A DNA stretch of 64,000 bases, from contig NZ_JXSK01000003.1 of assembly GCF_001083805.1 (NCBI RefSeq), positions 434,001 to 498,000 on the forward strand. Direction: 5' to 3'. This document shows positions 1 to 64,000 of the stretch, in pieces. A program made the position numbers and the translations under genes. A model generated the notes under the pieces. That model was not told the origin of the DNA and did not search any database. It saw only the letters and a list, made by a program, of their open reading frames with translations. Source of the DNA: Photorhabdus luminescens subsp. luminescens (GTDB lineage: Bacteria; Pseudomonadota; Gammaproteobacteria; Enterobacterales; Enterobacteriaceae). How positions within the stretch are numbered: position 1 is the first letter of the stretch; the number at the start of each line of letters is the position of its first letter.

Positions 1-3000
1 CAACACCTCATGCTGACCAGCAAGGTTATAATAGCAGATTTGGCAATCGCGCCAGCAAATATACAGCCCCAGGCGCAATTTCTTCCATGTTTTCTCCTGC
101 GGCTTATTTAGCTGAACTTTATCGTCAGGCACGGAATTTACATGATGAAAATTCTATTTATCATTTGGATACACGGCGTCCGGATCTAAAATCATTGGTG
201 CTCAGCCAGAAAAATATGGATACGGAGATTTCCACACTTTCTCTGTCTAATGACATGTTGCTAGAGGGTATTAAAACTCTGTTCAAGGACAAGCTGCTGG
301 AGGCTCTGAAGAATATTAAATCTCTGTCCAAGGACGAGCTGCTGGAGGCTTTGAAGAATATTAAACCTCTGTCCAAGGACGATCTGCTGGAGGCTTTGAA
401 GAATATTAAACCTCTGTCCAAGGACGATCTGCTGGAGGCTTTGAAGAATATTAAACCTCTGTCCAAGGACGATCTGCTGGAGGCTTTGAAGAATATTAAA
501 CCTCTGTCCAAGGACGATCTGCTGGAGGCTTTGAAGAATATTAAACCTCTGTCCAAGGACGATCTGCTGGAGGCTTTGAAGAATATTAAACCTCTGTCCA
601 AGGACGATCTGCTGGAGGCTTTGAAGAATATTAAACCTCTGTCCAAGGACGATCTACAGGAATGTATTGAAATTCTATTCAATCTGGACAGCCACACTAA
701 AGTAATGAAAGCGTTATCCAATTTCCGCGTTTCTGGCATGATGCCATATCACGATGCTTATGAAAGCGTGCGTAAGGTTGTTCAATTACAGGCTCCGGTG
801 TTTGAACACGTTGTTAGTACATCACTAGAAACGACTATCGATGAACTAAAATATCAAGCTTCTTTGTTGGAAATTAATTCTTCTGTCTCGCCTAAATTAT
901 TTACTATCTTGACTGAAGAAATTACTACAATCAATGCAAGAAGTCTCTATGAGGAAAATTTTGGTAATATTAAACCTTCTCTAATAGGAAAACCGGAATA
1001 TCTGAAAAGTTATTACAATCTGAGTGATGAAGAGTTTAGCGATTTCATTAAAATAAGAACTATACTTCTTCCAGAAGAAGAAATAGCAATTACTGATCTT
1101 GCATCGCGTACTACTAGTACACAACAGACTATCGAAAATCCTGATTATCGTGCTCTATTGAAAATTAATAAGTTTATTCGTCTATTCAAAGCTATAAACT
1201 TATCACCGACGGTATTAAGTGGAATCCTCCGCAGCATCAGCACAGAATTCAATATCAATAAAGAAATATTACAAAAAATCTTTCGTGTTAAATACTATAT
1301 GCAACGTTATGGTATTGACACTGAGACTGCATTAATACTATGCAAGGTACCAATTTCACAATATATCAATGACGGACATCTAAGTCAGTTTGATCGTTTA
1401 TTTAATTCCCCCAAACTGAATGGTCAAGATTTTTCCGTCAATGGTACTCAGAATATTGATTTAACCCTAAGCAGTACCAACAACTGGAATAAAACAGTAC
1501 TTAAACGTGCTTTTAACCTCGATGATATCTCATTAAATCGACTACTAAAAATTACCAATCCGGTCAATACTACCGAAATGATAACTAATGATATAGAGAA
1601 TCTTTCTCATCTCTATAGGACAAAATTACTGGCAGATATCCATCAGTTAACTATTGATGAACTGGGGTTACTGTTGGAAGCCATAGGTAAAGGAACAACC
1701 AATTTATCTGAGATTACTCCTGACAATCTGGTTACTCTAATTAACAAACTCTATGCTGTCACTAGCTGGCTACGTACACAAAAGTGGAGTGTCTATCAGT
1801 TGTTTATGATGACTACTGATAAATATAACAAAACCCTAACCCCGGAAATACGGAATTTACTGGATACCGTCTACAATGGCTTGCAAGATTTTAATAAGAA
1901 GATGTTGAAAGCTGAAGAAGATCTAGAGAAAACCAAAAAGAAATTGCAGAGCGCCAAGGAAAATCTGGAAAAATTCCCGGAAAACCAGCCACAACTCCAA
2001 GAAGACAGGAAAAAAGCCCAGAGAAGACTGAATAAAGCTGAAGAGACCCACGAAAAAGCCGAGAAAAACCTAGATGAGGTCAGGAAAAATCTGCCAAAAG
2101 CCATATCTCCTTATATCGCCGCCGCTCTGCAATTACCATCTGAACATGCGGCATATTCCATACTCATCTGGGCAGATAATCTGGAACCCGGCATAGGAAA
2201 AATGACAGCGGAAAAATTATGGAACTGGTTGCGGAAAAATCCCGTTACGGCTCAACCTGAATTCCAAAAACAAGCTGAACCTGTGGTCCAGTATTGCCAG
2301 CGCCTGGCACAACTAGCGTTGATTTACCGTTCTACCGGCCTTAACGAAAACACCTTAAGTCTGTTTGTGACAAAGCCGCAACACTTTGTTATTAAAACCA
2401 AAGCACCCGAAACAACTGAAACAACACCAGCACATGACGTATCAACACTAATGTCACTAACGCGTTTTACTGACTGGGTTAACTCACTAGGTGAAAACGC
2501 CTCTTCTGTACTAACCGAATTTAAAAAAGGAACATTAACAGCAGAACTATTGGCTAAGGCTATGAATCTTGATAAAAATCTACTGGAGCAAGCCAAGATT
2601 CAGGCAAAAACTGATTTGTCCAACTGGCCATCTATCGACAACCTATTGCAGTGGATTAACATCTCACGTCAATTGAACATCTCTCCACAAGGCATTTCCA
2701 CACTGACTCAAGTATTGACCGCAGAACCTCCCGCTAACTATACCCAATGGGAAAACGCCGCTGCGATATTAACCGCCGGGCTGGACACCCAAAAGACTAA
2801 CGCCCTACATGCGTTTCTGGATGAGTCTCGCAGTGCTGCGTTAAGCACATACTATATTTATTCTCATAACCAAAAAGATCGAGAAGCAAGAAAACATACA
2901 GTAATTAAAAACCGTGATGATCTATATCAATACCTATTGATCGATAACCAAGTTTCCGCCGACATTAAAACTACAGAGATCGCTGAAGCTATCGCTAGTA

Positions 3001-6000
3001 TCCAACTGTATATTAACCGCGCGTTGAAAAATATGGAGGGAGATACTGTCACAAGTGTCACCAGCCGCTCATTCTTCACCAACTGGGATAAATACAATAA
3101 ACGCTACAGCACTTGGGCCGGTATGGCTAAACTCCTTTACTATCCAGAGAATTACATCGATCCGACGCTACGTATTGGGCAGACAAAAATGATGGATACG
3201 TTGCTGCAATCCATCAGCCAAAGCCAATTAAATATCGATACCGTAGAAGATGCCTTTAAATCTTACCTAACATCATTCGAACAGGTGGCTAATCTGGAAA
3301 TCCTCAGCGCCTACCATGACAACATTAATAATGATCAAGGATTAACTTACTTTATCGGACGTAGTAAAACAGAAGTGAATCAATATTATTGGCGCAGTGT
3401 GGATCACAATAAATCCAGCGAAGGTAAATTCCCCGCTAATGCCTGGAGTGAGTGGTACAAAATTGATTGTCCAATTAACCCCTACAAAGATACTATTCAC
3501 CCGGTAATTTTCCAATCTCGCCTGTATCTTATCTGGCTGGAACAAAAAAAGGCGACTAAACAGGAAGGTGATAAAACCGCCTCGGGTTATTATTATGAAC
3601 TGAAATTAGCGCATATCCGTTATGACGGCACCTGGAATACACCAGTCACCTTTGATGTAAACCAAAAAATATCCGATTTAAATCTGGGAAATAAAACACC
3701 TGGACTTTACTGCTCAAGCTTTCAAGGCAGAGATGAATTGCTGGTGATGTTTTATAAAAAACAAGATCAATTAAATCAATACACAAACACAGTACCAATA
3801 AAAGGACTATATATCACTTCCAATATGTCTTCTAAGGAAATGACACCTGAAAATCACAAACCTAACGCTTATAAACAGTTTGATACTAATAGTATTATTG
3901 GTGTCAATAATCGCTATGCAGAAAGCTACGAAATCCCTTCATCAGTAAATAGTAATAACGGTTATGATTGGGGAGATGGCTATCTGAGTATGGTGTATGG
4001 CGGAAATATTTCAGCCATCAAACTGGAGTCCTCATCAGATAAGTTAAAACTCTCACCAAGGTTAAGAATTATTCATAATGGACTTGTAGGCCGACAACGC
4101 AACCAATGCAACCTGATGAAGAAATACGGTCAGCTTGGTGATAAATTTATTATTTATACTACTCTAGGTATTAACCCCAATAATTTGTCGAATAAAAAAT
4201 TCATTTACCCTGTTTATCAGTATAGTGGGAACACTACCAATAATGAGAAAGGACGTCTGCTGTTTTATCGAGAAAGTACTACTAACTTTGTAAGAGCCTG
4301 GTTCCCTAACCTTCCCTCTGGCTCTCAAGAAATGTCCACAACCACTGGCGGTGACATTAGTGGTAACTATGGTTATATTGATAACAAACATAGTGACGAT
4401 GTTCCATTTAAACAATATTTCTATATGGATGACCACGGTGGTATTGACACTGATGTTTCAGGGATATTATCTATTAATACGAACATTAATCATTCAAAAG
4501 TTAAAGTAATAGTGAAAGCCGAAGGTATCACAGAGCAAACTTTTGTAGCGAGCGAAAACAGTAATGTCCCCACCAATCCGTCCCGCTTCGAAGAAATGAA
4601 TTATCAGTTTAAAGAGCTTGAAATAGATATCTCCACACTGACATTTCATAATAATGAAGCAAGTATTGATATCACCTTTATCGCATTTGCTGAGAAATTT
4701 GACGATAATAGTAATGATCGTAACTTAGGCGAAGAACATTTCAGTATTCGTATTATCAAAAAAGCGGAAACTGATAATGCCCTGACCCTGCACCATAATG
4801 CAAACGGGGCGCAATATATGCAGTGGGGAAACTCTTGTATTCGCCTTAATACGCTATTTGCCCGTCAATTAATTAGCCGAGCCAACGCGGGGATAGATAC
4901 TATTTTGAGCATGGACACTCAGAATATTCAGGAACCTAAATTAGGAGAAGATTCTCCTGATGCTATGGAACCAATGGACTTCAACGGCGCCAACAGCCTC
5001 TATTTCTGGGAACTGTTCTACTACACCCCGATGCTGATTGCTCAACGTTTGCTGCACGAACAAAACTTCGATGAGGCTAACCGTTGGCTGAAATATGTCT
5101 GGAACCCATCCGGTTATATTGTCAATGGTCAAATGCAACATTACCGCTGGAATGTTCGCCCATTACAAGAAGACACTAGTTGGAACGATGATCCGTTGGA
5201 TTCATTTGATCCTGATACCATAGCTCAACATGATCCAATGCACTACAAAGTCGCCACCTTTATGCGCACCCTAGATCTGTTGATCGAACGGGGAGATTAC
5301 GCCTATCGCCAATTGGAGCGGGACACACTCGCTGAAGCCAAAATGTGGTATATGCAGGCACTGCATCTATTGGGTGATAAACCTCATCTACCACTCAGTT
5401 CAGCATGGAATGATCCAGAGCTAGAAGAGGCCGCAGCTCTTGAAAAACAACAGGCACATGCCAAAGAAATAGCAGATTTACGACAAGGACTTCCTACATC
5501 CACAGGGTCTAAAGATGAAATCAAAACAGATCTTTTCCTGCCGCAAGTCAACGAAGTGATGCTGAGCTACTGGCAGAAACTAGAACAACGGTTGTATAAC
5601 CTGCGCCATAACCTCTCTATTGATGGTCAACCTTTACATTTGCCTATTTTCGCAACACCAGCAGATCCAAAAGCGCTGCTCAGCGCCGCTGTCGCCAGTT
5701 CACAAGGTGGAAGTAATCTTCCATCAGAATTTATATCAGTGTGGCGTTTCCCTCATATGCTGGAAAACGCCCGTAGTATGGTCAGTCAGCTAACCCAATT
5801 CGGCTCCACATTGCAAAATATTATCGAACGTCAAGATGCGGAGGCATTAAACACGCTGTTGCAAAATCAGGCGGCAGAACTGATATTGACCAATCTCAGC
5901 ATACAGGACAAAACCATCCAAGAGCTGGATGCTGAAAAAACTGTGCTAGAAAAAAACCGCGCCGGAACCCAGTCGCGTTTTGATAGCTACAGCAAATTCT

Positions 6001-7253
6001 ACGATGAAGACATCAACGCGGGTGAAAAACAGGCAATGGCGTTGCGTGCTTCCGTCGCTGGCATCTCTACAGCCCTTCAAGCATCACATCTGGCGGGCGC
6101 AGCACTTGATCTGGCGCCCAACATCTTCGGCTTCGCTGATGGTGGCAGCCGTTGGGGGGCGATCGCCCAAGCCACAGGTAATGTCATGGAGTTCTCCGCC
6201 AGTGTTATGAACACCGAAGCGGATAAAATCAGCCAATCTGAAGCCTACCGTCGGCGTCGTCAGGAATGGGAAATTCAGCGTAATAACGCCGAGGCAGAGC
6301 TGAAACAAATCGATGCTCAACTTGGTTCGCTGGCAGTGCGCCGTGAAGCCGCAGTATTGCAGAAAACCAGCCTAAAAACCCAACAAGAGCAGACTCATGC
6401 ACAACTGACCTTCCTGCAACATAAGTTCAGTAATCAGGCGCTGTACAACTGGCTGCGTGGTCGATTGTCCGCCATTTACTTCCAGTTCTATGATTTAACG
6501 GTAGCTCGCTGTTTGATGGCGGAAATGGCCTATCGCTGGGAGACTAACGATACCGCATCACGCTTTATCAAACCCGGCGCCTGGCAGGGAACCCATGCCG
6601 GTTTGCTCGCGGGTGAAACCTTAATGCTGAATCTGGCACAGATGGAAGATGCCCACCTGAAACAGGATAAACGCGTACTGGAGGTAGAACGTACCGTTTC
6701 GCTGGCCGAAGTCTATGCCAAATTACCGCAAGATAAATTTATCCTGACTCAGGAAATAGAGAAGTTGGTGAGTAAAGGTTCAGGCAGGGCCGGCAAGGAC
6801 AATAATAAGCTGGCGTTTAGTACCAATACCAATACCTCTCTAGAAGCGTCCATTTCGTTATCTACCTTGAACATTAGCAGCGATTATCCTGATTCTATTG
6901 GTAAAACCCGTCGTATTAAACAGATCAGCGTTACCCTGCCAGCACTGCTAGGACCCTATCAGGATGTGCAAGCAATTCTGTCTTACAGCGGAAAAGCCTC
7001 TGAATTGGCTGAAAGTTGCAAATCATTAGCGGTTTCTCATGGGATGAATGACAGCGGTCAGTTCCAACTGGATTTCAACGATGGCAAATTCCTGCCGTTC
7101 GAAGGAATCAAAATCGATGAAGGTACGCTGACATTGAGCTTCCCAAATGCAATTAGTAAAGAAGACAAAAAAGACGAAAAAGGCAAACAACAAGCCATGC
7201 TGGAGAGTCTGAACGACATCATTCTGCATATTCGCTACACCATTCGCCAATAA
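1..7253 (+). CDS. tcdA: TcA-type insecticidal Tc toxin subunit (TcdA family), 5' end outside window
   Basis: The reading frame is already open at base 3, so the first Met codon at 87 is internal; about 100 N-terminal residues lie upstream of the window. TcA proteins form the pentameric pore that delivers the TcB-TcC cocoon content into host cells. From about 5000 to the stop it aligns residue for residue with TcdA1 in this window, including the pore and TcB-binding part (FGFADGGSRWGAIAQATG, then a long helical stretch with YRRRRQEWEIQRNNAEAELK). Against TcdA1 it lacks the segment at TcdA1 residues 300-430 (receptor-binding domain A as I recall the structure) and about 110 residues near 1640-1757 (neuraminidase-like domain). 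It carries two insertions: eight 15-residue repeats (293-652) and a charged coiled coil (about 1893-2100). It is followed by tcB after 56 bp. Which numbered tcdA it is cannot be settled here. Confidence 0.95.
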   Translation, partial: TPHADQQGYNSRFGNRASKYTAPGAISSMFSPAAYLAELYRQARNLHDENSIYHLDTRRPDLKSLVLSQKNMDTEISTLSLSNDMLLEGIKTLFKDKLLEALKNIKSLSKDELLEALKNIKPLSKDDLLEALKNIKPLSKDDLLEALKNIKPLSKDDLLEALKNIKPLSKDDLLEALKNIKPLSKDDLLEALKNIKPLSKDDLLEALKNIKPLSKDDLQECIEILFNLDSHTKVMKALSNFRVSGMMPYHDAYESVRKVVQLQAPVFEHVVSTSLETTIDELKYQASLLEINSSVSPKLFTILTEEITTINARSLYEENFGNIKPSLIGKPEYLKSYYNLSDEEFSDFIKIRTILLPEEEIAITDLASRTTSTQQTIENPDYRALLKINKFIRLFKAINLSPTVLSGILRSISTEFNINKEILQKIFRVKYYMQRYGIDTETALILCKVPISQYINDGHLSQFDRLFNSPKLNGQDFSVNGTQNIDLTLSSTNNWNKTVLKRAFNLDDISLNRLLKITNPVNTTEMITNDIENLSHLYRTKLLADIHQLTIDELGLLLEAIGKGTTNLSEITPDNLVTLINKLYAVTSWLRTQKWSVYQLFMMTTDKYNKTLTPEIRNLLDTVYNGLQDFNKKMLKAEEDLEKTKKKLQSAKENLEKFPENQPQLQEDRKKAQRRLNKAEETHEKAEKNLDEVRKNLPKAISPYIAAALQLPSEHAAYSILIWADNLEPGIGKMTAEKLWNWLRKNPVTAQPEFQKQAEPVVQYCQRLAQLALIYRSTGLNENTLSLFVTKPQHFVIKTKAPETTETTPAHDVSTLMSLTRFTDWVNSLGENASSVLTEFKKGTLTAELLAKAMNLDKNLLEQAKIQAKTDLSNWPSIDNLLQWINISRQLNISPQGISTLTQVLTAEPPANYTQWENAAAILTAGLDTQKTNALHAFLDESRSAALSTYYIYSHNQKDREARKHTVIKNRDDLYQYLLIDNQVSADIKTTEIAEAIASIQLYINRALKNMEGDTVTSVTSRSFFTNWDKYNKRYSTWAGMAKLLYYPENYIDPTLRIGQTKMMDTLLQSISQSQLNIDTVEDAFKSYLTSFEQVANLEILSAYHDNINNDQGLTYFIGRSKTEVNQYYWRSVDHNKSSEGKFPANAWSEWYKIDCPINPYKDTIHPVIFQSRLYLIWLEQKKATKQEGDKTASGYYYELKLAHIRYDGTWNTPVTFDVNQKISDLNLGNKTPGLYCSSFQGRDELLVMFYKKQDQLNQYTNTVPIKGLYITSNMSSKEMTPENHKPNAYKQFDTNSIIGVNNRYAESYEIPSSVNSNNGYDWGDGYLSMVYGGNISAIKLESSSDKLKLSPRLRIIHNGLVGRQRNQCNLMKKYGQLGDKFIIYTTLGINPNNLSNKKFIYPVYQYSGNTTNNEKGRLLFYRESTTNFVRAWFPNLPSGSQEMSTTTGGDISGNYGYIDNKHSDDVPFKQYFYMDDHGGIDTDVSGILSINTNINHSKVKVIVKAEGITEQTFVASENSNVPTNPSRFEEMNYQFKELEIDISTLTFHNNEASIDITFIAFAEKFDDNSNDRNLGEEHFSIRIIKKAETDNALTLHHNANGAQYMQWGNSCIRLNTLFARQLISRANAGIDTILSMDTQNIQEPKLGEDSPDAMEPMDFNGANSLYFWELFYYTPMLIAQRLLHEQNFDEANRWLKYVWNPSGYIVNGQMQHYRWNVRPLQEDTSWNDDPLDSFDPDTIAQHDPMHYKVATFMRTLDLLIERGDYAYRQLERDTLAEAKMWYMQALHLLGDKPHLPLSSAWNDPELEEAAALEKQQAHAKEIADLRQGLPTSTGSKDEIKTDLFLPQVNEVMLSYWQKLEQRLYNLRHNLSIDGQPLHLPIFATPADPKALLSAAVASSQGGSNLPSEFISVWRFPHMLENARSMVSQLTQFGSTLQNIIERQDAEALNTLLQNQAAELILTNLSIQDKTIQELDAEKTVLEKNRAGTQSRFDSYSKFYDEDINAGEKQAMALRASVAGISTALQASHLAGAALDLAPNIFGFADGGSRWGAIAQATGNVMEFSASVMNTEADKISQSEAYRRRRQEWEIQRNNAEAELKQIDAQLGSLAVRREAAVLQKTSLKTQQEQTHAQLTFLQHKFSNQALYNWLRGRLSAIYFQFYDLTVARCLMAEMAYRWETNDTASRFIKPGAWQGTHAGLLAGETLMLNLAQMEDAHLKQDKRVLEVERTVSLAEVYAKLPQDKFILTQEIEKLVSKGSGRAGKDNNKLAFSTNTNTSLEASISLSTLNISSDYPDSIGKTRRIKQISVTLPALLGPYQDVQAILSYSGKASELAESCKSLAVSHGMNDSGQFQLDFNDGKFLPFEGIKIDEGTLTLSFPNAISKEDKKDEKGKQQAMLESLNDIILHIRYTIRQ
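293..652 (+). repeat. 45-bp tandem repeat, 8 copies, in tcA
   Basis: Eight head-to-tail 45-bp units encode LLEALKNIKPLSKDD. The first two copies differ slightly (KSLSKDE; KDK before the first) and the last six are essentially identical, then a degenerate ninth begins (LQECIEIL). The unit length is a multiple of three, so copy number can change without a frameshift, and the antisense frame also stays open here for the same reason. TcdA1 has none of it: its sequence passes from LLLESIK directly to TESKLDNY. Confidence 0.97.
1893..2100 (+). other. Coiled-coil insertion in tcA
   Basis: About 68 residues rich in Lys, Glu and Gln with heptad-like spacing (LKAEEDLEKTKKKLQSAKE and AQRRLNKAEETHEKAEKNL) lie between the conserved GLQDFNK and SPYIAAALQL. 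TcdA1 has only about ten residues at the same place (DKDKANLLHVMAPYIAATLQL region). It is in frame and flanked by normal TcA sequence. Confidence 0.85.
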
Positions 7254-7275
7254 CGATTTTAATTAAGTGCTAAAA

Positions 7276-7296
7276 CAGGCCCCTAAGCGGGGCCTG
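7276..7296 (+). promoter_or_regulatory. Hairpin between tcA and tcB
   Basis: A perfect 8-bp GC-rich stem (caggcccc / ggggcctg) with a 5-nt loop sits just upstream of the tcB ribosome site (aaggag, 7298-7303). There is no T-run, so it is not a standard intrinsic terminator. The same hairpin is present at the same place in the tcdA1-tcdB operon (28703-28723) with a different loop. Confidence 0.7.
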
Positions 7297-7309
7297 CAAG
7301 GAGTCTTTC

Positions 7310-10300
7310 ATGCAAAATTCACAAGATTTCAGTATTACAGAACTATCATTGCCCAAAGGAGGAGGCGCTATCACGGGAATGGGGGAAGCTTTAACCCCCA
7401 CCGGGCCGGATGGGATGGCCGCGCTGTCTCTGCCGTTGCCTATCTCTGCCGGGCGCGGTTATGCTCCGTCACTCGCCTTAAACTACAACAGCGGCGCCGG
7501 TAACAGCCCATTTGGTCTGGGCTGGGATTGCAACGTTATGACCATCCGCCGCCGCACCCATTTTGGCGTTCCACATTATGATGAAACCGATACCTTTCTG
7601 GGGCCAGATGGCGAGGTACTGGTGGTAGCGGATCAATCCCGCGACGAATCGACATTACAGGGTATCAACTTAGGCACCGCCTTTACCGTTACCGGATACC
7701 GTTCCCGTCTGGAGAGTCATTTCAGCCGATTGGAATATTGGCAACCCAAGGCAACACCCAAGACAACTGGCAAAACAGATTTTTGGCTGATATATAGCCC
7801 AGATGGACAAGTACATTTACTGGGTAAATCACCACAAGCCCGGATCAGCAACCCGTCAGACATCACTCAAACAGCACAATGGTTGCTAGAAGCCTCTGTG
7901 TCACCACATGGTGAACAAATTTATTATCAATATCGGGCCGAGGATAACACCGGTTGCGAAGCTGATGAAATTACTCTCCATCCACAGGCCGCCGCGCAAC
8001 GTTATCTACACACAGTGTATTACGGCAACCGGACAGCCAGCAAAACGTTACCCGGTCTGGATGGCAGCGCCCCACCACAAGCAGACTGGTTATTCTATCT
8101 GGTATTTGATTACGGCGAACGCAGTAACAACCTGAGAACGCCGCCAGCATTTTCGACTACAGGTAGCTGGCTTTGTCGCCAGGACCGTTTTTCCCGTTAT
8201 GAATATGGTTTTGAGATTCGTACCCGCCGCTTATGCCGTCAGGTATTGATGTATCACCACCTGCAAGCTCTGGATAGCGAGATAAAAGAACACAACGGAC
8301 CAACGCTGGTTTCACGCCTGATACTCAATTATGACGAAAGCGCAATCGCCAGCACGCTGGTATTCGTTCGTCGAGTAGGCCACGAGCAAGACGGTACTGC
8401 CGTCACCCTGCCGCCATTAGAATTGGCGTATCAGGATTTTTCACCGCAACATAACGCTCGCTGGCAATCGATGAATGTGCTGGCAAACTTCAATGCCATT
8501 CAGCGCTGGCAACTAGTTGATCTAAAAGGCGAAGGATTCCCCGGTCTGCTATATCAAGATAAAGGCGCCTGGTGGTACCGCTCCGCACAACGTTTTGGCA
8601 AAATTGGCTCAGATGCCGTCACTTGGGAAAAAATGCAACCTTTGTCGGTTATCCCTTCCTTGCAAAGTAATGCCTCGCTGGTGGATATCAATGGAGACGG
8701 CCAACTTGACTGGGTTATCACCGGACCGGGATTACGGGGATATCATAGTCAGCATCCAGATGGCAGTTGGACACGTTTTACCCCGCTCAACGCTCTGCCA
8801 GTGGAATATACTCATCCACGCGCGCAACTCGCCGATTTAATGGGAGCTGGACTTTCTGATTTAGTACTGATCGGCCCTAAGAGTGTACGTTTATATGCCA
8901 ATACCCGCGACGGCTTTGCCAAAGGAAAAGATGTAGTGCAATCCGGTGATATCACACTGCCAGTACCGGGCGCCGATCCGTGTAAGTTGGTGGCATTTAG
9001 TGATGTATTGGGTTCCGGTCAGGCACATCTGGTTGAAGTGAGCGCGACTAAAGTCACCTGCTGGCCTAATCTGGGGCACGGACGTTTTGGTCAACCAATT
9101 ACTCTTCCGGGATTTAGCCAACCAGAAGCGACGTTTAATCCTGCTCAAGTTTATCTGGCCGATCTAGATGGCAGCGGCCCGACTGATCTGATTTATGTTC
9201 ACACAGATCGTCTGGATATCTTCCTGAATAAAAGCGGCAACGGCTTCGCCGCACCAGTAACTCTCCCCTTCCCAGCCGGAGTGCGTTTTGATCATACCTG
9301 TCAGTTACAAGTGGCCGATGTACAAGGGTTAGGCGTCGCCAGCCTGATATTAAGTGTGCCGCATATGACTCCCCATCACTGGCGTTGCGATCTGACCAAC
9401 ACAAAACCGTGGTTACTCAGTGAAATGAACAACAATATGGGGGCTCATCACACCCTGCGTTACCGTAGTTCCGCCCAGTTCTGGCTGGATGAAAAAGCCA
9501 CGGCACTGGATGCCGGACAAATACCAGTTTGTTATCTACCCTTCCCGGTACACACCCTATGGCAAACGGAAATAGAGGATGAAATCAGCGGCAACAAATT
9601 AGTCACAATACTACGTTATGCACATGGCGCCTGGGATGGACGTGAGCGAGAATTTCGCGGATTTGGTTATGTTGAACAGAAAGACAGCCATCAACTGGCC
9701 CAAGGCAGTGCGCCAGAATGCACACCACCTGCACTGACCCAAGGCAACGCGCCTGAACTCACATCACCCGCGCTGACCCAAGGCAACGCTCCAGAACTCA
9801 CACCACCTGCGATGACCCAAAGCAACGCGCCTGAACTCACATCACCCGCGCTGACCCAAGGCAACGCGCCAGAATTCACATCACCCGCGCTGGCCCAAGG
9901 CAATGCGCCAGAACTCACACCACCTGCGATGACCAAAAACTGGTATGCCACCGGAATACCCATGATAGATAACACATTATCGACAGAGTATTGGCATGGT
10001 GATCACCAAGCTTTTGCCGGTTTTTCACCACGCTTTACGACCTGGCAAGATGGTCAAGATATTCTGCTCACACCGGAAAATGATAACAGTCAGTACTGGC
10101 TAAACCGGGCACTGAAAGGTCAACTGCTACGCAGTGAACTGTACGGCGAGGATGGCAGTACACAGGAAAAAATTCCCTACACAGTCACTGAATTTCGCCC
10201 ACAGGTACGTCGGTTACAGCATACCGATAGCCGATACCTTGTGCTTTGGTCATCTGTAGTTGAAAGCCGCAACTATCATTACGAACGTATCGCCAGCGAT

Positions 10301-11977
10301 CCTCAATGCAGCCAAAAGATTACGCTATCCAGCGATCTATTTGGTCAACCGCTAAAACAGGTTTCGGTACAGTATCCACGCCGCCAGCAACCGGCAAGCA
10401 GTCCGTATCCTGATACGTTGCCTGATAAGTTATTTGCTAACAGCTATGATGACCAGCAACACAAATTACGGCTCACCTATCAACAGTTCAGTTGGCATCA
10501 TCTGACCGACAATACCATTCTGATGTTAGGATTACCGGATAGTACCCGCAGCGATATCTTTGCTTATAGCGCTGAACATGTCCCTACTGGTGGTCTAAAT
10601 CTGGAAATCCTAAATGATAAAAATAGTCTGATTGCGGAGAATAAACCTCGTGAATACCTCGGCCAGCAAAAAACCGTTTATACCGACGGGCAAAATGCAA
10701 CGCCATCGCAAACGCCAACACGACAAGCGCTGATTGCCTTCACCGAGACAACAGTATTTAATCAATCCACACTATCAGCGTTTGATGGGAGTATCTCATC
10801 TGCTCAATTGTCAACGACGCTGGAACAAGCCGGATACCAGCAAACAGATTATCTATTCCCGCGCACTGGAGAAGATAAAGTCTGGGCAGCTCGTCGTGGC
10901 TATACTGATTACGGCACAGCCGAACAGTTCTGGCGGCCGCAAAAACAGAGCAACACTCAACTCACGGGCAAAATCACGCTCACTTGGGATGCAAACTATT
11001 GCGTCGTCACACAAACCCGGGATGCGGCTGGACTGACAACCTCAGCCAGATATGATTGGCGTTTTCTGACCCCCGTTCAACTCACGGATATCAACGACAA
11101 TCAGCACCTTACCACGCTGGATGCACTGGGCCGACCAATCACACTGCGCTTTTGGGGAACCGAAAACGGTAAGATGACTGGTTATTCTTCACCGGAAAAA
11201 ATATCGTTTTCTCCACCATCTGATGTTGACGCCGCGATTAAGTTAACAACGCCAATCCCTGTAGCACAGTGTCAGGTCTACGCACCCGAAAGCTGGATGC
11301 CCATATTAAAGAAAACCCTCAATAACCTGGCAGAGCAAGAGCGGAAAGAGTTATATAACACCCGAATCATCACCGAAGACGGACGCATCTGTACCCTAGC
11401 TCACCGCCGCTGGGTAAAAAGCCAAAGTGCAGTCACCCAGCCAATCAATCTGTCAAACGGCAGTCCCCGTTTACCCCCTCATAGCCTCACATTGACTACG
11501 GATCGTTATGACCGCGATCTTAAGCAACAGATTCGTCAACAAGTAGTATTCAGTGATGGCTTTGGCCGTTTACTGCAAGCATCTGTACGACATGAAGCAG
11601 GCGAAGCCTGGCAACGTAACCAAGACGGCGCTCTGGTGACAAAAATGGAAGATACCAAAACGCGCTGGGCGGTTACGGGACGCACTGAATATGACAATAA
11701 GGGACAACCGATACGCACCTATCAACCCTATTTCCTCAACGACTGGCAATACGTCAGTAATGACAGTGCCCGGCGGACAGAAGAAGCCTATGCAGATACC
11801 CATGTCTATGATCCCATTGGTCGAGAAATCAAGGTCACTACCGCAAAAGGCTGGTTCCGTCGAACCTTGTTCACTCCTTGGTTTACTGTCAATGAAGATG
11901 AAAATGACACAGCTACTGAGGTGAAGGTAAAGAAGAAAGAATGTAAAGAAGGTAAAGAAGGTAAAGATGTAATTTGA
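7310..11977 (+). CDS. tcdB: TcB-type Tc toxin subunit (TcdB family) with internal tandem repeats
   Basis: 1555 residues. TcB forms the beta-propeller gate and half of the cocoon that encloses the TcC payload and docks on TcA. It has the SpvB-like N-terminus (LPKGGGAITGMGEAL, SLPLPISAGRGYAPSL), FG-GAP-type repeats in the middle (DINGDGQLDWVITGPGL, LADLDGSGPTDLIYVH) and the RHS-like C-terminal part ending ETYAD/THVYDPIGREIKV. Start at the ATG with aaggag 7 nt upstream. It is 74 residues longer than the paralogue at 28737, largely because of six 13-residue repeats at residues 796-873, and it ends in a Lys/Glu/Gly-rich tail (KVKKKECKEGKEGKDVI) where the paralogue ends LSADALV. Its position before the holin gene and tccC3 matches the locus I know as tcdB2, but the number is not certain. 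Confidence 0.96.
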   Translation: MQNSQDFSITELSLPKGGGAITGMGEALTPTGPDGMAALSLPLPISAGRGYAPSLALNYNSGAGNSPFGLGWDCNVMTIRRRTHFGVPHYDETDTFLGPDGEVLVVADQSRDESTLQGINLGTAFTVTGYRSRLESHFSRLEYWQPKATPKTTGKTDFWLIYSPDGQVHLLGKSPQARISNPSDITQTAQWLLEASVSPHGEQIYYQYRAEDNTGCEADEITLHPQAAAQRYLHTVYYGNRTASKTLPGLDGSAPPQADWLFYLVFDYGERSNNLRTPPAFSTTGSWLCRQDRFSRYEYGFEIRTRRLCRQVLMYHHLQALDSEIKEHNGPTLVSRLILNYDESAIASTLVFVRRVGHEQDGTAVTLPPLELAYQDFSPQHNARWQSMNVLANFNAIQRWQLVDLKGEGFPGLLYQDKGAWWYRSAQRFGKIGSDAVTWEKMQPLSVIPSLQSNASLVDINGDGQLDWVITGPGLRGYHSQHPDGSWTRFTPLNALPVEYTHPRAQLADLMGAGLSDLVLIGPKSVRLYANTRDGFAKGKDVVQSGDITLPVPGADPCKLVAFSDVLGSGQAHLVEVSATKVTCWPNLGHGRFGQPITLPGFSQPEATFNPAQVYLADLDGSGPTDLIYVHTDRLDIFLNKSGNGFAAPVTLPFPAGVRFDHTCQLQVADVQGLGVASLILSVPHMTPHHWRCDLTNTKPWLLSEMNNNMGAHHTLRYRSSAQFWLDEKATALDAGQIPVCYLPFPVHTLWQTEIEDEISGNKLVTILRYAHGAWDGREREFRGFGYVEQKDSHQLAQGSAPECTPPALTQGNAPELTSPALTQGNAPELTPPAMTQSNAPELTSPALTQGNAPEFTSPALAQGNAPELTPPAMTKNWYATGIPMIDNTLSTEYWHGDHQAFAGFSPRFTTWQDGQDILLTPENDNSQYWLNRALKGQLLRSELYGEDGSTQEKIPYTVTEFRPQVRRLQHTDSRYLVLWSSVVESRNYHYERIASDPQCSQKITLSSDLFGQPLKQVSVQYPRRQQPASSPYPDTLPDKLFANSYDDQQHKLRLTYQQFSWHHLTDNTILMLGLPDSTRSDIFAYSAEHVPTGGLNLEILNDKNSLIAENKPREYLGQQKTVYTDGQNATPSQTPTRQALIAFTETTVFNQSTLSAFDGSISSAQLSTTLEQAGYQQTDYLFPRTGEDKVWAARRGYTDYGTAEQFWRPQKQSNTQLTGKITLTWDANYCVVTQTRDAAGLTTSARYDWRFLTPVQLTDINDNQHLTTLDALGRPITLRFWGTENGKMTGYSSPEKISFSPPSDVDAAIKLTTPIPVAQCQVYAPESWMPILKKTLNNLAEQERKELYNTRIITEDGRICTLAHRRWVKSQSAVTQPINLSNGSPRLPPHSLTLTTDRYDRDLKQQIRQQVVFSDGFGRLLQASVRHEAGEAWQRNQDGALVTKMEDTKTRWAVTGRTEYDNKGQPIRTYQPYFLNDWQYVSNDSARRTEEAYADTHVYDPIGREIKVTTAKGWFRRTLFTPWFTVNEDENDTATEVKVKKKECKEGKEGKDVI
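9695..9928 (+). repeat. 39-bp tandem repeat, 6 copies, in tcB
   Basis: Six imperfect 39-bp units encode LTQGNAPELTSPA-like 13-mers (variants LAQGSAPECTPPA, MTQSNAPELTSPA, LTQGNAPEFTSPA). The paralogous TcB at 28737 has a single copy (LAQGNAPERTSPA) in the same place before LTKNWYATGIP. Copies alternate between TSP and TPP, suggesting expansion by two-unit steps. Confidence 0.96.
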
Positions 11978-12030
11978 TCAATCCCGCCCGGTTGAAGGGC
12001 GGGAAACATAACATAATATAGAGGTGAAAC

Positions 12031-12351
12031 GTGTCATTCATAATGCCGTCAGATACTCAACTTATGAGTTGGTTGATCATTGGTTTTATTGCGGCCTGGG
12101 GCGGATTAGTAAGGTACCTCATTGATATACAAAACAAACAATGTAAATGGAATTGGATCAACGTACTCTGTCAACTCATTATCTCCTGTTTTACCGGTAT
12201 ATTGGGAGGACTGCTGAGTTTTGAAAGCGGCGGCAGCCCCTATATGACTTTTGCGATTGCCGGGCTATTTGGCACCACGGGAAGTTCTGGATTGAACTGG
12301 ATCTGGCGTCGCCTTTTTATGCATTATCGCGATGATGGAGGAAAGCAATAA
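12031..12351 (+). CDS. Small holin-like membrane protein between tcB and tccC3
   Basis: 106 residues, GTG start preceded by gaggtg at 12021 (spacing short, about 4-5 nt; the ATG at 12043 is an alternative). Three hydrophobic segments at about residues 13-32, 44-62 and 72-92, a short N-terminus and a charged C-terminal tail (RRLFMHYRDDGGKQ), the plan of LydA/superfamily III phage holins. Its place inside a Tc operon recalls the holin/endolysin/spanin cassettes near Tc genes in Yersinia that release Tc toxins (type 10 secretion). No endolysin or spanin gene is next to it. Holin assignment is from topology and context, not from a search. Confidence 0.7.
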   Translation: MSFIMPSDTQLMSWLIIGFIAAWGGLVRYLIDIQNKQCKWNWINVLCQLIISCFTGILGGLLSFESGGSPYMTFAIAGLFGTTGSSGLNWIWRRLFMHYRDDGGKQ

Positions 12352-12514
12352 GGCATTCCCACTGCCGCAAAAACCATCTGTCTCCGGCAGTTAAACCGGG
12401 AAATTACCTACTACAACTATTGTAAGAAAACGAATATATAGAAAAACTAACATGCAGATAAAAACTGCGATTGCAGAACAGATGACACACAACGCCCCAA
12501 CAACGAGGTAAATC

Positions 12515-15379
12515 ATGAAAAACATCGATCCTAAACTTTATCAAAAGACCCCTGTCGTCAACATCTACGATAACCGAGGTCTAACGATCCGTAACATCGA
12601 CTTTCACCGTACCACCGCAAACGGCGATACCGATATCCGTATTACTCGCCATCAATATGACTCCCTTGGGCACCTAAGCCAAAGCACCGATCCGCGTCTA
12701 TATGAAGCCAAACAAAAATCTAACTTTCTCTGGCAGTATGATTTGACCGGTAATATTTTGTGTACAGAAAGCGTCGATGCTGGTCGCACTGTCACCTTGA
12801 ATGATATTGAAGGCCGTCCGCTACTGACAGTAACTGCAACAGGTGTCATACAAACCCGACAATATGAAACGTCTTCCCTACCCGGTCGTCTGTTGTCTGT
12901 TACCGAACAAATACCAGAAAAAACATCCCGTATCACCGAACGCCTGATTTGGGCTGGCAATAGCGAAGCAGAGAAAAACCATAATCTTGCCAGCCAGTGC
13001 GTGCGCCACTATGACACGGCGGGAGTCACCCGATTAGAGAGTTTGTCACTGACCGGTACTGTTTTATCTCAATCCAGCCAACTATTGAGCGACACTCAAG
13101 AAGCTAGCTGGACAGGTGATAATGAAACCGTCTGGCAAAACATGCTGGCTGATGACATCTACACAACCCTGAGCGCCTTTGATGCCACCGGCGCTTTACT
13201 CACTCAGACCGATGCGAAAGGGAACATTCAGAGGCTAACCTATGATGTGGCCGGGCAGCTAAACGGGAGCTGGTTAACCTTAAAAGACCAACCGGAACAA
13301 GTGATTATCAGATCCCTGACCTATTCCGCCGCCGGACAAAAATTACGCGAGGAACACGGCAATGGTGTTATCACCGAATACAGTTATGAACCGGAAACCC
13401 AACAGCTTATCGGTACCAAAACCCACCGTCCGTCAGATGCCAAAGTGTTGCAAGATCTACGTTATGAGTATGACCCGGTAGGCAATGTCATCAGTATCCG
13501 TAATGACGCAGAAGCCACCCGCTTCTGGCACAATCAGAAAGTGGCGCCGGAAAACACTTATACCTACGACTCCTTGTATCAGCTTATCAGCGCAACCGGG
13601 CGCGAGATGGCGAATATAGGTCAGCAAAGTAACCAACTTCCCTCCCTCACCCTACCTTCTGATAACAACACCTACACCAACTATACCCGTACTTATACTT
13701 ATGACCGTGGCGGCAATTTGACTAAAATCCAGCACAGTTCACCGGCGACGCAAAACAACTACACCACAAACATCACGGTTTCTAACCGGAGCAATCGCGC
13801 AGTACTCAGCACTCTGACCGAAGATCCGGCGCAAGTAGATGCTTTATTTGATGCAGGCGGACATCAGAACACGTTGATATCAGGACAAAACCTGAACTGG
13901 AATACACGCGGTGAACTACAACATGTGACATTGGTGAAACGGGACAAGGGCGCCAATGATGATCGGGAATGGTATCGCTATAGTAGTGACGGGAGAAGGA
14001 TATTAAAAATCAATGAACAGCAGACCAGCAGCAACTCTCAAACACAGAGAATAACTTATTTGCCGAGCTTAGAACTTCGTCTAACACAAAACAGCACGAT
14101 CACAACCGAAGATTTGCAAGTTATCACAGTAGGAGAAGCGGGTCGGGCACAGGTACGAGTATTACATTGGGATAGCGGTCAACCGGAAGATATCGACAAT
14201 AATCAGCTACGTTATAGCTACGATAATCTTATCGGTTCCAGTCAACTTGAATTAGACAGCAAAGGAGAAATTATTAGTGAGGAAGAGTACTATCCCTATG
14301 GCGGCACGGCATTATGGGCAACAAGGAAGCGGACAGAAGCCAGTTATAAAACCATCCGTTATTCAGGTAAAGAGCGGGATGCCACCGGACTATATTATTA
14401 CGGTTACCGATATTATCAGCCTTGGGTAGGACGATGGTTAAGTGCCGATCCGGCAGGAACAGTAGATGGGTTGAATTTATATCGGATGGTAAGGAATAAT
14501 CCGGTTACTCTGCTTGATCCTGATGGATTAATGCCAACAATTGCAGAACGCATAGCAGCACTGCAAAAAAATAAAGTAGCAGATTCAGCGCCTTCGCCAA
14601 CAAATGCCACAAACGTAGCGATAAACATCCGCCCGCCCGTAGCACCAAAACCTACCTTACCCAAAGCATCAACGAGTAGCCAATCAACTACATACCCCAT
14701 CAAATCTGCAAGCATAAAACCAACGACGTCGGGATCATCCATTACTGCTCCACTGAGTCCAGTAGGAAATAAATCTACTCCTGAAATATCTCTTCCAGAA
14801 AGCACTCAAAGCAATTCTTCAAGCGCTATTTCAACAAATCTACAGAAAAAGTCATTTACTTTATATAGAGCGGATAATAGATCCTTTGAAGACATGCAGA
14901 GTAAATTCCCTGAAGGATTTAAAGCCTGGACTCCTCTAGATACTAAGATGGCAAGGCAGTTTGCTAGTGTCTTTATTGGTCAGAAAGATACTTCTAATTT
15001 ACCTAAAGAAACAGTCAAGAATATAAACACATGGGGAACAAAACCAAAATTAAATGATCTCTCAACTTACATAAAATATACCAAGGACAAATCTACAGTA
15101 TGGGTCTCTACTGCAATTAATACTGAAGCAGGTGGACAAAGTTCAGGGGCTCCACTCCATGAAATTAATATGGATCTTTATGAGTTTACCATTGACGGAC
15201 AAAAGCTAAATCCACTACCAAGGGGAAGATCTAAAGACAGGGTGCCTTCACTATTACTTGACACACCAGAAATAGAAACAGCATCCATAATTGCACTTAA
15301 TCATGGACCGGTAAATGATGCAGAAGTTTCATTCCTAACAACAATTCCGCTTAAAAATGTAAAACCTTATAAGAGATAA
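12515..15379 (+). CDS. tccC3: TcC-type Tc toxin subunit with actin ADP-ribosyltransferase C-terminus (TccC3 type)
   Basis: 954 residues, ATG with gaggt upstream. Residues 1-672 are the RHS-repeat core that self-cleaves and seals the cocoon; the core ends with the invariant motif RWLSADPAGTVDGLNLYRMV and PDGL, with cleavage expected after L672. Residues 673-954 are the hypervariable effector. After a Pro/Ser/Thr-rich linker (about 690-775) it has the R-S-E pattern of ADP-ribosyltransferases: R785 (LYRADNR), S865-T866 (VWVSTAI) and E937 (NDAEVSFLTTIP). E937 is effector position 265, matching the catalytic Glu265 I recall for TccC3, which modifies Thr148 of actin. Separated from the holin gene by 160 bp without a recognisable gene. 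Confidence 0.95.
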   Translation: MKNIDPKLYQKTPVVNIYDNRGLTIRNIDFHRTTANGDTDIRITRHQYDSLGHLSQSTDPRLYEAKQKSNFLWQYDLTGNILCTESVDAGRTVTLNDIEGRPLLTVTATGVIQTRQYETSSLPGRLLSVTEQIPEKTSRITERLIWAGNSEAEKNHNLASQCVRHYDTAGVTRLESLSLTGTVLSQSSQLLSDTQEASWTGDNETVWQNMLADDIYTTLSAFDATGALLTQTDAKGNIQRLTYDVAGQLNGSWLTLKDQPEQVIIRSLTYSAAGQKLREEHGNGVITEYSYEPETQQLIGTKTHRPSDAKVLQDLRYEYDPVGNVISIRNDAEATRFWHNQKVAPENTYTYDSLYQLISATGREMANIGQQSNQLPSLTLPSDNNTYTNYTRTYTYDRGGNLTKIQHSSPATQNNYTTNITVSNRSNRAVLSTLTEDPAQVDALFDAGGHQNTLISGQNLNWNTRGELQHVTLVKRDKGANDDREWYRYSSDGRRILKINEQQTSSNSQTQRITYLPSLELRLTQNSTITTEDLQVITVGEAGRAQVRVLHWDSGQPEDIDNNQLRYSYDNLIGSSQLELDSKGEIISEEEYYPYGGTALWATRKRTEASYKTIRYSGKERDATGLYYYGYRYYQPWVGRWLSADPAGTVDGLNLYRMVRNNPVTLLDPDGLMPTIAERIAALQKNKVADSAPSPTNATNVAINIRPPVAPKPTLPKASTSSQSTTYPIKSASIKPTTSGSSITAPLSPVGNKSTPEISLPESTQSNSSSAISTNLQKKSFTLYRADNRSFEDMQSKFPEGFKAWTPLDTKMARQFASVFIGQKDTSNLPKETVKNINTWGTKPKLNDLSTYIKYTKDKSTVWVSTAINTEAGGQSSGAPLHEINMDLYEFTIDGQKLNPLPRGRSKDRVPSLLLDTPEIETASIIALNHGPVNDAEVSFLTTIPLKNVKPYKR

Positions 15380-15470
15380 CGAAAAATTAATATTCTTTAT
15401 CTACTTTTAATAGCCCTCTTGAACTTACACTCAAGGGGGGGAAACCAAATAAGAAACCATCTTTAATAAC

Positions 15471-15501
15471 AAGCCATGAAAGAATATTTATTTCATGGCT
15501 T
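15471..15501 (+). terminator. Inverted repeat between tccC3 and lysR
   Basis: Perfect 11-bp stem (aagccatgaaa / tttcatggctt) with a 9-nt loop, followed by gattacttttaa. It lies between the convergent ends of tccC3 and the LysR gene. The T-rich tail is weak. Confidence 0.5.
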
Positions 15502-15578
15502 GATTACTTTTAACATTCAATATTAAATAATTAAAACAATATCTAACCAATTAAAATAACAATACCTTATTTATCATA

Positions 15579-16490
15579 TTAAAATATCAAATCAGAAATT
15601 AATGAATTTAAGGGTTCTTTATATTTATTTCTGAGAGCATAGGCACAATACCTTACCGATGGCGCTGGACGTGATTCAAAATCCAGAAATGCTATATTTT
15701 CATCAATATGGGCAGAATAGCGCATTTCATTGGGAGTCATTAAACTTATCGCGACACCCGCTTTTACCAGATCCAATCTATTAGTAAAATCAGGGACCGT
15801 CAATAACGCTAAATTTTGGTATTCAGGGAGATAATTCAATGGCATAAAATTATTGCATTGTTTTAAAAAAGCACTATTATGCTGAACAAAAGGAAAACTA
15901 GATATTATTTCATCAGCGTGACTTTCTGGTTCTAAAATATCATGGGATACAGCAAGAGACAGCATTTGATAAGCACCATCTATCCTGATGATATCATCAT
16001 TATCTGGATAACATTCAGTCGTCACATAAACTGTTATATCCCCTTTCATTAAGGAAGAAAATACCGCATCTTGCCTTATTAAATCATCAATTAGAAAATT
16101 GTTGATTATACAAATATCGCGATAATGATAACGTTGCACCGCTCTTTTTACGACCGTAGATATTTTATTAACATATTCTCCACTTGTGCCAATAACCAGT
16201 TTGTCTCTGTTTGATAATTTATAATTTCTACGACAATTCCAATTATTCTCAACTTTCAGGATCCTTTCATAACACGGCAGCAACTCTTGATATAGTGCCT
16301 TTCCCTCTTCTGTGAGCTTGGTTTTTCCCGGTAGTCGCTCAAACAATTGACACCCCACACGCTGTTCCAGTTGATATACGAGCCTGCTAAGTGGAGAAGG
16401 GGTAATACAAAGCGTATCCGCCGCTAACGTGAATGACTCTTTCTTAGCTGATTCCATAAAATACTTTAGTTGCTTTGAACAAAATATCAT
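15579..16490 (-). CDS. LysR-type transcriptional regulator, paralogue 1
   Basis: 303 residues from the ATG at 16490, chosen because agaggg lies 7 nt upstream and the protein then starts MIFCSKQLKYF like its paralogue MLFCSKSLKYF; an upstream ATG at 16511 would add seven residues. The N-terminal winged HTH is typical LysR (SFTLAADTLCITPSPLSRLVY, EQRVGCQLFERLPGKTKLTEEG). The C-terminal co-inducer domain is divergent, so no ligand can be proposed. It converges on tccC3, and the paralogue at 19516 converges on a tccC remnant, so the pair probably duplicated together with the toxin genes. Regulation of the Tc or lipase genes is plausible but not shown. Confidence 0.88.
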   Translation of the reverse strand: MIFCSKQLKYFMESAKKESFTLAADTLCITPSPLSRLVYQLEQRVGCQLFERLPGKTKLTEEGKALYQELLPCYERILKVENNWNCRRNYKLSNRDKLVIGTSGEYVNKISTVVKRAVQRYHYRDICIINNFLIDDLIRQDAVFSSLMKGDITVYVTTECYPDNDDIIRIDGAYQMLSLAVSHDILEPESHADEIISSFPFVQHNSAFLKQCNNFMPLNYLPEYQNLALLTVPDFTNRLDLVKAGVAISLMTPNEMRYSAHIDENIAFLDFESRPAPSVRYCAYALRNKYKEPLNSLISDLIF

Positions 16491-16675
16491 CACATACCCT
16501 CTTGTTTTCATTCCAGAAATAGAATATTAACCATAGAACATGACAACGATGTTTCTACTTTGCATTCTTTTACATTAGGACATGCGTTAATGGACATTGA
16601 ATTTCACTACATCAATTGTTAATATTTATTTAATACTTGCACAATAATTATAAAATAAATATAACTTAGTTAATT

Positions 16676-16711
16676 ATTTCTTGATATTGATCATGGTAAG
16701 TTTTCCTCAAT
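16676..16711 (-). pseudogene. Remnant of the first codons of an immunity-lipoprotein paralogue
   Basis: On the - strand the ribosome site gaggaaaacttaccATG and the codons for MINIKK, followed at once by TAA, match the start of the neighbouring lipoprotein genes almost base for base. Nothing else of the gene is present. It marks a former further copy in this array. Confidence 0.55.
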
Positions 16712-16728
16712 ACCTACAGAAGTAGATA

Positions 16729-17460
16729 TTATTTTATCTTCCAGTAATCTATCGTTTGGCGACGGAGGTCGATTCTTCCATTGGGATATTCAACCCATTC
16801 GCCGCCTTTCTTATTAATTACAGTGATTTTTGGCATTTTGGTTTCATCCAACTTAGGTTTATAGGTGATTTTCCATTTAGCACCCGGTGTTAACTTCAAC
16901 CTAAAGGGATACATACCAACTTCACCTTGTAAGAATATTCTGTTTGGTCTACCTTCAACGACTTTCAAAATGGGGTAAATAACCGGGCTAAAATCAATCG
17001 TATCCAATGCATCAATTTCGCTGATATTTGTCCGGGCTGCATCATTGATAAATGCGATTAAATCGGTTGCTGAATACGGAATAGCATCTTTCACTAGATG
17101 ACGGACATCGGTATAACTCACTGACACAAAGGCTCGGTCAATCTTCCACTTACATCGACCGCCACCATTAAAAGGTAGTTTTGCCTGAAAGTAACCGGTT
17201 TTCGGATCAGCTTTTACATCCAGACGTAATCCGTTATAAGTTGGTACCTTAAAAGGCGACATATTGGAATCTAAACGATATTTAAGGCAATCTTTTGAGA
17301 TATACACAGCGGATACATGCGGCTGTGTGTATTTAGGTGCGACTCCTTCTACAGTAATCCACTGATTCTCTTTGGGAGGAGAGAGCGGCTCATTTGGGTC
17401 AGCACAGCCTGATATTAAAATCACGGATAAGACAGATAAGTATTTCTTGATATTTATCAT
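16729..17460 (-). CDS. Lipoprotein, probable lipase immunity paralogue 1
   Basis: 243 residues with a type II signal peptide: hydrophobic MINIKKYLSVLSVILISG then Cys19 in lipobox LISGC; Ala at +2 predicts outer-membrane sorting. The mature part has conserved stretches shared by all paralogues (WITVEGVAPKYT, FQAKLPFNGGGRCKWKI, HLVKDAIPYS). Ribosome site gaggaaaa is conserved among the copies. Paralogues at 35794 and 40570 each overlap the 3' end of a lipase gene by 4 bp, the usual layout of a type VI lipase effector with its periplasmic immunity protein. This copy and the next have no lipase beside them, so they may be orphan immunity genes. Function is inferred from that context. Confidence 0.75.
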   Translation of the reverse strand: MINIKKYLSVLSVILISGCADPNEPLSPPKENQWITVEGVAPKYTQPHVSAVYISKDCLKYRLDSNMSPFKVPTYNGLRLDVKADPKTGYFQAKLPFNGGGRCKWKIDRAFVSVSYTDVRHLVKDAIPYSATDLIAFINDAARTNISEIDALDTIDFSPVIYPILKVVEGRPNRIFLQGEVGMYPFRLKLTPGAKWKITYKPKLDETKMPKITVINKKGGEWVEYPNGRIDLRRQTIDYWKIK

Positions 17461-17560
17461 GGTAAGTTTTCCTCAACTCCTACAGCGTTATCTGCATGTG
17501 TGTCCAATTCCAGATCTTCCTGTTTATCTATTTAGAAATAAATAAGCTACGCTGATAGCA

Positions 17561-18307
17561 TTACTTCATATTTCCATACATGAATCGAAAATCGACTTCT
17601 TGAGTGCCGTTATCAATTTTGCCGCCCGGATATTCAACCCACTCGCCGCCTTTCTTATTAGTCACCGTGACCTTCGCCATTTTGGTTTCATCCAGCTTAG
17701 GCTTAAAAATAATTTTCCATTTAGCTCCTGGAGTTAACGTGAGTTGAAAAGGACGCATTTTTAATACTTCACCTTGTAAGAATATTCTGTTCGGGCGACC
17801 TTCAACGACTTTCAAAACAGGGTAAATAACCGGGCTAAAATCAATCGTATTCAATGTCGAGATTTTGCTAATATTCATCTGGACTATGCCATTGATAGAT
17901 GCGATTAAACCGGTTGCTGAATACGGAATAGCATCTTTCACCAGATGGCTGACATCAGTATAACTCACCGATACAAAGGCCCGGTTAATTTTCCATTTAC
18001 ATCGTCCCCCTCCATTAAAAGGTAGTTTTGCTTGAAAATAACCGGTTTGTGGATCGGCCTTCACTTTCAGACGAAGCCCATTATAGGTCGGCACTTTAAA
18101 AGGCGACATATTGGAATCCAGACGATACTCAAGGCAATCCTTTGATATGTATTCTGCGGATACATGTGGTTCGGTATATTTCGGCGCTACCCCTTCTACC
18201 GTGATCCATTGATTTTCTTTAGGAGGGGAAAGCGGCTCATTTGGGTCAGCACAGCCTGATATTAAAATCACTGACAAGACAAATAAGTATTTTTTAACAT
18301 TTATCAT
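17561..18307 (-). CDS. Lipoprotein, probable lipase immunity paralogue 2
   Basis: 248 residues, lipobox LISGC with Cys19, close to the copy at 16729 (same first 120 residues with few changes) but with a different C-terminus (VDFRFMYGNMK instead of IDYWKIK) and a two-residue insertion before MRPFQLTL. It lies first in the two-gene array and directly behind the repeated promoter region at 18341-18892. Immunity role is inferred from paralogues beside lipase genes. Confidence 0.75.
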   Translation of the reverse strand: MINVKKYLFVLSVILISGCADPNEPLSPPKENQWITVEGVAPKYTEPHVSAEYISKDCLEYRLDSNMSPFKVPTYNGLRLKVKADPQTGYFQAKLPFNGGGRCKWKINRAFVSVSYTDVSHLVKDAIPYSATGLIASINGIVQMNISKISTLNTIDFSPVIYPVLKVVEGRPNRIFLQGEVLKMRPFQLTLTPGAKWKIIFKPKLDETKMAKVTVTNKKGGEWVEYPGGKIDNGTQEVDFRFMYGNMK

Positions 18308-18340
18308 GGTAAGTTTTCCTCAATTCCTACAGCATTATCC

Positions 18341-18892
18341 GCATAAATATCCTGTCAAGAATAGCGTTCATTGATTTCGTCACCAAAGAAACAAGATAGT
18401 AAAAATCCTATTACCACAGATAAAAAACACCGCTTATGCCGTGAGTAATAGTGAGTTGAGCGACAGGGATACAGCAGTGCATCCCCATCAATTAGTCCCT
18501 TTGAATAAAGGGAACAGAATTTGAAATTTCCGTCATACCGTCCATATTACGGAACTTAGATTATGATTATTAAATCACCACCAAATGGCAAGAAAAATTT
18601 TCATTTTTTAATTTACGAAGAATGAATTTGTAAGAAAGTGTTACAAACTTAATAGAAATTAATTTACTGTTAATCTAATGAAGGATGAAATTATAAAAAT
18701 AACCCATTTCTCAGGGACAACAATCCACAATATATAGAACCACTGGTCCTCACTTAATTTCCTGTCAGGAGTAGAAATATCCTGATGACTCAGTCGATGA
18801 CATACAGCAATGTCATTGGTATTGAGACTACCGACTGTTTAATAAATTTCTTTTGTCTTTAATGGCGAGATACAAGTGATTCACTATTTAAG
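18341..18892. repeat. Repeated promoter region, copy A
   Basis: Bases 18341-18660 are almost identical, without gaps, to 38471-38790, and 18390-18892 resemble 43421-43911. All three copies have the same orientation and lie upstream of a - strand lipase or immunity gene. It is an A+T-rich non-coding stretch; in copies A and C it separates that gene from a tccC (or tccC remnant) on the + strand, so it looks like a divergent promoter region. Confidence 0.9.
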
Positions 18893-19070
18893 CACTATCG
18901 ATAAATAAGATTCCAAAATAGCGCCATATCTTACACCACTCATAATTCTATGTATAACAATTGGTTAAATAGGATCATGTGTAACAGGATTATGAAACGT
19001 TATTTATATCAAATCTATCAATTATTTTATATATAGTTTCACAGTCACACTCGCTATCTGGTACCTTCAT

Positions 19071-19353
19071 AACCAACTGCCCTCCCTGCGCTACCTTCTG
19101 ATAACAACAGCTACACTAACTATACCCGCGCCTATAATTATGACCGTGTGAAAATTCAGCGTAGTTCACCGGCCACGCAAAATAACTACACGAAATATTG
19201 CTCCCCAGAGAAACACCGTTCGAGGTTGTTTCAATGAAACATCAAGGTAGAGACACCTATGTATTATTACAAGATATTAAACCCTCTGCGATTACTCATA
19301 GGAATGTACGTAATACTTATACAGGCAACTTCACGTCATCCAGAGAAAATTAA
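19071..19353 (+). pseudogene. Remnant of a tccC gene: RHS-core fragment joined to an ADP-ribosyltransferase-like C-terminus
   Basis: Bases 19071-19190 match intact tccC DNA (compare 45253-45398), with a 1-nt loss that breaks NQLPSPALPSDNN and a further deletion after YNYDR. At about 19191 the sequence jumps to a frame reading EILLPRETPFEVVSMKHQG and on to DIKPSAITH..SSREN and a TAA at 19351. That passage resembles the C-terminal strand region of ADP-ribosyltransferase toxins (x-E-I-L-L-P). The two pieces are not in the same frame. The surroundings (repeat copy A upstream, a convergent LysR downstream) are those of a complete tccC. Confidence 0.8.
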
Positions 19354-19390
19354 GTTGTACAAAATAGACATCAACTAATATAGTAATAGA

Positions 19391-19420
19391 AAATCCCCTG
19401 AAAATAGATTCAGGGGATTT
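19391..19420. terminator. Bidirectional inverted repeat between tccC remnant and lysR
   Basis: Perfect 12-bp stem (aaatcccctgaa / ttcaggggattt) with a 6-nt loop and A/T-rich flanks, between convergent genes. Confidence 0.65.
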
Positions 19421-19515
19421 AATAAATTAACCAAAAATCATAATAAAAATTTATTTCATTATTTTAGGATAAATATTTAATTAGCCTAATAATGAATTAT
19501 TACTTAAAGTAATTC

Positions 19516-20430
19516 CTAAACAATCAAATCGGAAATTAATAAATTCAATGGTTCTTGATATTTATGCCTGAGAGTATAAGCACAATATTTCACTGAGGGT
19601 GTCGGATGCGATTTAAAATTCAAAAAGGTAATGCCTTTATGAAGGTCAGCAGAACAGAGCACTTCATTCGGTGTCATTAAACTTATCGCGATACCTGATT
19701 TCACTAAGTCCAACCGATTAGTAAAATCAGGCACAGTTAGCAAAGTTAAATTCTGGTATTCAGGTAGACAATTCAGTGAAATAAAATTGCCGCACTGTTT
19801 AAAGAAAGCACTATTATGCTGAGCCAAAGGCAATGTATATATAATATTATCAGCGTTACTTTCCGATCCTAAAATATCATTAGCTACAGCAAGGCGCAAA
19901 GTCTGATAAGTTCCATCCACTCTGATAATATCATCGTTGTCAGGATAATGTTCAGTCGTCACATAGACGGTTATATCTTCCTTCATTAAAGAAGAAAATA
20001 TTGTCTCTTTTCTTGCCGAATCATCAACCAGAAAATTGTTTTTTATGTAAATATCACGATAATGATAACGTTGTACCGCTCTTTTTATCACTGCCGAAAT
20101 TTTATTAATATATTCTCCACTTGTCCCGATGACCAGTTTGCCGGTGTTTGCTAATTTTCCGCTTCTACGATAATGCCAATTATCCTCAACTCGCTGAATT
20201 CTCTCATAACACGGCAATAGCTCCTGATATAATGCCTTCCCCTCTTCAGTGAGTTTGGTCCTTCCCGGTAGTCGTTCAAATAGTTGACAGCCCACACGTT
20301 GTTCCAGTTGATATATGATCCTACTTAGAGGAGAGGGAGTAATACAAAGCGTATCCGCGGCTAAAGTAAATGACTCTTTTTTCGCTGACTCCATAAAATA
20401 TTTCAAGCTCTTTGAACAAAATAGCATCAT
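19516..20430 (-). CDS. LysR-type transcriptional regulator, paralogue 2
   Basis: 304 residues (or 303 from the second Met), ATG preceded by aagga. Close paralogue of the protein at 15579: same HTH (SFTLAADTLCITPSPLSRIIY) and the same pattern in the effector domain (TVPDFTNRLDLVK, ISLMTPNE). It is divergent from tcdA1, which begins 700 bp away, so it is a candidate regulator of tcdA1, by inference from position only. Confidence 0.88.
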   Translation of the reverse strand: MMLFCSKSLKYFMESAKKESFTLAADTLCITPSPLSRIIYQLEQRVGCQLFERLPGRTKLTEEGKALYQELLPCYERIQRVEDNWHYRRSGKLANTGKLVIGTSGEYINKISAVIKRAVQRYHYRDIYIKNNFLVDDSARKETIFSSLMKEDITVYVTTEHYPDNDDIIRVDGTYQTLRLAVANDILGSESNADNIIYTLPLAQHNSAFFKQCGNFISLNCLPEYQNLTLLTVPDFTNRLDLVKSGIAISLMTPNEVLCSADLHKGITFLNFKSHPTPSVKYCAYTLRHKYQEPLNLLISDLIV

Positions 20431-21132
20431 ATATCCTTCTTATTTTAATTCATTGTTCCATCCGAAATAGAATGGAATGTTAACAAGAAAACATTACAAC
20501 TACTTTTCTTCTTTGCATTATTTAACATCAAAGTATGCATTAACTGAGATTGAGTTTTATCATCTTTATTCTTAACAGTTATCAAACAATTTTCATTATT
20601 ATTGCAAAATAAATACAACCCCTTCTTATGTTACAATAATGATTATAAAGAAATTTCACATATTATCATTAAGTAATAATGGGCACAATTAACCATTTAA
20701 TTAAACATTTCAATTGGTTGACAAAGACTCATTATGTTCAACATGTAATGAGCGCAATTTTAACATTAAATAAATTACATAGTTCATATTCATTATCACT
20801 GAGATCAGCTTTTTTCGTATAGTACATCATGTGAACAATACCGTGCCATTTCCTGCCAAATCTTATTAAAAAGTCAGTTGCAAATTTTGCATCTGCTTTT
20901 TTTGCAACAGCTATTTAAAGAAAACAGTGAGATAGTGATTATCCGAGAGATCAAGATATGTCTGCTCTTTACGCACAAACTGCAAACCATTTCTATGCAT
21001 ATCTCAGCTATTTCTCAAAACCTGTATTTAATCATCTCTTATTCCGATGGAACGGAATCATTCTCTGATTGATTCATGATGTAAAGACAATATGGATGTT
21101 TCATTTACTTTATGATTTTAAAAGGAATAAAT
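20431..21132. other. Intergenic region upstream of tcdA1
   Basis: About 700 bp between divergent lysR and tcdA1. It is A+T-rich with no convincing gene; the longest open stretch (20878-21072) starts with TTG, lacks a ribosome site and has no recognisable motif. Promoters for both genes must be here but no clear -35/-10 pair could be assigned by eye. Confidence 0.6.
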
Positions 21133-24100
21133 ATGAATTCGCCTGTAAAAGAGATACCTGATGTATTAAAAATCCAGTGTGGTTTTCAGTGTCTGACAGA
21201 TATTAGCCACAGCTCTTTTAACGAATTTCACCAGCAAGTATCCGAACACCTCTCCTGGTCCGAAGCACACGACTTATATCATGATGCACAACAGGCCCAA
21301 AAGGATAATCGGCTGTATGAAGCGCGTATTCTTAAACGCACGAATCCTCAATTACAAAATGCTGTACATCTTGCCATCGTAGCGCCTAATGCTGAACTGA
21401 TAGGCTATAACAACCAATTTAGCGGCAGGGCCAGTCAATATGTCGCGCCGGGTACCGTTTCCTCCATGTTCTCCCCCGCCGCTTATTTGACTGAGCTTTA
21501 TCGTGAAGCACGCAATTTACACGCCAGCGATTCCGTTTATCGCCTGGATACTCGCCGCCCAGATCTCAAATCAATGGCGCTCAGTCAACAAAATATGGAT
21601 ACGGAACTTTCCACTCTCTCTTTATCCAATGAGCTATTATTGGAAAGCATTAAAACTGAGTCTAAGCTGGATAATTATACTCAAGTGATGGAAATGCTCT
21701 CCGCTTTCCGTCCTTCCGGCGCGACGCCTTATCACGATGCTTACGAAAATGTGCGTAAAGTTATCCAGCTACAAGATCCTGGGCTTGAGCAATTAAATGC
21801 TTCACCAGCCATTGCCGGGCTGATGCATCAAGCTTCCCTATTAGGTATTAACGCTTCAATCTCACCTGAGTTGTTTAATATTCTGACGGAGGAGATTACT
21901 GAAGGTAATGCTGAGGAACTTTATAAGAAAAATTTTGGTAATATCGAACCGGCTTCACTGGCTATGCCGGAATACCTTAGACGTTATTACAATTTAAGTG
22001 ATGAAGAACTCAGCCAGTTTATTGGTAAAGCCAGCAATTTCGGCCAACAAGAATATAGTAATAACCAACTCATTACTCCGATAGTCAACAGCAATGATGG
22101 CACAGTCAAGGTATATCGAATTACCCGCGAATATACAACAAATGCCAATCAAGTAGACGTGGAGCTGTTTCCCTACGGTGGAGAAAATTATCAGTTAAAT
22201 TACAAATTCAAAGATTCTCGTCAGGATGTCTCCTATTTATCCATCAAATTAAATGACAAAAGAGAACTTATCCGAATTGAAGGAGCGCCTCAGGTCAACA
22301 TCGAATATTCAGAACATATCACATTAAGTACAACTGATATCAGTCAACCTTTTGAAATCGGCCTAACACGAGTATATCCTTCTAGTTCTTGGGCATATGC
22401 AGCCGCAAAATTTACCATTGAGGAATATAACCAATACTCTTTCCTGTTAAAACTCAATAAAGCTATTCGTCTATCTCGTGCGACAGAATTATCACCCACC
22501 ATTCTGGAAAGTATTGTGCGTAGTGTTAATCAGCAACTGGATATCAACGCAGAAGTATTAGGTAAAGTTTTTCTGACTAAATATTATATGCAACGTTATG
22601 CTATTAATGCTGAAACTGCCCTAATACTATGCAATGCACTTATTTCACAACGTTCATATGATAATCAACCTAGCCAATTTGATCGCCTGTTTAATACGCC
22701 ATTACTGAACGGCCAATATTTTTCTACCGGAGATGAAGAGATTGATTTAAATCCAGGTAGTACTGGCGATTGGCGTAAATCCGTGCTTAAACGTGCATTT
22801 AATATCGATGATATTTCCCTCTACCGCCTGCTTAAAATTACCAACCATAATAATCAAGATGGAAAGATTAAAAATAACTTAAATAATCTTTCTGATTTAT
22901 ATATTGGGAAATTACTGGCAGAAATTCATCAATTAACCATTGATGAATTGGATTTATTGCTGGTTGCCGTGGGTGAAGGAGAAACTAATTTATCCGCTAT
23001 CAGTGATAAACAACTGGCGGCACTGATCAGAAAACTCAATACCATTACCGTCTGGCTACAGACACAGAAGTGGAGTGCGTTCCAATTATTTGTTATGACT
23101 TCCACCAGCTATAACAAAACGCTGACGCCTGAAATTAAGAATCTGCTGGATACCGTCTACCACGGTTTACAAGGCTTTGATAAAGACAAGGCAAATTTAC
23201 TGCATGTTATGGCGCCCTATATTGCGGCCACCTTACAATTATCATCGGAAAATGTCGCCCATTCTGTGCTGCTTTGGGCAGACAAGTTAAAGCCCGGCGA
23301 CGGCGCAATGACAGCCGAAAAATTCTGGGACTGGTTGAATACTCAATATACGCCAGATTCATCGGAAGTATTAGCAACACAGGAACATATTGTTCAGTAT
23401 TGTCAGGCGTTGGCGCAATTAGAAATGGTTTACCATTCCACCGGTATCAATGAAAACGCCTTCCGCCTGTTTGTGACAAAACCAGAGATGTTTGGCTCGT
23501 CAACTGAGGCAGTACCTGCGCATGATGCACTTTCACTGATCATGCTGACGCGTTTTGCAGATTGGGTTAATGCGTTAGGCGAAAAAGCCTCTTCCGTACT
23601 AGCGGCATTTGAAGCTAACAGTTTAACGGCAGAACAATTGGCTGATGCCATGAATCTTGATGCTAATTTGCTATTGCAAGCCAGTACTCAAGCACAAAAC
23701 CATCAACATCTTCCCCCAGTGACGCAAAAAAATGCTTTCTCCTGTTGGACATCTATCGACACTATCCTGCAATGGGTTAATGTTGCACAACAATTGAATG
23801 TCGCCCCACAGGGAGTTTCCGCTTTGGTCGGGCTGGATTATATTCAATTAAATCAAAAAATCCCCACCTATGCCCAGTGGGAAAGTGCTGGGGAAATATT
23901 GACTGCCGGATTGAATTCACAACAGGCTGATATATTACACGCTTTTTTGGACGAATCTCGCAGTGCCGCATTAAGCACCTACTATATCCGTCAAGTCGCC
24001 AAGCCAGCGGCAGCCATAAAAAGCCGTGATGACTTGTACCAATACTTACTAATTGATAATCAGGTTTCCGCTGCAATCAAAACTACCCGGATTGCCGAAG

Positions 24101-27100
24101 CCATTGCCAGCATTCAACTGTACGTCAACCGCACGCTGGAAAATGTAGAAGAAAATGCCCATTCAGGGGTTATCAGCCGTCAGTTCTTTATCGACTGGGA
24201 CAAATATAACAAACGCTACAGCACCTGGGCGGGTGTTTCTCAATTAGTTTACTACCCGGAAAACTATATTGATCCCACCATGCGTATCGGACAAACCAAA
24301 ATGATGGACGCATTATTGCAATCCGTCAGCCAAAGCCAATTAAATGCCGATACTGTCGAAGACGCCTTTATGTCTTATCTGACATCGTTTGAGCAAGTGG
24401 CTAATCTTAAAGTTATTAGCGCGTATCACGATAATATTAACAACGATCAAGGGCTGACCTATTTTATCGGCCTCAGTGAAACTGATACCGGTGAATACTA
24501 TTGGCGCAGTGTCGATCACAGTAAATTCAGCGACGGTAAATTCGCCGCTAATGCCTGGAGTGAATGGCACAAAATTGATTGTCCAATTAATCCTTACCGA
24601 AGCACTATCCGTCCTGTGATGTACAAATCCCGCTTGTATCTGCTCTGGTTGGAACAAAAGGAGATCACTAAACAAACAGGAAATAGCAAAGATGGCTATC
24701 AAACCGAGACAGATTATCGTTATGAGCTAAAATTGGCGCATATCCGTTATGACGGTACCTGGAATACGCCAATCACTTTTGATGTCAATGAAAAAATATC
24801 CAAGCTAGAACTGGCAAAAAATAAAGCGCCTGGGCTCTATTGTGCTGGTTATCAAGGTGAAGATACGTTGCTGGTTATGTTTTATAACCAACAAGATACA
24901 CTCGATAGTTATAAAACCGCTTCAATGCAAGGGCTATATATCTTTGCCGATATGGAATATAAAGATATGACCGATGGACAATACAAATCTTATCGGGACA
25001 ACAGCTATAAACAATTCGATACTAATAGTGTCAGAAGAGTGAATAACCGCTATGCAGAGGATTATGAAATTCCCTCATCGGTAAATAGCCGTAAAGGCTA
25101 TGATTGGGGAGATTATTATCTCAGTATGGTATATAACGGAGATATTCCAACTATTAGTTACAAAGCCACATCAAGTGATTTAAAAATCTATATCTCGCCA
25201 AAATTAAGAATTATTCATAATGGATATGAAGGGCAGCAACGCAATCAATGCAATCTAATGAATAAATATGGCAAACTAGGTGATAAATTTATTGTTTATA
25301 CTAGCTTGGGAGTTAATCCAAATAATTCGTCAAATAAGCTGATGTTTTACCCCGTTTATCAATATAACGGAAATGTCAGTGGGCTTAGTCAAGGGAGATT
25401 ACTATTCCACCGTGACACCAATTATTCATCTAAAGTAGAAGCTTGGATTCCTGGAGCAGGACGTTCTCTAACCAATCCGAATGCTGCCATTGGTGATGAT
25501 TATGCTACAGACTCGTTAAACAAACCGAATGATCTTAAGCAATACGTCTATATGACTGACAGTAAAGGTACTGCTACCGATGTCTCAGGACCAGTAGATA
25601 TCAATACTGCAATTTCCCCGGCAAAAGTTCAGGTAACAGTAAAAGCCGGTAGCAAAGAACAAACGTTTACCGCGGATAAAAATGTCTCCATTCAGCCATC
25701 CCCTAGCTTTGATGAAATGAATTATCAATTTAATGCTCTCGAAATAGATGGCTCAAGTCTGAATTTTACTAACAATTCAGCCAGTATTGATATTACCTTT
25801 ACCGCATTTGCAGAGGATGGACGTAAACTGGGTTATGAAAGTTTCAGTATTCCTATTACCCGCAAGGTGAGTACTGATAATTCCCTGACCCTGCGCCATA
25901 ATGAAAATGGTGCGCAATATATGCAATGGGGAGTCTATCGCATTCGTCTTAATACTTTATTTGCTCGCCAATTAGTTGCGCGAGCCACTACCGGTATTGA
26001 TACGATTCTGAGTATGGAAACTCAGAATATTCAGGAACCACAGTTAGGCAAAGGTTTCTACGCTACGTTCGTGATACCTCCGTATAACCCATCAACTCAT
26101 GGTGATGAACGTTGGTTTAAGCTTTATATCAAACATGTTGTTGATAATAATTCACATATTATCTATTCAGGTCAGCTAAAAGATACAAATATAAGCACCA
26201 CGTTATTTATCCCTCTTGATGATGTTCCATTGAACCAAGATTACAGCGCCAAGGTTTACATGACCTTCAAGAAATCACCATCAGATGGTACCTGGTGGGG
26301 CCCTCACTTTGTTAGAGATGATAAAGGAATAGTAACAATAAACCCTAAATCCATTTTGACCCACTTTGAGAGCGTCAATGTCCTGAATAATATTAGTAGC
26401 GAACCAATGGATTTCAGCGGCGCTAACAGCCTCTATTTTTGGGAACTGTTCTACTATACCCCGATGCTGGTTGCCCAACGTTTGTTGCATGAGCAAAACT
26501 TTGATGAAGCGAACCGCTGGCTGAAATATGTCTGGAGCCCATCCGGGTATATTGTTCACGGCCAGATTCAGAATTATCAATGGAACGTCCGCCCGTTATT
26601 GGAAGATACCAGTTGGAACAGTGATCCTTTGGATTCCGTCGATCCTGACGCGGTAGCGCAGCACGATCCGATGCACTATAAAGTTTCAACCTTTATGCGC
26701 ACCCTTGATCTGTTGATCGCGCGCGGCGACCATGCTTACCGCCAATTGGAGCGCGATACGCTTAACGAAGCGAAGATGTGGTATATGCAAGCGCTGCATC
26801 TGTTAGGCGATAAACCTTATCTGCCGCTGAGTACCACATGGAATGATCCACGACTGGACAAAGCCGCGGATATTACTACCCAAAGTGCTCATTCCAGCTC
26901 AATAGTCGCTTTGCGGCAGAGTACACCGGCGCTTTTATCATTGCGCAGCGCCAATACCCTGACCGATCTCTTCCTGCCGCAAATCAATGAAGTGATGATG
27001 AATTACTGGCAAACATTAGCTCAGAGAGTATACAACCTGCGCCACAACCTCTCTATCGACGGTCAGCCGTTATATCTGCCAATCTATGCCACACCGGCGG

Positions 27101-28680
27101 ACCCGAAAGCGTTACTCAGCGCCGCTGTTGCCACTTCTCAAGGTGGAGGCAAGCTGCCGGAGTCATTTATGTCCCTGTGGCGTTTCCCGCACATGCTGGA
27201 AAATGCTCGCAGCATGGTTAGCCAGCTCACCCAATTCGGCTCCACGTTACAAAATATTATCGAACGTCAGGACGCAGAAGCGCTCAATGCGTTATTACAA
27301 AATCAGGCCGCAGAGCTGATATTGACTAACCTGAGTATTCAAGACAAAACCATTGAAGAACTGGATGCCGAGAAAACCGTGCTGGAAAAATCCAAAGCGG
27401 GAGCACAATCGCGCTTTGATAGCTATAGCAAACTGCATGATGAAAACATCAACGCCGGTGAAAACCAAGCTATGACGCTACGAGCGTCCGCAGCCGGGCT
27501 TACCACGGCGGTTCAGGCATCCCGTCTGGCCGGCGCAGCGGCTGATCTGGTGCCTAACATCTTCGGCTTCGCCGGTGGTGGTAGCCGTTGGGGGGCTATC
27601 GCTGAGGCGACCGGCTATGTAATGGAATTTTCCGCTAATGTTATGAATACCGAAGCGGATAAAATTAGCCAATCTGAAACCTACCGTCGTCGCCGTCAGG
27701 AGTGGGAAATTCAGCGTAATAATGCCGAAGCGGAGCTGAAACAACTCGATGCCCAACTTAAATCGCTGGCAGTACGCCGTGAAGCCGCCGTATTGCAAAA
27801 AACCAGCCTGAAAACCCAACAAGAGCAGACCCAAGCCCAATTGGCCTTCCTGCAACGTAAGTTCAGCAATCAAGCGTTGTACAACTGGCTACGTGGCCGA
27901 CTGGCAGCAATTTACTTCCAATTCTACGACTTGGCTATCGCGCGTTGTTTAATGGCAGAGCAGGCTTACCGTTGGGAAATTAGCGATGACTCTGCTCGCT
28001 TTATTAAACCGGGCGCCTGGCAAGGAACCTATGCAGGTCTGCTGGCAGGTGAAACCTTGATGCTAAGTTTGGCACAAATGGAAGACGCCCATTTAAGACG
28101 CGATAAACGCGCATTAGAGGTCGAACGTACAGTATCGCTGGCCGAAATTTATGCTGGTTTACCGCAAGATAAAGGCCCATTCTCCCTGACGCAAGAAATC
28201 GAGAAGCTGGTGAATGCAGGTTCAGGCAGCGCCGGCAGTGGTAATAATAATTTGGCATTTGGCGCCGGCACGGACACTAAAACTTCTTTGCAGGCATCCA
28301 TTTCATTAGCTGATTTAAAAATTCGTGAGGATTACCCGGAATCTATTGGCAAAATCCGACGCATCAAACAGATCAGCGTTACCCTGCCGGCGCTATTGGG
28401 ACCTTATCAGGATGTGCAGGCAATATTATCTTACGGCGATAAAGCCGGATTAGCGAACGGCTGTGCAGCGCTGGCCGTTTCCCACGGTACGAATGACAGC
28501 GGTCAATTCCAGCTCGATTTCAACGATGGCAAATTCCTGCCGTTTGAAGGTATCGCCATTGATCAAGGTACGCTAACACTGAGTTTTCCTAATGCATCAA
28601 CGCCAGCCAAAGGTAAACAAGCCACTATGTTAAAAACCCTGAACGATATCATTTTGCATATTCGCTACACCATTAAGTAA
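21133..28680 (+). CDS. tcdA1: TcA-type Tc toxin subunit TcdA1
   Basis: 2515 residues from the ATG at 21133, preceded by aaagga at 21121; an upstream in-frame ATG at 21112 would add seven residues, but MNSPVKEIPDVLK matches the known TcdA1 start. It forms the pentameric bell-shaped injector that binds target cells and, on pH change, inserts its channel. Order: alpha-helical shell, insertion at about 300-430 (receptor-binding domain A), helical shell again, receptor-binding beta domains in the 1300-1600 region, neuraminidase-like segment at about 1640-1757, linker and channel (NIFGFAGGGSRWGAIAEATG near 2150), C-terminal TcB-binding region ending DIILHIRYTIK. It agrees nearly residue for residue with W14 TcdA1 as I remember it. 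It is followed by tcdB after 56 bp. Confidence 0.97.
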   Translation: MNSPVKEIPDVLKIQCGFQCLTDISHSSFNEFHQQVSEHLSWSEAHDLYHDAQQAQKDNRLYEARILKRTNPQLQNAVHLAIVAPNAELIGYNNQFSGRASQYVAPGTVSSMFSPAAYLTELYREARNLHASDSVYRLDTRRPDLKSMALSQQNMDTELSTLSLSNELLLESIKTESKLDNYTQVMEMLSAFRPSGATPYHDAYENVRKVIQLQDPGLEQLNASPAIAGLMHQASLLGINASISPELFNILTEEITEGNAEELYKKNFGNIEPASLAMPEYLRRYYNLSDEELSQFIGKASNFGQQEYSNNQLITPIVNSNDGTVKVYRITREYTTNANQVDVELFPYGGENYQLNYKFKDSRQDVSYLSIKLNDKRELIRIEGAPQVNIEYSEHITLSTTDISQPFEIGLTRVYPSSSWAYAAAKFTIEEYNQYSFLLKLNKAIRLSRATELSPTILESIVRSVNQQLDINAEVLGKVFLTKYYMQRYAINAETALILCNALISQRSYDNQPSQFDRLFNTPLLNGQYFSTGDEEIDLNPGSTGDWRKSVLKRAFNIDDISLYRLLKITNHNNQDGKIKNNLNNLSDLYIGKLLAEIHQLTIDELDLLLVAVGEGETNLSAISDKQLAALIRKLNTITVWLQTQKWSAFQLFVMTSTSYNKTLTPEIKNLLDTVYHGLQGFDKDKANLLHVMAPYIAATLQLSSENVAHSVLLWADKLKPGDGAMTAEKFWDWLNTQYTPDSSEVLATQEHIVQYCQALAQLEMVYHSTGINENAFRLFVTKPEMFGSSTEAVPAHDALSLIMLTRFADWVNALGEKASSVLAAFEANSLTAEQLADAMNLDANLLLQASTQAQNHQHLPPVTQKNAFSCWTSIDTILQWVNVAQQLNVAPQGVSALVGLDYIQLNQKIPTYAQWESAGEILTAGLNSQQADILHAFLDESRSAALSTYYIRQVAKPAAAIKSRDDLYQYLLIDNQVSAAIKTTRIAEAIASIQLYVNRTLENVEENAHSGVISRQFFIDWDKYNKRYSTWAGVSQLVYYPENYIDPTMRIGQTKMMDALLQSVSQSQLNADTVEDAFMSYLTSFEQVANLKVISAYHDNINNDQGLTYFIGLSETDTGEYYWRSVDHSKFSDGKFAANAWSEWHKIDCPINPYRSTIRPVMYKSRLYLLWLEQKEITKQTGNSKDGYQTETDYRYELKLAHIRYDGTWNTPITFDVNEKISKLELAKNKAPGLYCAGYQGEDTLLVMFYNQQDTLDSYKTASMQGLYIFADMEYKDMTDGQYKSYRDNSYKQFDTNSVRRVNNRYAEDYEIPSSVNSRKGYDWGDYYLSMVYNGDIPTISYKATSSDLKIYISPKLRIIHNGYEGQQRNQCNLMNKYGKLGDKFIVYTSLGVNPNNSSNKLMFYPVYQYNGNVSGLSQGRLLFHRDTNYSSKVEAWIPGAGRSLTNPNAAIGDDYATDSLNKPNDLKQYVYMTDSKGTATDVSGPVDINTAISPAKVQVTVKAGSKEQTFTADKNVSIQPSPSFDEMNYQFNALEIDGSSLNFTNNSASIDITFTAFAEDGRKLGYESFSIPITRKVSTDNSLTLRHNENGAQYMQWGVYRIRLNTLFARQLVARATTGIDTILSMETQNIQEPQLGKGFYATFVIPPYNPSTHGDERWFKLYIKHVVDNNSHIIYSGQLKDTNISTTLFIPLDDVPLNQDYSAKVYMTFKKSPSDGTWWGPHFVRDDKGIVTINPKSILTHFESVNVLNNISSEPMDFSGANSLYFWELFYYTPMLVAQRLLHEQNFDEANRWLKYVWSPSGYIVHGQIQNYQWNVRPLLEDTSWNSDPLDSVDPDAVAQHDPMHYKVSTFMRTLDLLIARGDHAYRQLERDTLNEAKMWYMQALHLLGDKPYLPLSTTWNDPRLDKAADITTQSAHSSSIVALRQSTPALLSLRSANTLTDLFLPQINEVMMNYWQTLAQRVYNLRHNLSIDGQPLYLPIYATPADPKALLSAAVATSQGGGKLPESFMSLWRFPHMLENARSMVSQLTQFGSTLQNIIERQDAEALNALLQNQAAELILTNLSIQDKTIEELDAEKTVLEKSKAGAQSRFDSYSKLHDENINAGENQAMTLRASAAGLTTAVQASRLAGAAADLVPNIFGFAGGGSRWGAIAEATGYVMEFSANVMNTEADKISQSETYRRRRQEWEIQRNNAEAELKQLDAQLKSLAVRREAAVLQKTSLKTQQEQTQAQLAFLQRKFSNQALYNWLRGRLAAIYFQFYDLAIARCLMAEQAYRWEISDDSARFIKPGAWQGTYAGLLAGETLMLSLAQMEDAHLRRDKRALEVERTVSLAEIYAGLPQDKGPFSLTQEIEKLVNAGSGSAGSGNNNLAFGAGTDTKTSLQASISLADLKIREDYPESIGKIRRIKQISVTLPALLGPYQDVQAILSYGDKAGLANGCAALAVSHGTNDSGQFQLDFNDGKFLPFEGIAIDQGTLTLSFPNASTPAKGKQATMLKTLNDIILHIRYTIK

Positions 28681-28702
28681 CCATCCCAACACAGAACTAA
28701 GA

Positions 28703-28723
28703 CAGGCCCCGAATCGGGGTCTG
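28703..28723 (+). promoter_or_regulatory. Hairpin between tcdA1 and tcdB
   Basis: 8-bp stem caggcccc / ggggtctg (one G-T pair), 5-nt loop, then taaggag before the tcdB ATG. Equivalent to 7276-7296 in the other Tc operon. No T-run. Confidence 0.7.
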
Positions 28724-28736
28724 GTAAGGAGTTTCT

Positions 28737-31700
28737 ATGCAGAATTCACAGACATTCAGCATGACCGAGCTGTCATTACCTAAGGGCGGCGGCGCCATTA
28801 CCGGTATGGGTGAAGCATTAACGCCGGCCGGGCCGGATGGTATGGCAGCCTTATCGCTGCCATTGCCCATTTCTGCCGGACGTGGTTATGCCCCCTCGCT
28901 CACGCTGAACTACAACAGCGGAACCGGTAACAGCCCGTTCGGTCTCGGTTGGGACTGTAACGTCATGACAATTCGTCGTCGCACCAGTACCGGCGTGCCG
29001 AATTATGATGAAACCGATACTTTTCTGGGGCCGGAAGGTGAAGTGTTGGTCGTAGCATTAAATGAGGCAGGTCAAGCTGATATCCGCAGTGAATCCTCAT
29101 TACAGGGCATCAATTTGGGGATGACCTTCACCGTTACCGGTTATCGCTCCCGTTTGGAAAGCCACTTTAGCCGGTTGGAATACTGGCAACCCCAAACAAC
29201 AGGCGCAACCGATTTCTGGCTGATATACAGCCCCGACGGACAAGCCCATTTACTGGGCAAAAATCCTCAAGCACGCATCAGCAATCCACTAAATGTTAAC
29301 CAAACAGCGCAATGGCTATTGGAAGCCTCGGTATCATCCCACGGCGAGCAGATTTATTATCAGTATCGAGCCGAAGATGAAACTGATTGCGAAACTGACG
29401 AACTCACAGCCCACCCGAACACAACCGTCCAGCGCTACCTGCAAGTAGTACATTACGGTAATCTAACCGCCAGCGAAGTATTTCCCACGCTAAATGGAGA
29501 TGATCCACTCAAATCTGGCTGGTTGTTCTGTTTAGTATTTGATTACGGTGAGCGCAAAAACAGCTTATCTGAAATGCCGCCATTTAAAGCCACAAGTAAC
29601 TGGCTTTGCCGCAAAGACCGTTTTTCCCGTTATGAATACGGTTTTGCATTGCGCACCCGGCGCTTATGTCGCCAAATACTGATGTTTCACCGTCTGCAAA
29701 CCCTGTCTGGTCAGGCAAAAGGCGACGATGAACCCGCATTAGTTTCACGTCTGATACTGGATTATGACGAAAACGCGGTGGTCAGTACGCTCGTTTCTGT
29801 CCGCCGAGTGGGACATGAGCAAGATGGCACAACGGCGGTCGCCCTGCCGCCATTGGAACTGGCTTATCAGCCTTTTGAACCAGAACAAAAAGCACTCTGG
29901 CGACCAATGGATGTACTGGCGAATTTCAACACCATCCAACGCTGGCAACTGCTTGATCTGCAAGGCGAAGGCGTACCCGGTATTCTGTATCAGGATAAAA
30001 ATGGCTGGTGGTATCGATCTGCTCAACGTCAGACAGGGGAAGAGATGAATGCGGTCACCTGGGGCAAAATGCAACTCCTTCCTATCACGCCCGCTATTCA
30101 GGATAACGCCTCACTGATGGATATTAATGGTGATGGGCAACTGGATTGGGTTATCACCGGTCCGGGGCTAAGGGGTTATCACAGCCAGCATCCAGATGGC
30201 AGTTGGACACGTTTTACGCCGTTGCACGCCTTACCGATAGAATATACCCATCCCCGCGCCCAACTTGCGGATTTAATGGGGGCCGGGCTGTCCGATTTAG
30301 TGCTGATTGGTCCCAAAAGCGTGCGTTTGTATGCCAATAACCGTGATGGTTTTACCGAAGGACGGGATGTGGTGCAATCCGGTGGTATCACCCTGCCGTT
30401 ACCGGGCGCCGATGCGCGTAAGTTAGTGGCCTTTAGCGACGTACTCGGTTCAGGCCAAGCACATTTGGTTGAAGTTAGTGCGACGAAAGTCACCTGCTGG
30501 CCAAATCTGGGACATGGCCGTTTTGGTCAGCCAATCACATTGCCGGGATTTAGCCAATCCGCCGCCAATTTTAATCCTGATCGAGTTCATCTGGCCGATC
30601 TGGACGGTAGTGGTCCTGCCGATCTGATTTATGTTCATGCTGACCATCTGGATATTTTCAGCAATGAAAGTGGTAACGGTTTTGCACAACCATTCACACT
30701 CCGTTTTCCTGACGGCCTGCGTTTTGATGATACTTGCCAGCTACAAGTGGCTGATGTACAGGGATTAGGGGTTGTCAGCCTGATCCTGAGCGTACCGCAT
30801 ATGGCGCCACACCATTGGCGCTGCGATCTGACCAACGCGAAACCGTGGTTACTCAGTGAAATGAACAACAACATGGGAGCCCATCACACCCTGCATTACC
30901 GTAGCTCCGTCCAGTTTTGGCTGGATGAAAAAGCCGCAGCCTTAGCTACCGGACAAACACCGGTCTGTTACCTGCCCTTCCCGGTCCATACCCTGTGGCA
31001 AACAGAAACCGAGGATGAAATCAGCGGCAATAAATTAGTGACCACTTTACGTTACGCTCACGGCGCCTGGGATGGACGTGAGCGGGAATTTCGCGGCTTT
31101 GGCTATGTTGAGCAGACAGACAGCCATCAACTGGCTCAAGGCAATGCGCCGGAACGTACATCACCGGCACTTACCAAAAACTGGTATGCCACCGGAATCC
31201 CTGAGGTAGACAATACGCTATCTGCCGGGTATTGGCGCGGTGATACGCAGGCTTTCACTGGTTTTACGCCACACTTTACTCTCTGGAAAGAGGGCAAAGA
31301 TGTTCCACTGACACCGGAAGATGACCACAATCTGTACTGGTTAAACCGGGCACTAAAAGGTCAACCACTGCGTAGTGAACTCTACGGGCTAGATGGCAGC
31401 GCACAGCAGAAGATCCCCTATACAGTGACTGAATCCCGCCCACAAGTGCGCCAATTACAAGATAACACTACCCTTTCCCCGGTGCTCTGGGCCTCAGTGG
31501 TGGAAAGTCGTAGTTATCACTATGAACGTATCATCAGCGATCCCCAATGCAATCAGGATATCACTCTGTCCAGTGACCTATTCGGGCAACCGCTGAAACA
31601 GGTTTCAGTGCAATATCCCCGCCGCAATAAACCAACAACCAATCCGTATCCCGATACACTACCAGATACTCTGTTTGCCAGCAGTTATGACGACCAACAA

Positions 31701-33182
31701 CAACTATTGCGGTTAACCTACCAGCAATCCAGTTGGCATCATCTAATTGCTAATGAACTCAGAGTGTTAGGATTACCGGATGGTACACGCAGTGATGCTT
31801 TCACTTACGATGCTAAACACGTGCCTGTTGATGGTTTAAATCTGGAAGCTCTATGTGCTGAAAATAGCCTGATTGCCGATGATAAACCTCGCGAATACCT
31901 CAACCAGCAACGAACGTTCTATACCGATGGGAAAACCGATGGAAAAAATCCAACGCCACTGAAAACACCGACACGACAGGCTTTAATCGCCTTTACCGAA
32001 ACGGCGGTATTAACGGAATCTCTGTTATCCGCATTTGATGGCGGTATCACGCCAGATGAATTACCCGGCCTTCTGACACAAGCAGGATACCAACAAGAAC
32101 CTTATCTGTTCCCACTCAGTGGCGAAAACCAAGTCTGGGTAGCACGCAAAGGCTATACCGATTACGGAACTGAGGTACAATTTTGGCGTCCTGTCGCACA
32201 ACGTAACACCCAGTTAACCGGGAAAACGACTCTAAAATGGGATACCCACTACTGTGTCATCACTCAAACCCAAGACGCGGCTGGTTTGACTGTCTCAGCC
32301 AATTATGACTGGCGTTTTCTCACACCTATGCAACTGACTGATATCAACGATAATGTGCATATCATAACCTTGGATGCGCTAGGACGCCCTGTCACTCAAC
32401 GTTTCTGGGGAATCGAAAATGGTGTGGCAACAGGTTACTCTTCACCAGAAGCAAAACCATTCACTCCACCAGTCGATGTCAATGCTGCCATTGCTCTGAC
32501 CGGACCACTCCCTGTCGCGCAGTGTCTGGTCTATGCGCCGGACAGTTGGATGCCGCTATTCGGTCAGGAAACCTTCAACACATTAACGCAGGAAGAGCAA
32601 AAGACACTGCGTGATTTACGGATTATCACAGAAGATTGGCGTATTTGCGCACTGGCTCGCCGCCGTTGGCTACAAAGTCAAAAAGCCGGCACACCATTGG
32701 TTAAGCTGTTAACCAACAGCATCGGTTTACCTCCCCACAACCTCATGCTGGCTACGGACCGTTATGACCGTGATTCTGAACAGCAAATTCGTCAACAAGT
32801 CGCATTCAGTGATGGTTTTGGCCGTTTGTTGCAAGCGGCTGTGCGGCATGAGGCAGGCGAAGCCTGGCAACGTAACCAAGACGGTTCTCTGGTGACAAAA
32901 ATGGAAGATACCAAAACGCGCTGGGCGATTACGGGACGCACTGAATATGACAATAAGGGGCAGGCGATACGAACTTATCAGCCCTATTTCCTCAATGACT
33001 GGCGATATGTGAGTGATGACAGCGCCAGAAAAGAGGCCTATGCCGATACTCATATCTATGATCCGATTGGGCGGGAAATCCAAGTTATCACGGCAAAAGG
33101 CTGGCTGCGGCAGAACCAATATTTCCCGTGGTTTACCGTGAGTGAAGATGAAAATGATTTGTCCGCTGACGCGCTCGTGTAA
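28737..33182 (+). CDS. tcdB: TcB-type Tc toxin subunit, partner of TcdA1
   Basis: 1481 residues, ATG 7 nt after aaggag. Same domain order as the TcB at 7310: SpvB-like N-terminus (SLPLPISAGRGYAPSLTL), FG-GAP/propeller region (DINGDGQLDWVITGPGL), and RHS-like C-terminus (AYADTHIYDPIGREI, ending SADALV). It has one copy of the 13-residue element that is repeated six times in the paralogue, and lacks the Lys-rich tail. Position behind tcdA1 corresponds to tcdB1, though the sequence is also close to what I recall of TcdB2 used in structural work, so the number is left open. It has no tccC directly behind it; its TcC partners would be supplied from 12515 or 44144. Confidence 0.96.
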   Translation: MQNSQTFSMTELSLPKGGGAITGMGEALTPAGPDGMAALSLPLPISAGRGYAPSLTLNYNSGTGNSPFGLGWDCNVMTIRRRTSTGVPNYDETDTFLGPEGEVLVVALNEAGQADIRSESSLQGINLGMTFTVTGYRSRLESHFSRLEYWQPQTTGATDFWLIYSPDGQAHLLGKNPQARISNPLNVNQTAQWLLEASVSSHGEQIYYQYRAEDETDCETDELTAHPNTTVQRYLQVVHYGNLTASEVFPTLNGDDPLKSGWLFCLVFDYGERKNSLSEMPPFKATSNWLCRKDRFSRYEYGFALRTRRLCRQILMFHRLQTLSGQAKGDDEPALVSRLILDYDENAVVSTLVSVRRVGHEQDGTTAVALPPLELAYQPFEPEQKALWRPMDVLANFNTIQRWQLLDLQGEGVPGILYQDKNGWWYRSAQRQTGEEMNAVTWGKMQLLPITPAIQDNASLMDINGDGQLDWVITGPGLRGYHSQHPDGSWTRFTPLHALPIEYTHPRAQLADLMGAGLSDLVLIGPKSVRLYANNRDGFTEGRDVVQSGGITLPLPGADARKLVAFSDVLGSGQAHLVEVSATKVTCWPNLGHGRFGQPITLPGFSQSAANFNPDRVHLADLDGSGPADLIYVHADHLDIFSNESGNGFAQPFTLRFPDGLRFDDTCQLQVADVQGLGVVSLILSVPHMAPHHWRCDLTNAKPWLLSEMNNNMGAHHTLHYRSSVQFWLDEKAAALATGQTPVCYLPFPVHTLWQTETEDEISGNKLVTTLRYAHGAWDGREREFRGFGYVEQTDSHQLAQGNAPERTSPALTKNWYATGIPEVDNTLSAGYWRGDTQAFTGFTPHFTLWKEGKDVPLTPEDDHNLYWLNRALKGQPLRSELYGLDGSAQQKIPYTVTESRPQVRQLQDNTTLSPVLWASVVESRSYHYERIISDPQCNQDITLSSDLFGQPLKQVSVQYPRRNKPTTNPYPDTLPDTLFASSYDDQQQLLRLTYQQSSWHHLIANELRVLGLPDGTRSDAFTYDAKHVPVDGLNLEALCAENSLIADDKPREYLNQQRTFYTDGKTDGKNPTPLKTPTRQALIAFTETAVLTESLLSAFDGGITPDELPGLLTQAGYQQEPYLFPLSGENQVWVARKGYTDYGTEVQFWRPVAQRNTQLTGKTTLKWDTHYCVITQTQDAAGLTVSANYDWRFLTPMQLTDINDNVHIITLDALGRPVTQRFWGIENGVATGYSSPEAKPFTPPVDVNAAIALTGPLPVAQCLVYAPDSWMPLFGQETFNTLTQEEQKTLRDLRIITEDWRICALARRRWLQSQKAGTPLVKLLTNSIGLPPHNLMLATDRYDRDSEQQIRQQVAFSDGFGRLLQAAVRHEAGEAWQRNQDGSLVTKMEDTKTRWAITGRTEYDNKGQAIRTYQPYFLNDWRYVSDDSARKEAYADTHIYDPIGREIQVITAKGWLRQNQYFPWFTVSEDENDLSADALV

Positions 33183-33192
33183 TTGAATCAAG

Positions 33193-33221
33193 ATTCGCTC
33201 GTTTAATGTTAACGAGCGAAT
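33193..33221 (+). terminator. Probable terminator after tcdB
   Basis: Perfect 11-bp stem (attcgctcgtt / aacgagcgaat), 7-nt loop, 11 bp behind the tcdB stop, followed by A/T-rich sequence without a clean T-run. Confidence 0.6.
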
Positions 33222-33225
33222 ATAA

Positions 33226-33352
33226 TATACCTAATAGATTTCGAGTTGCAGCGCGGCGGCAAGTGAACGAATCCCCAGGAGCATAGATAACTATGTGACT
33301 GGGGTGAGTGAAAGCAGCCAACAAAGCAGCAGCTTGAAAGATGAAGGGTATA
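33226..33352. repeat. ERIC element
   Basis: 127-bp imperfect palindrome with the ERIC landmarks: ttgcagcgcggcggcaagtg, gaatccccaggagc, gtgactggggtgagtg, cagccaac and cttgaaagatgaagggtata. Length equals the standard ERIC. It sits between the tcdB terminator and the convergent ABC transporter. Confidence 0.93.
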
Positions 33353-33375
33353 AATAAGAAACTGCATTGTGAGTT

Positions 33376-34005
33376 CTAAATAGAGTAGCAGCATATTTTA
33401 TTGCCTTTTATTTCATAGGTAATAAAATTCAATTGCTGTAAAAATCTGTCATCATGAGAACTAAAAATAACAACTTTCTCTTCTGCAAGAGAAATCAATA
33501 ATTCAATTAAAAATGTTATAGAATCTGAATCAAGACCATTTGTTGGCTCATCAAAAATATAAACATCCGCATCGGTAATAAAAGCTGATGTCAATAGAAA
33601 TTTCTTTTTTATCCCAAGTGACATATGTCCATACTCAATACCAGAATAATTAGATATACCAAAACCATTTAAATAGTAATCTAATTGATATTTTAAATTA
33701 CTTTTCCTATAACGCTGACTTAAATTAATCACATCCATTCCCGTGATGAAATTATAAAAGTTAACATTATCCGATAGATAAAAACCATGCTGTTGCAAAT
33801 TAAATCGGCTCTTTTCTCCCTTTTTTATAAAATTAACCATTCCTTTTTTAACCTTATTTACACCAGCAATACTTGAAAGAAAAGTCGTTTTACCCGCCCC
33901 ATTAACTCCCGCAATACGGTTTAATCCAACCCGAAAATCACAATTGACTCCTGAAAAAATAGTCTTACCATTAATAACAACCTCTAACCCAATAACTTCA
34001 AGCAT
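33376..34005 (-). CDS. ABC transporter ATP-binding protein
   Basis: 209 residues. Walker A GVNGAGKTT (about residues 33-41), a degenerate signature MSLGIKKK, Walker B DVYIFDEPTNGLD and H-loop FSSHD are all visible. It is a stand-alone nucleotide-binding domain of the ABC-2/CcmA-like export type. The start overlaps the preceding small membrane ORF by 8 bp, so it is the last gene of an operon with the permease at 34146. Very A+T-rich compared with the Tc genes, as is the permease, suggesting separate origin. Substrate unknown. Confidence 0.9.
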   Translation of the reverse strand: MLEVIGLEVVINGKTIFSGVNCDFRVGLNRIAGVNGAGKTTFLSSIAGVNKVKKGMVNFIKKGEKSRFNLQQHGFYLSDNVNFYNFITGMDVINLSQRYRKSNLKYQLDYYLNGFGISNYSGIEYGHMSLGIKKKFLLTSAFITDADVYIFDEPTNGLDSDSITFLIELLISLAEEKVVIFSSHDDRFLQQLNFITYEIKGNKICCYSI

Positions 34006-34204
34006 AAATAACCCCTAAAAATAACGTAAAAAAGAAAATAACACCAACAATAATAATTTTCGTGTATTGCGTTCTCAACAGAGAAATAAAAGAAACAATA
34101 ATAGAAAGAAAAGCATAAGATAAAAATATAATCACAGGAAAAGATTTAACAACAAGAAAGCAAAAAATAAAAAACAAAGCAAATAAAAAACAAAGAAATA
34201 CCAT
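33998..34204 (-). CDS. Small membrane protein, or displaced C-terminus of the ABC permease
   Basis: 68 residues, almost wholly hydrophobic with two predicted membrane segments (VFLCFLFALFFIFCFLVV and IIIVGVIFFFTLFLGVIYA). It overlaps the 3' end of the permease by 59 bp in the +1 frame within T-rich runs, and overlaps the ATPase start by 8 bp. It could be a separate small gene, or the end of a permease of about 390 residues split by a frameshift. Confidence 0.5.
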   Translation of the reverse strand: MVFLCFLFALFFIFCFLVVKSFPVIIFLSYAFLSIIVSFISLLRTQYTKIIIVGVIFFFTLFLGVIYA

Positions 34205-35123
34205 AATTAAAAAAGAATATTTTCCGCACAGATAAAAAGTTGGACAAATATGAAAGATAATTTATTTCAATATATGATAGATTATAAAATAACAACATGC
34301 ATATATATAAAACAACACTGGCATATATTAATGATATATAATCAGCCTTGTTTGGGATTTGAGAAAAGGCACTTTCACATAATAGATATAAAAGCAGAAC
34401 AGATAATGCCATAATAAGCACAGACATTTTATTTTTATTAAAACAATAACGAAGATTCATTATATAAGGCAATGAAAAAAAACCTGATGAAAATAATTTT
34501 TTATTTCTATTAATTATATAACATGGTGTGAAATTCAAATATAATATCAATGCTACTAATGGAATAACTAATGTAAAAATCAAATCATATAATATTCCAC
34601 TCCTGAATGATGCCGCCAGAAGAAAGAACACAGCAACAATAAAAAAATGCAAAAAACTTAATTCAAATAAGCAAAATCCAATTACAGCAAAAGAAACTAT
34701 CAAAAAAAACACAGATGAAAGGTAATGCAAATAATTAACATTTTCGTAAAAAAAACCTATAAAGAAGAAAATAACTATCGGAAAAGCACTATAAATAAAA
34801 AAAACGATACGACTAAAAAACAACGTTTTTTTACCTACCAAAGAAACGATGATTGAATTCTCCTTTGCAGAAGGAAAAAACCTTATGTTAATCAAATAAA
34901 ATACCATATATACCATTAAAGATATGGCAGTAAAATAAAATGATTTTATGTAGCCATCTGGAATAATAATATTGGAAGATAAAGTTATTAAAACCTCAAA
35001 GATACCACTGAACTTTGCCGGAAGTAATAAAAGAAAAAGGAATATAATGACATTTTTATTCCCAGACGCAAATTTCTTTATCCTACCTTTATATTCCAAG
35101 GCATCAGCGATTATTAAATTCAT
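34146..35123 (-). CDS. ABC transporter permease
   Basis: 325 residues, highly hydrophobic, at least eight probable membrane segments, N-terminus MNLIIADALEYKGRIKKF cytoplasmic and positively charged. It lies upstream of the ATPase in the same direction. A duplicated scrap of its first 20 codons and leader exists at 47007-47106. The C-terminus runs out in T-rich sequence where the next ORF continues in another frame (see 33998). Substrate unknown; export of a peptide or small molecule is only a guess. Confidence 0.8.
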   Translation of the reverse strand: MNLIIADALEYKGRIKKFASGNKNVIIFLFLLLLPAKFSGIFEVLITLSSNIIIPDGYIKSFYFTAISLMVYMVFYLINIRFFPSAKENSIIVSLVGKKTLFFSRIVFFIYSAFPIVIFFFIGFFYENVNYLHYLSSVFFLIVSFAVIGFCLFELSFLHFFIVAVFFLLAASFRSGILYDLIFTLVIPLVALILYLNFTPCYIINRNKKLFSSGFFSLPYIMNLRYCFNKNKMSVLIMALSVLLLYLLCESAFSQIPNKADYISLIYASVVLYICMLLFYNLSYIEINYLSYLSNFLSVRKIFFFNYGISLFFICFVFYFLLSCC

Positions 35124-35263
35124 ACTGCCTCTCTAAAACCAAAATCTAAATAATGTCCTTGGTGAATCTTTAGGGAATTTCGTCCTGGAATGCAAATATA
35201 AATAGTTACTGAAAACAATACATTGATTTTTAATTAAATACTGGCGATATGACCTTAATGATG

Positions 35264-35759
35264 CTACTTTATTTTCCAGTATTCAATTCGATCATTATTC
35301 CAATCAATGCTCCCATCCGGGTATTCAATCCTCGCAGGTTCTTTACCCGGTGGGATAATCACTTTCGGCATCTTGGTTTCATCCAGTTTTCACCAGATGG
35401 CTGACATCGGTATAACTTACCGAAACAAAGGCTCGGTCAATCTTCCATTTACATCGTCCACCACCGTTAAAAGGTAGTTTCGCCTGAAAGTAACCGGTTT
35501 GCGGATCAGCTTTTACATCCAGACGTAATCCGTTATAAGTTGGTACCTTAAAAGGCGACATATTGGAATCGAAACGATATTCAAGGCAATCTTTTGAGAT
35601 ATACACAGCGGATACATATGGTTCTGTATATTTTGGCACTACCCCTTCCACCGTAATCCACTGATTCTCTTTGGGCGGAGAAAGTGGCTCATTAGGATCA
35701 GCACAGCCTGATATTAAAATCACGGATAAGACAAATAAGTATTGCTTGATATTTATCAT
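35264..35759 (-). pseudogene. Chimeric immunity-lipoprotein pseudogene
   Basis: The first 124 codons (MINIKQYLFVLSVILISGC to VSYTDVSHLVK) are those of the 35794/16729 group. At about 35388 the sequence switches to the 3' end of the 40570 gene (KLDETKMPKVIIPPGKE to the YWKIK stop region, nearly identical DNA) but out of frame, so translation stops at once (TG then stop). About 270 bp of the middle is missing. It is a recombination product between two paralogues. Confidence 0.88.
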
Positions 35760-35793
35760 GGTAAGTTTTCCTCAATGCCTACAGAAGGAGATA

Positions 35794-36525
35794 TTATTTT
35801 ATCTTCCAGTAATCTATCGTTTGGCGACGGAGGTCGATTCTTCCATTGGGATATTCAACCCATTCTCCTCTCCCTTTAGTTACCGTGATTTTTGGCATTT
35901 TGGTTTCATCCAGCTTAGGTTTATAGGTGATTTTCCATTTAACGCCCGGTGTTAACTTCAACCTAAAGGGATACATACTAACTTCACCCTGTAAGGACAC
36001 GCTTTTCGGAAATCCTTCAACCATTTCTAAAACAGGATAAATAATCGGGCTAAAATTAATCGTATTCAATGCGGGGATTTCGCTAATATTTGTCCGGGCA
36101 GCATCATTGATAAATGCGATTAAACCTGTTCCCCCATAGGGCACTGCATCTTTTACCAGATGGTGGACATCGGTATAACTGATTGACACAAACGCTCGGT
36201 TGATTTTCCATTTACACCTACCCCCGCCATTAAAAGGTAGTTTTGCCTGAAAGTAACCGGTTTGTGGATCAGCTTTTACATCCTCCAAACGTAATCCGTT
36301 ATAGGTTGGTACCTTAAAAGGCGACATATTGGAATCCAGACGATACTCAAGGCAATCTTTTGAGATATACTCTGCCGACACATGAGGTGCGGTATATTTC
36401 GGTGCCACTCCTTCTACGGTGATCCACTGATTTTCTTTGGGCGGAGAAAGCGGCTCATTAGGATCAGCACAGCCAGATATTAAAATCACTGACAAGACCG
36501 ATAAGTATTGTTTGATATTTGTCAT
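35794..36525 (-). CDS. Lipoprotein, probable lipase immunity paralogue 4
   Basis: 243 residues, lipobox LISGC with Cys19. It starts inside the last codon region of the lipase pseudogene (4-bp ATGA overlap), the coupling expected of an effector-immunity pair. Most of the sequence matches the copy at 16729 (same IDYWKIK end), with one extra residue (LEDVKADP). The lipase it belongs to is frameshifted, so it may now act only as an orphan immunity protein. Confidence 0.8.
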   Translation of the reverse strand: MTNIKQYLSVLSVILISGCADPNEPLSPPKENQWITVEGVAPKYTAPHVSAEYISKDCLEYRLDSNMSPFKVPTYNGLRLEDVKADPQTGYFQAKLPFNGGGRCKWKINRAFVSISYTDVHHLVKDAVPYGGTGLIAFINDAARTNISEIPALNTINFSPIIYPVLEMVEGFPKSVSLQGEVSMYPFRLKLTPGVKWKITYKPKLDETKMPKITVTKGRGEWVEYPNGRIDLRRQTIDYWKIK

Positions 36526-38410
36526 GGTAAGTTTTCCTCAATTCCTACAGCATTATCTATATAGCGTGTTAAAGCTAACGGTCCCTGTTGATCTTGTTGA
36601 GTGCAAATCAGAGCTTGCTTTAGTTGATGGTCTATTTGTAAAAATAATGCATCGCGTTGCCGAATATCAGCAACAATATCGGCCCTATCGTTCAGTGTTT
36701 TTTCAAATAGTTGTTCCTGATCTCGAAAAAAATGGTATTTATCTGGTGCAATCAACTCCGCCAGTCGTGCGCCAATGTAACAGGCATATTTCCTTGAACG
36801 ATGATCAGGGAAACCCAAGGCATCCTTTTCGGTTGGATTCTCGTTCAATGGAAACCATTTGGCCTTATCCATATCTCTTATCCGCTTAAAAAATCCTTTC
36901 TGAATCTCTCCTGCGTCCTTTAGATTATGTTCCGTTTCACGGTTTAGCGACGGAATTAAATATAATTTTGTTTTGGTGGGTAAAGTAGTTCTGAGTCGTA
37001 TATGGTTGCTTGGATTACGTTCTTCCTGCCATTCAATAACCAGATTGATTTTACAAAAGTGCACTATTTTTCCGTGATGCAGGAAAATTTCACCGCTTTT
37101 GGTAACATCCAACAATTCAACAGGGCTGAATAGATAGCCGAGTGGTCCCCAACAATCATATAGCCAGTTATCCAGATTTTTTTCCGGTGGTAAGGAAGGG
37201 ATTGGGTCATCTTCGTTCACATGGCGGTAATGGGTGATATCTGCCAGTTCCTGTACTGCACTAGCAGTTAACACCCGGGGCATTCCATAGCTGTAAAGAC
37301 ACGGATCATATTCTTTCAGTTGTGCGCAATGTAGTAATGCAAGTGCGCCACCCAGACTGGGCCACAGACGAATAATTTTTTGTTTGTAGCGAACTTGGTA
37401 ATATCGGGAAATACTTTTTTATCCGTATTATTAGGAACTTTTAACTTGCTAACCAGGCTAAATGCTTCCCAAAACCCTTTATGTACTTTGCCGCTGTGAA
37501 TAAATCCGCTGCATAGCGCTTTTTCATCGCAACCTAATTCCAAAGGTTGGTATGTGGCATCCGTCAGGATATCTCGCTTGCTGGCTGTACCCCGCCAACT
37601 GACAATCACATCATTTTTACTGACCGCATAAAATAATTGAGTATCACCCTGTTTATTATCTCCTGCTTTTGAATCAATAAATTCCACTTGAGTGTAACGT
37701 TCACTAAACGGCACATCGTAAACTACAGGTGTTGCCAATAATGTTTCCACTTTATAGGGCAATTTTGAAACATCCACCATTTGCCGGTTAAAAAAATGTT
37801 TAACCGAACCTTCAATATCAACATCCCCGTCAGCATAGGCCAGCACGCTCATCAAGCACTGGTTATAAGCATTCACAATGGAATACTCTTTTTGATGGTG
37901 CAGCAACAAAACCCAGGCCCGAAACGGACATACTTCCAGAACATACCGTCTATTCACCGGATGGACCTGATAGCCTTGTGGTTCCGGGTCCGGGAAATGA
38001 TAGGGAGGCGGAATTTTTTTAGGATCATTCCAATCATCTAGCGTCGGCAACCCATCACTGATCTGCCCGATAGTCACATAGCGATATTGATGGCCTTCGG
38101 CTTCCGCTTTTGGTTTCACCACCGAAGCCTCTTCACCGCGTTTTTCTCGCAACGGACGCTGTTCCATCTCATCGGCCAGCGGCTGAGCATCAATATATAG
38201 CGTCACCGGATGAGGCAACAGCTCCTCTTCTCTAAGCACACCGAAACCATTAGTTACCCCTCGGCGCACATAACCCGGGGTGCCGCGACTAATCAGGCGA
38301 TAAGGCATGTTGACCAGCGGCTTTCCTTGTTCATCCACCAACTGAAATTCCACCCAGTTTTTCAAAAAACGCTTACAATCAAAACACAAGCGTGGATCTG
38401 ATATACCCAT
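36522..38410 (-). pseudogene. Frameshifted class-3 lipase, type VI effector-like
   Basis: Paralogue of the intact lipase at 41313. The start at 38410 has aaggaag upstream and gives MGISDPRLCFDCKRFLKNW, parallel to the intact copy. The first part is open to the nucleophile elbow, where the intact protein reads FVCGHSLGGALALLH; here one A is missing at about 37361, turning it into FVCGPVWVAHLHYY and a stop at 37316. The rest continues in the other frame from about 37360 to 36522 (PRVLTASAVQELADITHYRHVNEDDPIPSLP). Both halves are otherwise well conserved, so the lesion is recent or a sequence error. Confidence 0.9.
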
Positions 38411-38470
38411 TAGTTTGACTTCCTTCTTTATAACGTTATTTCTCCGTCCGGCTATCAATCACCTTCATCA

Positions 38471-38790
38471 GCATAAATATCCTGTCAAGAATAGCGTTCA
38501 TTGATTTCGTCACCAAAGAAACAAGATAGTAAAAATCCTATTACCACAGATAAAAAACACCGCTTATGCCGTGAGTAATAGTGAGTTGAACGACAGGAAT
38601 ACAGCGGTGCATCCCCATCAATTAGTCCCTTTGAATAAAGGGAACAGAATTTGAAATTTCCGTCATACCGTCCATATTACGGAACTTAGATTATGATTAT
38701 TAAATCACCACCAAATGGCAAGAAAAATTTTCATTTTTTAATTTACGAAGAATGAATTTGTAAGAAAGTGTTACAAATTCAATAGAAATT
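38471..38790. repeat. Repeated promoter region, copy B
   Basis: 320 bp, gap-free and almost identical to 18341-18660, lying 60 bp upstream of the lipase pseudogene start. The rest of 38411-38965 holds no gene; bases 38791-38965 are unique and A+T-rich. Confidence 0.92.
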
Positions 38791-38965
38791 GAGTTATCGT
38801 CAATTTCAAGTTAAGCGAGTATAGATGCTAATAATTGGCATAACTCAATCCGGTTGGGTTAATATTTTCTTTTTGGCGATTGCCAGATCACACAAACCGG
38901 ATTGAGTTTCCTCAAGTGAGCTATTATTTAATGCAAACATGCATACGCTACTTAATAGTCATATA

Positions 38966-39727
38966 TCACTCACCTAATGTCTGTAAGTAATTTGCACTGG
39001 TAAGATTATTAATGCCATCTCCGTTTTCTAAACGCACTTTCAGCCAATCAATAATTCGTTCCTGTAATTTCCCTCTCGGCTTATCCAATTTCTCAGCCAA
39101 TTCACCGAGGTTTTCCCATAAATCGCTAATAAGTACGAATACCTGCCCTTGCAAGGCGTAATCAGAATGGAACCAAGCCTCAATTAAATGATGGCCTAAG
39201 ACAAAAGGCTTTTCATGTTCACTTTGACCACAATTCTCAGGGCGGTAATAAACCTGCGGCTCAGGCGCATCTATCATTAATTCACACACCGGCGTTAGAA
39301 ACCCCGACCAATCGCTGATAACCATTGCCGGTAATAATTGATTGAGAATACGCGAATCCATACTACGCAAGAGCACCTGTTTCTCCTGTAATATCACCTG
39401 CTGACGTGAACGCCAATGATTAAGCTGTCGCACCCATAAATTTTCACTGCGATAAGCCCATCCCCAACTGTTATCGCTCAAGGCATGACTATCAAGCAAA
39501 TGACCAATTACTGACAGGCAGCCTGACTTGGGCTGAACCAGCCAGGGGCTTTGCGCCAGCATGTGATCCATCGGGGTATTGCTGTATAGCGGGAAAGCCT
39601 GCTCTACCCAGTCGTTTCTATAAAAGAGAGTGACAGTGTTCGGCTTTGCCAATGAATTGAGCATAAAGAAAACGGGCGGTTTATTGGCAACATTCAACCA
39701 TTGCTGCCAGTTTATGGACATGTTCAT
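38966..39727 (-). CDS. DUF4123 protein, type VI effector adaptor
   Basis: 253 residues. The N-terminal half follows the DUF4123 pattern (YRNDWVEQAFPLYSNTPM, APWLV-like SPWLVQP, WGWAYRSENLW, then LLRSMDSRILNQLLPAM). DUF4123 adaptors load a C-terminally unrelated effector onto a VgrG spike. The start overlaps the stop of the VgrG remnant by 4 bp (ATGA), so the two were one operon; the lipase effector gene lies downstream after copy B of the repeat. No catalytic signature. The spike gene is broken, so activity of this adaptor would need another VgrG. Confidence 0.82.
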   Translation of the reverse strand: MNMSINWQQWLNVANKPPVFFMLNSLAKPNTVTLFYRNDWVEQAFPLYSNTPMDHMLAQSPWLVQPKSGCLSVIGHLLDSHALSDNSWGWAYRSENLWVRQLNHWRSRQQVILQEKQVLLRSMDSRILNQLLPAMVISDWSGFLTPVCELMIDAPEPQVYYRPENCGQSEHEKPFVLGHHLIEAWFHSDYALQGQVFVLISDLWENLGELAEKLDKPRGKLQERIIDWLKVRLENGDGINNLTSANYLQTLGE

Positions 39728-40323
39728 ACATCCTCCTGGTTATCGATAATCAAGTTAGCTTCCAATTGAGCCTGCACAACGCAAAGCGGTCTGGCCGGAT
39801 ATTTAACCCCCGGCAGAGGCGCAACGCCCTCTGGTAGTTGTAGTGATAAGCCGCGCCCGGTACCGGCTGAACCTTGCCCGACTAATAAATTCGGCGAAGT
39901 CAGAATACCGCCGGGAGTTAACCGGATAAAATGACTGCCGACTTTTAAGGTAATTTCTGACGCCGCTTCCAACACCATTTTACCGCCGCTTTTCAGGTGC
40001 GTTTCCTGTCCGCTTTCAGCCACCAATGCATCCCCAGTCTGTAAATGCTGACTGCCGGTGATACGGTGCGACACATCGCCATCGGTACTGTATTTACCGG
40101 AACCGGTGATTTTCCGGTGGTCATCAGCATGGATTTCACTGTACCGGTTACTATCGATCCGTTGTTTATGGTCGTGTTTAATATGCCAGTAAGCATCATG
40201 CTAAATATGGGCGGTCAGATCTTTTTGCCCGTGCAGGTAAATCTCTTCCTGATCTTTTGCATCCTCAAAGCGCAACTCATTAAAACCTTGACCTTTGTGA
40301 GTCCGGGTCTTAAACGTGGTTCG
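39724..40323 (-). pseudogene. C-terminal remnant of a VgrG spike gene
   Basis: On the - strand from 40323 the frame reads [20 protein letters not shown] then [19 protein letters not shown], an amber TAG at 40201-40203, then on through HDAYWHIKHDHKQRID to EITLKVGSHFIRLTPGGIL. This is the junction after the gp5-like OB fold and the DUF2345-type beta-helix end of VgrG. The N-terminal several hundred residues are missing. A GTG at 40074 could still start the last 116 residues. Confidence 0.85.
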
Positions 40324-40406
40324 GGTCTTTTCAGCGGGTAAAAAAAAGTATCGCCAATTGCCCAGGAAATAAAATAGAGAAATAATAATGACAACGTTAT
40401 TTTCAT
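40324..40406 (-). pseudogene. N-terminal remnant of an immunity paralogue fused to the VgrG remnant
   Basis: ATG at 40406 with aaaggaactcc upstream encodes [19 protein letters not shown] and TFFYPLKRP, close to the start of the 40570 protein (LLLLFLYFIYWAFGDTFF). It then runs into the VgrG sequence in the wrong frame. This marks a deletion between an immunity gene and vgrG. Confidence 0.75.
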
Positions 40407-40569
40407 ATTGGAGTTCCTTTTTATTATGGTATTACAATGGCTATAGATCCTAGACTTTTTTTCCTGAAAATCGATAACATGGCAGAGAAAATGTAATCCA
40501 TCATTCACATGAACCCTTTATTTTCTGGAGTTAGCGCATCGGTAAACTGGCGGTATGATCTTAATGATG

Positions 40570-41316
40570 TTACTTTATTTTCCAGTATTCAATTCGATCA
40601 TTATTCCAATCAATGCTCCCATCCGGGTATTCAATCCTCGCAGGTTCTTTACCCGGTGGAATAATCACTTTCGGCATCTTGGTTTCATTCAGTTTAGGCT
40701 TATAGATAATCTTCCATTCCGCTCCCGGAGTTAACATCAACCTGAATGGACGCATTTCGCCTTCACCTAGCAAGGATATTCTTTTGGGGAACCCGTCAAT
40801 CATTTCTAAAACAGGGTAAATAACCGGACGGTAATCTATAGTATTTAATGTTGCTGTTTCGTTAAGATATGTCTGGGTCGCATCATTGATAAATGCAGTT
40901 AAACCTGTTCCCCCATATGGCTTCGCATCTTTCACCAGATGGGTGGCATCGGTATAATTTACTGACACAGAGGCCCGATTGATTCTCCATTTGCACCAGC
41001 CCCCGCCATTAAAAGGTAATTTCACCTGAAAATAACCGGTTTGTGGATCAGCTTTTACATTCAACTCCAATCCATAATAAGTCGGCACTTGATAAGGCGA
41101 CATTCCTGCATCCAACTGATATTCAAGACAATCTTTTGATATATACTGCGCATACACATACGGTTCCGTATACTTTGGCGCCACTCCCTCCACAGTGATC
41201 ATCTTTTCCTTTCCGTCAGATGTAAAAGGGAAAAGCCAGTTGAAAAAGGTGTCGCCAAACGCCCAGTAAATAAAATAGAGAAACAATAAGAGCAGCGTTG
41301 TTTTCAATATTTTCAT
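40570..41316 (-). CDS. Probable lipase immunity paralogue 5, membrane-anchored form
   Basis: 248 residues. The body matches the lipoprotein paralogues (ITVEGVAPKYTEP, LPFNGGGWCKWRI, HLVKDAKPYGGTGL) but the N-terminus is different: MKILKTTLLLLFLYFIYWAF is hydrophobic with no lipobox Cys, so it is predicted to be anchored by an uncleaved signal segment. Starts with a 4-bp overlap on the stop of the intact lipase, the best-preserved effector-immunity pair in the window. Role inferred from this coupling and from known type VI lipase immunity proteins. Confidence 0.82.
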   Translation of the reverse strand: MKILKTTLLLLFLYFIYWAFGDTFFNWLFPFTSDGKEKMITVEGVAPKYTEPYVYAQYISKDCLEYQLDAGMSPYQVPTYYGLELNVKADPQTGYFQVKLPFNGGGWCKWRINRASVSVNYTDATHLVKDAKPYGGTGLTAFINDATQTYLNETATLNTIDYRPVIYPVLEMIDGFPKRISLLGEGEMRPFRLMLTPGAEWKIIYKPKLNETKMPKVIIPPGKEPARIEYPDGSIDWNNDRIEYWKIK

Positions 41317-43229
41317 ACAGACAGTTCCTTCTTATCACAGTAATGTTGTAAGGCCAGTGTTCCTTGTTCTTCCTGCTGGCTCACGGTTAGTGATTTTACT
41401 AACTGCTTATCCATATCCAGAAAATAGAGATTTCGGTAGTAAATATTGTCAGGGATAAGCATCTTATGATTATCCATTTTCGCCTTAAATTGACGCTGAC
41501 TATCCTGATAGACCGTAATCTTATCCGGTTCGCATAACTCCCTGAGTCGTTTATCAATATAACCGGCATATTTATACGAGCTATGATTAGAAAATCCGAA
41601 TCCCCCTTTTAAATCAGTACTTCTGTTTTCAACAAACAGTTTGTCTTTTTCTTGTTGACTTAACTGATTAAACAACGCATTTTGCTGCTCGCCAGCCAGA
41701 GAAAAATCTTTTTCTGTTTCCTGGTTTAATTCAGGAATTAAATAGAGCTTTGTGGTGTTATCCAATATTTCCTCAGCAACACCCATTATAGGGGAGAAAT
41801 TCCTGGCGGAAATAAGCCATTCCGGGCAACTGTTAGCTTTAAAAAAATGCACAACTTTACCATGATGCAAATAGATTTCTTTACTGATAGTCGCTTGTTT
41901 AATGGCTTTAACAATCGGTGATGGAGACACTAGTTTCACTATTTCCCAATCATACCCTGCCAGCGTCCAATACTTGAAAAACCCATTATCCATATCCTGC
42001 TCAAATGGTACGGAAGGAATTACATCATCTTCATTAACATGGCGATAGTGGATAATGGAGGACAATTCCTCTACTGCACTACGAGTTAATGTTCGCGGCA
42101 TCCCGTAACTGTAGAGACAAGGATTGTGTTCTTTCAGTTGTGCGCTGTGTAGTAATGCCAACGCACCGCCCAAGCTGTGACCACAGACAAATAATCTCCG
42201 TCTTTTAGCCAATCCAATGATCTCACCGAATACTGTTTTTTCTTTCTCATCGTGGACAGTTAATTTTCCAATCAGATTAAAAGCTTCCCAGAACCCCCTA
42301 TGCACTTTGCCATGATGAATAAATTCGCTGCATAACGCTTTATCATCATCGCAATTTAAAGCCAATGGTTGGAAGGTGGCATCAGTCAGGTAATTTTCTA
42401 GAGTAACCGTGCCCCGCCAACTGACAATCATGTCTTTTTCGCTGGCGGCATAAAACAGTTTGGTATCACCCTGTTTATTATTCCCTGCTCGTGAATCAAT
42501 AAATTCCACCTCAGTATAACGTTCACTAAACGGTACATTATAAACCACAGGGGCCGCTGACACTTTTTCCACCTGATAAGGTAACTTCGAGACATCCACC
42601 ATTTGCCGGTTAAAAAAGTGTTTAACCGAGCCTACTACATTGACATCCCCATCTGCATAAGCCAGCACGCTCATTAAGCTCTGGTTATAAGCATTCACAA
42701 TGGAATACTCTTTTTGATGATGCAACAGCAGAACCCAGGCCCGAAACGGGCATACTTCCAGAACATACCGTCGATTCATCGGATGGACCTGATAGCCTTG
42801 TGGTTCTGGGTCCGGGAAGTGATAAGGGGGTGGGATGTCTTTGTGGTCCCACCCTTGAATCTCCGGCACCCCATCACTAATCTGCCCGATAGTCACATAG
42901 CGATATTGATGGCCTTCGGTTTCTGCTTTCGGTTTCACCACCGAAGCCTCTTCACCCCGTATTTCCCGCAATGGACGCCGTTCCATTTCATCGGCCAGTG
43001 GTTGGGCGCCGATATACAGGGTTACCGGTTGGGATGGCATATCTTCTTCCCTTAATAATCCATTGCCATCGGTAACGCCCTTACGTCCCAGCCGAGGATT
43101 TCCTCGGATTTTCAAACGATAAGGCATATTGACCAAGGGTTTCCCCTGTTCATCCACCAACTGAAATTCCAGCCAGTTTTTCAGTATGTTTTTACAATCA
43201 ATACAATCGAGTGGGCTTAATTTGCTCAT
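41313..43229 (-). CDS. Class-3 lipase, probable type VI secretion effector
   Basis: 638 residues. Residues 9-60 form an N-terminal domain common to type VI cargo effectors (CIDCKNILKNWLEFQLVDEQ, GKPLVNMPYRL). The alpha/beta-hydrolase part has the class-3 lipase signature: nucleophile Ser352 in CGHSLGGALALL, the acid in RHVNEDDVIPSVP (Asp401 or 402) and the His in YLHHGKVVHF (455 or 456). Expected to attack membrane phospholipids of target cells. Coupled by 4-bp overlap to an immunity gene. Upstream is repeat copy C, shared with the tccC at 44144 on the other strand. Type VI delivery is inferred from the neighbouring VgrG and DUF4123 sequences. Confidence 0.85.
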   Translation of the reverse strand: MSKLSPLDCIDCKNILKNWLEFQLVDEQGKPLVNMPYRLKIRGNPRLGRKGVTDGNGLLREEDMPSQPVTLYIGAQPLADEMERRPLREIRGEEASVVKPKAETEGHQYRYVTIGQISDGVPEIQGWDHKDIPPPYHFPDPEPQGYQVHPMNRRYVLEVCPFRAWVLLLHHQKEYSIVNAYNQSLMSVLAYADGDVNVVGSVKHFFNRQMVDVSKLPYQVEKVSAAPVVYNVPFSERYTEVEFIDSRAGNNKQGDTKLFYAASEKDMIVSWRGTVTLENYLTDATFQPLALNCDDDKALCSEFIHHGKVHRGFWEAFNLIGKLTVHDEKEKTVFGEIIGLAKRRRLFVCGHSLGGALALLHSAQLKEHNPCLYSYGMPRTLTRSAVEELSSIIHYRHVNEDDVIPSVPFEQDMDNGFFKYWTLAGYDWEIVKLVSPSPIVKAIKQATISKEIYLHHGKVVHFFKANSCPEWLISARNFSPIMGVAEEILDNTTKLYLIPELNQETEKDFSLAGEQQNALFNQLSQQEKDKLFVENRSTDLKGGFGFSNHSSYKYAGYIDKRLRELCEPDKITVYQDSQRQFKAKMDNHKMLIPDNIYYRNLYFLDMDKQLVKSLTVSQQEEQGTLALQHYCDKKELSV

Positions 43230-43420
43230 TGATATTCTTTCCTTACTGTTAACGTTATATATAAGGGCGCAGCCCGAACATCATGGGATAAAAATCCCAC
43301 AGGAGTTCTCCCGTCTGGCCATCAATGACCTTCATCATCACAAAAGCATCCATACTGATGAAATCAGCACAAACACCTCAATATGACCACAACTTATTGA
43401 TTTATCTAAAAATGAATAAA

Positions 43421-43911
43421 ACAGTAAAAATCCTATTACCTCAGATAAGAAACATCGCTTATACCGTGAGTAATAATGAGTTGAGCGACAGGGATACAGC
43501 AGTGCATCCCCATCAATTAGTCCCTTTGAATAAGGGAACAGAATTTGAAATTTCAGTCATACCGTCCATATAACGGAACTTAGGTTATGATTATTAAATC
43601 ATCACCAAATGGCAAGAAAAATTTTCATTTTTTCATTTAAGAATAATGAATTTGTAAGAAAGTGTTACAAACTCAATAGAAATTAATTTATTGTTAATCT
43701 AATGAAGGATGAAATTACAAAAATAACCCAGTTCTCAGGGAGAATAATTCACAATATATAGAACAACCTGACCTTCACTTAATTTCCTGTTAGGAGTAGA
43801 AACATCTTGATGATTCAATCAATGAAATACCGTAATGTCATCGGTATTATAACTGCCGTTATTTAATAAATTTATCTTTAACGGTGAGATACAAGTGATT
43901 CGTTATTTAAG
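43421..43911. repeat. Repeated promoter region, copy C
   Basis: Matches 18390-18892 over its whole length with small gaps, and 38520-38790 over its first half. It separates the intact lipase (- strand) from tccC (+ strand). The rest of 43230-44143 is non-coding: 43230-43420 is the lipase leader, and 43912-44143 leads to tccC and its ribosome site. Confidence 0.9.
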
Positions 43912-44143
43912 TTCCATCGGCATATCAAATCGGCTAACCATTTGTTTTCCCAATATTTGGCTGATCGTACCCGCTATCTGATACCTTAATTTCCATCAAT
44001 ACAATCTCAAAAATTACCAACGCGTTTGCATTAATAGCATCTCGATAAATCTCTTTCCTTGTCTATTTAGTGATATAAAGTCGTTTGGCTGTTGCCGTAA
44101 CTTAAATTATTTTAAAGATTAACACCGTCTAAGGAGTTTAAAT

Positions 44144-46891
44144 ATGAGCAGTTATCATTCTGCAATTGACCAAAAAACACCATCGATCAATGTATTGGAT
44201 AATAGGAAGTTAAATGTACGTTCTTTAGAATATCTACGCACTCAAGTTGATGAAAACAGTGATGAATTAATCACTCTCTATGAGTTCAATATGCAAGGAT
44301 TTCAGGTAAAAAGTACCGATCCTCGTAAGAATAAAAACCAAAGCGGCCCGAATTTCATTCGCGTCTTTAATCTTGCTGGTCAGGTTCTACGTGAAGAAGG
44401 TGTTGATGCTGGTCGAACTATCACCCTCAATGATATTGAAGGTCGCACGGTATTGACCATCAATGCAGCCGGTGTCCGTCAAAACCATCGCTACGAAGAT
44501 AACACCTTACCCGGTCGTCTGCTCGCTATTACCGAACAGGCGCAGACAGAAGAGAAAACCACCGAGCGTCTTATCTGGGCCGGCAATACGCAGCAAGAAA
44601 AAGATTACAACCTTGCTGGTCAGTGTGTCCGATATTACGATACCGCAGGACTCACTCAACTCAACAGCCTTTCCCTTGCGGGCATTGTGCTATCACAATC
44701 TCAACAACTGCTCGTCGATAACCAAAATGCCGACTGGACAGGAGAAGACCAAAGCCTCTGGCAGCAAAAACTGAGCAGTGATGTCTATACCACTCAAAAT
44801 AGCACTGATGCCACCGGGGCTTTACTTATCCAGACCGATGCCAAAGGCAACATCCAGCGGCTGGCCTATGATGTAGCCGGGCAGTTAAAAGGCTGTTGGT
44901 TGACACTCAAAGGTCAAGCCGAGCAAGTGATTATCAAATCGCTGACTTACTCTGCCGCCGGACAAAAATTACGCGAAGAGCACGGTAACGGGGTTATCAC
45001 CGAATACAGCTATGAACCGGAAACCCAACGGCTGATTGGTATCACCACCCGCCGCCCATCAGACGCTAAAGTGTTGCAAGATTTACGCTATCAATATGAT
45101 CCGGTAGGCAATGTGATCAATATACGCAATGATGCGGAAGCTACCCGCTTTTGGCGCAATCAGAAAGTGGTCCCGGAAAATAACTATACCTACGATTCCT
45201 TGTATCAGCTTATTAGCGCCACCGGGCGTGAAATGGCTAATATAGGTCAGCAAAATAACCAACTGCCCTCCCCTGCACTACCTTCCGACAACAATACCTA
45301 CACTAACTATACTCGCGGCTACAGCTATGATCGCAGCGGTAATCTGACACAAATTCGGCACAGTTCACCGGCTACCCAAAATAACTACACCACCGCTATC
45401 ACCATCTCGAATCGCAGCAACCGAGGCGTTCTCAGTACGCTGACAACAGATCCCAATCAAGTGGATACGTTATTTGATGCCGGTGGTCACCAAACCAGTT
45501 TATTACCCGGTCAGACGTTGGTTTGGACATCACGAGGAGAGCTAAAGCAGGTCAATAACGGTCCAGGAAACGAATGGTACCGCTACGGCAGCAACGGCAT
45601 GAGGCAACTGAAAGTGAGTGAACAGCAAACCCAGAATACTACGCAGCAACAACGGGTAATCTATTTGCCGGGGCTAGAATTACGCACAACCCAGAACAGC
45701 GCCACAACAACAGAAGAGTTACACGTCATCACATTAGGTGAAGCGGGTCGCGCACAGGTACGAGTGCTGCACTGGGAGAGCGGTAAACCAGAAGGTATCA
45801 ACAACAATCAGCTACGTTACAGCTACGATAATCTGATCGGTTCCAGCCAGCTTGAACTAGACAATCAAGGGCAGATTATTAGTGAGGAAGAGTATTATCC
45901 ATTCGGCGGAACAGCGCTGTGGGCAGCAAGCAGCCAAATAGAAGCTAACTATAAAACTATTCGCTATTCAGGCAAAGAGCGGGATGCTACCGGGTTATAT
46001 TATTACGGTTACCGCTATTATCAACCGTGGTCAGGCAGGTGGTTAAGTGCAGATCCGGCAGGGACAATTGATGGACTGAATCTATATCGGATGGTAAGAA
46101 ATAATCCAGTCAGTTTACAGGATGAAAATGGATTGGCGCCAGAAAGAGGAAAATATACCAAAGAGGTGAATTTCCTTGATGAATTAAAATTTAAATTGGC
46201 AGCCAAAAATTCACATGTTGTTAAATGGAACGAGAAAGAAAGCAATTATACAAAAAATAAATCATTGAAAGTGGTTCGGGTCGGTGATTCCGATCCATCG
46301 GGTTATTTACTCGGTCACGAAGAATTGTTAAAGGGGATAGAACAAAGTCAAATAATATATAGTCGACTTGAAGAAAATCCATACCTTTCAGAAAAATCAA
46401 AGACCAATCTTTCTTTGGGATCTGAAATATCCGATTATATGGCAAAAACCATAAAAGATACGATATCAGAGTATGCAGAAGGGCATAAATATAGAAGCAA
46501 TCACCCTGATTTTTACGCAGAAACAGATTTCTTTGCTTTAATGGATAAAAGCGAAAAAAATGATTATTCAGGCGAGAGAAAAATTTATGCCGCAATGGAG
46601 GTGAAGGTCTATCATGATTTAAAAAATAAACAATCAGAATTACATGTCAACTATGCATTGGCCCATCCCTATACGCAACTTAGTAATGAAGAAAGAGCGC
46701 AACTGCAAGAAGCAGAACCCGCTATTGCAATAAATAGAGAATATAATTTCAAAGGCGTTGGCAAATTCCTGACAATGAAAGCAATTAAAAAATCATTGAA
46801 AGGACAGAAGATCAATAGGATATCAACAGATGCTATTAATGTTCGCTCTGCGGCTATCGCTGAGAATTTAGGAATGCGGAGAGCCTCATAA
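44144..46891 (+). CDS. tccC: TcC-type Tc toxin subunit with GNAT-like C-terminal effector
   Basis: 915 residues, ATG with taaggag upstream. Residues 1-664 are the RHS core, matching TccC3 closely (YSGKERDATGLYYYGYRYYQ, RWLSADPAGTIDGLNLYRMV), ending DENGL with expected self-cleavage after L664. Residues 665-915 are unrelated to TccC3. The last 75 or so residues have the layout of a GNAT acetyltransferase: a beta4-like strand (ELHVNYALAHPYTQL), an acetyl-CoA-loop-like NFKGVGKFLTMKAIKK, a beta5-like INRISTDAI and the closing NVRSAAIAENLGMRR (compare N-x-x-A-x-x-x-Y-E-K-L-G-F). No ADP-ribosyltransferase motif was found. By locus it corresponds to the gene called tccC2 in P. laumondii, but the number is not certain. 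Confidence 0.93.
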   Translation: MSSYHSAIDQKTPSINVLDNRKLNVRSLEYLRTQVDENSDELITLYEFNMQGFQVKSTDPRKNKNQSGPNFIRVFNLAGQVLREEGVDAGRTITLNDIEGRTVLTINAAGVRQNHRYEDNTLPGRLLAITEQAQTEEKTTERLIWAGNTQQEKDYNLAGQCVRYYDTAGLTQLNSLSLAGIVLSQSQQLLVDNQNADWTGEDQSLWQQKLSSDVYTTQNSTDATGALLIQTDAKGNIQRLAYDVAGQLKGCWLTLKGQAEQVIIKSLTYSAAGQKLREEHGNGVITEYSYEPETQRLIGITTRRPSDAKVLQDLRYQYDPVGNVINIRNDAEATRFWRNQKVVPENNYTYDSLYQLISATGREMANIGQQNNQLPSPALPSDNNTYTNYTRGYSYDRSGNLTQIRHSSPATQNNYTTAITISNRSNRGVLSTLTTDPNQVDTLFDAGGHQTSLLPGQTLVWTSRGELKQVNNGPGNEWYRYGSNGMRQLKVSEQQTQNTTQQQRVIYLPGLELRTTQNSATTTEELHVITLGEAGRAQVRVLHWESGKPEGINNNQLRYSYDNLIGSSQLELDNQGQIISEEEYYPFGGTALWAASSQIEANYKTIRYSGKERDATGLYYYGYRYYQPWSGRWLSADPAGTIDGLNLYRMVRNNPVSLQDENGLAPERGKYTKEVNFLDELKFKLAAKNSHVVKWNEKESNYTKNKSLKVVRVGDSDPSGYLLGHEELLKGIEQSQIIYSRLEENPYLSEKSKTNLSLGSEISDYMAKTIKDTISEYAEGHKYRSNHPDFYAETDFFALMDKSEKNDYSGERKIYAAMEVKVYHDLKNKQSELHVNYALAHPYTQLSNEERAQLQEAEPAIAINREYNFKGVGKFLTMKAIKKSLKGQKINRISTDAINVRSAAIAENLGMRRAS

Positions 46892-46940
46892 ATTTAGTAA
46901 TAGGATTTTAAATAGAAGGTAATATCATTTACTGAGTATC

Positions 46941-46971
46941 ATTCCCCTTGAATGCAAATTCAGGGGGTAAT
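46941..46971 (+). terminator. Probable terminator after tccC
   Basis: Imperfect 13-bp stem (attccccttgaat / attcagggggtaat) with a 4-nt loop, 50 bp behind the tccC stop. It resembles the stem at 49935-49964. Confidence 0.5.
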
Positions 46972-47006
46972 TACACAGAATAATGTACAGACTCATTTTG
47001 GCCTGT

Positions 47007-47106
47007 TCTCAGACGCAAATTTTTTATCCTACTTTTATATTTCAATGCATCAGCTATTATTAAATTCATACGGCTGTCCCTAAAACCAAAATCTAAATAA
47101 CGTCCT
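47007..47106 (-). pseudogene. Remnant of an ABC permease start
   Basis: On the - strand from the ATG at 47069 the codons give MNLIIADALKYKSRIKN, nearly the start of the permease at 35123 (MNLIIADALEYKGRIKK), and the 40 bp of leader are also conserved (ctaaaaccaaaatctaaata). Nothing further remains. It shows that the ABC locus, too, once had a second copy beside tccC. Confidence 0.8.
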
Positions 47107-47542
47107 TATTTCGTTCAGAACAATTAAAGCTGATCCTCCCAATCAACGATTGATGTCTCTATAAAAGGTAAGTAATATTACTAAAATTAGGATATTGTAA
47201 CCCGATCACACAAGTGATTAATATTCAACACATACTTAACATATTATTATTAATTATTATTTATAATAAATGAAATTATAAAAAAATCTCTTATATATAT
47301 TGTTTTGTTTTTTACATCATATTTCATGTATAAATAAACCCAAACATTTTAAAATTTAAATTTTAAAGAATAAAAACCCATATTTAACTTCCAATACAAA
47401 ATTTAACACGAAAATGATTTCATTAAATCAATACTTGGGTTTTTAGTTATTGCCTCAAATTAATAAATTTGTTATTTCTCTTATGTATTCTCACATATGT
47501 GGAATACATTAACATTAATCTTTTAACATAATGGAGCAAATC
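47107..47542. other. A+T-rich intergenic region upstream of the peptide gene
   Basis: No gene could be supported. Very A+T-rich, with long A and T runs around 47260-47420. It must hold the promoter of the peptide/HDO genes; the ribosome site atggagc is at 47531. Confidence 0.5.
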
Positions 47543-47650
47543 ATGGACAAGAAAACAAATAGTACTCCTAGCCCCGCTGCCAAGCAGAAAGCCAAGGTCG
47601 TTATCAAACCGAAAAGTGATCGGCCAATTCTGATGGCAGTTCACCTGTAA
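47543..47650 (+). CDS. 35-residue lysine-rich peptide, candidate RiPP precursor
   Basis: ATG preceded by ggag at 47533 (spacing about 7). It encodes a Lys/Pro/Ala-rich N-terminal part (MDKKTNSTPSPAAKQKAK) and a hydrophobic end (SDRPILMAVHL). It is followed by a hairpin with TTTTT (47661-47688) and then two enzyme genes in the same direction whose folds include recognition-like winged-helix domains. A short peptide gene with a partly terminated readthrough to modifying enzymes is the usual arrangement of a ribosomally made, post-translationally modified peptide. Leader and core boundaries cannot be seen. It is too short to be found by ordinary gene calling. Confidence 0.65.
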   Translation: MDKKTNSTPSPAAKQKAKVVIKPKSDRPILMAVHL

Positions 47651-47660
47651 TCCCTCCTAA

Positions 47661-47688
47661 ACAGTCAGCCCGCAAGCTGGCTGTTTTT
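47661..47688 (+). terminator. Attenuator-like terminator behind the peptide gene
   Basis: Short stem cagcc / ggctg with an 8-nt loop followed by TTTTTA, 15 bp behind the peptide stop and 20 bp before the next start. The stem is weak, so partial readthrough into the enzyme genes is likely. Confidence 0.6.
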
Positions 47689-47707
47689 ATTTCTGGTAGA
47701 GAATACT

Positions 47708-48688
47708 ATGGAAAAAAATAACTACGCTATATTCGGCCATTTGGAAAAAAATGGCAGTGATTTCGTATTCAGCGATAAATATATAACCTTCGACGTTGAA
47801 AATCTTTCCGGAAATATCAATGACTGGAATGCGGTACTCAACTCCTGCGACGGGAATACTCCGCTAAAAAACATCCTGGAAAAGCACCCAAAAATTCACG
47901 GTGAAGAAGCCACTGAGTTTCTGAATGCTCTGGTGAACAATAAGATTGGTTATATCAATAACTCTGGTGAAGAATTTGTATCCGGTGATGAAGCAATACT
48001 GATTCTCGAAGATCTCCAAGCGAACCTGCTTTATTCTATGCTCTATAAGAATAAATTCTGGCAAACGATGCAATCCCCACAGGATGTACCAGAAAAAGTT
48101 TATTACGGTATGGCAATTGAAAACTATCACTTCCTATTCCGTGAAAGCTGGTTTGACTCTCCGGTTCTGAGTTACCCGCCTTCAACGAAGGCCAAACTCA
48201 TTATGAATAAGTTTTACGGCGAGGAGTACGGATATGATGAACTTATTCTGAATGCACTAAATCATCTAGGTATTGAAAGAGCAGACATGGCAGAAACCCT
48301 GCCGCTTCCTGAGACTCTGTCTCTCTGTGATGCCCTGGCCTACTGGTCAGCAAACGATCCGCTGTTCTTCTTCAGCATCATGGATATCCTCGAAGGAAAA
48401 GATATTAAAGTAAACAGCTATATTTTGGCGATGGAAAGCAGCGGAAAAATTCCGCCTGACTTTATTAAGCCAATTAAGGCACACGCAAATATTAATATTG
48501 CAGCCGAACATGGAATTCTTACCCGTGAATTCTTTCATGAAATCCCTGTTGTCCGTTACGACCAGATGAAGAGTATGATTACGAATACCCAACTCTTCGT
48601 TGAGCTTTACGATGATTTTCACAGTGCTGTCTGGAATTATTACTCAGACGATAGCAAACCTCTACTTCGTCGCCTGTCAGATATTTAA
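47708..48688 (+). CDS. Heme-oxygenase-like-fold (PqqC/TENA-type) protein with RRE-like N-terminus, 1
   Basis: 326 residues. Residues about 25-85 (VENLSGNINDWNAVLNSCDG, LKNILEKHP, FLNALVNNKIGYI) follow the strand-helix-helix plan of PqqD-like RiPP recognition elements. Residues about 95-300 look like a helical diiron-oxidase or PqqC-like domain with candidate ligands E138 and H141 (MAIENYHF), E172-E173 with D177 (GEEYGYDELI) and H259, E267, H268 (AHANINIAAEHGI). Compared with its neighbour the second motif has Tyr where His is expected, so it may bind metal differently or be a non-catalytic partner. It follows the peptide gene by 57 bp and the next gene by 11 bp. Not recognised as a characterised family member. 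Confidence 0.75.
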   Translation: MEKNNYAIFGHLEKNGSDFVFSDKYITFDVENLSGNINDWNAVLNSCDGNTPLKNILEKHPKIHGEEATEFLNALVNNKIGYINNSGEEFVSGDEAILILEDLQANLLYSMLYKNKFWQTMQSPQDVPEKVYYGMAIENYHFLFRESWFDSPVLSYPPSTKAKLIMNKFYGEEYGYDELILNALNHLGIERADMAETLPLPETLSLCDALAYWSANDPLFFFSIMDILEGKDIKVNSYILAMESSGKIPPDFIKPIKAHANINIAAEHGILTREFFHEIPVVRYDQMKSMITNTQLFVELYDDFHSAVWNYYSDDSKPLLRRLSDI

Positions 48689-48699
48689 CGGAGCCCGTC

Positions 48700-49686
48700 A
48701 TGCAGACTTCATACCAACGTTTCATTACTCCACGTTTTCGAGATGGCGTGCAATACGCCCGCCACGGAGAAGAACATTATATTGACTACCGTCAGCAGGG
48801 AATGGTGCTTTCTCTCGATAAGAAAGATAATTCACTCGGCAATTTTCTCTCTGATTTGAAGGCTGGAGGGAAAACTCAAGCCGAACTAAAAGCTGCTCAT
48901 CCAGTATTATCTGACGAAATAGAAGATATTATTGAACAGCTCGACAGCCATTATCTTCTGACAGAAAGTCATTATCCAAACATCAGCGGTACCCTGTCAG
49001 GCAAACAATTTGCCAATCAGCTTAAACGATATTCACGTGTATGGCATGCGCAACTGGGTAATTCGGCACTCTATACTGCTATGAGTGAAGGACGAGCTAC
49101 CCGTTCCCAGCTCATTGGTTATACTATCGAATATTATCATATCGTCAAAGCCGCGCCGTCTATCATTGCCCCGGCGATGTCTCATAAATGCCCAGATCCC
49201 GTTTTTCAGGGAATAAAACAGCTTTTTCTCGAAGAACACGATCATGAAACTATGATGCTGAAAACACTCTCTGCGGTGGGGCTCCCGGAAGAGCAGGTTA
49301 AGAAAGCAACGCCTCTTTCCAGCACGTTTGCCATTTTCTGCACTCTCAGCACATTCGCACGTCAGCACCTTCTGAGCTTCATCTCCGCGCTATTTTTGTT
49401 CGAAGAACCTTATCCAGAATTTAACGATGTCTTCGTAACCACTTGCCAGTCACTCGATCTTCCTGAAAAATTCTGGAAACCAATCATCGACCATTCAGCT
49501 ATCAATGAGGAAGGTGGTCATCATCTCATCACCGATGAGCTGCTGGAGCATATTTCAGCCATCTCCGCGGAAGAAGCTCGCGTCACATTGGTTCACATCA
49601 TGACGCTGCTGGAAACCATGAAAATATGGGATGCACAGATATGCAGTAGCTATGAATCCGCCCTGAATCTACGTATTTTCGTGTAA
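48700..49686 (+). CDS. Heme-oxygenase-like-fold (PqqC/TENA-type) protein with RRE-like N-terminus, 2
   Basis: 328 residues, start 11 bp after the previous stop with a ggag site (48690). Distant paralogue of the preceding protein. Residues about 33-90 resemble a small winged-helix recognition domain (SLGNFLSDLKAGGKTQAELK, IIEQLDSHYLL). The helical domain has a complete ligand-like set: E144 and H147 (YTIEYYHI), E178, E179, H180, H182 (LEEHDHETMM), H265, E270-E271, H274-H275 (HSAINEEGGHH). This fits a heme-oxygenase-like diiron oxidase acting on a peptide or amino-acid derivative. The two proteins may form a heterodimer. Function is inferred, no close characterised relative is known to me. Confidence 0.78.
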   Translation: MQTSYQRFITPRFRDGVQYARHGEEHYIDYRQQGMVLSLDKKDNSLGNFLSDLKAGGKTQAELKAAHPVLSDEIEDIIEQLDSHYLLTESHYPNISGTLSGKQFANQLKRYSRVWHAQLGNSALYTAMSEGRATRSQLIGYTIEYYHIVKAAPSIIAPAMSHKCPDPVFQGIKQLFLEEHDHETMMLKTLSAVGLPEEQVKKATPLSSTFAIFCTLSTFARQHLLSFISALFLFEEPYPEFNDVFVTTCQSLDLPEKFWKPIIDHSAINEEGGHHLITDELLEHISAISAEEARVTLVHIMTLLETMKIWDAQICSSYESALNLRIFV

Positions 49687-49934
49687 GAACCGGCCATAGA
49701 ACAATGGAGTTTAAATCATTATGTCAAATCGGCGCTCCATGCCCCAATTCTTAAAAAAAGGTCAACATGTTCAGGCATCCATTTGATTCCCCGCCTGAAT
49801 GGGTTCGCTGGCATGAATGGAGACTGCATGAAGGAATGTCTATCTCACCATTGACTGATTCTTTTCACCGGCATACTCGATCAGCGCATATCACACGTGT
49901 TGTCTCTCACAGGAGTGTCATAAATGTCCGTTCT
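49687..49934 (+). other. Short remnants behind the peptide-modification genes
   Basis: Two short open stretches begin at 49722 (MSNRRSMPQFLKKGQHVQ, 21 residues) and 49767 (60 residues, MFRHPFDSPPEWVRWHEW, with aaaagg upstream; its stop at 49949 lies in the terminator stem). Neither shows a family motif. They could be a truncated third gene of the cluster (for example an exporter) or chance. Confidence 0.3.
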
Positions 49935-49964
49935 GTTCCCTCTGAATGAAAATTCAGAGGGAAC
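49935..49964. terminator. Bidirectional terminator between the peptide cluster and fbaA
   Basis: Perfect 13-bp stem (gttccctctgaat / attcagagggaac) with a GAAA loop, 11 bp from the fbaA stop. T-rich sequence follows on the + side. Confidence 0.75.
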
Positions 49965-49975
49965 TCTTTCGTTAA

Positions 49976-51052
49976 TTACAACACATCAACCGCGTTCAAT
50001 TCTTTGAAAGCCTGTTCCAGACGAGCAATCATAGAAACCTGACCGGCACGCAGCCATACCCGTGGATCGTAGAATTTCTTATTAGGTTTATCTGCGCCTT
50101 CTGGATTGCCTAACTGGCCTTGCAGATAACCTTCGTTCTTTTTGTAGTAGTTGAGAATACCTTCCCAAGCCGCCCATTGGGTGTCAGTATCGATATTCAT
50201 TTTAACAACGCCATAACTGACCGCTTCTTTGATCTCTTCCGCGGTAGAACCAGAACCGCCGTGGAAAACAAAATCCAGGCTGTTATGTGGCAGATTGAAT
50301 TTCTCAGCAACATAGTCTTGAGAGTTACGCAAAATTTTTGGCGTCAGTTTAACGTTACCCGGCTTATAAACACCATGAACGTTACCGAAAGAAGCCGCAA
50401 TAGTGAAACGTGGGCTGATAGCATTCAGTTTCTCATATGCATAAGCAACATCTTCCGGTTGAGTGTACAGCGCAGAGCTATCCATATGGCTGTTATCAAC
50501 GCCATCTTCTTCCCCGCCAGTGCAGCCCAACTCAATTTCCAGCGTCATATCGATTTTTGCCATACGCGCCAAATAATGGCTGCAAATCTCAATATTCTCT
50601 TCCAGAGACTCTTCTGACAGATCGATCATGTGAGAAGAGAATAAGGGTTTACCCGTCGCTGCGTAATGCTTTTCACCTGCCTCTAACAGGCCGTCAATCC
50701 ACGGCAACAATTTACGCGCACAGTGGTCAGTATGCAGGATCACAGGAACACCATAATGTTCAGCCATCTGATGAACATGGTGAGCACCAGAAATTGAACC
50801 CAGAATAGCCGCTTGTTGACCTTCAGCTTTCAAACCTTTACCGGCAATAAAAGCCGCGCCGCCGTTAGAGAACTGAATAATAACGGGAGAACGAACTTTG
50901 GCAGCGGTTTCCAACACGGCATTGATTGAATCAGTACCTACACAGTTGACCGCCGGCAAAGCAAAGTTGTTTTCTTTGGCTATAGCGAACACTTTTTGAA
51001 CATCATCACCAGTGATGACACCCGGTTTTACGAAATCAAAAATTTTAGACAT
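49976..51052 (-). CDS. fbaA: Fructose-bisphosphate aldolase, class II
   Basis: 358 residues from MSKIFDFVKPGVITGDDVQK, the start known for E. coli FbaA; an ATG 33 bp upstream is in frame but lies next to the pgk stop. Cleaves fructose 1,6-bisphosphate to the two triose phosphates. Zinc-binding and catalytic segments visible: LHTDHCARKLLPW, ELGCTGGEEDGVDNSHMD, ASFGNVHGVY, VFHGGSGS. Last gene of the epd-pgk-fbaA operon, 62 bp behind pgk. Confidence 0.98.
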   Translation of the reverse strand: MSKIFDFVKPGVITGDDVQKVFAIAKENNFALPAVNCVGTDSINAVLETAAKVRSPVIIQFSNGGAAFIAGKGLKAEGQQAAILGSISGAHHVHQMAEHYGVPVILHTDHCARKLLPWIDGLLEAGEKHYAATGKPLFSSHMIDLSEESLEENIEICSHYLARMAKIDMTLEIELGCTGGEEDGVDNSHMDSSALYTQPEDVAYAYEKLNAISPRFTIAASFGNVHGVYKPGNVKLTPKILRNSQDYVAEKFNLPHNSLDFVFHGGSGSTAEEIKEAVSYGVVKMNIDTDTQWAAWEGILNYYKKNEGYLQGQLGNPEGADKPNKKFYDPRVWLRAGQVSMIARLEQAFKELNAVDVL

Positions 51053-51114
51053 GTTACGTGGGTCCTGTTTAGAGCGGGTAGCCAACCAACCAGCCGCTAC
51101 CCGTCATGACTTAA

Positions 51115-52278
51115 TTACTGTTTTGCACGTTCTTCCAACATCACAACCGCAGGCAGTTTCTTCCCTTCCACGAACTCGAGGAAAGCGCCGCCGCCGGTAG
51201 AAATATAAGAGATTTTGTCAGCAATACCGAACAGGTCGATCGCTGCCAGCGTATCGCCGCCGCCAGCGATAGAGAAAGCATCACTATCAGCAATGGCGCG
51301 TGCGACAATTTCAGTTCCTTGACGGAAATTAGGGAATTCAAATACGCCAACCGGGCCATTCCATAGAATCGTTTTGGCGTTTTTCAGAATATCCGCCAAA
51401 CGTTGAGCGGATTCATCCCCCAGATCGAGGATCTGCTCATCATCTTTAATATCGCGGGTAGATTTCAACGTTGCTTCAGCCGTTTCAGAAAATTCTGTCG
51501 CCACACGAACATCGATCGGCACCGGAATATCACAGCTTATCAGCAATTTTTTCGCTTCCGGGATCAAGTCATCTTCATAGAGAGAACGACCAACATTGTG
51601 GCCTTCCGCGGCAACAAAGGTATTCGCGATACCACCGCCGACAATCAGTTGGTCGGCAATTTTAGACAGCGTATCCAGAACGGTCAGCTTGGTTGAAACT
51701 TTAGATCCCCCGACGATTGCCACCATTGGGCGAGCCGGATTACCCAACGCTTTACCTAATGCCTCTAATTCTGCGGACAGCAAAGGACCGGCACAAGCAA
51801 CAGGAGCAAACTTAGCCACGCCGTGAGTAGAAGCCTGAGCGCGATGAGCAGTACCGAATGCATCCATGACATAAATATCACACAGGGAAGCATATTTTTT
51901 AGCCAAGGCTTCGTCGTCTTTCTTCTCACCTTTATTAAAGCGAACGTTCTCCAGCACAACCAGTTCACCTTCCGCGACATCTACCCCTTCCAGATACTCT
52001 TTTTCCAATCGAACAGGGGAAGATAATTTCTCTTTTAGATAGTCTACTACTGGTTTCAGCGAGAATTCTTCATTGTATTCGCCTTCTGTAGGGCGGCCAA
52101 GGTGAGAAGTGATCATCACTTTAGCACCCTGTTTTAATACTGCTTCAATGGTCGGCAAGGAAGCACGAATACGCGCATCAGAGGTGACTGTGCCATCTTT
52201 TACCGGAACGTTCAGGTCAGCGCGGATCAAAACACGCTTACCCGCCAGATCTAGATCGGTCATCTTAATTACAGACAT
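51115..52278 (-). CDS. pgk: Phosphoglycerate kinase
   Basis: 387 residues, the E. coli length. Start at [20 protein letters not shown] with agaggattcacc upstream. Produces ATP from 1,3-bisphosphoglycerate. Substrate loop [21 protein letters not shown], hinge [13 protein letters not shown] and nucleotide loop [13 protein letters not shown] are intact. Lies between epd and fbaA. Confidence 0.98.
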
Positions 52279-52360
52279 GGTGAATCCTCTCATTGATTCT
52301 CTAAATTATTTAATCTTGCGCCGTGTGCGGATCTATTATGGACCGTCTATCGACAACAGA

Positions 52361-53380
52361 TCATTTGAAACTCGTAGCAGCCATTGCTAACGTTGTATCT
52401 AACATGCGGTTAGCAAATCCCCACTCATTATCGCACCAGACTAATGTCTTAATCAGGTGTTGCCCACTGACTCGCGTTTGTGTGCCATCAACAATCGCGC
52501 TGTGGGGATCATGGTTAAAATCCGTTGAGACTAACGGTAATTCGGTATAGTCAACTATACCACGAAATGAAGTAGCTGCTGATTTTTGCATTAATTCGTT
52601 GATTTTTTTAACAGTTACTGAGGATTTTACCGTAACGCTCAAATCAATAGCCGTAACGTTAATCGTTGGTACACGCACGGAGATAGCTTCAAAGCGGTCA
52701 CAAAACTTTGGAAAAATCCGGGTTATCCCTGCGGCTAACTTGGTATCCACCGGAATGATAGACTGACTGGCAGCCCGAGTACGCCGTAAATCTTTGTGAT
52801 AAGCATCAATGACTGGTTGGTCATTCATTGAGGCATGAATGGTTGTCACTGTACCCGATTCAATTTCAAATTCATCATCCAATAATTTAATGATGGGAAT
52901 AATGCAATTAGTGGTACAGGAAGCATTGGACACAATACGATCTTCTGCTGTCAGTAAATGCTGATTCACGCCATAGACCACCGTCGCATCTAAATCATTG
53001 CCCCCCGGATGAGCAAACAACACTTTTTTGGCGCCACTGGCAAGATGCGCTTCGCCATCGGCTCTGCTGCCATAAATCCCACTGCAATCAAGAACAATAT
53101 CAATTCCCAATTCTTGCCAAGGCAGCATCGATATATCGGGTTGATGAAACAAACGAATATTATCATCGCCAACCTGCAATAAATCATTATTCAGGCGCAC
53201 ATCCCAGGCAAAACGACCATGACTAGAGTCATATTTTAGCAAGTGCGCAATTCCTTCAGCATCTGCCAGCTCATTAACAGCAATAATCGAAATTTCAGCC
53301 CGGCGCCCAGATTCATAAAGAGCACGTAAAATACTACGCCCTATTCTGCCAAAACCGTTTATTGCTACCTTGATTGTCAT
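52361..53380 (-). CDS. epd: D-erythrose-4-phosphate dehydrogenase
   Basis: 339 residues, equal to E. coli Epd. Oxidises erythrose 4-phosphate to 4-phosphoerythronate for pyridoxal phosphate synthesis. NAD site [19 protein letters not shown], catalytic Cys in [13 protein letters not shown], and [14 protein letters not shown] near the C-terminus. Distinguished from GapA by the operon context (epd-pgk-fbaA) and by features such as DDSHGRF-like [12 protein letters not shown]. First gene of the operon. Confidence 0.95.
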
Positions 53381-53751
53381 GTTACTCCCTGAATATAGTT
53401 ATTACCACGCAACCGCTTAGAATAACTGACTAAATCACCGATGTACTGATTGCTTATCACAAAATTATCAAAATCGCGTACAGAAAACCGCTTTAGATAA
53501 TAAAACGAAACGATTCAGCTATAAATAATGAGAGTACGGGAAAAGGAGATTGATAGCAATAGTCGTTGGATATTAAAGGCTGTTGCTCATATTCGTCGAA
53601 CGTAAGCAAGCAGAAAGAAACAATCCCACCGTTATTTACTCACATCTGCGACATTGATCATCAATATCACTTGCTGAAATATTGACATTCAATTTCAATA
53701 AGTGGAAACTGGTTGTCGTTTTTTGAGGTGCTAAGGAAAAGGAAGTAAATC
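53381..53751. other. Divergent intergenic region, epd and marR
   Basis: About 370 bp without a gene. It must carry the epd promoter and the promoter of the marR-type gene. No clear operator could be assigned by eye. Confidence 0.5.
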
Positions 53752-54225
53752 GTGTCAACCGAGAAAACTTCGGCGTTTGAGGTATTCACTGAGATCACAT
53801 TGGCGGTATTTCGGCTCAATGCCTTACTGCTCTCCAAAGGGGATCAGCTCGTTGCCCCATTGGGGATCACAAGTGCAAGATGGCAAGTACTCGGTGCGAT
53901 TGCGCACGCGCCACACCCACTTACCGCGCCTCAGATTGCCGCCGCAATGGGGATCACTCGCCAAGGAGTGCAAAAGCAATTGAATCTCGGGCTGAGCTCA
54001 GGGATGGTGAAAACCATCACTAATCCTCGGCATGAACGCTCACCACTCTATCAACTGACCGAGCTTGGTTGGCGTACTTTTGATGCGGCGATATCGCTGG
54101 AAGCTGACTGGGTCGGAGCACTGGTGGAATCCTCTGATCCTAACGAGCTAAAAGTGACATTGAATACCTTAATCAGCTTGGAGACGAAGCTGGAAGAGTC
54201 ACCAGTGCCAAATAGCACGACATAG
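53752..54225 (+). CDS. MarR-family transcriptional regulator
   Basis: 157 residues, GTG start preceded by aaggaaaaggaag. The winged HTH is visible at about residues 45-110: LTAPQIAAAMGITRQGVQKQ as recognition region and a wing with NPRHERSPLYQLTELG. It lies 210 bp upstream of a monooxygenase gene in the same direction, a common MarR regulator/target pair. Ligand unknown. Confidence 0.88.
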   Translation: MSTEKTSAFEVFTEITLAVFRLNALLLSKGDQLVAPLGITSARWQVLGAIAHAPHPLTAPQIAAAMGITRQGVQKQLNLGLSSGMVKTITNPRHERSPLYQLTELGWRTFDAAISLEADWVGALVESSDPNELKVTLNTLISLETKLEESPVPNSTT

Positions 54226-54257
54226 CGCTACGGATTCGTTTGTTAAAACTGACAAAG

Positions 54258-54272
54258 AACTACCAAATAGTT
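54258..54272. promoter_or_regulatory. Possible MarR-type operator
   Basis: Perfect inverted repeat aacta-N5-tagtt between marR and the monooxygenase gene. Short, so it may be chance. Confidence 0.25.
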
Positions 54273-54435
54273 AACGTGGAAACAGCATGTAAATTGGTGG
54301 AACGCATTTGTTTTTACGTTGACATTGTCTCTACGTTGACATATTGCCGTTAAAAGCCGCGTAAATCGCGCGGCTCGCCTCGGCGCAGTAGCAATACAAA
54401 CATAAATATAAGCAAATAATTTTCAGGAGATAGAA

Positions 54436-54807
54436 ATGGTCAAACTAGAAGAAATGGACACCCACGTAACCCTGCGGGAACAATTATTTTCAAACACCGA
54501 TGGCTCCATCGTGCTGGTGAACATATTTCATGTTGATCCCTCAATGGCTGACACCCTGATAGAGACTTGGAAGGAAGATGCAGAATATTTCCGGTCTAAG
54601 GTAGGCCTGATTTCCGCACAATTACATCGCGGAATCGCTGGCAGCGGCACATTCATGAACTATGCCGTTTGGGAGAGTCTGGAGCATTTTCGCGCTGCGT
54701 TCACGAATCCTGAATTCAAGGAAAAACTCGCCAAGTATCCTGATGGGATTGTCGGTTCGCCTCACGTATTCCAAAAAGTCGCCGTCCCTGGAATTTGCGT
54801 GGCATAA
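54436..54807 (+). CDS. Antibiotic biosynthesis monooxygenase (ABM) domain protein
   Basis: 123 residues, ATG with aggagat upstream. Small ferredoxin-like ABM domain: GSIVLVNIFHVDPSMADTLI as first strand-helix, VGLISAQLHRGIAGSGTFMN, YAVWESLEHFRAAFTNPEF. Such proteins are cofactor-free oxygenases or detoxifying enzymes, often for quinones. Likely controlled by the MarR protein upstream. Substrate unknown. Confidence 0.85.
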   Translation: MVKLEEMDTHVTLREQLFSNTDGSIVLVNIFHVDPSMADTLIETWKEDAEYFRSKVGLISAQLHRGIAGSGTFMNYAVWESLEHFRAAFTNPEFKEKLAKYPDGIVGSPHVFQKVAVPGICVA

Positions 54808-54855
54808 GCCGAAGAAAGCTGTCACGATCCCTGTTCGATAACGATATCGTGCAGA

Positions 54856-54895
54856 AAAAGAGCGCACCCGCTCAATGTTTGCCTCAGGTGCGCTC
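54856..54895 (-). terminator. tktA terminator
   Basis: On the - strand, 9-bp stem gagcgcacc / ggtgcgctc with an 18-nt loop, followed by TTTTT, 18 bp behind the tktA stop. Confidence 0.85.
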
Positions 54896-54912
54896 ATTTA
54901 TGAATTGACTCA

Positions 54913-56907
54913 TTATTTCAGCAGAGCTTTAGCCTTAGCGACCACATTCTCTACAGTGAAACCAAACGCTTTAAACAGTTGATCAGCAGGCGCTGATTCA
55001 CCAAATGTTTCCATACCAACGATAGCGCCATTCATACCGACATATTTAAACCAGTAATCGGCAATACTCGCTTCGATTGCAACACGTGCAGAAACCGCAG
55101 CAGGCAGAACTGTTTCCCGGTATGCAGCATCTTGCTTATCAAAAGCATCAGTAGACGGCATGGAGACTACGCGCACCTGACGACCTTCCTCAGTCAATTG
55201 GTGGTAAGCGCTTACCGCTAACTCAATTTCTGAACCGGTTGCGATCAGAATCAGTTCTGGCTGCCCTTCACAATCTTTCAGGATGTAAGCCCCTTTCTCA
55301 ATATTAGCCAACTGCTCAGCAGTACGTTCTTGCTGTGCCAGATTCTGGCGAGAGAAAATCAGCGCTGATGGGCCTGCTTTACGTTCGATTGCATATTTCC
55401 ACGCCACCGCAGATTCCACCTGGTCACATGGGCGCCATGTGCTCAGATTTGGCGTCACACGCAAACTGGCAAGCTGTTCTACTGGCTGATGAGTCGGACC
55501 ATCTTCACCCAAACCGATTGAGTCATGGGTGTAAACAAAGATGCTGCGAATCTTCATTAATGCCGCCATACGCACTGCGTTACGGGCATATTCAACGAAC
55601 ATCAGGAAAGTTGCGCCATAAGGCACAAAACCACCATGCAGAGCGATACCGTTCATAATGGCTGACATGCCAAACTCACGAACGCCGTAATGGATGTAGT
55701 TACCGGCCTGATCTTCGTTCAATGGCTTAGAACCTGACCACATCGTGAGGTTACTTGGCGCCAAATCAGCAGAACCCCCCATAAATTCAGGCAACACTTT
55801 ACCAAAAGCTTCCAAAGCATTCTGGGAGGCTTTACGGCTGGCAATATTGGCCGGATTTTTTTGCAACTGTTCGATAAATGCTTTTGATTCAGCTTCCCAG
55901 TTTGCCGGTAACTCGCCACCGGTACGACGTTTGAATTCAGCAGCTAATTCAGGATACGCTTTTTCATAGGCAGCGAATTTTTCATTCCAAGCGGATTGTT
56001 TCGCATTGCCAGCTTCTTTTGCATCCCACACAGAATAGATGTCCGCTGGAATTTCAAATGCCGGATAATTCCAACCCAGCGCCTCGCGAGTCGCAGCGAT
56101 TTCCCCATCACCCAATGGCGCGCCATGAGAATCATGGGTACCCGCTTTGGTCGGCGCGCCAAAACCGATAATCGTTTTGCACATTAGCAGAGAAGGTTTA
56201 TCCGCAACTTTACGCGCTTCTTCAATAGCAGCTTTGATCGAATCCGCATTATGACCATCAACGCCGCGAATCACATGCCAGCCATAAGCCTCAAAACGGC
56301 TTGCAGTATCATCGGTAAACCAGCCTTCAACATGACCATCAATGGAAATGCCATTGTCATCATAGAAAGCAACCAACTTGCCTAGCTTTAAAGTACCCGC
56401 CAGAGAGCAAACTTCATGAGAAATGCCCTCCATCATGCAGCCATCCCCCATAAAGACATAAGTATTATGGTCAACGATCTCATGACCAGGACGGTTAAAT
56501 TGCGCGGCCAAAGTACGTTCAGCAATCGCGAAACCTACTGCGTTGGCAATCCCCTGCCCTAAAGGGCCTGTCGTCGTTTCTACGCCTGGAGTATAACCAT
56601 ACTCAGGATGGCCTGGGGTTTTAGAGTGTAACTGACGGAAATTTTTCAGATCATCAACTGAAACGCCATAACCGGTGAGATGCAACAGGCTATAAATCAG
56701 CATAGAACCATGACCGTTAGACAATACAAAACGGTCACGATCGACCCAATGTGGATCAGTTGGGTTATGATTCAAATAATCACGCCATAAAACTTCGGCG
56801 ATATCAGCCATTCCCATAGGCGCGCCAGGGTGCCCTGATTTTGCTTTCTGCACAGCATCCATGCTCAGGAAGCGAATAGCATTAGCAAGGGTTTTACGAG
56901 TGGTCAT
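54913..56907 (-). CDS. tktA: Transketolase
   Basis: 664 residues, usual enterobacterial length. Thiamine-dependent two-carbon transfer in the pentose phosphate pathway. Visible: [18 protein letters not shown] at the N-terminus, thiamine-pyrophosphate motif [32 protein letters not shown], and the pyrimidine-domain segment [20 protein letters not shown]. Start [20 protein letters not shown]. Same strand as epd-pgk-fbaA, from which it is separated by the inserted marR/ABM pair. Confidence 0.98.
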
Positions 56908-57533
56908 TTTCTACTCCAAGTGGGATAAAAACATTTAGGGGGATAATTTTCTCAGCACAGCGTACAAACCGCAATCTTTAACGCCAAATGCCAGAAAACT
57001 ATCTTAATTTCATCTGAACGGCAATTCTTTGATTTACCTTACTGTTCTATATGCTCCAGGAGATTCTCTCCCTTGCCGTCGCGATGCATCTTGAAATCCA
57101 TTGGGTATATTAGTTACAAATCAAGCGATAAAATAACCCATTAAACAGAGACATATTCTCAATTTATGAGCATTTTCAGCCACTAAATTGATTATTTATA
57201 TTGCTCCTAATTATATGATAATAATCTCTTAATAATTTGATTTATCAATAGTGAATACAGAGAAAAAACATCAATCAAAAGCCAATGTTATTTCAATATC
57301 AATAAACTAATAAACAATTCAAAACAAAATAATACTTATAGTTATATTTTCCTATATGATGATATTTTTACCCAAAATAATAAGCAATTTAATTAACAGA
57401 CATAGATAACATAAAAAAATATTATTTTTTGGCGAATTAATTATTGCAATCCATTATATAATCAGGTTATTTTAAATAGAACATATAAAATAGACACGCA
57501 GATGACTACTTAATTAACAACTAGGGCATTTCC
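56908..57533. other. Divergent intergenic region, tktA and PAS4-LuxR genes
   Basis: About 625 bp without a gene, very A+T-rich from 57180 on. Contains the tktA promoter side and the promoter of the first PAS4-LuxR gene. A short stretch at 57088-57113 (atcttgaaatcc..gggtatat) recalls an ERIC end but no full element is present. Confidence 0.5.
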
Positions 57534-58223
57534 ATGTCAAATATCAAAAACCAACCAAATAATATCACTCCACAATTAATTTACATGTGGGAAAAAAGTA
57601 ATGAACCTTGGGGCGCAAAAGATCGCCAATCAAGGTTTATATATGCAAATCCTGCTTTTTACCAACTGCTTAATCTGCCCGAAGATTTCGAGATTATAGG
57701 GCTTTCAACAGGGGAACTGCCCTCACCTATTGCAGAATATACGGAAGAATATTGTCGTCAAGATCAAAAAGTGATGCAAACCATGAAAACAGTCACTTCA
57801 CTTGAGACTCATCAATTTGGTGAAAATAAAATCCAGCAAACCTATCGCTGTAGTAAATACCCACTTTGTGATGAAAATGGGAACTGCATCGGCATTACTT
57901 TTCATATGTCCAAAGCTCAAAATTTTTCTATTGCTTACTATCATGAAAAAATATCTCCAACAGCTTTGGAATTTACACCTCCTAATGACATGCTGACTCA
58001 AACTGAATGGGAAGTTCTCTTTTTAGCTCTTCGCTCACTGGACGAAGAAAGTATCAGCGAAGAATTAATGATAAGTACAGAAGATGCCATGAATCATATT
58101 CAGTCAATTTACCAAAAATTTAATCTACCGCTGCATATAGAATTAGAAGATTTCTGTAAAGCAAATAAGTTTGATCTATATATTCCAGAAAGGTTCGTCG
58201 CTATTGGCAGCCAAGAGTTATAA
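57534..58223 (+). CDS. PAS4-LuxR solo regulator 1
   Basis: 229 residues. N-terminal PAS4-type sensor (YMWEKSNEPWGAKDRQSRFI, YANPAFYQLLNLPEDFEI, CIGITFHMSKAQ) and C-terminal LuxR HTH (LTQTEWEVLFLALRSLDEES, ELMISTEDAMNHIQSIYQKF). The HTH departs from consensus (DAMNHIQS where TVxxHxxx is expected), so DNA contacts may differ. First of three tandem paralogues ending in the shared FDLYIPERF motif. Photorhabdus is known for large PAS4-LuxR families thought to sense host signals; the ligand is unknown. Confidence 0.9.
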   Translation: MSNIKNQPNNITPQLIYMWEKSNEPWGAKDRQSRFIYANPAFYQLLNLPEDFEIIGLSTGELPSPIAEYTEEYCRQDQKVMQTMKTVTSLETHQFGENKIQQTYRCSKYPLCDENGNCIGITFHMSKAQNFSIAYYHEKISPTALEFTPPNDMLTQTEWEVLFLALRSLDEESISEELMISTEDAMNHIQSIYQKFNLPLHIELEDFCKANKFDLYIPERFVAIGSQEL

Positions 58224-58283
58224 ATTCCCATTAATTCAAATCTAAAACCCAGATATTTTTCCAATAACAATAGGAATTATGTT

Positions 58284-58967
58284 GTGAGCTATAAAAAATT
58301 AACTGTATCGCCTCAAATTATTAATTTAATGGAAACCAGCCATGAACCCTGGGGCATAAAAGATCTACATTCCCGTTTTGTCTATGAAAACAAGGCAATG
58401 GCTATGTTGCGCGATCTTCCCCGTGGTTTTAATGTAGAAGGGCGTCTAGACAATGATCTGCCTTGGGAAGGCGCCGCTTTTGCAGAACAATTTCAGATCC
58501 ATGACAGAGCAGTAATGCAAGCAGAACAAAGAATATGCTCATTAGAAACCCATTTATATGGTAGAGAAAAATTACTTTCTTCCTACTTCTTCGAAAAGTT
58601 TCCATTTTACAATGAAGATAATCAATGTGTCGGTGTCATTTTCCATGCCTGGAAAGCCGAAGCCTATTCTCTGACGCGCTTTTTTTATGGTAAGCTCCCT
58701 GCTTCTATTATGTTCCAGCCTCCTTCTGAGCTATTTACCCAACGGGAATGGGATGTCATTTTTCTATTTTTACAGAGATACACCAGTAAACAGATCGGGC
58801 GAATACTGAATATTTCTTATCGCACGGTAGAAACGCACATGTTACGGATATACAAGAAAATTGGTATTAATTCTGGTCAGCAATTGGATGAATATTGCCG
58901 CCTTAATGATTTTGATCTCTATGTTCCTGAGAGATTTTTAAAACCCGGAAGTAAAATGTTTATATAA
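58284..58967 (+). CDS. PAS4-LuxR solo regulator 2
   Basis: 227 residues, GTG start with aggaat 7 nt upstream. PAS4 part MSYKKLTVSPQIINLMETSH, EPWGIKDLHSRFVYENKAM; HTH is nearest to consensus of the three: FTQREWDVIFLFLQRYTSK, LNISYRTVETHMLRIYKKI. Ends with FDLYVPERF. 60 bp behind the first and 17 bp before the third gene, so probably one transcript. Confidence 0.9.
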   Translation: MSYKKLTVSPQIINLMETSHEPWGIKDLHSRFVYENKAMAMLRDLPRGFNVEGRLDNDLPWEGAAFAEQFQIHDRAVMQAEQRICSLETHLYGREKLLSSYFFEKFPFYNEDNQCVGVIFHAWKAEAYSLTRFFYGKLPASIMFQPPSELFTQREWDVIFLFLQRYTSKQIGRILNISYRTVETHMLRIYKKIGINSGQQLDEYCRLNDFDLYVPERFLKPGSKMFI

Positions 58968-58984
58968 TGTGGTAAATAAAACAG

Positions 58985-59653
58985 ATGAAAACAACGAATA
59001 ATATATCAGCTCAGATAATAAACACCATAAAACATAGCCATGATCCCTGGGGTATTAAAGATAAAAGCACTCGCTTTATTTATGAGAATACCGCAATGGT
59101 TATGCTACAAGATATCCCGCTTGATTTGAACATCGAAGGACGTTTCGATTGTGAATTACCCTGGGAAGGAGCCATCTTTGAAGAGCAATTCCAACGGCAT
59201 GACAGAACAGTCATGCGTTTAGAAAAAAGTATATGCTCGTTAGAAACACATCGATTTGGCAAAGAACGACGTCTTTGCTCCTATTTCTTCGAGAAATTCC
59301 CATTTTATAATGAAGATAATGAATGTATTGGTATTATTTTCCATGGACGGAAAGCGGAAGCATCGGCTTTAAAGGCGTTTTTCAATGGAAAATTGCCGCC
59401 TTCCATTATGTTTTGCTCTCCCTCAGAACAATTATCCCAACAAGAGTGGGAAATTATTTTCCTATTTCTGACGAAACATAGCAGAAAGGAAATCAGTGAG
59501 AGACTTAATATTCCTTATCAATCGGTCAAAGACCAGATAGAAAAAACATATCAGAAACTAAAAGTGAACTCTGATTCTCAATTTGAGGAGTATTGTCGTA
59601 TAAATAATTTTCACCTTTATATACCAGAGAGATTTTTATTCCCGTATTTATAA
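58985..59653 (+). CDS. PAS4-LuxR solo regulator 3
   Basis: 222 residues. PAS4 part (SHDPWGIKDKSTRFIYENTA, CELPWEGAIFEEQFQRHD) very close to paralogue 2; HTH LSQQEWEIIFLFLTKHSRKE, LNIPYQSVKDQIEKTYQKL, ends FHLYIPERF. Recent tandem duplication of gene 2 is likely. Confidence 0.9.
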   Translation: MKTTNNISAQIINTIKHSHDPWGIKDKSTRFIYENTAMVMLQDIPLDLNIEGRFDCELPWEGAIFEEQFQRHDRTVMRLEKSICSLETHRFGKERRLCSYFFEKFPFYNEDNECIGIIFHGRKAEASALKAFFNGKLPPSIMFCSPSEQLSQQEWEIIFLFLTKHSRKEISERLNIPYQSVKDQIEKTYQKLKVNSDSQFEEYCRINNFHLYIPERFLFPYL

Positions 59654-60137
59654 ATCTGATATTTATATCAAAGTTATTATAAAGGAAACAATATTATAAA
59701 ATCCAAATATGAACTTATTAAACTAGTTATACTAAGACTAAACTAGATGATATATGAAATAAAATCCTAGAGTCGTGGCTTGCAAAAGATAAGGAGTTTC
59801 TCTGCATTTATGTAAATGTAATATTCATCACCGTTAATAAATTGTCTAAAAAAATAGCAAAAAAATGATCATAAGAAACTATTAATTATTTAAGCTATTA
59901 AGATAAGAATATTTTTCGTGGATAATAATAATGCTCTTTACATTCATAAAAAACACCTCCAATATATAGGGAATACTCTGTTATAAAACAATCGATAATA
60001 TTATTCAGTATTCTCTCCGATAGCCAATTCAATTAACCTTGATCGATAATCTGCACCTAATTACTACCAAACAGCAAAACATTGATAATCTATCTATTAT
60101 CAATGTTTTTCTCACAATTAAAACTTGGAGATTATTT
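59654..60137. other. A+T-rich intergenic region upstream of the Nlp-type gene
   Basis: About 480 bp; nothing recognisable. No gene, repeat or strong hairpin was seen. Confidence 0.5.
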
Positions 60138-60404
60138 ATGGATATTCAAGACTGGCATCCGGCAGATATTATTGCAGCACTGAGAAAACAAGGCACAAAT
60201 CTTTCAGCGGTTTCTCGCAAAGCTGGCTTAGCATCATCGACGCTGAGTAATGCATTACATCGTCCGTGGCCAAAGGGAGAAGCATTAATCGCCACTGAAT
60301 TAGGTTTACATCCATCGGATATTTGGCCATCACGCTATAGACCTGGCAAAGAAAATAAATTTCTAATAAGGGTTGAGGAAACAAGTAGTATAGAAAGCTG
60401 GTAG
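60138..60404 (+). CDS. Nlp/SfsB/Ner-type small DNA-binding protein
   Basis: 88 residues from the ATG at 60138 with ggag upstream; a longer frame to 60039 has no ribosome site. MDIQDWHPADIIAALRKQGT and the HTH SAVSRKAGLASSTLSNALHR, PWPKGEALIATELGLHPSDI, WPSRY match the Ner/SfsB family of Mu-like regulators. Activator of sugar-fermentation genes in E. coli (SfsB); role here not known. Confidence 0.88.
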   Translation: MDIQDWHPADIIAALRKQGTNLSAVSRKAGLASSTLSNALHRPWPKGEALIATELGLHPSDIWPSRYRPGKENKFLIRVEETSSIESW

Positions 60405-60494
60405 TATCTCTATGTCTTATTTCAATGCAATTTCATTATCATTTATATTGTCTATCGAGAGATTACTACATGATATAAGTACAAACAACAAACA

Positions 60495-60522
60495 AAAAGC
60501 CCTGGGTAACTACCCAGGGCTT
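60495..60522 (-). terminator. tRNA-Asp terminator
   Basis: On the - strand: 10-bp perfect stem gccctgggta / tacccagggc with a 2-nt spacer, followed by TTTTT. Directly behind the tRNA. Confidence 0.9.
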
Positions 60523-60531
60523 CGGAATCTT

Positions 60532-60608
60532 TGGCGGTGCGGACGGGACTCGAACCCGCGACCCCCGGCGTGACAGGCCGGTATTCTAACCGACTGAACT
60601 ACCGCACC
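60532..60608 (-). tRNA. tRNA-Asp (GTC)
   Basis: 77 nt, reads GGTGCGGTAGTTCAGTCGGT on the - strand, with anticodon GTC in CCTGTCACG, T-arm GGGTTCGAGTCCC and encoded CCA end. Same place as in E. coli, next to dnaQ. Confidence 0.98.
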
Positions 60609-60737
60609 GCGCAGTGTTCTGGTTAAGAACGAGGTGAATATTACGAATCCAAGATCATTCCGTCAATATCTTTTATAACAAAGTGACGTGTTTGATCAAC
60701 TTTTCACCCCAAAAGGTGATTTATCCACAATTTTATG

Positions 60738-61484
60738 TTAACTCTGTTCAGAACTTATACGCCATAAACAGCTCCCGCCTTTCTTCTCAACTAAATCCAA
60801 TCTGGATTCGTGAGCGGCGAGTTCTTCATCCGTTGCATAAACAACTTTTAATGCCGTTTGAGGCCGGGTAATACGCTGTATTTCAGAAACATTCGCACCG
60901 CCAGCAATTTCCCCTTCCATTGAAAAAGTAAGAGAAGTCTGACCGCCTGTCATTATCAAATAGACATCAGCCAATATCTCGGCATCAAGTAACGCCCCAT
61001 GTAAAGTTCGTTTAGAGTTGTCTATATCATAACGATCACACAACGCATCAAGGTTATTTCTTTTCCCCGGAAATAACCCTCTCGCAAGTTGTAAGCTATC
61101 AGTAATCTTGCAGAAATCCGCAGTTGGCGAAATATCACGATTCAACTTGCCAAACTCATAATCGATAAAGCCGATATCGAAGGGAGCGTTATGTATGATC
61201 AATTCAGCGCCGCGAATAAATTCAATAAACTCATCTGCAATATCAGCAAACAGCGGTTTATCCTGCAAAAATTCATCACTGATCCCATGCACTTCAAATG
61301 CTTCCGGATCGACCAATCTATCCGGCTGAATATAAACATGAAAATGGCGCCCAGTTAAACGACGGTTAATAACCTCCACAGCCCCAATTTCAATAATTTT
61401 GTGCCCTTCATAGTGAACACCTAATTTATTCATACCGGTAGTTTCGGTATCAAGAACAACTTGTCGTGTAATTGCCGTGCTCAT
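60738..61484 (-). CDS. dnaQ: DNA polymerase III epsilon subunit (proofreading exonuclease)
   Basis: 248 residues. Exonuclease motifs: Exo I VLDTETTGMN (D12, E14), Exo II HNAPFDIGFID, Exo III HGALLDAEILADVYL. C-terminal region binds the alpha subunit. Divergent from rnhA with a short shared promoter region, the E. coli arrangement. Confidence 0.98.
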   Translation of the reverse strand: MSTAITRQVVLDTETTGMNKLGVHYEGHKIIEIGAVEVINRRLTGRHFHVYIQPDRLVDPEAFEVHGISDEFLQDKPLFADIADEFIEFIRGAELIIHNAPFDIGFIDYEFGKLNRDISPTADFCKITDSLQLARGLFPGKRNNLDALCDRYDIDNSKRTLHGALLDAEILADVYLIMTGGQTSLTFSMEGEIAGGANVSEIQRITRPQTALKVVYATDEELAAHESRLDLVEKKGGSCLWRISSEQS

Positions 61485-61541
61485 AATGCCTTTTTATGTC
61501 AGACTTAGGGTTTTGAATTGAATAAGAAGAGTCTACCAGAT

Positions 61542-62012
61542 ATGAGCAAGCAGGTAGAAATTTTCACCGATGGATCTTGTCTCGGCAATCCGGGGCCAGG
61601 AGGTTACGGTGTGTTATTACGTTATCAACAACATGAAAAAACCCTTAGCGAAGGTTTTTATCGTACAACAAACAACAGAATGGAGCTCATGGCGGCAATT
61701 ATTGGCTTAGAAACGCTAACTCGCCCTTGCAAAATTGTCTTGACCACCGACAGTCAGTATGTACGTCAAGGCATTACACAGTGGATTCATAACTGGAAAA
61801 AACGCGGCTGGCGTAAAGCAGACAAATCTCCTGTCAGTAATGTCGATTTATGGCAACGGCTTGAGCAAGCCATTAACCGCCATGACATTGATTGGCAATG
61901 GGTCAAAGGCCATGCCGGACATGATGAAAATGAACGTTGTGATGAATTGGCCCGTACCGCAGCAAACTCACCAACAGAAACCGACGCTGGATATCTCGAA
62001 AATAGAGATTAA
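61542..62012 (+). CDS. rnhA: Ribonuclease HI
   Basis: 156 residues from [13 protein letters not shown], matching the E. coli start; an in-frame TTG at 61518 is less likely. Catalytic acids D10 (TDGSC), E48 (NNRMELMAA), D70 (TTDSQYV) and the C-terminal [18 protein letters not shown] with D134-equivalent are present. The 3' end overlaps the convergent methyltransferase by 4 bp. Confidence 0.98.
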
Positions 62013-62725
62013 CTGCGCTTTCGGTAACATTTTGTTACGCCAACGGCACTGCCCAATTTAGGTTTTAATAACGTCACTTTTATCTGGTTTAATGTTAATG
62101 GCAGTGTACGTTTGCGGGCAATAATCAAACTGACACAACCTAATACAGACAAGTGCCGATTAACAAAACCCGTTTCATTTCGCCAAGGCAATATTTGAAA
62201 ACTGTCACGGTACACCACTTCATAATTAAGCAAACTCAACCAATCAAGTTGGCGCATCAGAGAAAACATCCGGCTGCAATAGGGTTGATGACGCCATAAT
62301 CCCGGTACTAATTTTCCCAAACCAAGCAGACTCAATGAATTAAAACCACTGATAATGAGCCAACCATCATCAATCATCACCCGGTCAACTTCCCGCAAAA
62401 GACGATGGGGATCAGCGCTGTAAGCCAGCATATGACTTAACAAACAAGCATCAACGGACTTTTCTTCAAACGGTAAATGGTAAGGATCAGTAATCACATG
62501 CATATTCTTGCCTTCCTTACCCACATTAATCTGATTAAAAATCGGGCACTCATTGCTGTCAATTTCAGCGCTCAAATTACCGACTTTCAACAGATGAAAA
62601 CCAAATATTTTCGGCCACCAGGGTTGTAATTGGCGCTCCAAAGCGGCACGGTAATATTCCCCCCAAGGTAAATCAGCCCAAGAAGCCGGGGGATTTATGT
62701 TCTGTATTGTATGTGCAGATTTCAT
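62009..62725 (-). CDS. yafS: SAM-dependent methyltransferase, YafS-like
   Basis: 238 residues. Class I methyltransferase of the type-11 family: the usual glycine-rich motif is weak, but the core [40 protein letters not shown] is clear. Same locus as E. coli yafS (between rnhA and gloB). Substrate not known. Confidence 0.9.
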
Positions 62726-62767
62726 GGCTTCTTTTCCTTATAACCCGCTGTTAATAAGAGGTATACA

Positions 62768-63520
62768 ATGGAGCTTATCAGCATTCCTGCCCTTTCGGAT
62801 AATTACATTTGGTTACTTTGTGACGAAAATAGACATGTTGTCATCGTTGATCCGACAGAATCACAACCCGTTCTTGATACCTTAAAATCCCGCGGCTGGA
62901 TACCCGATGCAATTTTACTTACCCATCATCATCACGATCATGTTGGCGGCGTTCCTGGAATTATTGATCGATTCCCTGAGCTACCAGTATACGGCCCAAA
63001 AGAAACCCAGAGCAAAGGTGCGACGATGATAGTATGTGGCGGCGATAGCATCCATTTCGGTCATTTTTGTTTCCAGATCATCGACGTTCCAGGCCATACT
63101 CTGGGACATATTGCTTTTTATCAAGCGCCTTACCTCTTTTGTGGGGATACTTTATTCTCTGGTGGTTGCGGGCGCCTGTTTGAAGGAACCGCTGAACAGA
63201 TGTACTCATCTCTAAGCAAAATAGCTGAACTGCCCGATGACACACTGATCTGTTGCGCCCATGAATATACCGTTTCTAATATGAAATTTGCTCATGCTAT
63301 TTTGCCCAATCATACTATCAGCGAATATCAGCAAAAAGTAACCCAAATGAGGGAAAACAATCAACCAACAGTACCAACCACATTACAAACCGAGAAAAAA
63401 ATTAATGTTTTCTTAAAATGTGATGATATTGATTTACAAAGGAATATTGGAATGATCCCCAACGCTCAACCGCTTTCCGCCGTTTTCCGTCAACTAAGAA
63501 GACAAAAAGATCAATTCTGA
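62768..63520 (+). CDS. gloB: Hydroxyacylglutathione hydrolase (glyoxalase II)
   Basis: 250 residues. Metallo-beta-lactamase fold with the metal-binding [10 protein letters not shown] (H53-H58), later [24 protein letters not shown] and CCAHEYT. Splits S-D-lactoylglutathione to lactate and glutathione. Divergent from yafS, followed by mltD. Confidence 0.98.
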
Positions 63521-63591
63521 TTTAGAGAGTTGCTATATCAAGCCAAGATAAGTATTATTGGTCGTCTTTTAAGCAACCATAAAAATTAATT

Positions 63592-64000
63592 ATGAAGACA
63601 AAAGCGATTCTGTTCGCATCTGTCTTGCTGGTTGGCTGTCAATCCGGGCCTGATTGGTCGACGACAGCCGGACAACGGGTACAGAATTCGTCTTCAACGA
63701 GTCTAAAGACAGGCAAGATAGCAGCAATTGATGATATCAATCAGCTTGCTGCTTACTGGGGAGAGGGTGATTCTGGCGCTCAGCGTGAGCTGTGGGGATA
63801 CATCCGTGATGAGTTGAAGATGAAAATCCCTGATAATTACAGGGTTCGTGAACAACGAAATTATTACCTAAAAAACAAGAGCTATCTCCACGATGTAACT
63901 TTACGGGCTGAACCGTATATGTACTGGATAGTCAGGCAGATCAAGCAACGCGACATGCCGATGGAACTGGTACTGGTACCCATAGTGGAGAGTGCTTTTA
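63592..64000 (+). CDS. mltD: Membrane-bound lytic murein transglycosylase D, 3' end outside window
   Basis: 136 residues visible. Lipoprotein signal MKTKAILFASVLLVGC with Cys16, then the start of the conserved domain (YWGEGDSGAQRELWGYI, MPMELVLVPIVESAF), where the last part is the transglycosylase start with the catalytic Glu in ESAF. Same position as E. coli mltD next to gloB. No clear ribosome site upstream. Confidence 0.95.
   Translation, partial: MKTKAILFASVLLVGCQSGPDWSTTAGQRVQNSSSTSLKTGKIAAIDDINQLAAYWGEGDSGAQRELWGYIRDELKMKIPDNYRVREQRNYYLKNKSYLHDVTLRAEPYMYWIVRQIKQRDMPMELVLVPIVESAF

Follow-up and report, generated by a model that had tools for sequence, protein, structure and literature searches.

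MboA, an HDO of mangotoxin biosynthesis (PDB 9YPI/9YPL/9YPM), acts on the C-terminal residue of its short substrate, a tripeptide whose C-terminal carboxylate coordinates Fe1 (PMC13185094). Its crystal ligands are E86, H89, E143, H172, D176 and H181, and Asp90, beside His89, can coordinate iron as well (PMC13185094). The gvg cluster makes 4-formylaminooxyvinylglycine, a modified amino acid, and the role of its small ORF gvgB was left unclear (PMC8067088; PMC8064604). The PqqC/PqqD pair and CADD, a 4-aminobenzoate synthase, serve as further points of reference. PqqC is not known to have a diiron-type ligand set, and to our knowledge CADD has neither an RRE domain nor a peptide partner.

Here we describe a locus within a window of 64,000 nucleotides from Photorhabdus luminescens subsp. 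luminescens, in which a peptide gene, a hairpin and the enzyme genes HDO1 and HDO2 form a conserved unit. The locus is fairly likely to be a RiPP-like pathway, truncated in this copy and spread by horizontal transfer, whose RRE-guided diiron oxidases would modify the C-terminus of the peptide. No report of a peptide with two RRE-HDO proteins was found in the open-access literature, and the system may have been described elsewhere.

Gene organization and hairpin

A sequence-only reading of the window had proposed a short peptide gene followed by a weak terminator and two enzyme genes. The three ORFs are present as claimed (Table 1), but the terminator is not weak, since the hairpin has an 11-pair stem and a T tail, and the spacer folds with -16.9 kcal/mol (z -2.6; equally good shuffles 3/200). 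A hairpin follows the peptide gene at all 11 loci with an HDO1 ortholog, with z values of -2.6 to -6.4 in ten of them (for G838 the shuffle control was limited to the first 70 bases of the 170-base spacer); the Tistrella hairpin is not significant against shuffles (z -0.84).

Table 1 Features of the peptide-HDO locus in the window
Feature	Position	Strand	Basis
Peptide gene, 35 aa: MDKKTNSTPSPAAKQKAKVVIKPKSDRPILMAVHL	47543-47650	+	ORF; GGAG 5' of ATG
Intrinsic-terminator-like hairpin, spacer between peptide gene and HDO1	47659-47686	+	Scan; same position in 11/11 loci
HDO1, 326 aa	47708-48688	+	Pfam, hhalign, ligand alignment, tree
HDO2, 328 aa	48700-49686	+	Pfam, hhalign, ligand alignment
HDO3 start remnant, no ATG at start position	49696-49764	+	blastn to L001
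ATP-grasp 3' remnant, 80% identity to L001 5961-6059	49776-49874	+	blastn; genus DNA search

Distribution and the His-Leu-ending peptide

The 11 HDO1 loci come from Photorhabdus and its family, Robbsia, Tistrella and Rhodococcus, in two phyla. They are not independent, eight belonging to one bacterial family. Downstream of HDO2 the relatives continue with genes for HDO3, a class III aminotransferase, an ATP-grasp ligase, an MFS protein and a GNAT protein; full eight-gene sets are present in L001 and L051, and clusters devoid of HDO3 and the aminotransferase occur in Rhodococcus, G869, G1362, G1363 and G1365. The gene set appears to be rare and mobile, and has probably spread by horizontal transfer. 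We rejected viral spread, as viral_contigs yielded no HDO1 relative, phage records no HDO2 match and E. coli genomes no match to the stretch with the three genes. Two other arrangements were left out of the comparison: one is an unlike multi-HDO cluster on the Enterobacter plasmid L027, the other is G974 (L055), where three HDOs occur and no ORF ending in HL lies immediately upstream.

At each of the 11 loci an ORF of 17-55 aa that ends in His-Leu-stop lies upstream of HDO1, and in six of them the peptide has a length of only 17-27 aa. Three loci were retrieved only after the HL-stop motif had been fixed, and this blind test was positive for all three. At the first eight loci, 27/5738 segments that run to a stop codon and measure 15 aa or more end in HL, a count that includes the eight peptides. 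In the region 5' of the enzymes each of these loci holds exactly one HL-ending segment, among 6-17, with L001 offering 345 upstream bases only and the Tistrella region having been chosen, once the ORF was known, to lie 5' of the TPP-enzyme gene. In Tistrella the HL-ending ORF lies ~1.9 kb upstream of HDO1, before the TPP-enzyme gene.

Conservation of the peptide is strongest at the C-terminus, beside the stop codon. A strand-like Val/Ile stretch followed by [RKH]P[VI]L-x-[AP]-x-HL is common to ten of the 11 loci, the Rhodococcus peptide having retained only A-V-HL of this segment. In the window peptide we find the Lys/Val strand-like segment KVVIKPK and the C-terminal RPILMAVHL. The sequence-only reading had staked its proposal on co-conservation of the peptide with the enzymes, which is borne out, and with the HL-ending ORF a conserved gene-encoded precursor-like peptide, as expected of RiPPs, stands beside the enzyme genes. 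In a related group with a single HDO, the upstream short ORF ends in Cys-Gly-stop at the four loci examined, two of which are close relatives. Since HL endings accompany HDO1-HDO2 and CG endings the single-HDO group, the peptide ending tracks the enzyme type.

PqqD-like N-termini

HDO1 (residues about 1-91) and HDO2 (about 1-93) begin with a PqqD/RRE-like winged-helix part. In hhalign comparisons with PqqD these N-termini reached at best 92.7% and 79.5%, respectively, while 20 column shuffles each gave at most 1.6%; the match is moderate, covers mainly the helical part and varies with the columns used (HDO1 61-93, HDO2 72-80). The PqqD alignment comprised 21 sequences, with four PF05402 matches omitted: L075, L076 and L082 as weak or short, and L077 as identical to L063 in genome and score. 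A Pfam scan of HDO1 and HDO2 gave no PqqD match up to E 10, so that the PqqD-like N-termini claimed earlier are supported by profile comparison but not by Pfam. The N-terminus of HDO3 fails in the same comparison (7.9), and that of the single-HDO group scored 91.2 against the HDO1 N-terminus and 12.7 against PqqD.

These data bear on the possibility that the short ORF is a translation-arrest leader of the kind known from TnaC- and Erm-leader-like peptides. A ribosome stalled at its stop codon would block the hairpin and so allow expression of the genes for the HDOs, the exporter and the acetyltransferase, while the substrate of the HDOs would be a metabolite or a free amino acid. Such a role agrees with the concentration of conservation beside the stop codon, with exporter and GNAT genes that fit a resistance-type operon, and with a stop-to-hairpin distance of roughly 4 to 20 nt at 11/11 loci (our reading of the folds), which is within reach of a stalled ribosome. 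However, both enzymes have PqqD/RRE-like N-termini, the ending changes with the enzyme type, and a hairpin behind the precursor gene is usual in RiPP operons too. We consider an arrest leader rather unlikely.

Helical domain and metal ligands

TENA_THI-4 is above the Pfam cut-off for both enzymes (HDO1 E 3.7e-5, HDO2 E 8.8e-9), in agreement with the PqqC/TENA-type helical domain proposed before, and Haem_oxygenas_2 is above it for HDO2 (4e-7) and below it for HDO1 (0.019). Profile matches to 3dde and 9ypi were obtained, those to MboA (9ypi) with E 0.0044 for the HDO1 and 0.067 for the HDO2 profile, a remote similarity. No NCBIfam family is above cut-off for either enzyme. From these profiles HDO1 and HDO2 are predicted to belong to the heme-oxygenase-like diiron oxidase fold superfamily.

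An alignment of 29 proteins, with the MboA crystal ligands as guide, places the conserved ligand positions of HDO2 at E179, H182, E235, H265, N269 and H274. The equivalents in HDO1 of the window are E173, Y176, E229, H259, N263 and H268. The spacing E-xx-H, E, H-xxx-D/N-xxxx-H is identical in MboA, HDO1 and HDO2. Five of the six positions in the HDO1-3 set are as in MboA, while the sixth is Asn for Asp throughout, so that the 3-His/3-carboxylate set carries Asn at this position in all HDO1-3 and in HDO1 of the window also lacks one His. All six positions are complete in HDO2 (11/11), HDO3 (4/4) and HDO1 (10/11), counting for the HDO2 of G1365 (L108), whose frame is broken near 7800, the C-terminal part alone. 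In the tree, from which this HDO2 was omitted, the HDO1, HDO2 and HDO3 proteins fall into one group each. The ligand list given earlier was partly wrong, as E144 and H147 of HDO2 are frequent but not invariant (29 proteins), and E271 and H275 are not conserved (23 proteins).

The Tyr176 of HDO1 in the window is the sole exception among 11 HDO1 proteins, the other ten having His. Asp177, which the earlier list gave as a ligand, lies next to it and is the counterpart of the facultative MboA ligand Asp90. The substituted set had been taken as the mark of an active/partner pair. With ligands complete in ten of 11 HDO1 and 11 of 11 HDO2 proteins, this idea is not supported and we reject it; both paralogs keep the six positions in other genomes, and the gap in HDO1 is specific to the window.

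The HDOs could alternatively be free-amino-acid oxidases of the CADD, BesC or UndA type, with the winged helix serving only dimer contacts and the peptide being a co-transcribed small protein of other function. HDO2 indeed matches CADD (1RCW/8VA9) in a phmmer search (E 0.003), but the hit to the CADD family TIGR04305 of NCBIfam is weak, scoring 39.7 bits where the cut-off is 200. An HL-ending peptide accompanying HDO1 at every locus, across two phyla, and as short as 17-27 aa in six of them, speaks against this explanation, which we regard as very unlikely.

Truncation of the window copy

The copy in the window is truncated, and only the start of HDO3 and the end of the ATP-grasp gene remain. 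By blastn, positions 49665-49764 align to L001 2307-2407, where HDO3 starts at 2337, which bears out the earlier suspicion that the locus may be incomplete. An internal deletion of ~3.5 kb would have removed most of HDO3, the aminotransferase gene and most of the ATP-grasp gene. Exporter and GNAT genes are absent beside the locus. That no exporter is present had been stated before and holds for the window, but an MFS, MFS-like or EamA gene adjoins 8/11 loci, four of them being MFS-like below the Pfam cut-off. We rejected the idea that the rest of the cluster lies elsewhere in the genome, since a DNA search of G000 with the whole L001 contig, which would miss more diverged copies, recovered nothing beyond the window stretches apart from short repeats and a single GNAT-like gene (69%).

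Peptide, HDO1 and HDO2 of the window might still form a functional minimal pathway, with the exporter elsewhere and Tyr176/Asp177 as a functional variant. In agreement with this, clusters devoid of HDO3 and the aminotransferase exist, both enzyme ORFs are intact, dN/dS against the P. tasmaniensis enzymes is low (0.08-0.09, at a near-saturated dS of 1.3-1.7), and iron coordination by the residue beside the ligand His has a precedent in MboA (PMC13185094). Yet Tyr176 is unique among the HDO1 proteins, the window lineage carries an excess of changes in HDO1 (24 vs 11, chi2 4.8; for HDO2, 22 vs 16, not significant), and the locus combines remnants of the longer form with the lack of an adjoining exporter or GNAT gene. 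A functional minimal pathway is accordingly unlikely. Due to the deletion, the absent exporter and GNAT genes and the lost ligand His of HDO1, this copy has probably lost the ability to make the original product.

Discussion

The peptide at 11/11 loci, the hhalign match to PqqD and the conserved ligands support the RiPP-type unit of one peptide and two RRE-HDO proteins proposed by the sequence-only reading, with Pfam silent on PqqD. In the RiPP-like pathway that we favour, the short Lys-rich peptide would serve as precursor or scaffold, and the PqqD-like RRE domains of both enzymes would bind its Lys/Val-rich middle. The invariant His-Leu with its free carboxylate may then be presented to the diiron site or sites, by analogy with the tripeptide carboxylate on Fe1 of MboA. 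One or both HDOs could abstract a hydrogen from the C-terminal residue or residues, leading to desaturation, oxidative decarboxylation or ring closure. The modified C-terminal piece might be released as a small product, exported by the MFS or EamA protein and, in clusters with a GNAT, acetylated as a means of self-protection; HDO3, the class III aminotransferase and the ATP-grasp ligase of the larger clusters would act in tailoring. Neither a maturation protease nor any other release enzyme turned up in Pfam scans of L001 and L051 or in the annotated Robbsia and Rhodococcus clusters, the remaining loci having been checked by ORF lists alone. A dedicated maturation protease is not obligatory for all RiPPs.

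The comparison with described systems shows both likenesses and differences. The peptide of MboA derives from ATP-grasp ligases and not from the ribosome, and MboA has a redox partner, MboB. The gvg cluster resembles the loci in the Lys-rich small ORF gvgB near the Haem-oxygenase-2 gene gvgC, in the class III aminotransferase gvgH and in amino-acid exporters, but it has one HDO and needs the esterase gvgA and the carbamoyltransferase gvgF (PMC8067088; PMC8064604), a comparison made by description. No esterase or carbamoyltransferase of the gvgA/gvgF type was found among the scanned proteins of L001 and L051 or in the annotated Robbsia and Rhodococcus clusters. With PqqC/PqqD the enzymes share the N-terminal PqqD-like profile match and the TENA/THI-4/PQQC-family helical domain; here, however, both parts are fused in one chain and occur as two or three paralogs, and neither a PqqA-type peptide nor a radical SAM PqqE was found among the cluster proteins (L001 and L051 scans, ORF lists).

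In a broader reading, on which our judgement is close to evenly divided, the loci may represent an undescribed RiPP class that has spread horizontally over at least two phyla. RRE-fused heme-oxygenase-fold diiron oxidases with a hallmark Asn ligand would modify a very small precursor (17 aa at its shortest) at its free C-terminus, an invariant His-Leu, and release a small amino-acid-like product. With sister single HDOs acting on Cys-Gly-ending precursors, the pairing of RRE-HDO and short peptide might be a general strategy by which amino-acid antimetabolites are built on ribosomal scaffolds that are then discarded. Should the peptide be the substrate, the HDO superfamily, described as acting on amino acids, amino-acid derivatives and one peptide made by ligases, would also serve ribosomal-peptide pathways, guided by the RRE and with the C-terminal carboxylate as the probable metal anchor. 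A short ORF ending in HL or CG beside an RRE-HDO would then provide a search rule for such clusters, as well as a route to test the role of small Lys-rich ORFs that neighbour HDO genes, gvgB among them.

Gene content and truncation of the locus

The three open reading frames of the sequence-only reading lie where it had placed them (table below). TENA_THI-4 scored above the Pfam cut-off in both window proteins, HDO1 and HDO2 (heme-oxygenase-like diiron oxidase paralogs), while Haem_oxygenas_2 was above it for HDO2 and below it for HDO1. In Photorhabdus tasmaniensis T327 (L001), a peptide ending in KSDRPILMAAHL before the stop codon precedes HDO1 and HDO2 (80% identical), followed by a third paralog, HDO3 (471 aa, Haem_oxygenas_2), a class III aminotransferase, an ATP-grasp protein, an MFS transporter and a GNAT protein. 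G835, a genome of the same family, carries these eight genes in identical order, with the L-amino acid ligase C-terminal domain of its ATP-grasp protein slightly below the cut-off (29.0 vs 29.4 bits).

By blastn, one window segment aligns with L001 across the end of HDO2 and the start of HDO3, and the next aligns with the last part of the ATP-grasp gene at 80% identity. Therefore, the ~3.5 kb between the HDO3 start and the ATP-grasp end is missing from the window. No MFS or GNAT gene follows these remnants in the window, and a DNA-level search for the rest of the L001 contig found only one GNAT-like gene and short repeats elsewhere in this genome. The earlier suspicion that the locus is incomplete was correct.

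Both ends of the L001 contig carry inverted copies of a ~59 bp repeat that is abundant in Photorhabdus genomes, so that either the cluster is flanked by repeats or these are points where the assembly stopped. The HDO2 frame of G1365 is broken near 7800, either another sign of cluster decay or a sequencing error. The first large ORF of the window, insecticidal-toxin-like, has a short tandem-repeated block near its start that was not seen in its paralog at 21112-28680.

Coordinates of features in the window and in fetched loci
Locus	Feature	Position	Basis
Window	Peptide, 35 aa	47543-47650	ORF
Window	Hairpin, 11 pairs + T-rich tail	47659-47686	terminator scan
Window	HDO1	47708-48688	ORF + Pfam
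Window	HDO2	48700-49686	ORF + Pfam
Window	HDO2 end + HDO3 start	49665-49764 (L001 2307-2407)	blastn
Window	ATP-grasp remnant	49776-49874 (L001 5961-6059)	blastn
Window	Toxin-like ORF	87-7253	
L001	~59 bp repeats	1-59; 7935-7992	
L108 (G1365)	Broken HDO2	7463-8472	
L053	Type III polyketide synthase-like gene	5719-6771	
L106	Type III polyketide synthase-like gene	852-1895	
L107	Type III polyketide synthase-like gene	14915-15970	
L054	Cys-Gly-ending ORF	just upstream of 7351	
L056	Cys-Gly-ending ORF	just upstream of 8688, minus strand	
L057	Cys-Gly-ending ORF	near 7342, minus strand	
L109	Cys-Gly-ending ORF	4612-4815	
L055 (G974)	Three HDO-like ORFs, MFS-like ORF	5640-9721	
L027	HDO cluster	2320-10764	

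Distribution and gene content of related loci

HDO2 was present in 2 of 12 Photorhabdus genomes, the second being P. tasmaniensis T327. Searches with the HDO1 profile matched 7 of 295 genomes in the family (E up to 1e-10), with the present genome, G835, G838 and G869 as orthologs by score, and 2 of 398 genomes in the phylum and 4 of 369 in the class, where only the present genome holds an ortholog. Within the genera of G869 and G835, three of six and two of four genomes matched. In the order, 18 of 394 genomes gave some HDO2 match, near full strength in the present genome only. Among 72,556 plasmid records HDO1 occurred in three, from Robbsia andropogonis, Tistrella mobilis and Rhodococcus gordoniae. 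Since presence within genera is patchy and some copies lie on plasmids, the distribution suggests spread by horizontal transfer. The resulting 11 HDO1 loci, including P. tasmaniensis, are not independent, as eight share one family.

A transporter gene adjoins the cluster in 8 of 11 loci. In four of these (G869, G1362, G1363, G1365) an MFS-like transporter accompanies the peptide, HDO1 and HDO2 (MFS_1 E of 5e-6, 0.007, 3e-5 and 7e-8, none reaching the curated Pfam cut-off). Rhodococcus has an MFS transporter and GNAT; Robbsia has HDO1-3, an aminotransferase, an EamA transporter and GNAT; Tistrella has a TPP enzyme, a fused HDO1-HDO2 and an HDO3 unrecognised by Pfam; and the G838 contig ends after HDO2. 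Three genomes of a single genus have a type III polyketide synthase-like gene in the neighbourhood of the HDO cluster.

Conservation of the short upstream ORF

The peptide, which the sequence-only reading had made part of the pathway, is co-conserved with the enzymes: an upstream ORF ending His-Leu-stop is present in 11 of 11 HDO1 loci, including all three fetched once the motif was known (G1362, G1363, G1365). The first condition that would have refuted the sequence-only reading, a peptide not conserved in other genomes with the two enzymes, is thereby removed. In the first eight loci (window, P. tasmaniensis, Robbsia, Rhodococcus, Tistrella, G835, G838, G869) 5738 segments of 15 aa or more run to a stop codon, and 27 of them have this ending, the eight peptides counted in; each upstream region has exactly one such segment among 6 to 17. 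In ten of the 11 peptides a Val/Ile-rich stretch leads into the motif [RKH]P[VI]L-x-[AP]-x-HL. The Rhodococcus peptide, 17 aa long when read from an ATG inside a 46-codon ORF, retains only the end of this motif; the Robbsia peptide has 27 aa, and that of Tistrella (55 aa) lies upstream of the TPP-enzyme gene, itself before the fused HDO1-HDO2.

The strongest rival explanation is an arrest-type leader peptide, for which the conservation adjoining the stop codon speaks, as does the hairpin found after the peptide gene in all 11 loci. This hairpin is unusually stable in 10 loci (z -2.6 to -6.4 vs 200 shuffles); that of Tistrella is not (z -0.84, 39 of 200 shuffles as good). However, in four examined loci of the related single-HDO group the upstream ORF ends Cys-Gly-stop instead. 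This pattern, in which the ending seems to vary with the type of enzyme, makes an arrest leader the less likely reading.

Enzyme domains and putative metal ligands

The N-termini of HDO1 and HDO2, earlier called PqqD-like, have no Pfam PqqD match in the window proteins, but that description is supported by hhalign against 21 aligned PqqD segments taken from PF05402 matches (HDO1 92.7%, HDO2 79.5%; single HDOs 12.7%, HDO3 7.9%). With the column limits shifted within this part, HDO1 scored 61-92% and HDO2 72-75%; an HDO1 window from column 90, retaining the domain's last part, gave 14.2%, and windows from column 120 on (HDO1) or 90 on (HDO2) at most 1.8%. Twenty column-shuffled N-termini of each stayed at or below 1.6%, and the HDO2 profile grazes an ArsR winged helix (E 0.06). 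Therefore, a winged helix is well supported at profile level, and its identity as a leader-recognition domain (RRE) is likely but not proven.

A tree of 28 proteins places HDO1, HDO2 and HDO3 in one group each (support 100/96, 88/93 and 100/100). An alignment of 29 proteins has six standout positions (HDO2 numbering E179, H182, E235, H265, N269, H274), with Asp rather than Asn at N269 in three single-HDO relatives. Their spacing equals that of the crystal ligands of the mangotoxin-pathway enzyme MboA (Glu86, His89, Glu143, His172, Asp176, His181; PMC13185094). All six are complete in HDO2 of 11 of 11 loci (G1365 scored on its C-terminal fragment), in 4 of 4 HDO3 and in 10 of 11 HDO1, the sole exception being the window HDO1 with Tyr176 in place of His. 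The same paper describes MboA Asp90, beside His89, as able to serve as an extra ligand. Since its counterpart D177 is present in the window HDO1 (and six others; Ala, Phe, Cys and Tyr in G869, G1362, G1363 and G1365), some metal binding may remain. Judged by its residues, the window HDO1 is compromised, not proven dead. The lineage rates agree weakly with this (HDO1, 24 changes in the window lineage vs 11 in that of P. tasmaniensis, chi2 4.8; HDO2, 22 vs 16). dN/dS of 0.08-0.09, with dS near-saturated, shows that both enzymes were under protein-level constraint during most of their divergence.

Related clusters and proposed pathway

A sister arrangement consists of a single HDO-type protein and a short upstream ORF ending Cys-Gly-stop. 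This ORF reads MKLKK[IV]SKKSTKKLGGATCG in two related genomes and MKLKKVDAAKTSTRRVNGATCG in a further case; Rhizobium etli p42f has a 67-aa ORF ending LMCG. An MFS-like gene follows in L054 and L056, and L057 also has apparent PLP-enzyme, EamA, radical SAM and MocR-type genes, judged by reading. L055, from a genome (G974) in the family of the present genome, has three consecutive HDO-like ORFs and then an MFS-like ORF. An Enterobacter chuandaensis plasmid (L027) carries genes for two iron-containing redox enzymes, an M14 metallopeptidase, an aminotransferase, an MFS protein and a nucleotidyltransferase, apparently a different HDO cluster.

The nearest known pathways are those of mangotoxin and 4-formylaminooxyvinylglycine. 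The former combines a ligase-made peptide with an HDO. In the gvg operon of the latter (PMC8067088, PMC8064604), the small Lys-rich ORF gvgB lies close to a Haem-oxygenase-2 gene, and a class III aminotransferase and exporters are also present. Neither the esterase nor the carbamoyltransferase of gvg occurs in the clusters scanned here, which are not members. Searches confined to open-access papers turned up no system in which a peptide is paired with two RRE-HDO proteins.

MboA is reported to bind its peptide substrate at Fe1 through the C-terminal carboxylate and to desaturate the C-terminal residue, and carboxylate anchoring is also reported for AetD, UndA, HrmI and PolF (PMC13185094). By analogy, the invariant free C-terminus fits an HDO with a carboxylate-anchored substrate. 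The data themselves show no more than gene content, conservation and truncation, and we infer substrate, reaction, release and self-protection. We propose that the RRE domains would hold the Lys/Val segment of the peptide, while HDO1 and HDO2 would oxidise the C-terminal Leu or His-Leu. A general peptidase would release the resulting small product, a modified amino acid or a dipeptide, which would then be exported and, where GNAT is present, may be acetylated. The observation behind the sequence-only reading of a candidate RiPP pathway was confirmed, and its interpretation is supported in part. Confidence is slightly reduced by the Tistrella hairpin, which did not pass its shuffle control, by the four transporters under the Pfam cut-off and by the dependence among the loci. 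The window holds a decayed relative of a conserved system, for the study of which the intact relatives are the better choice.
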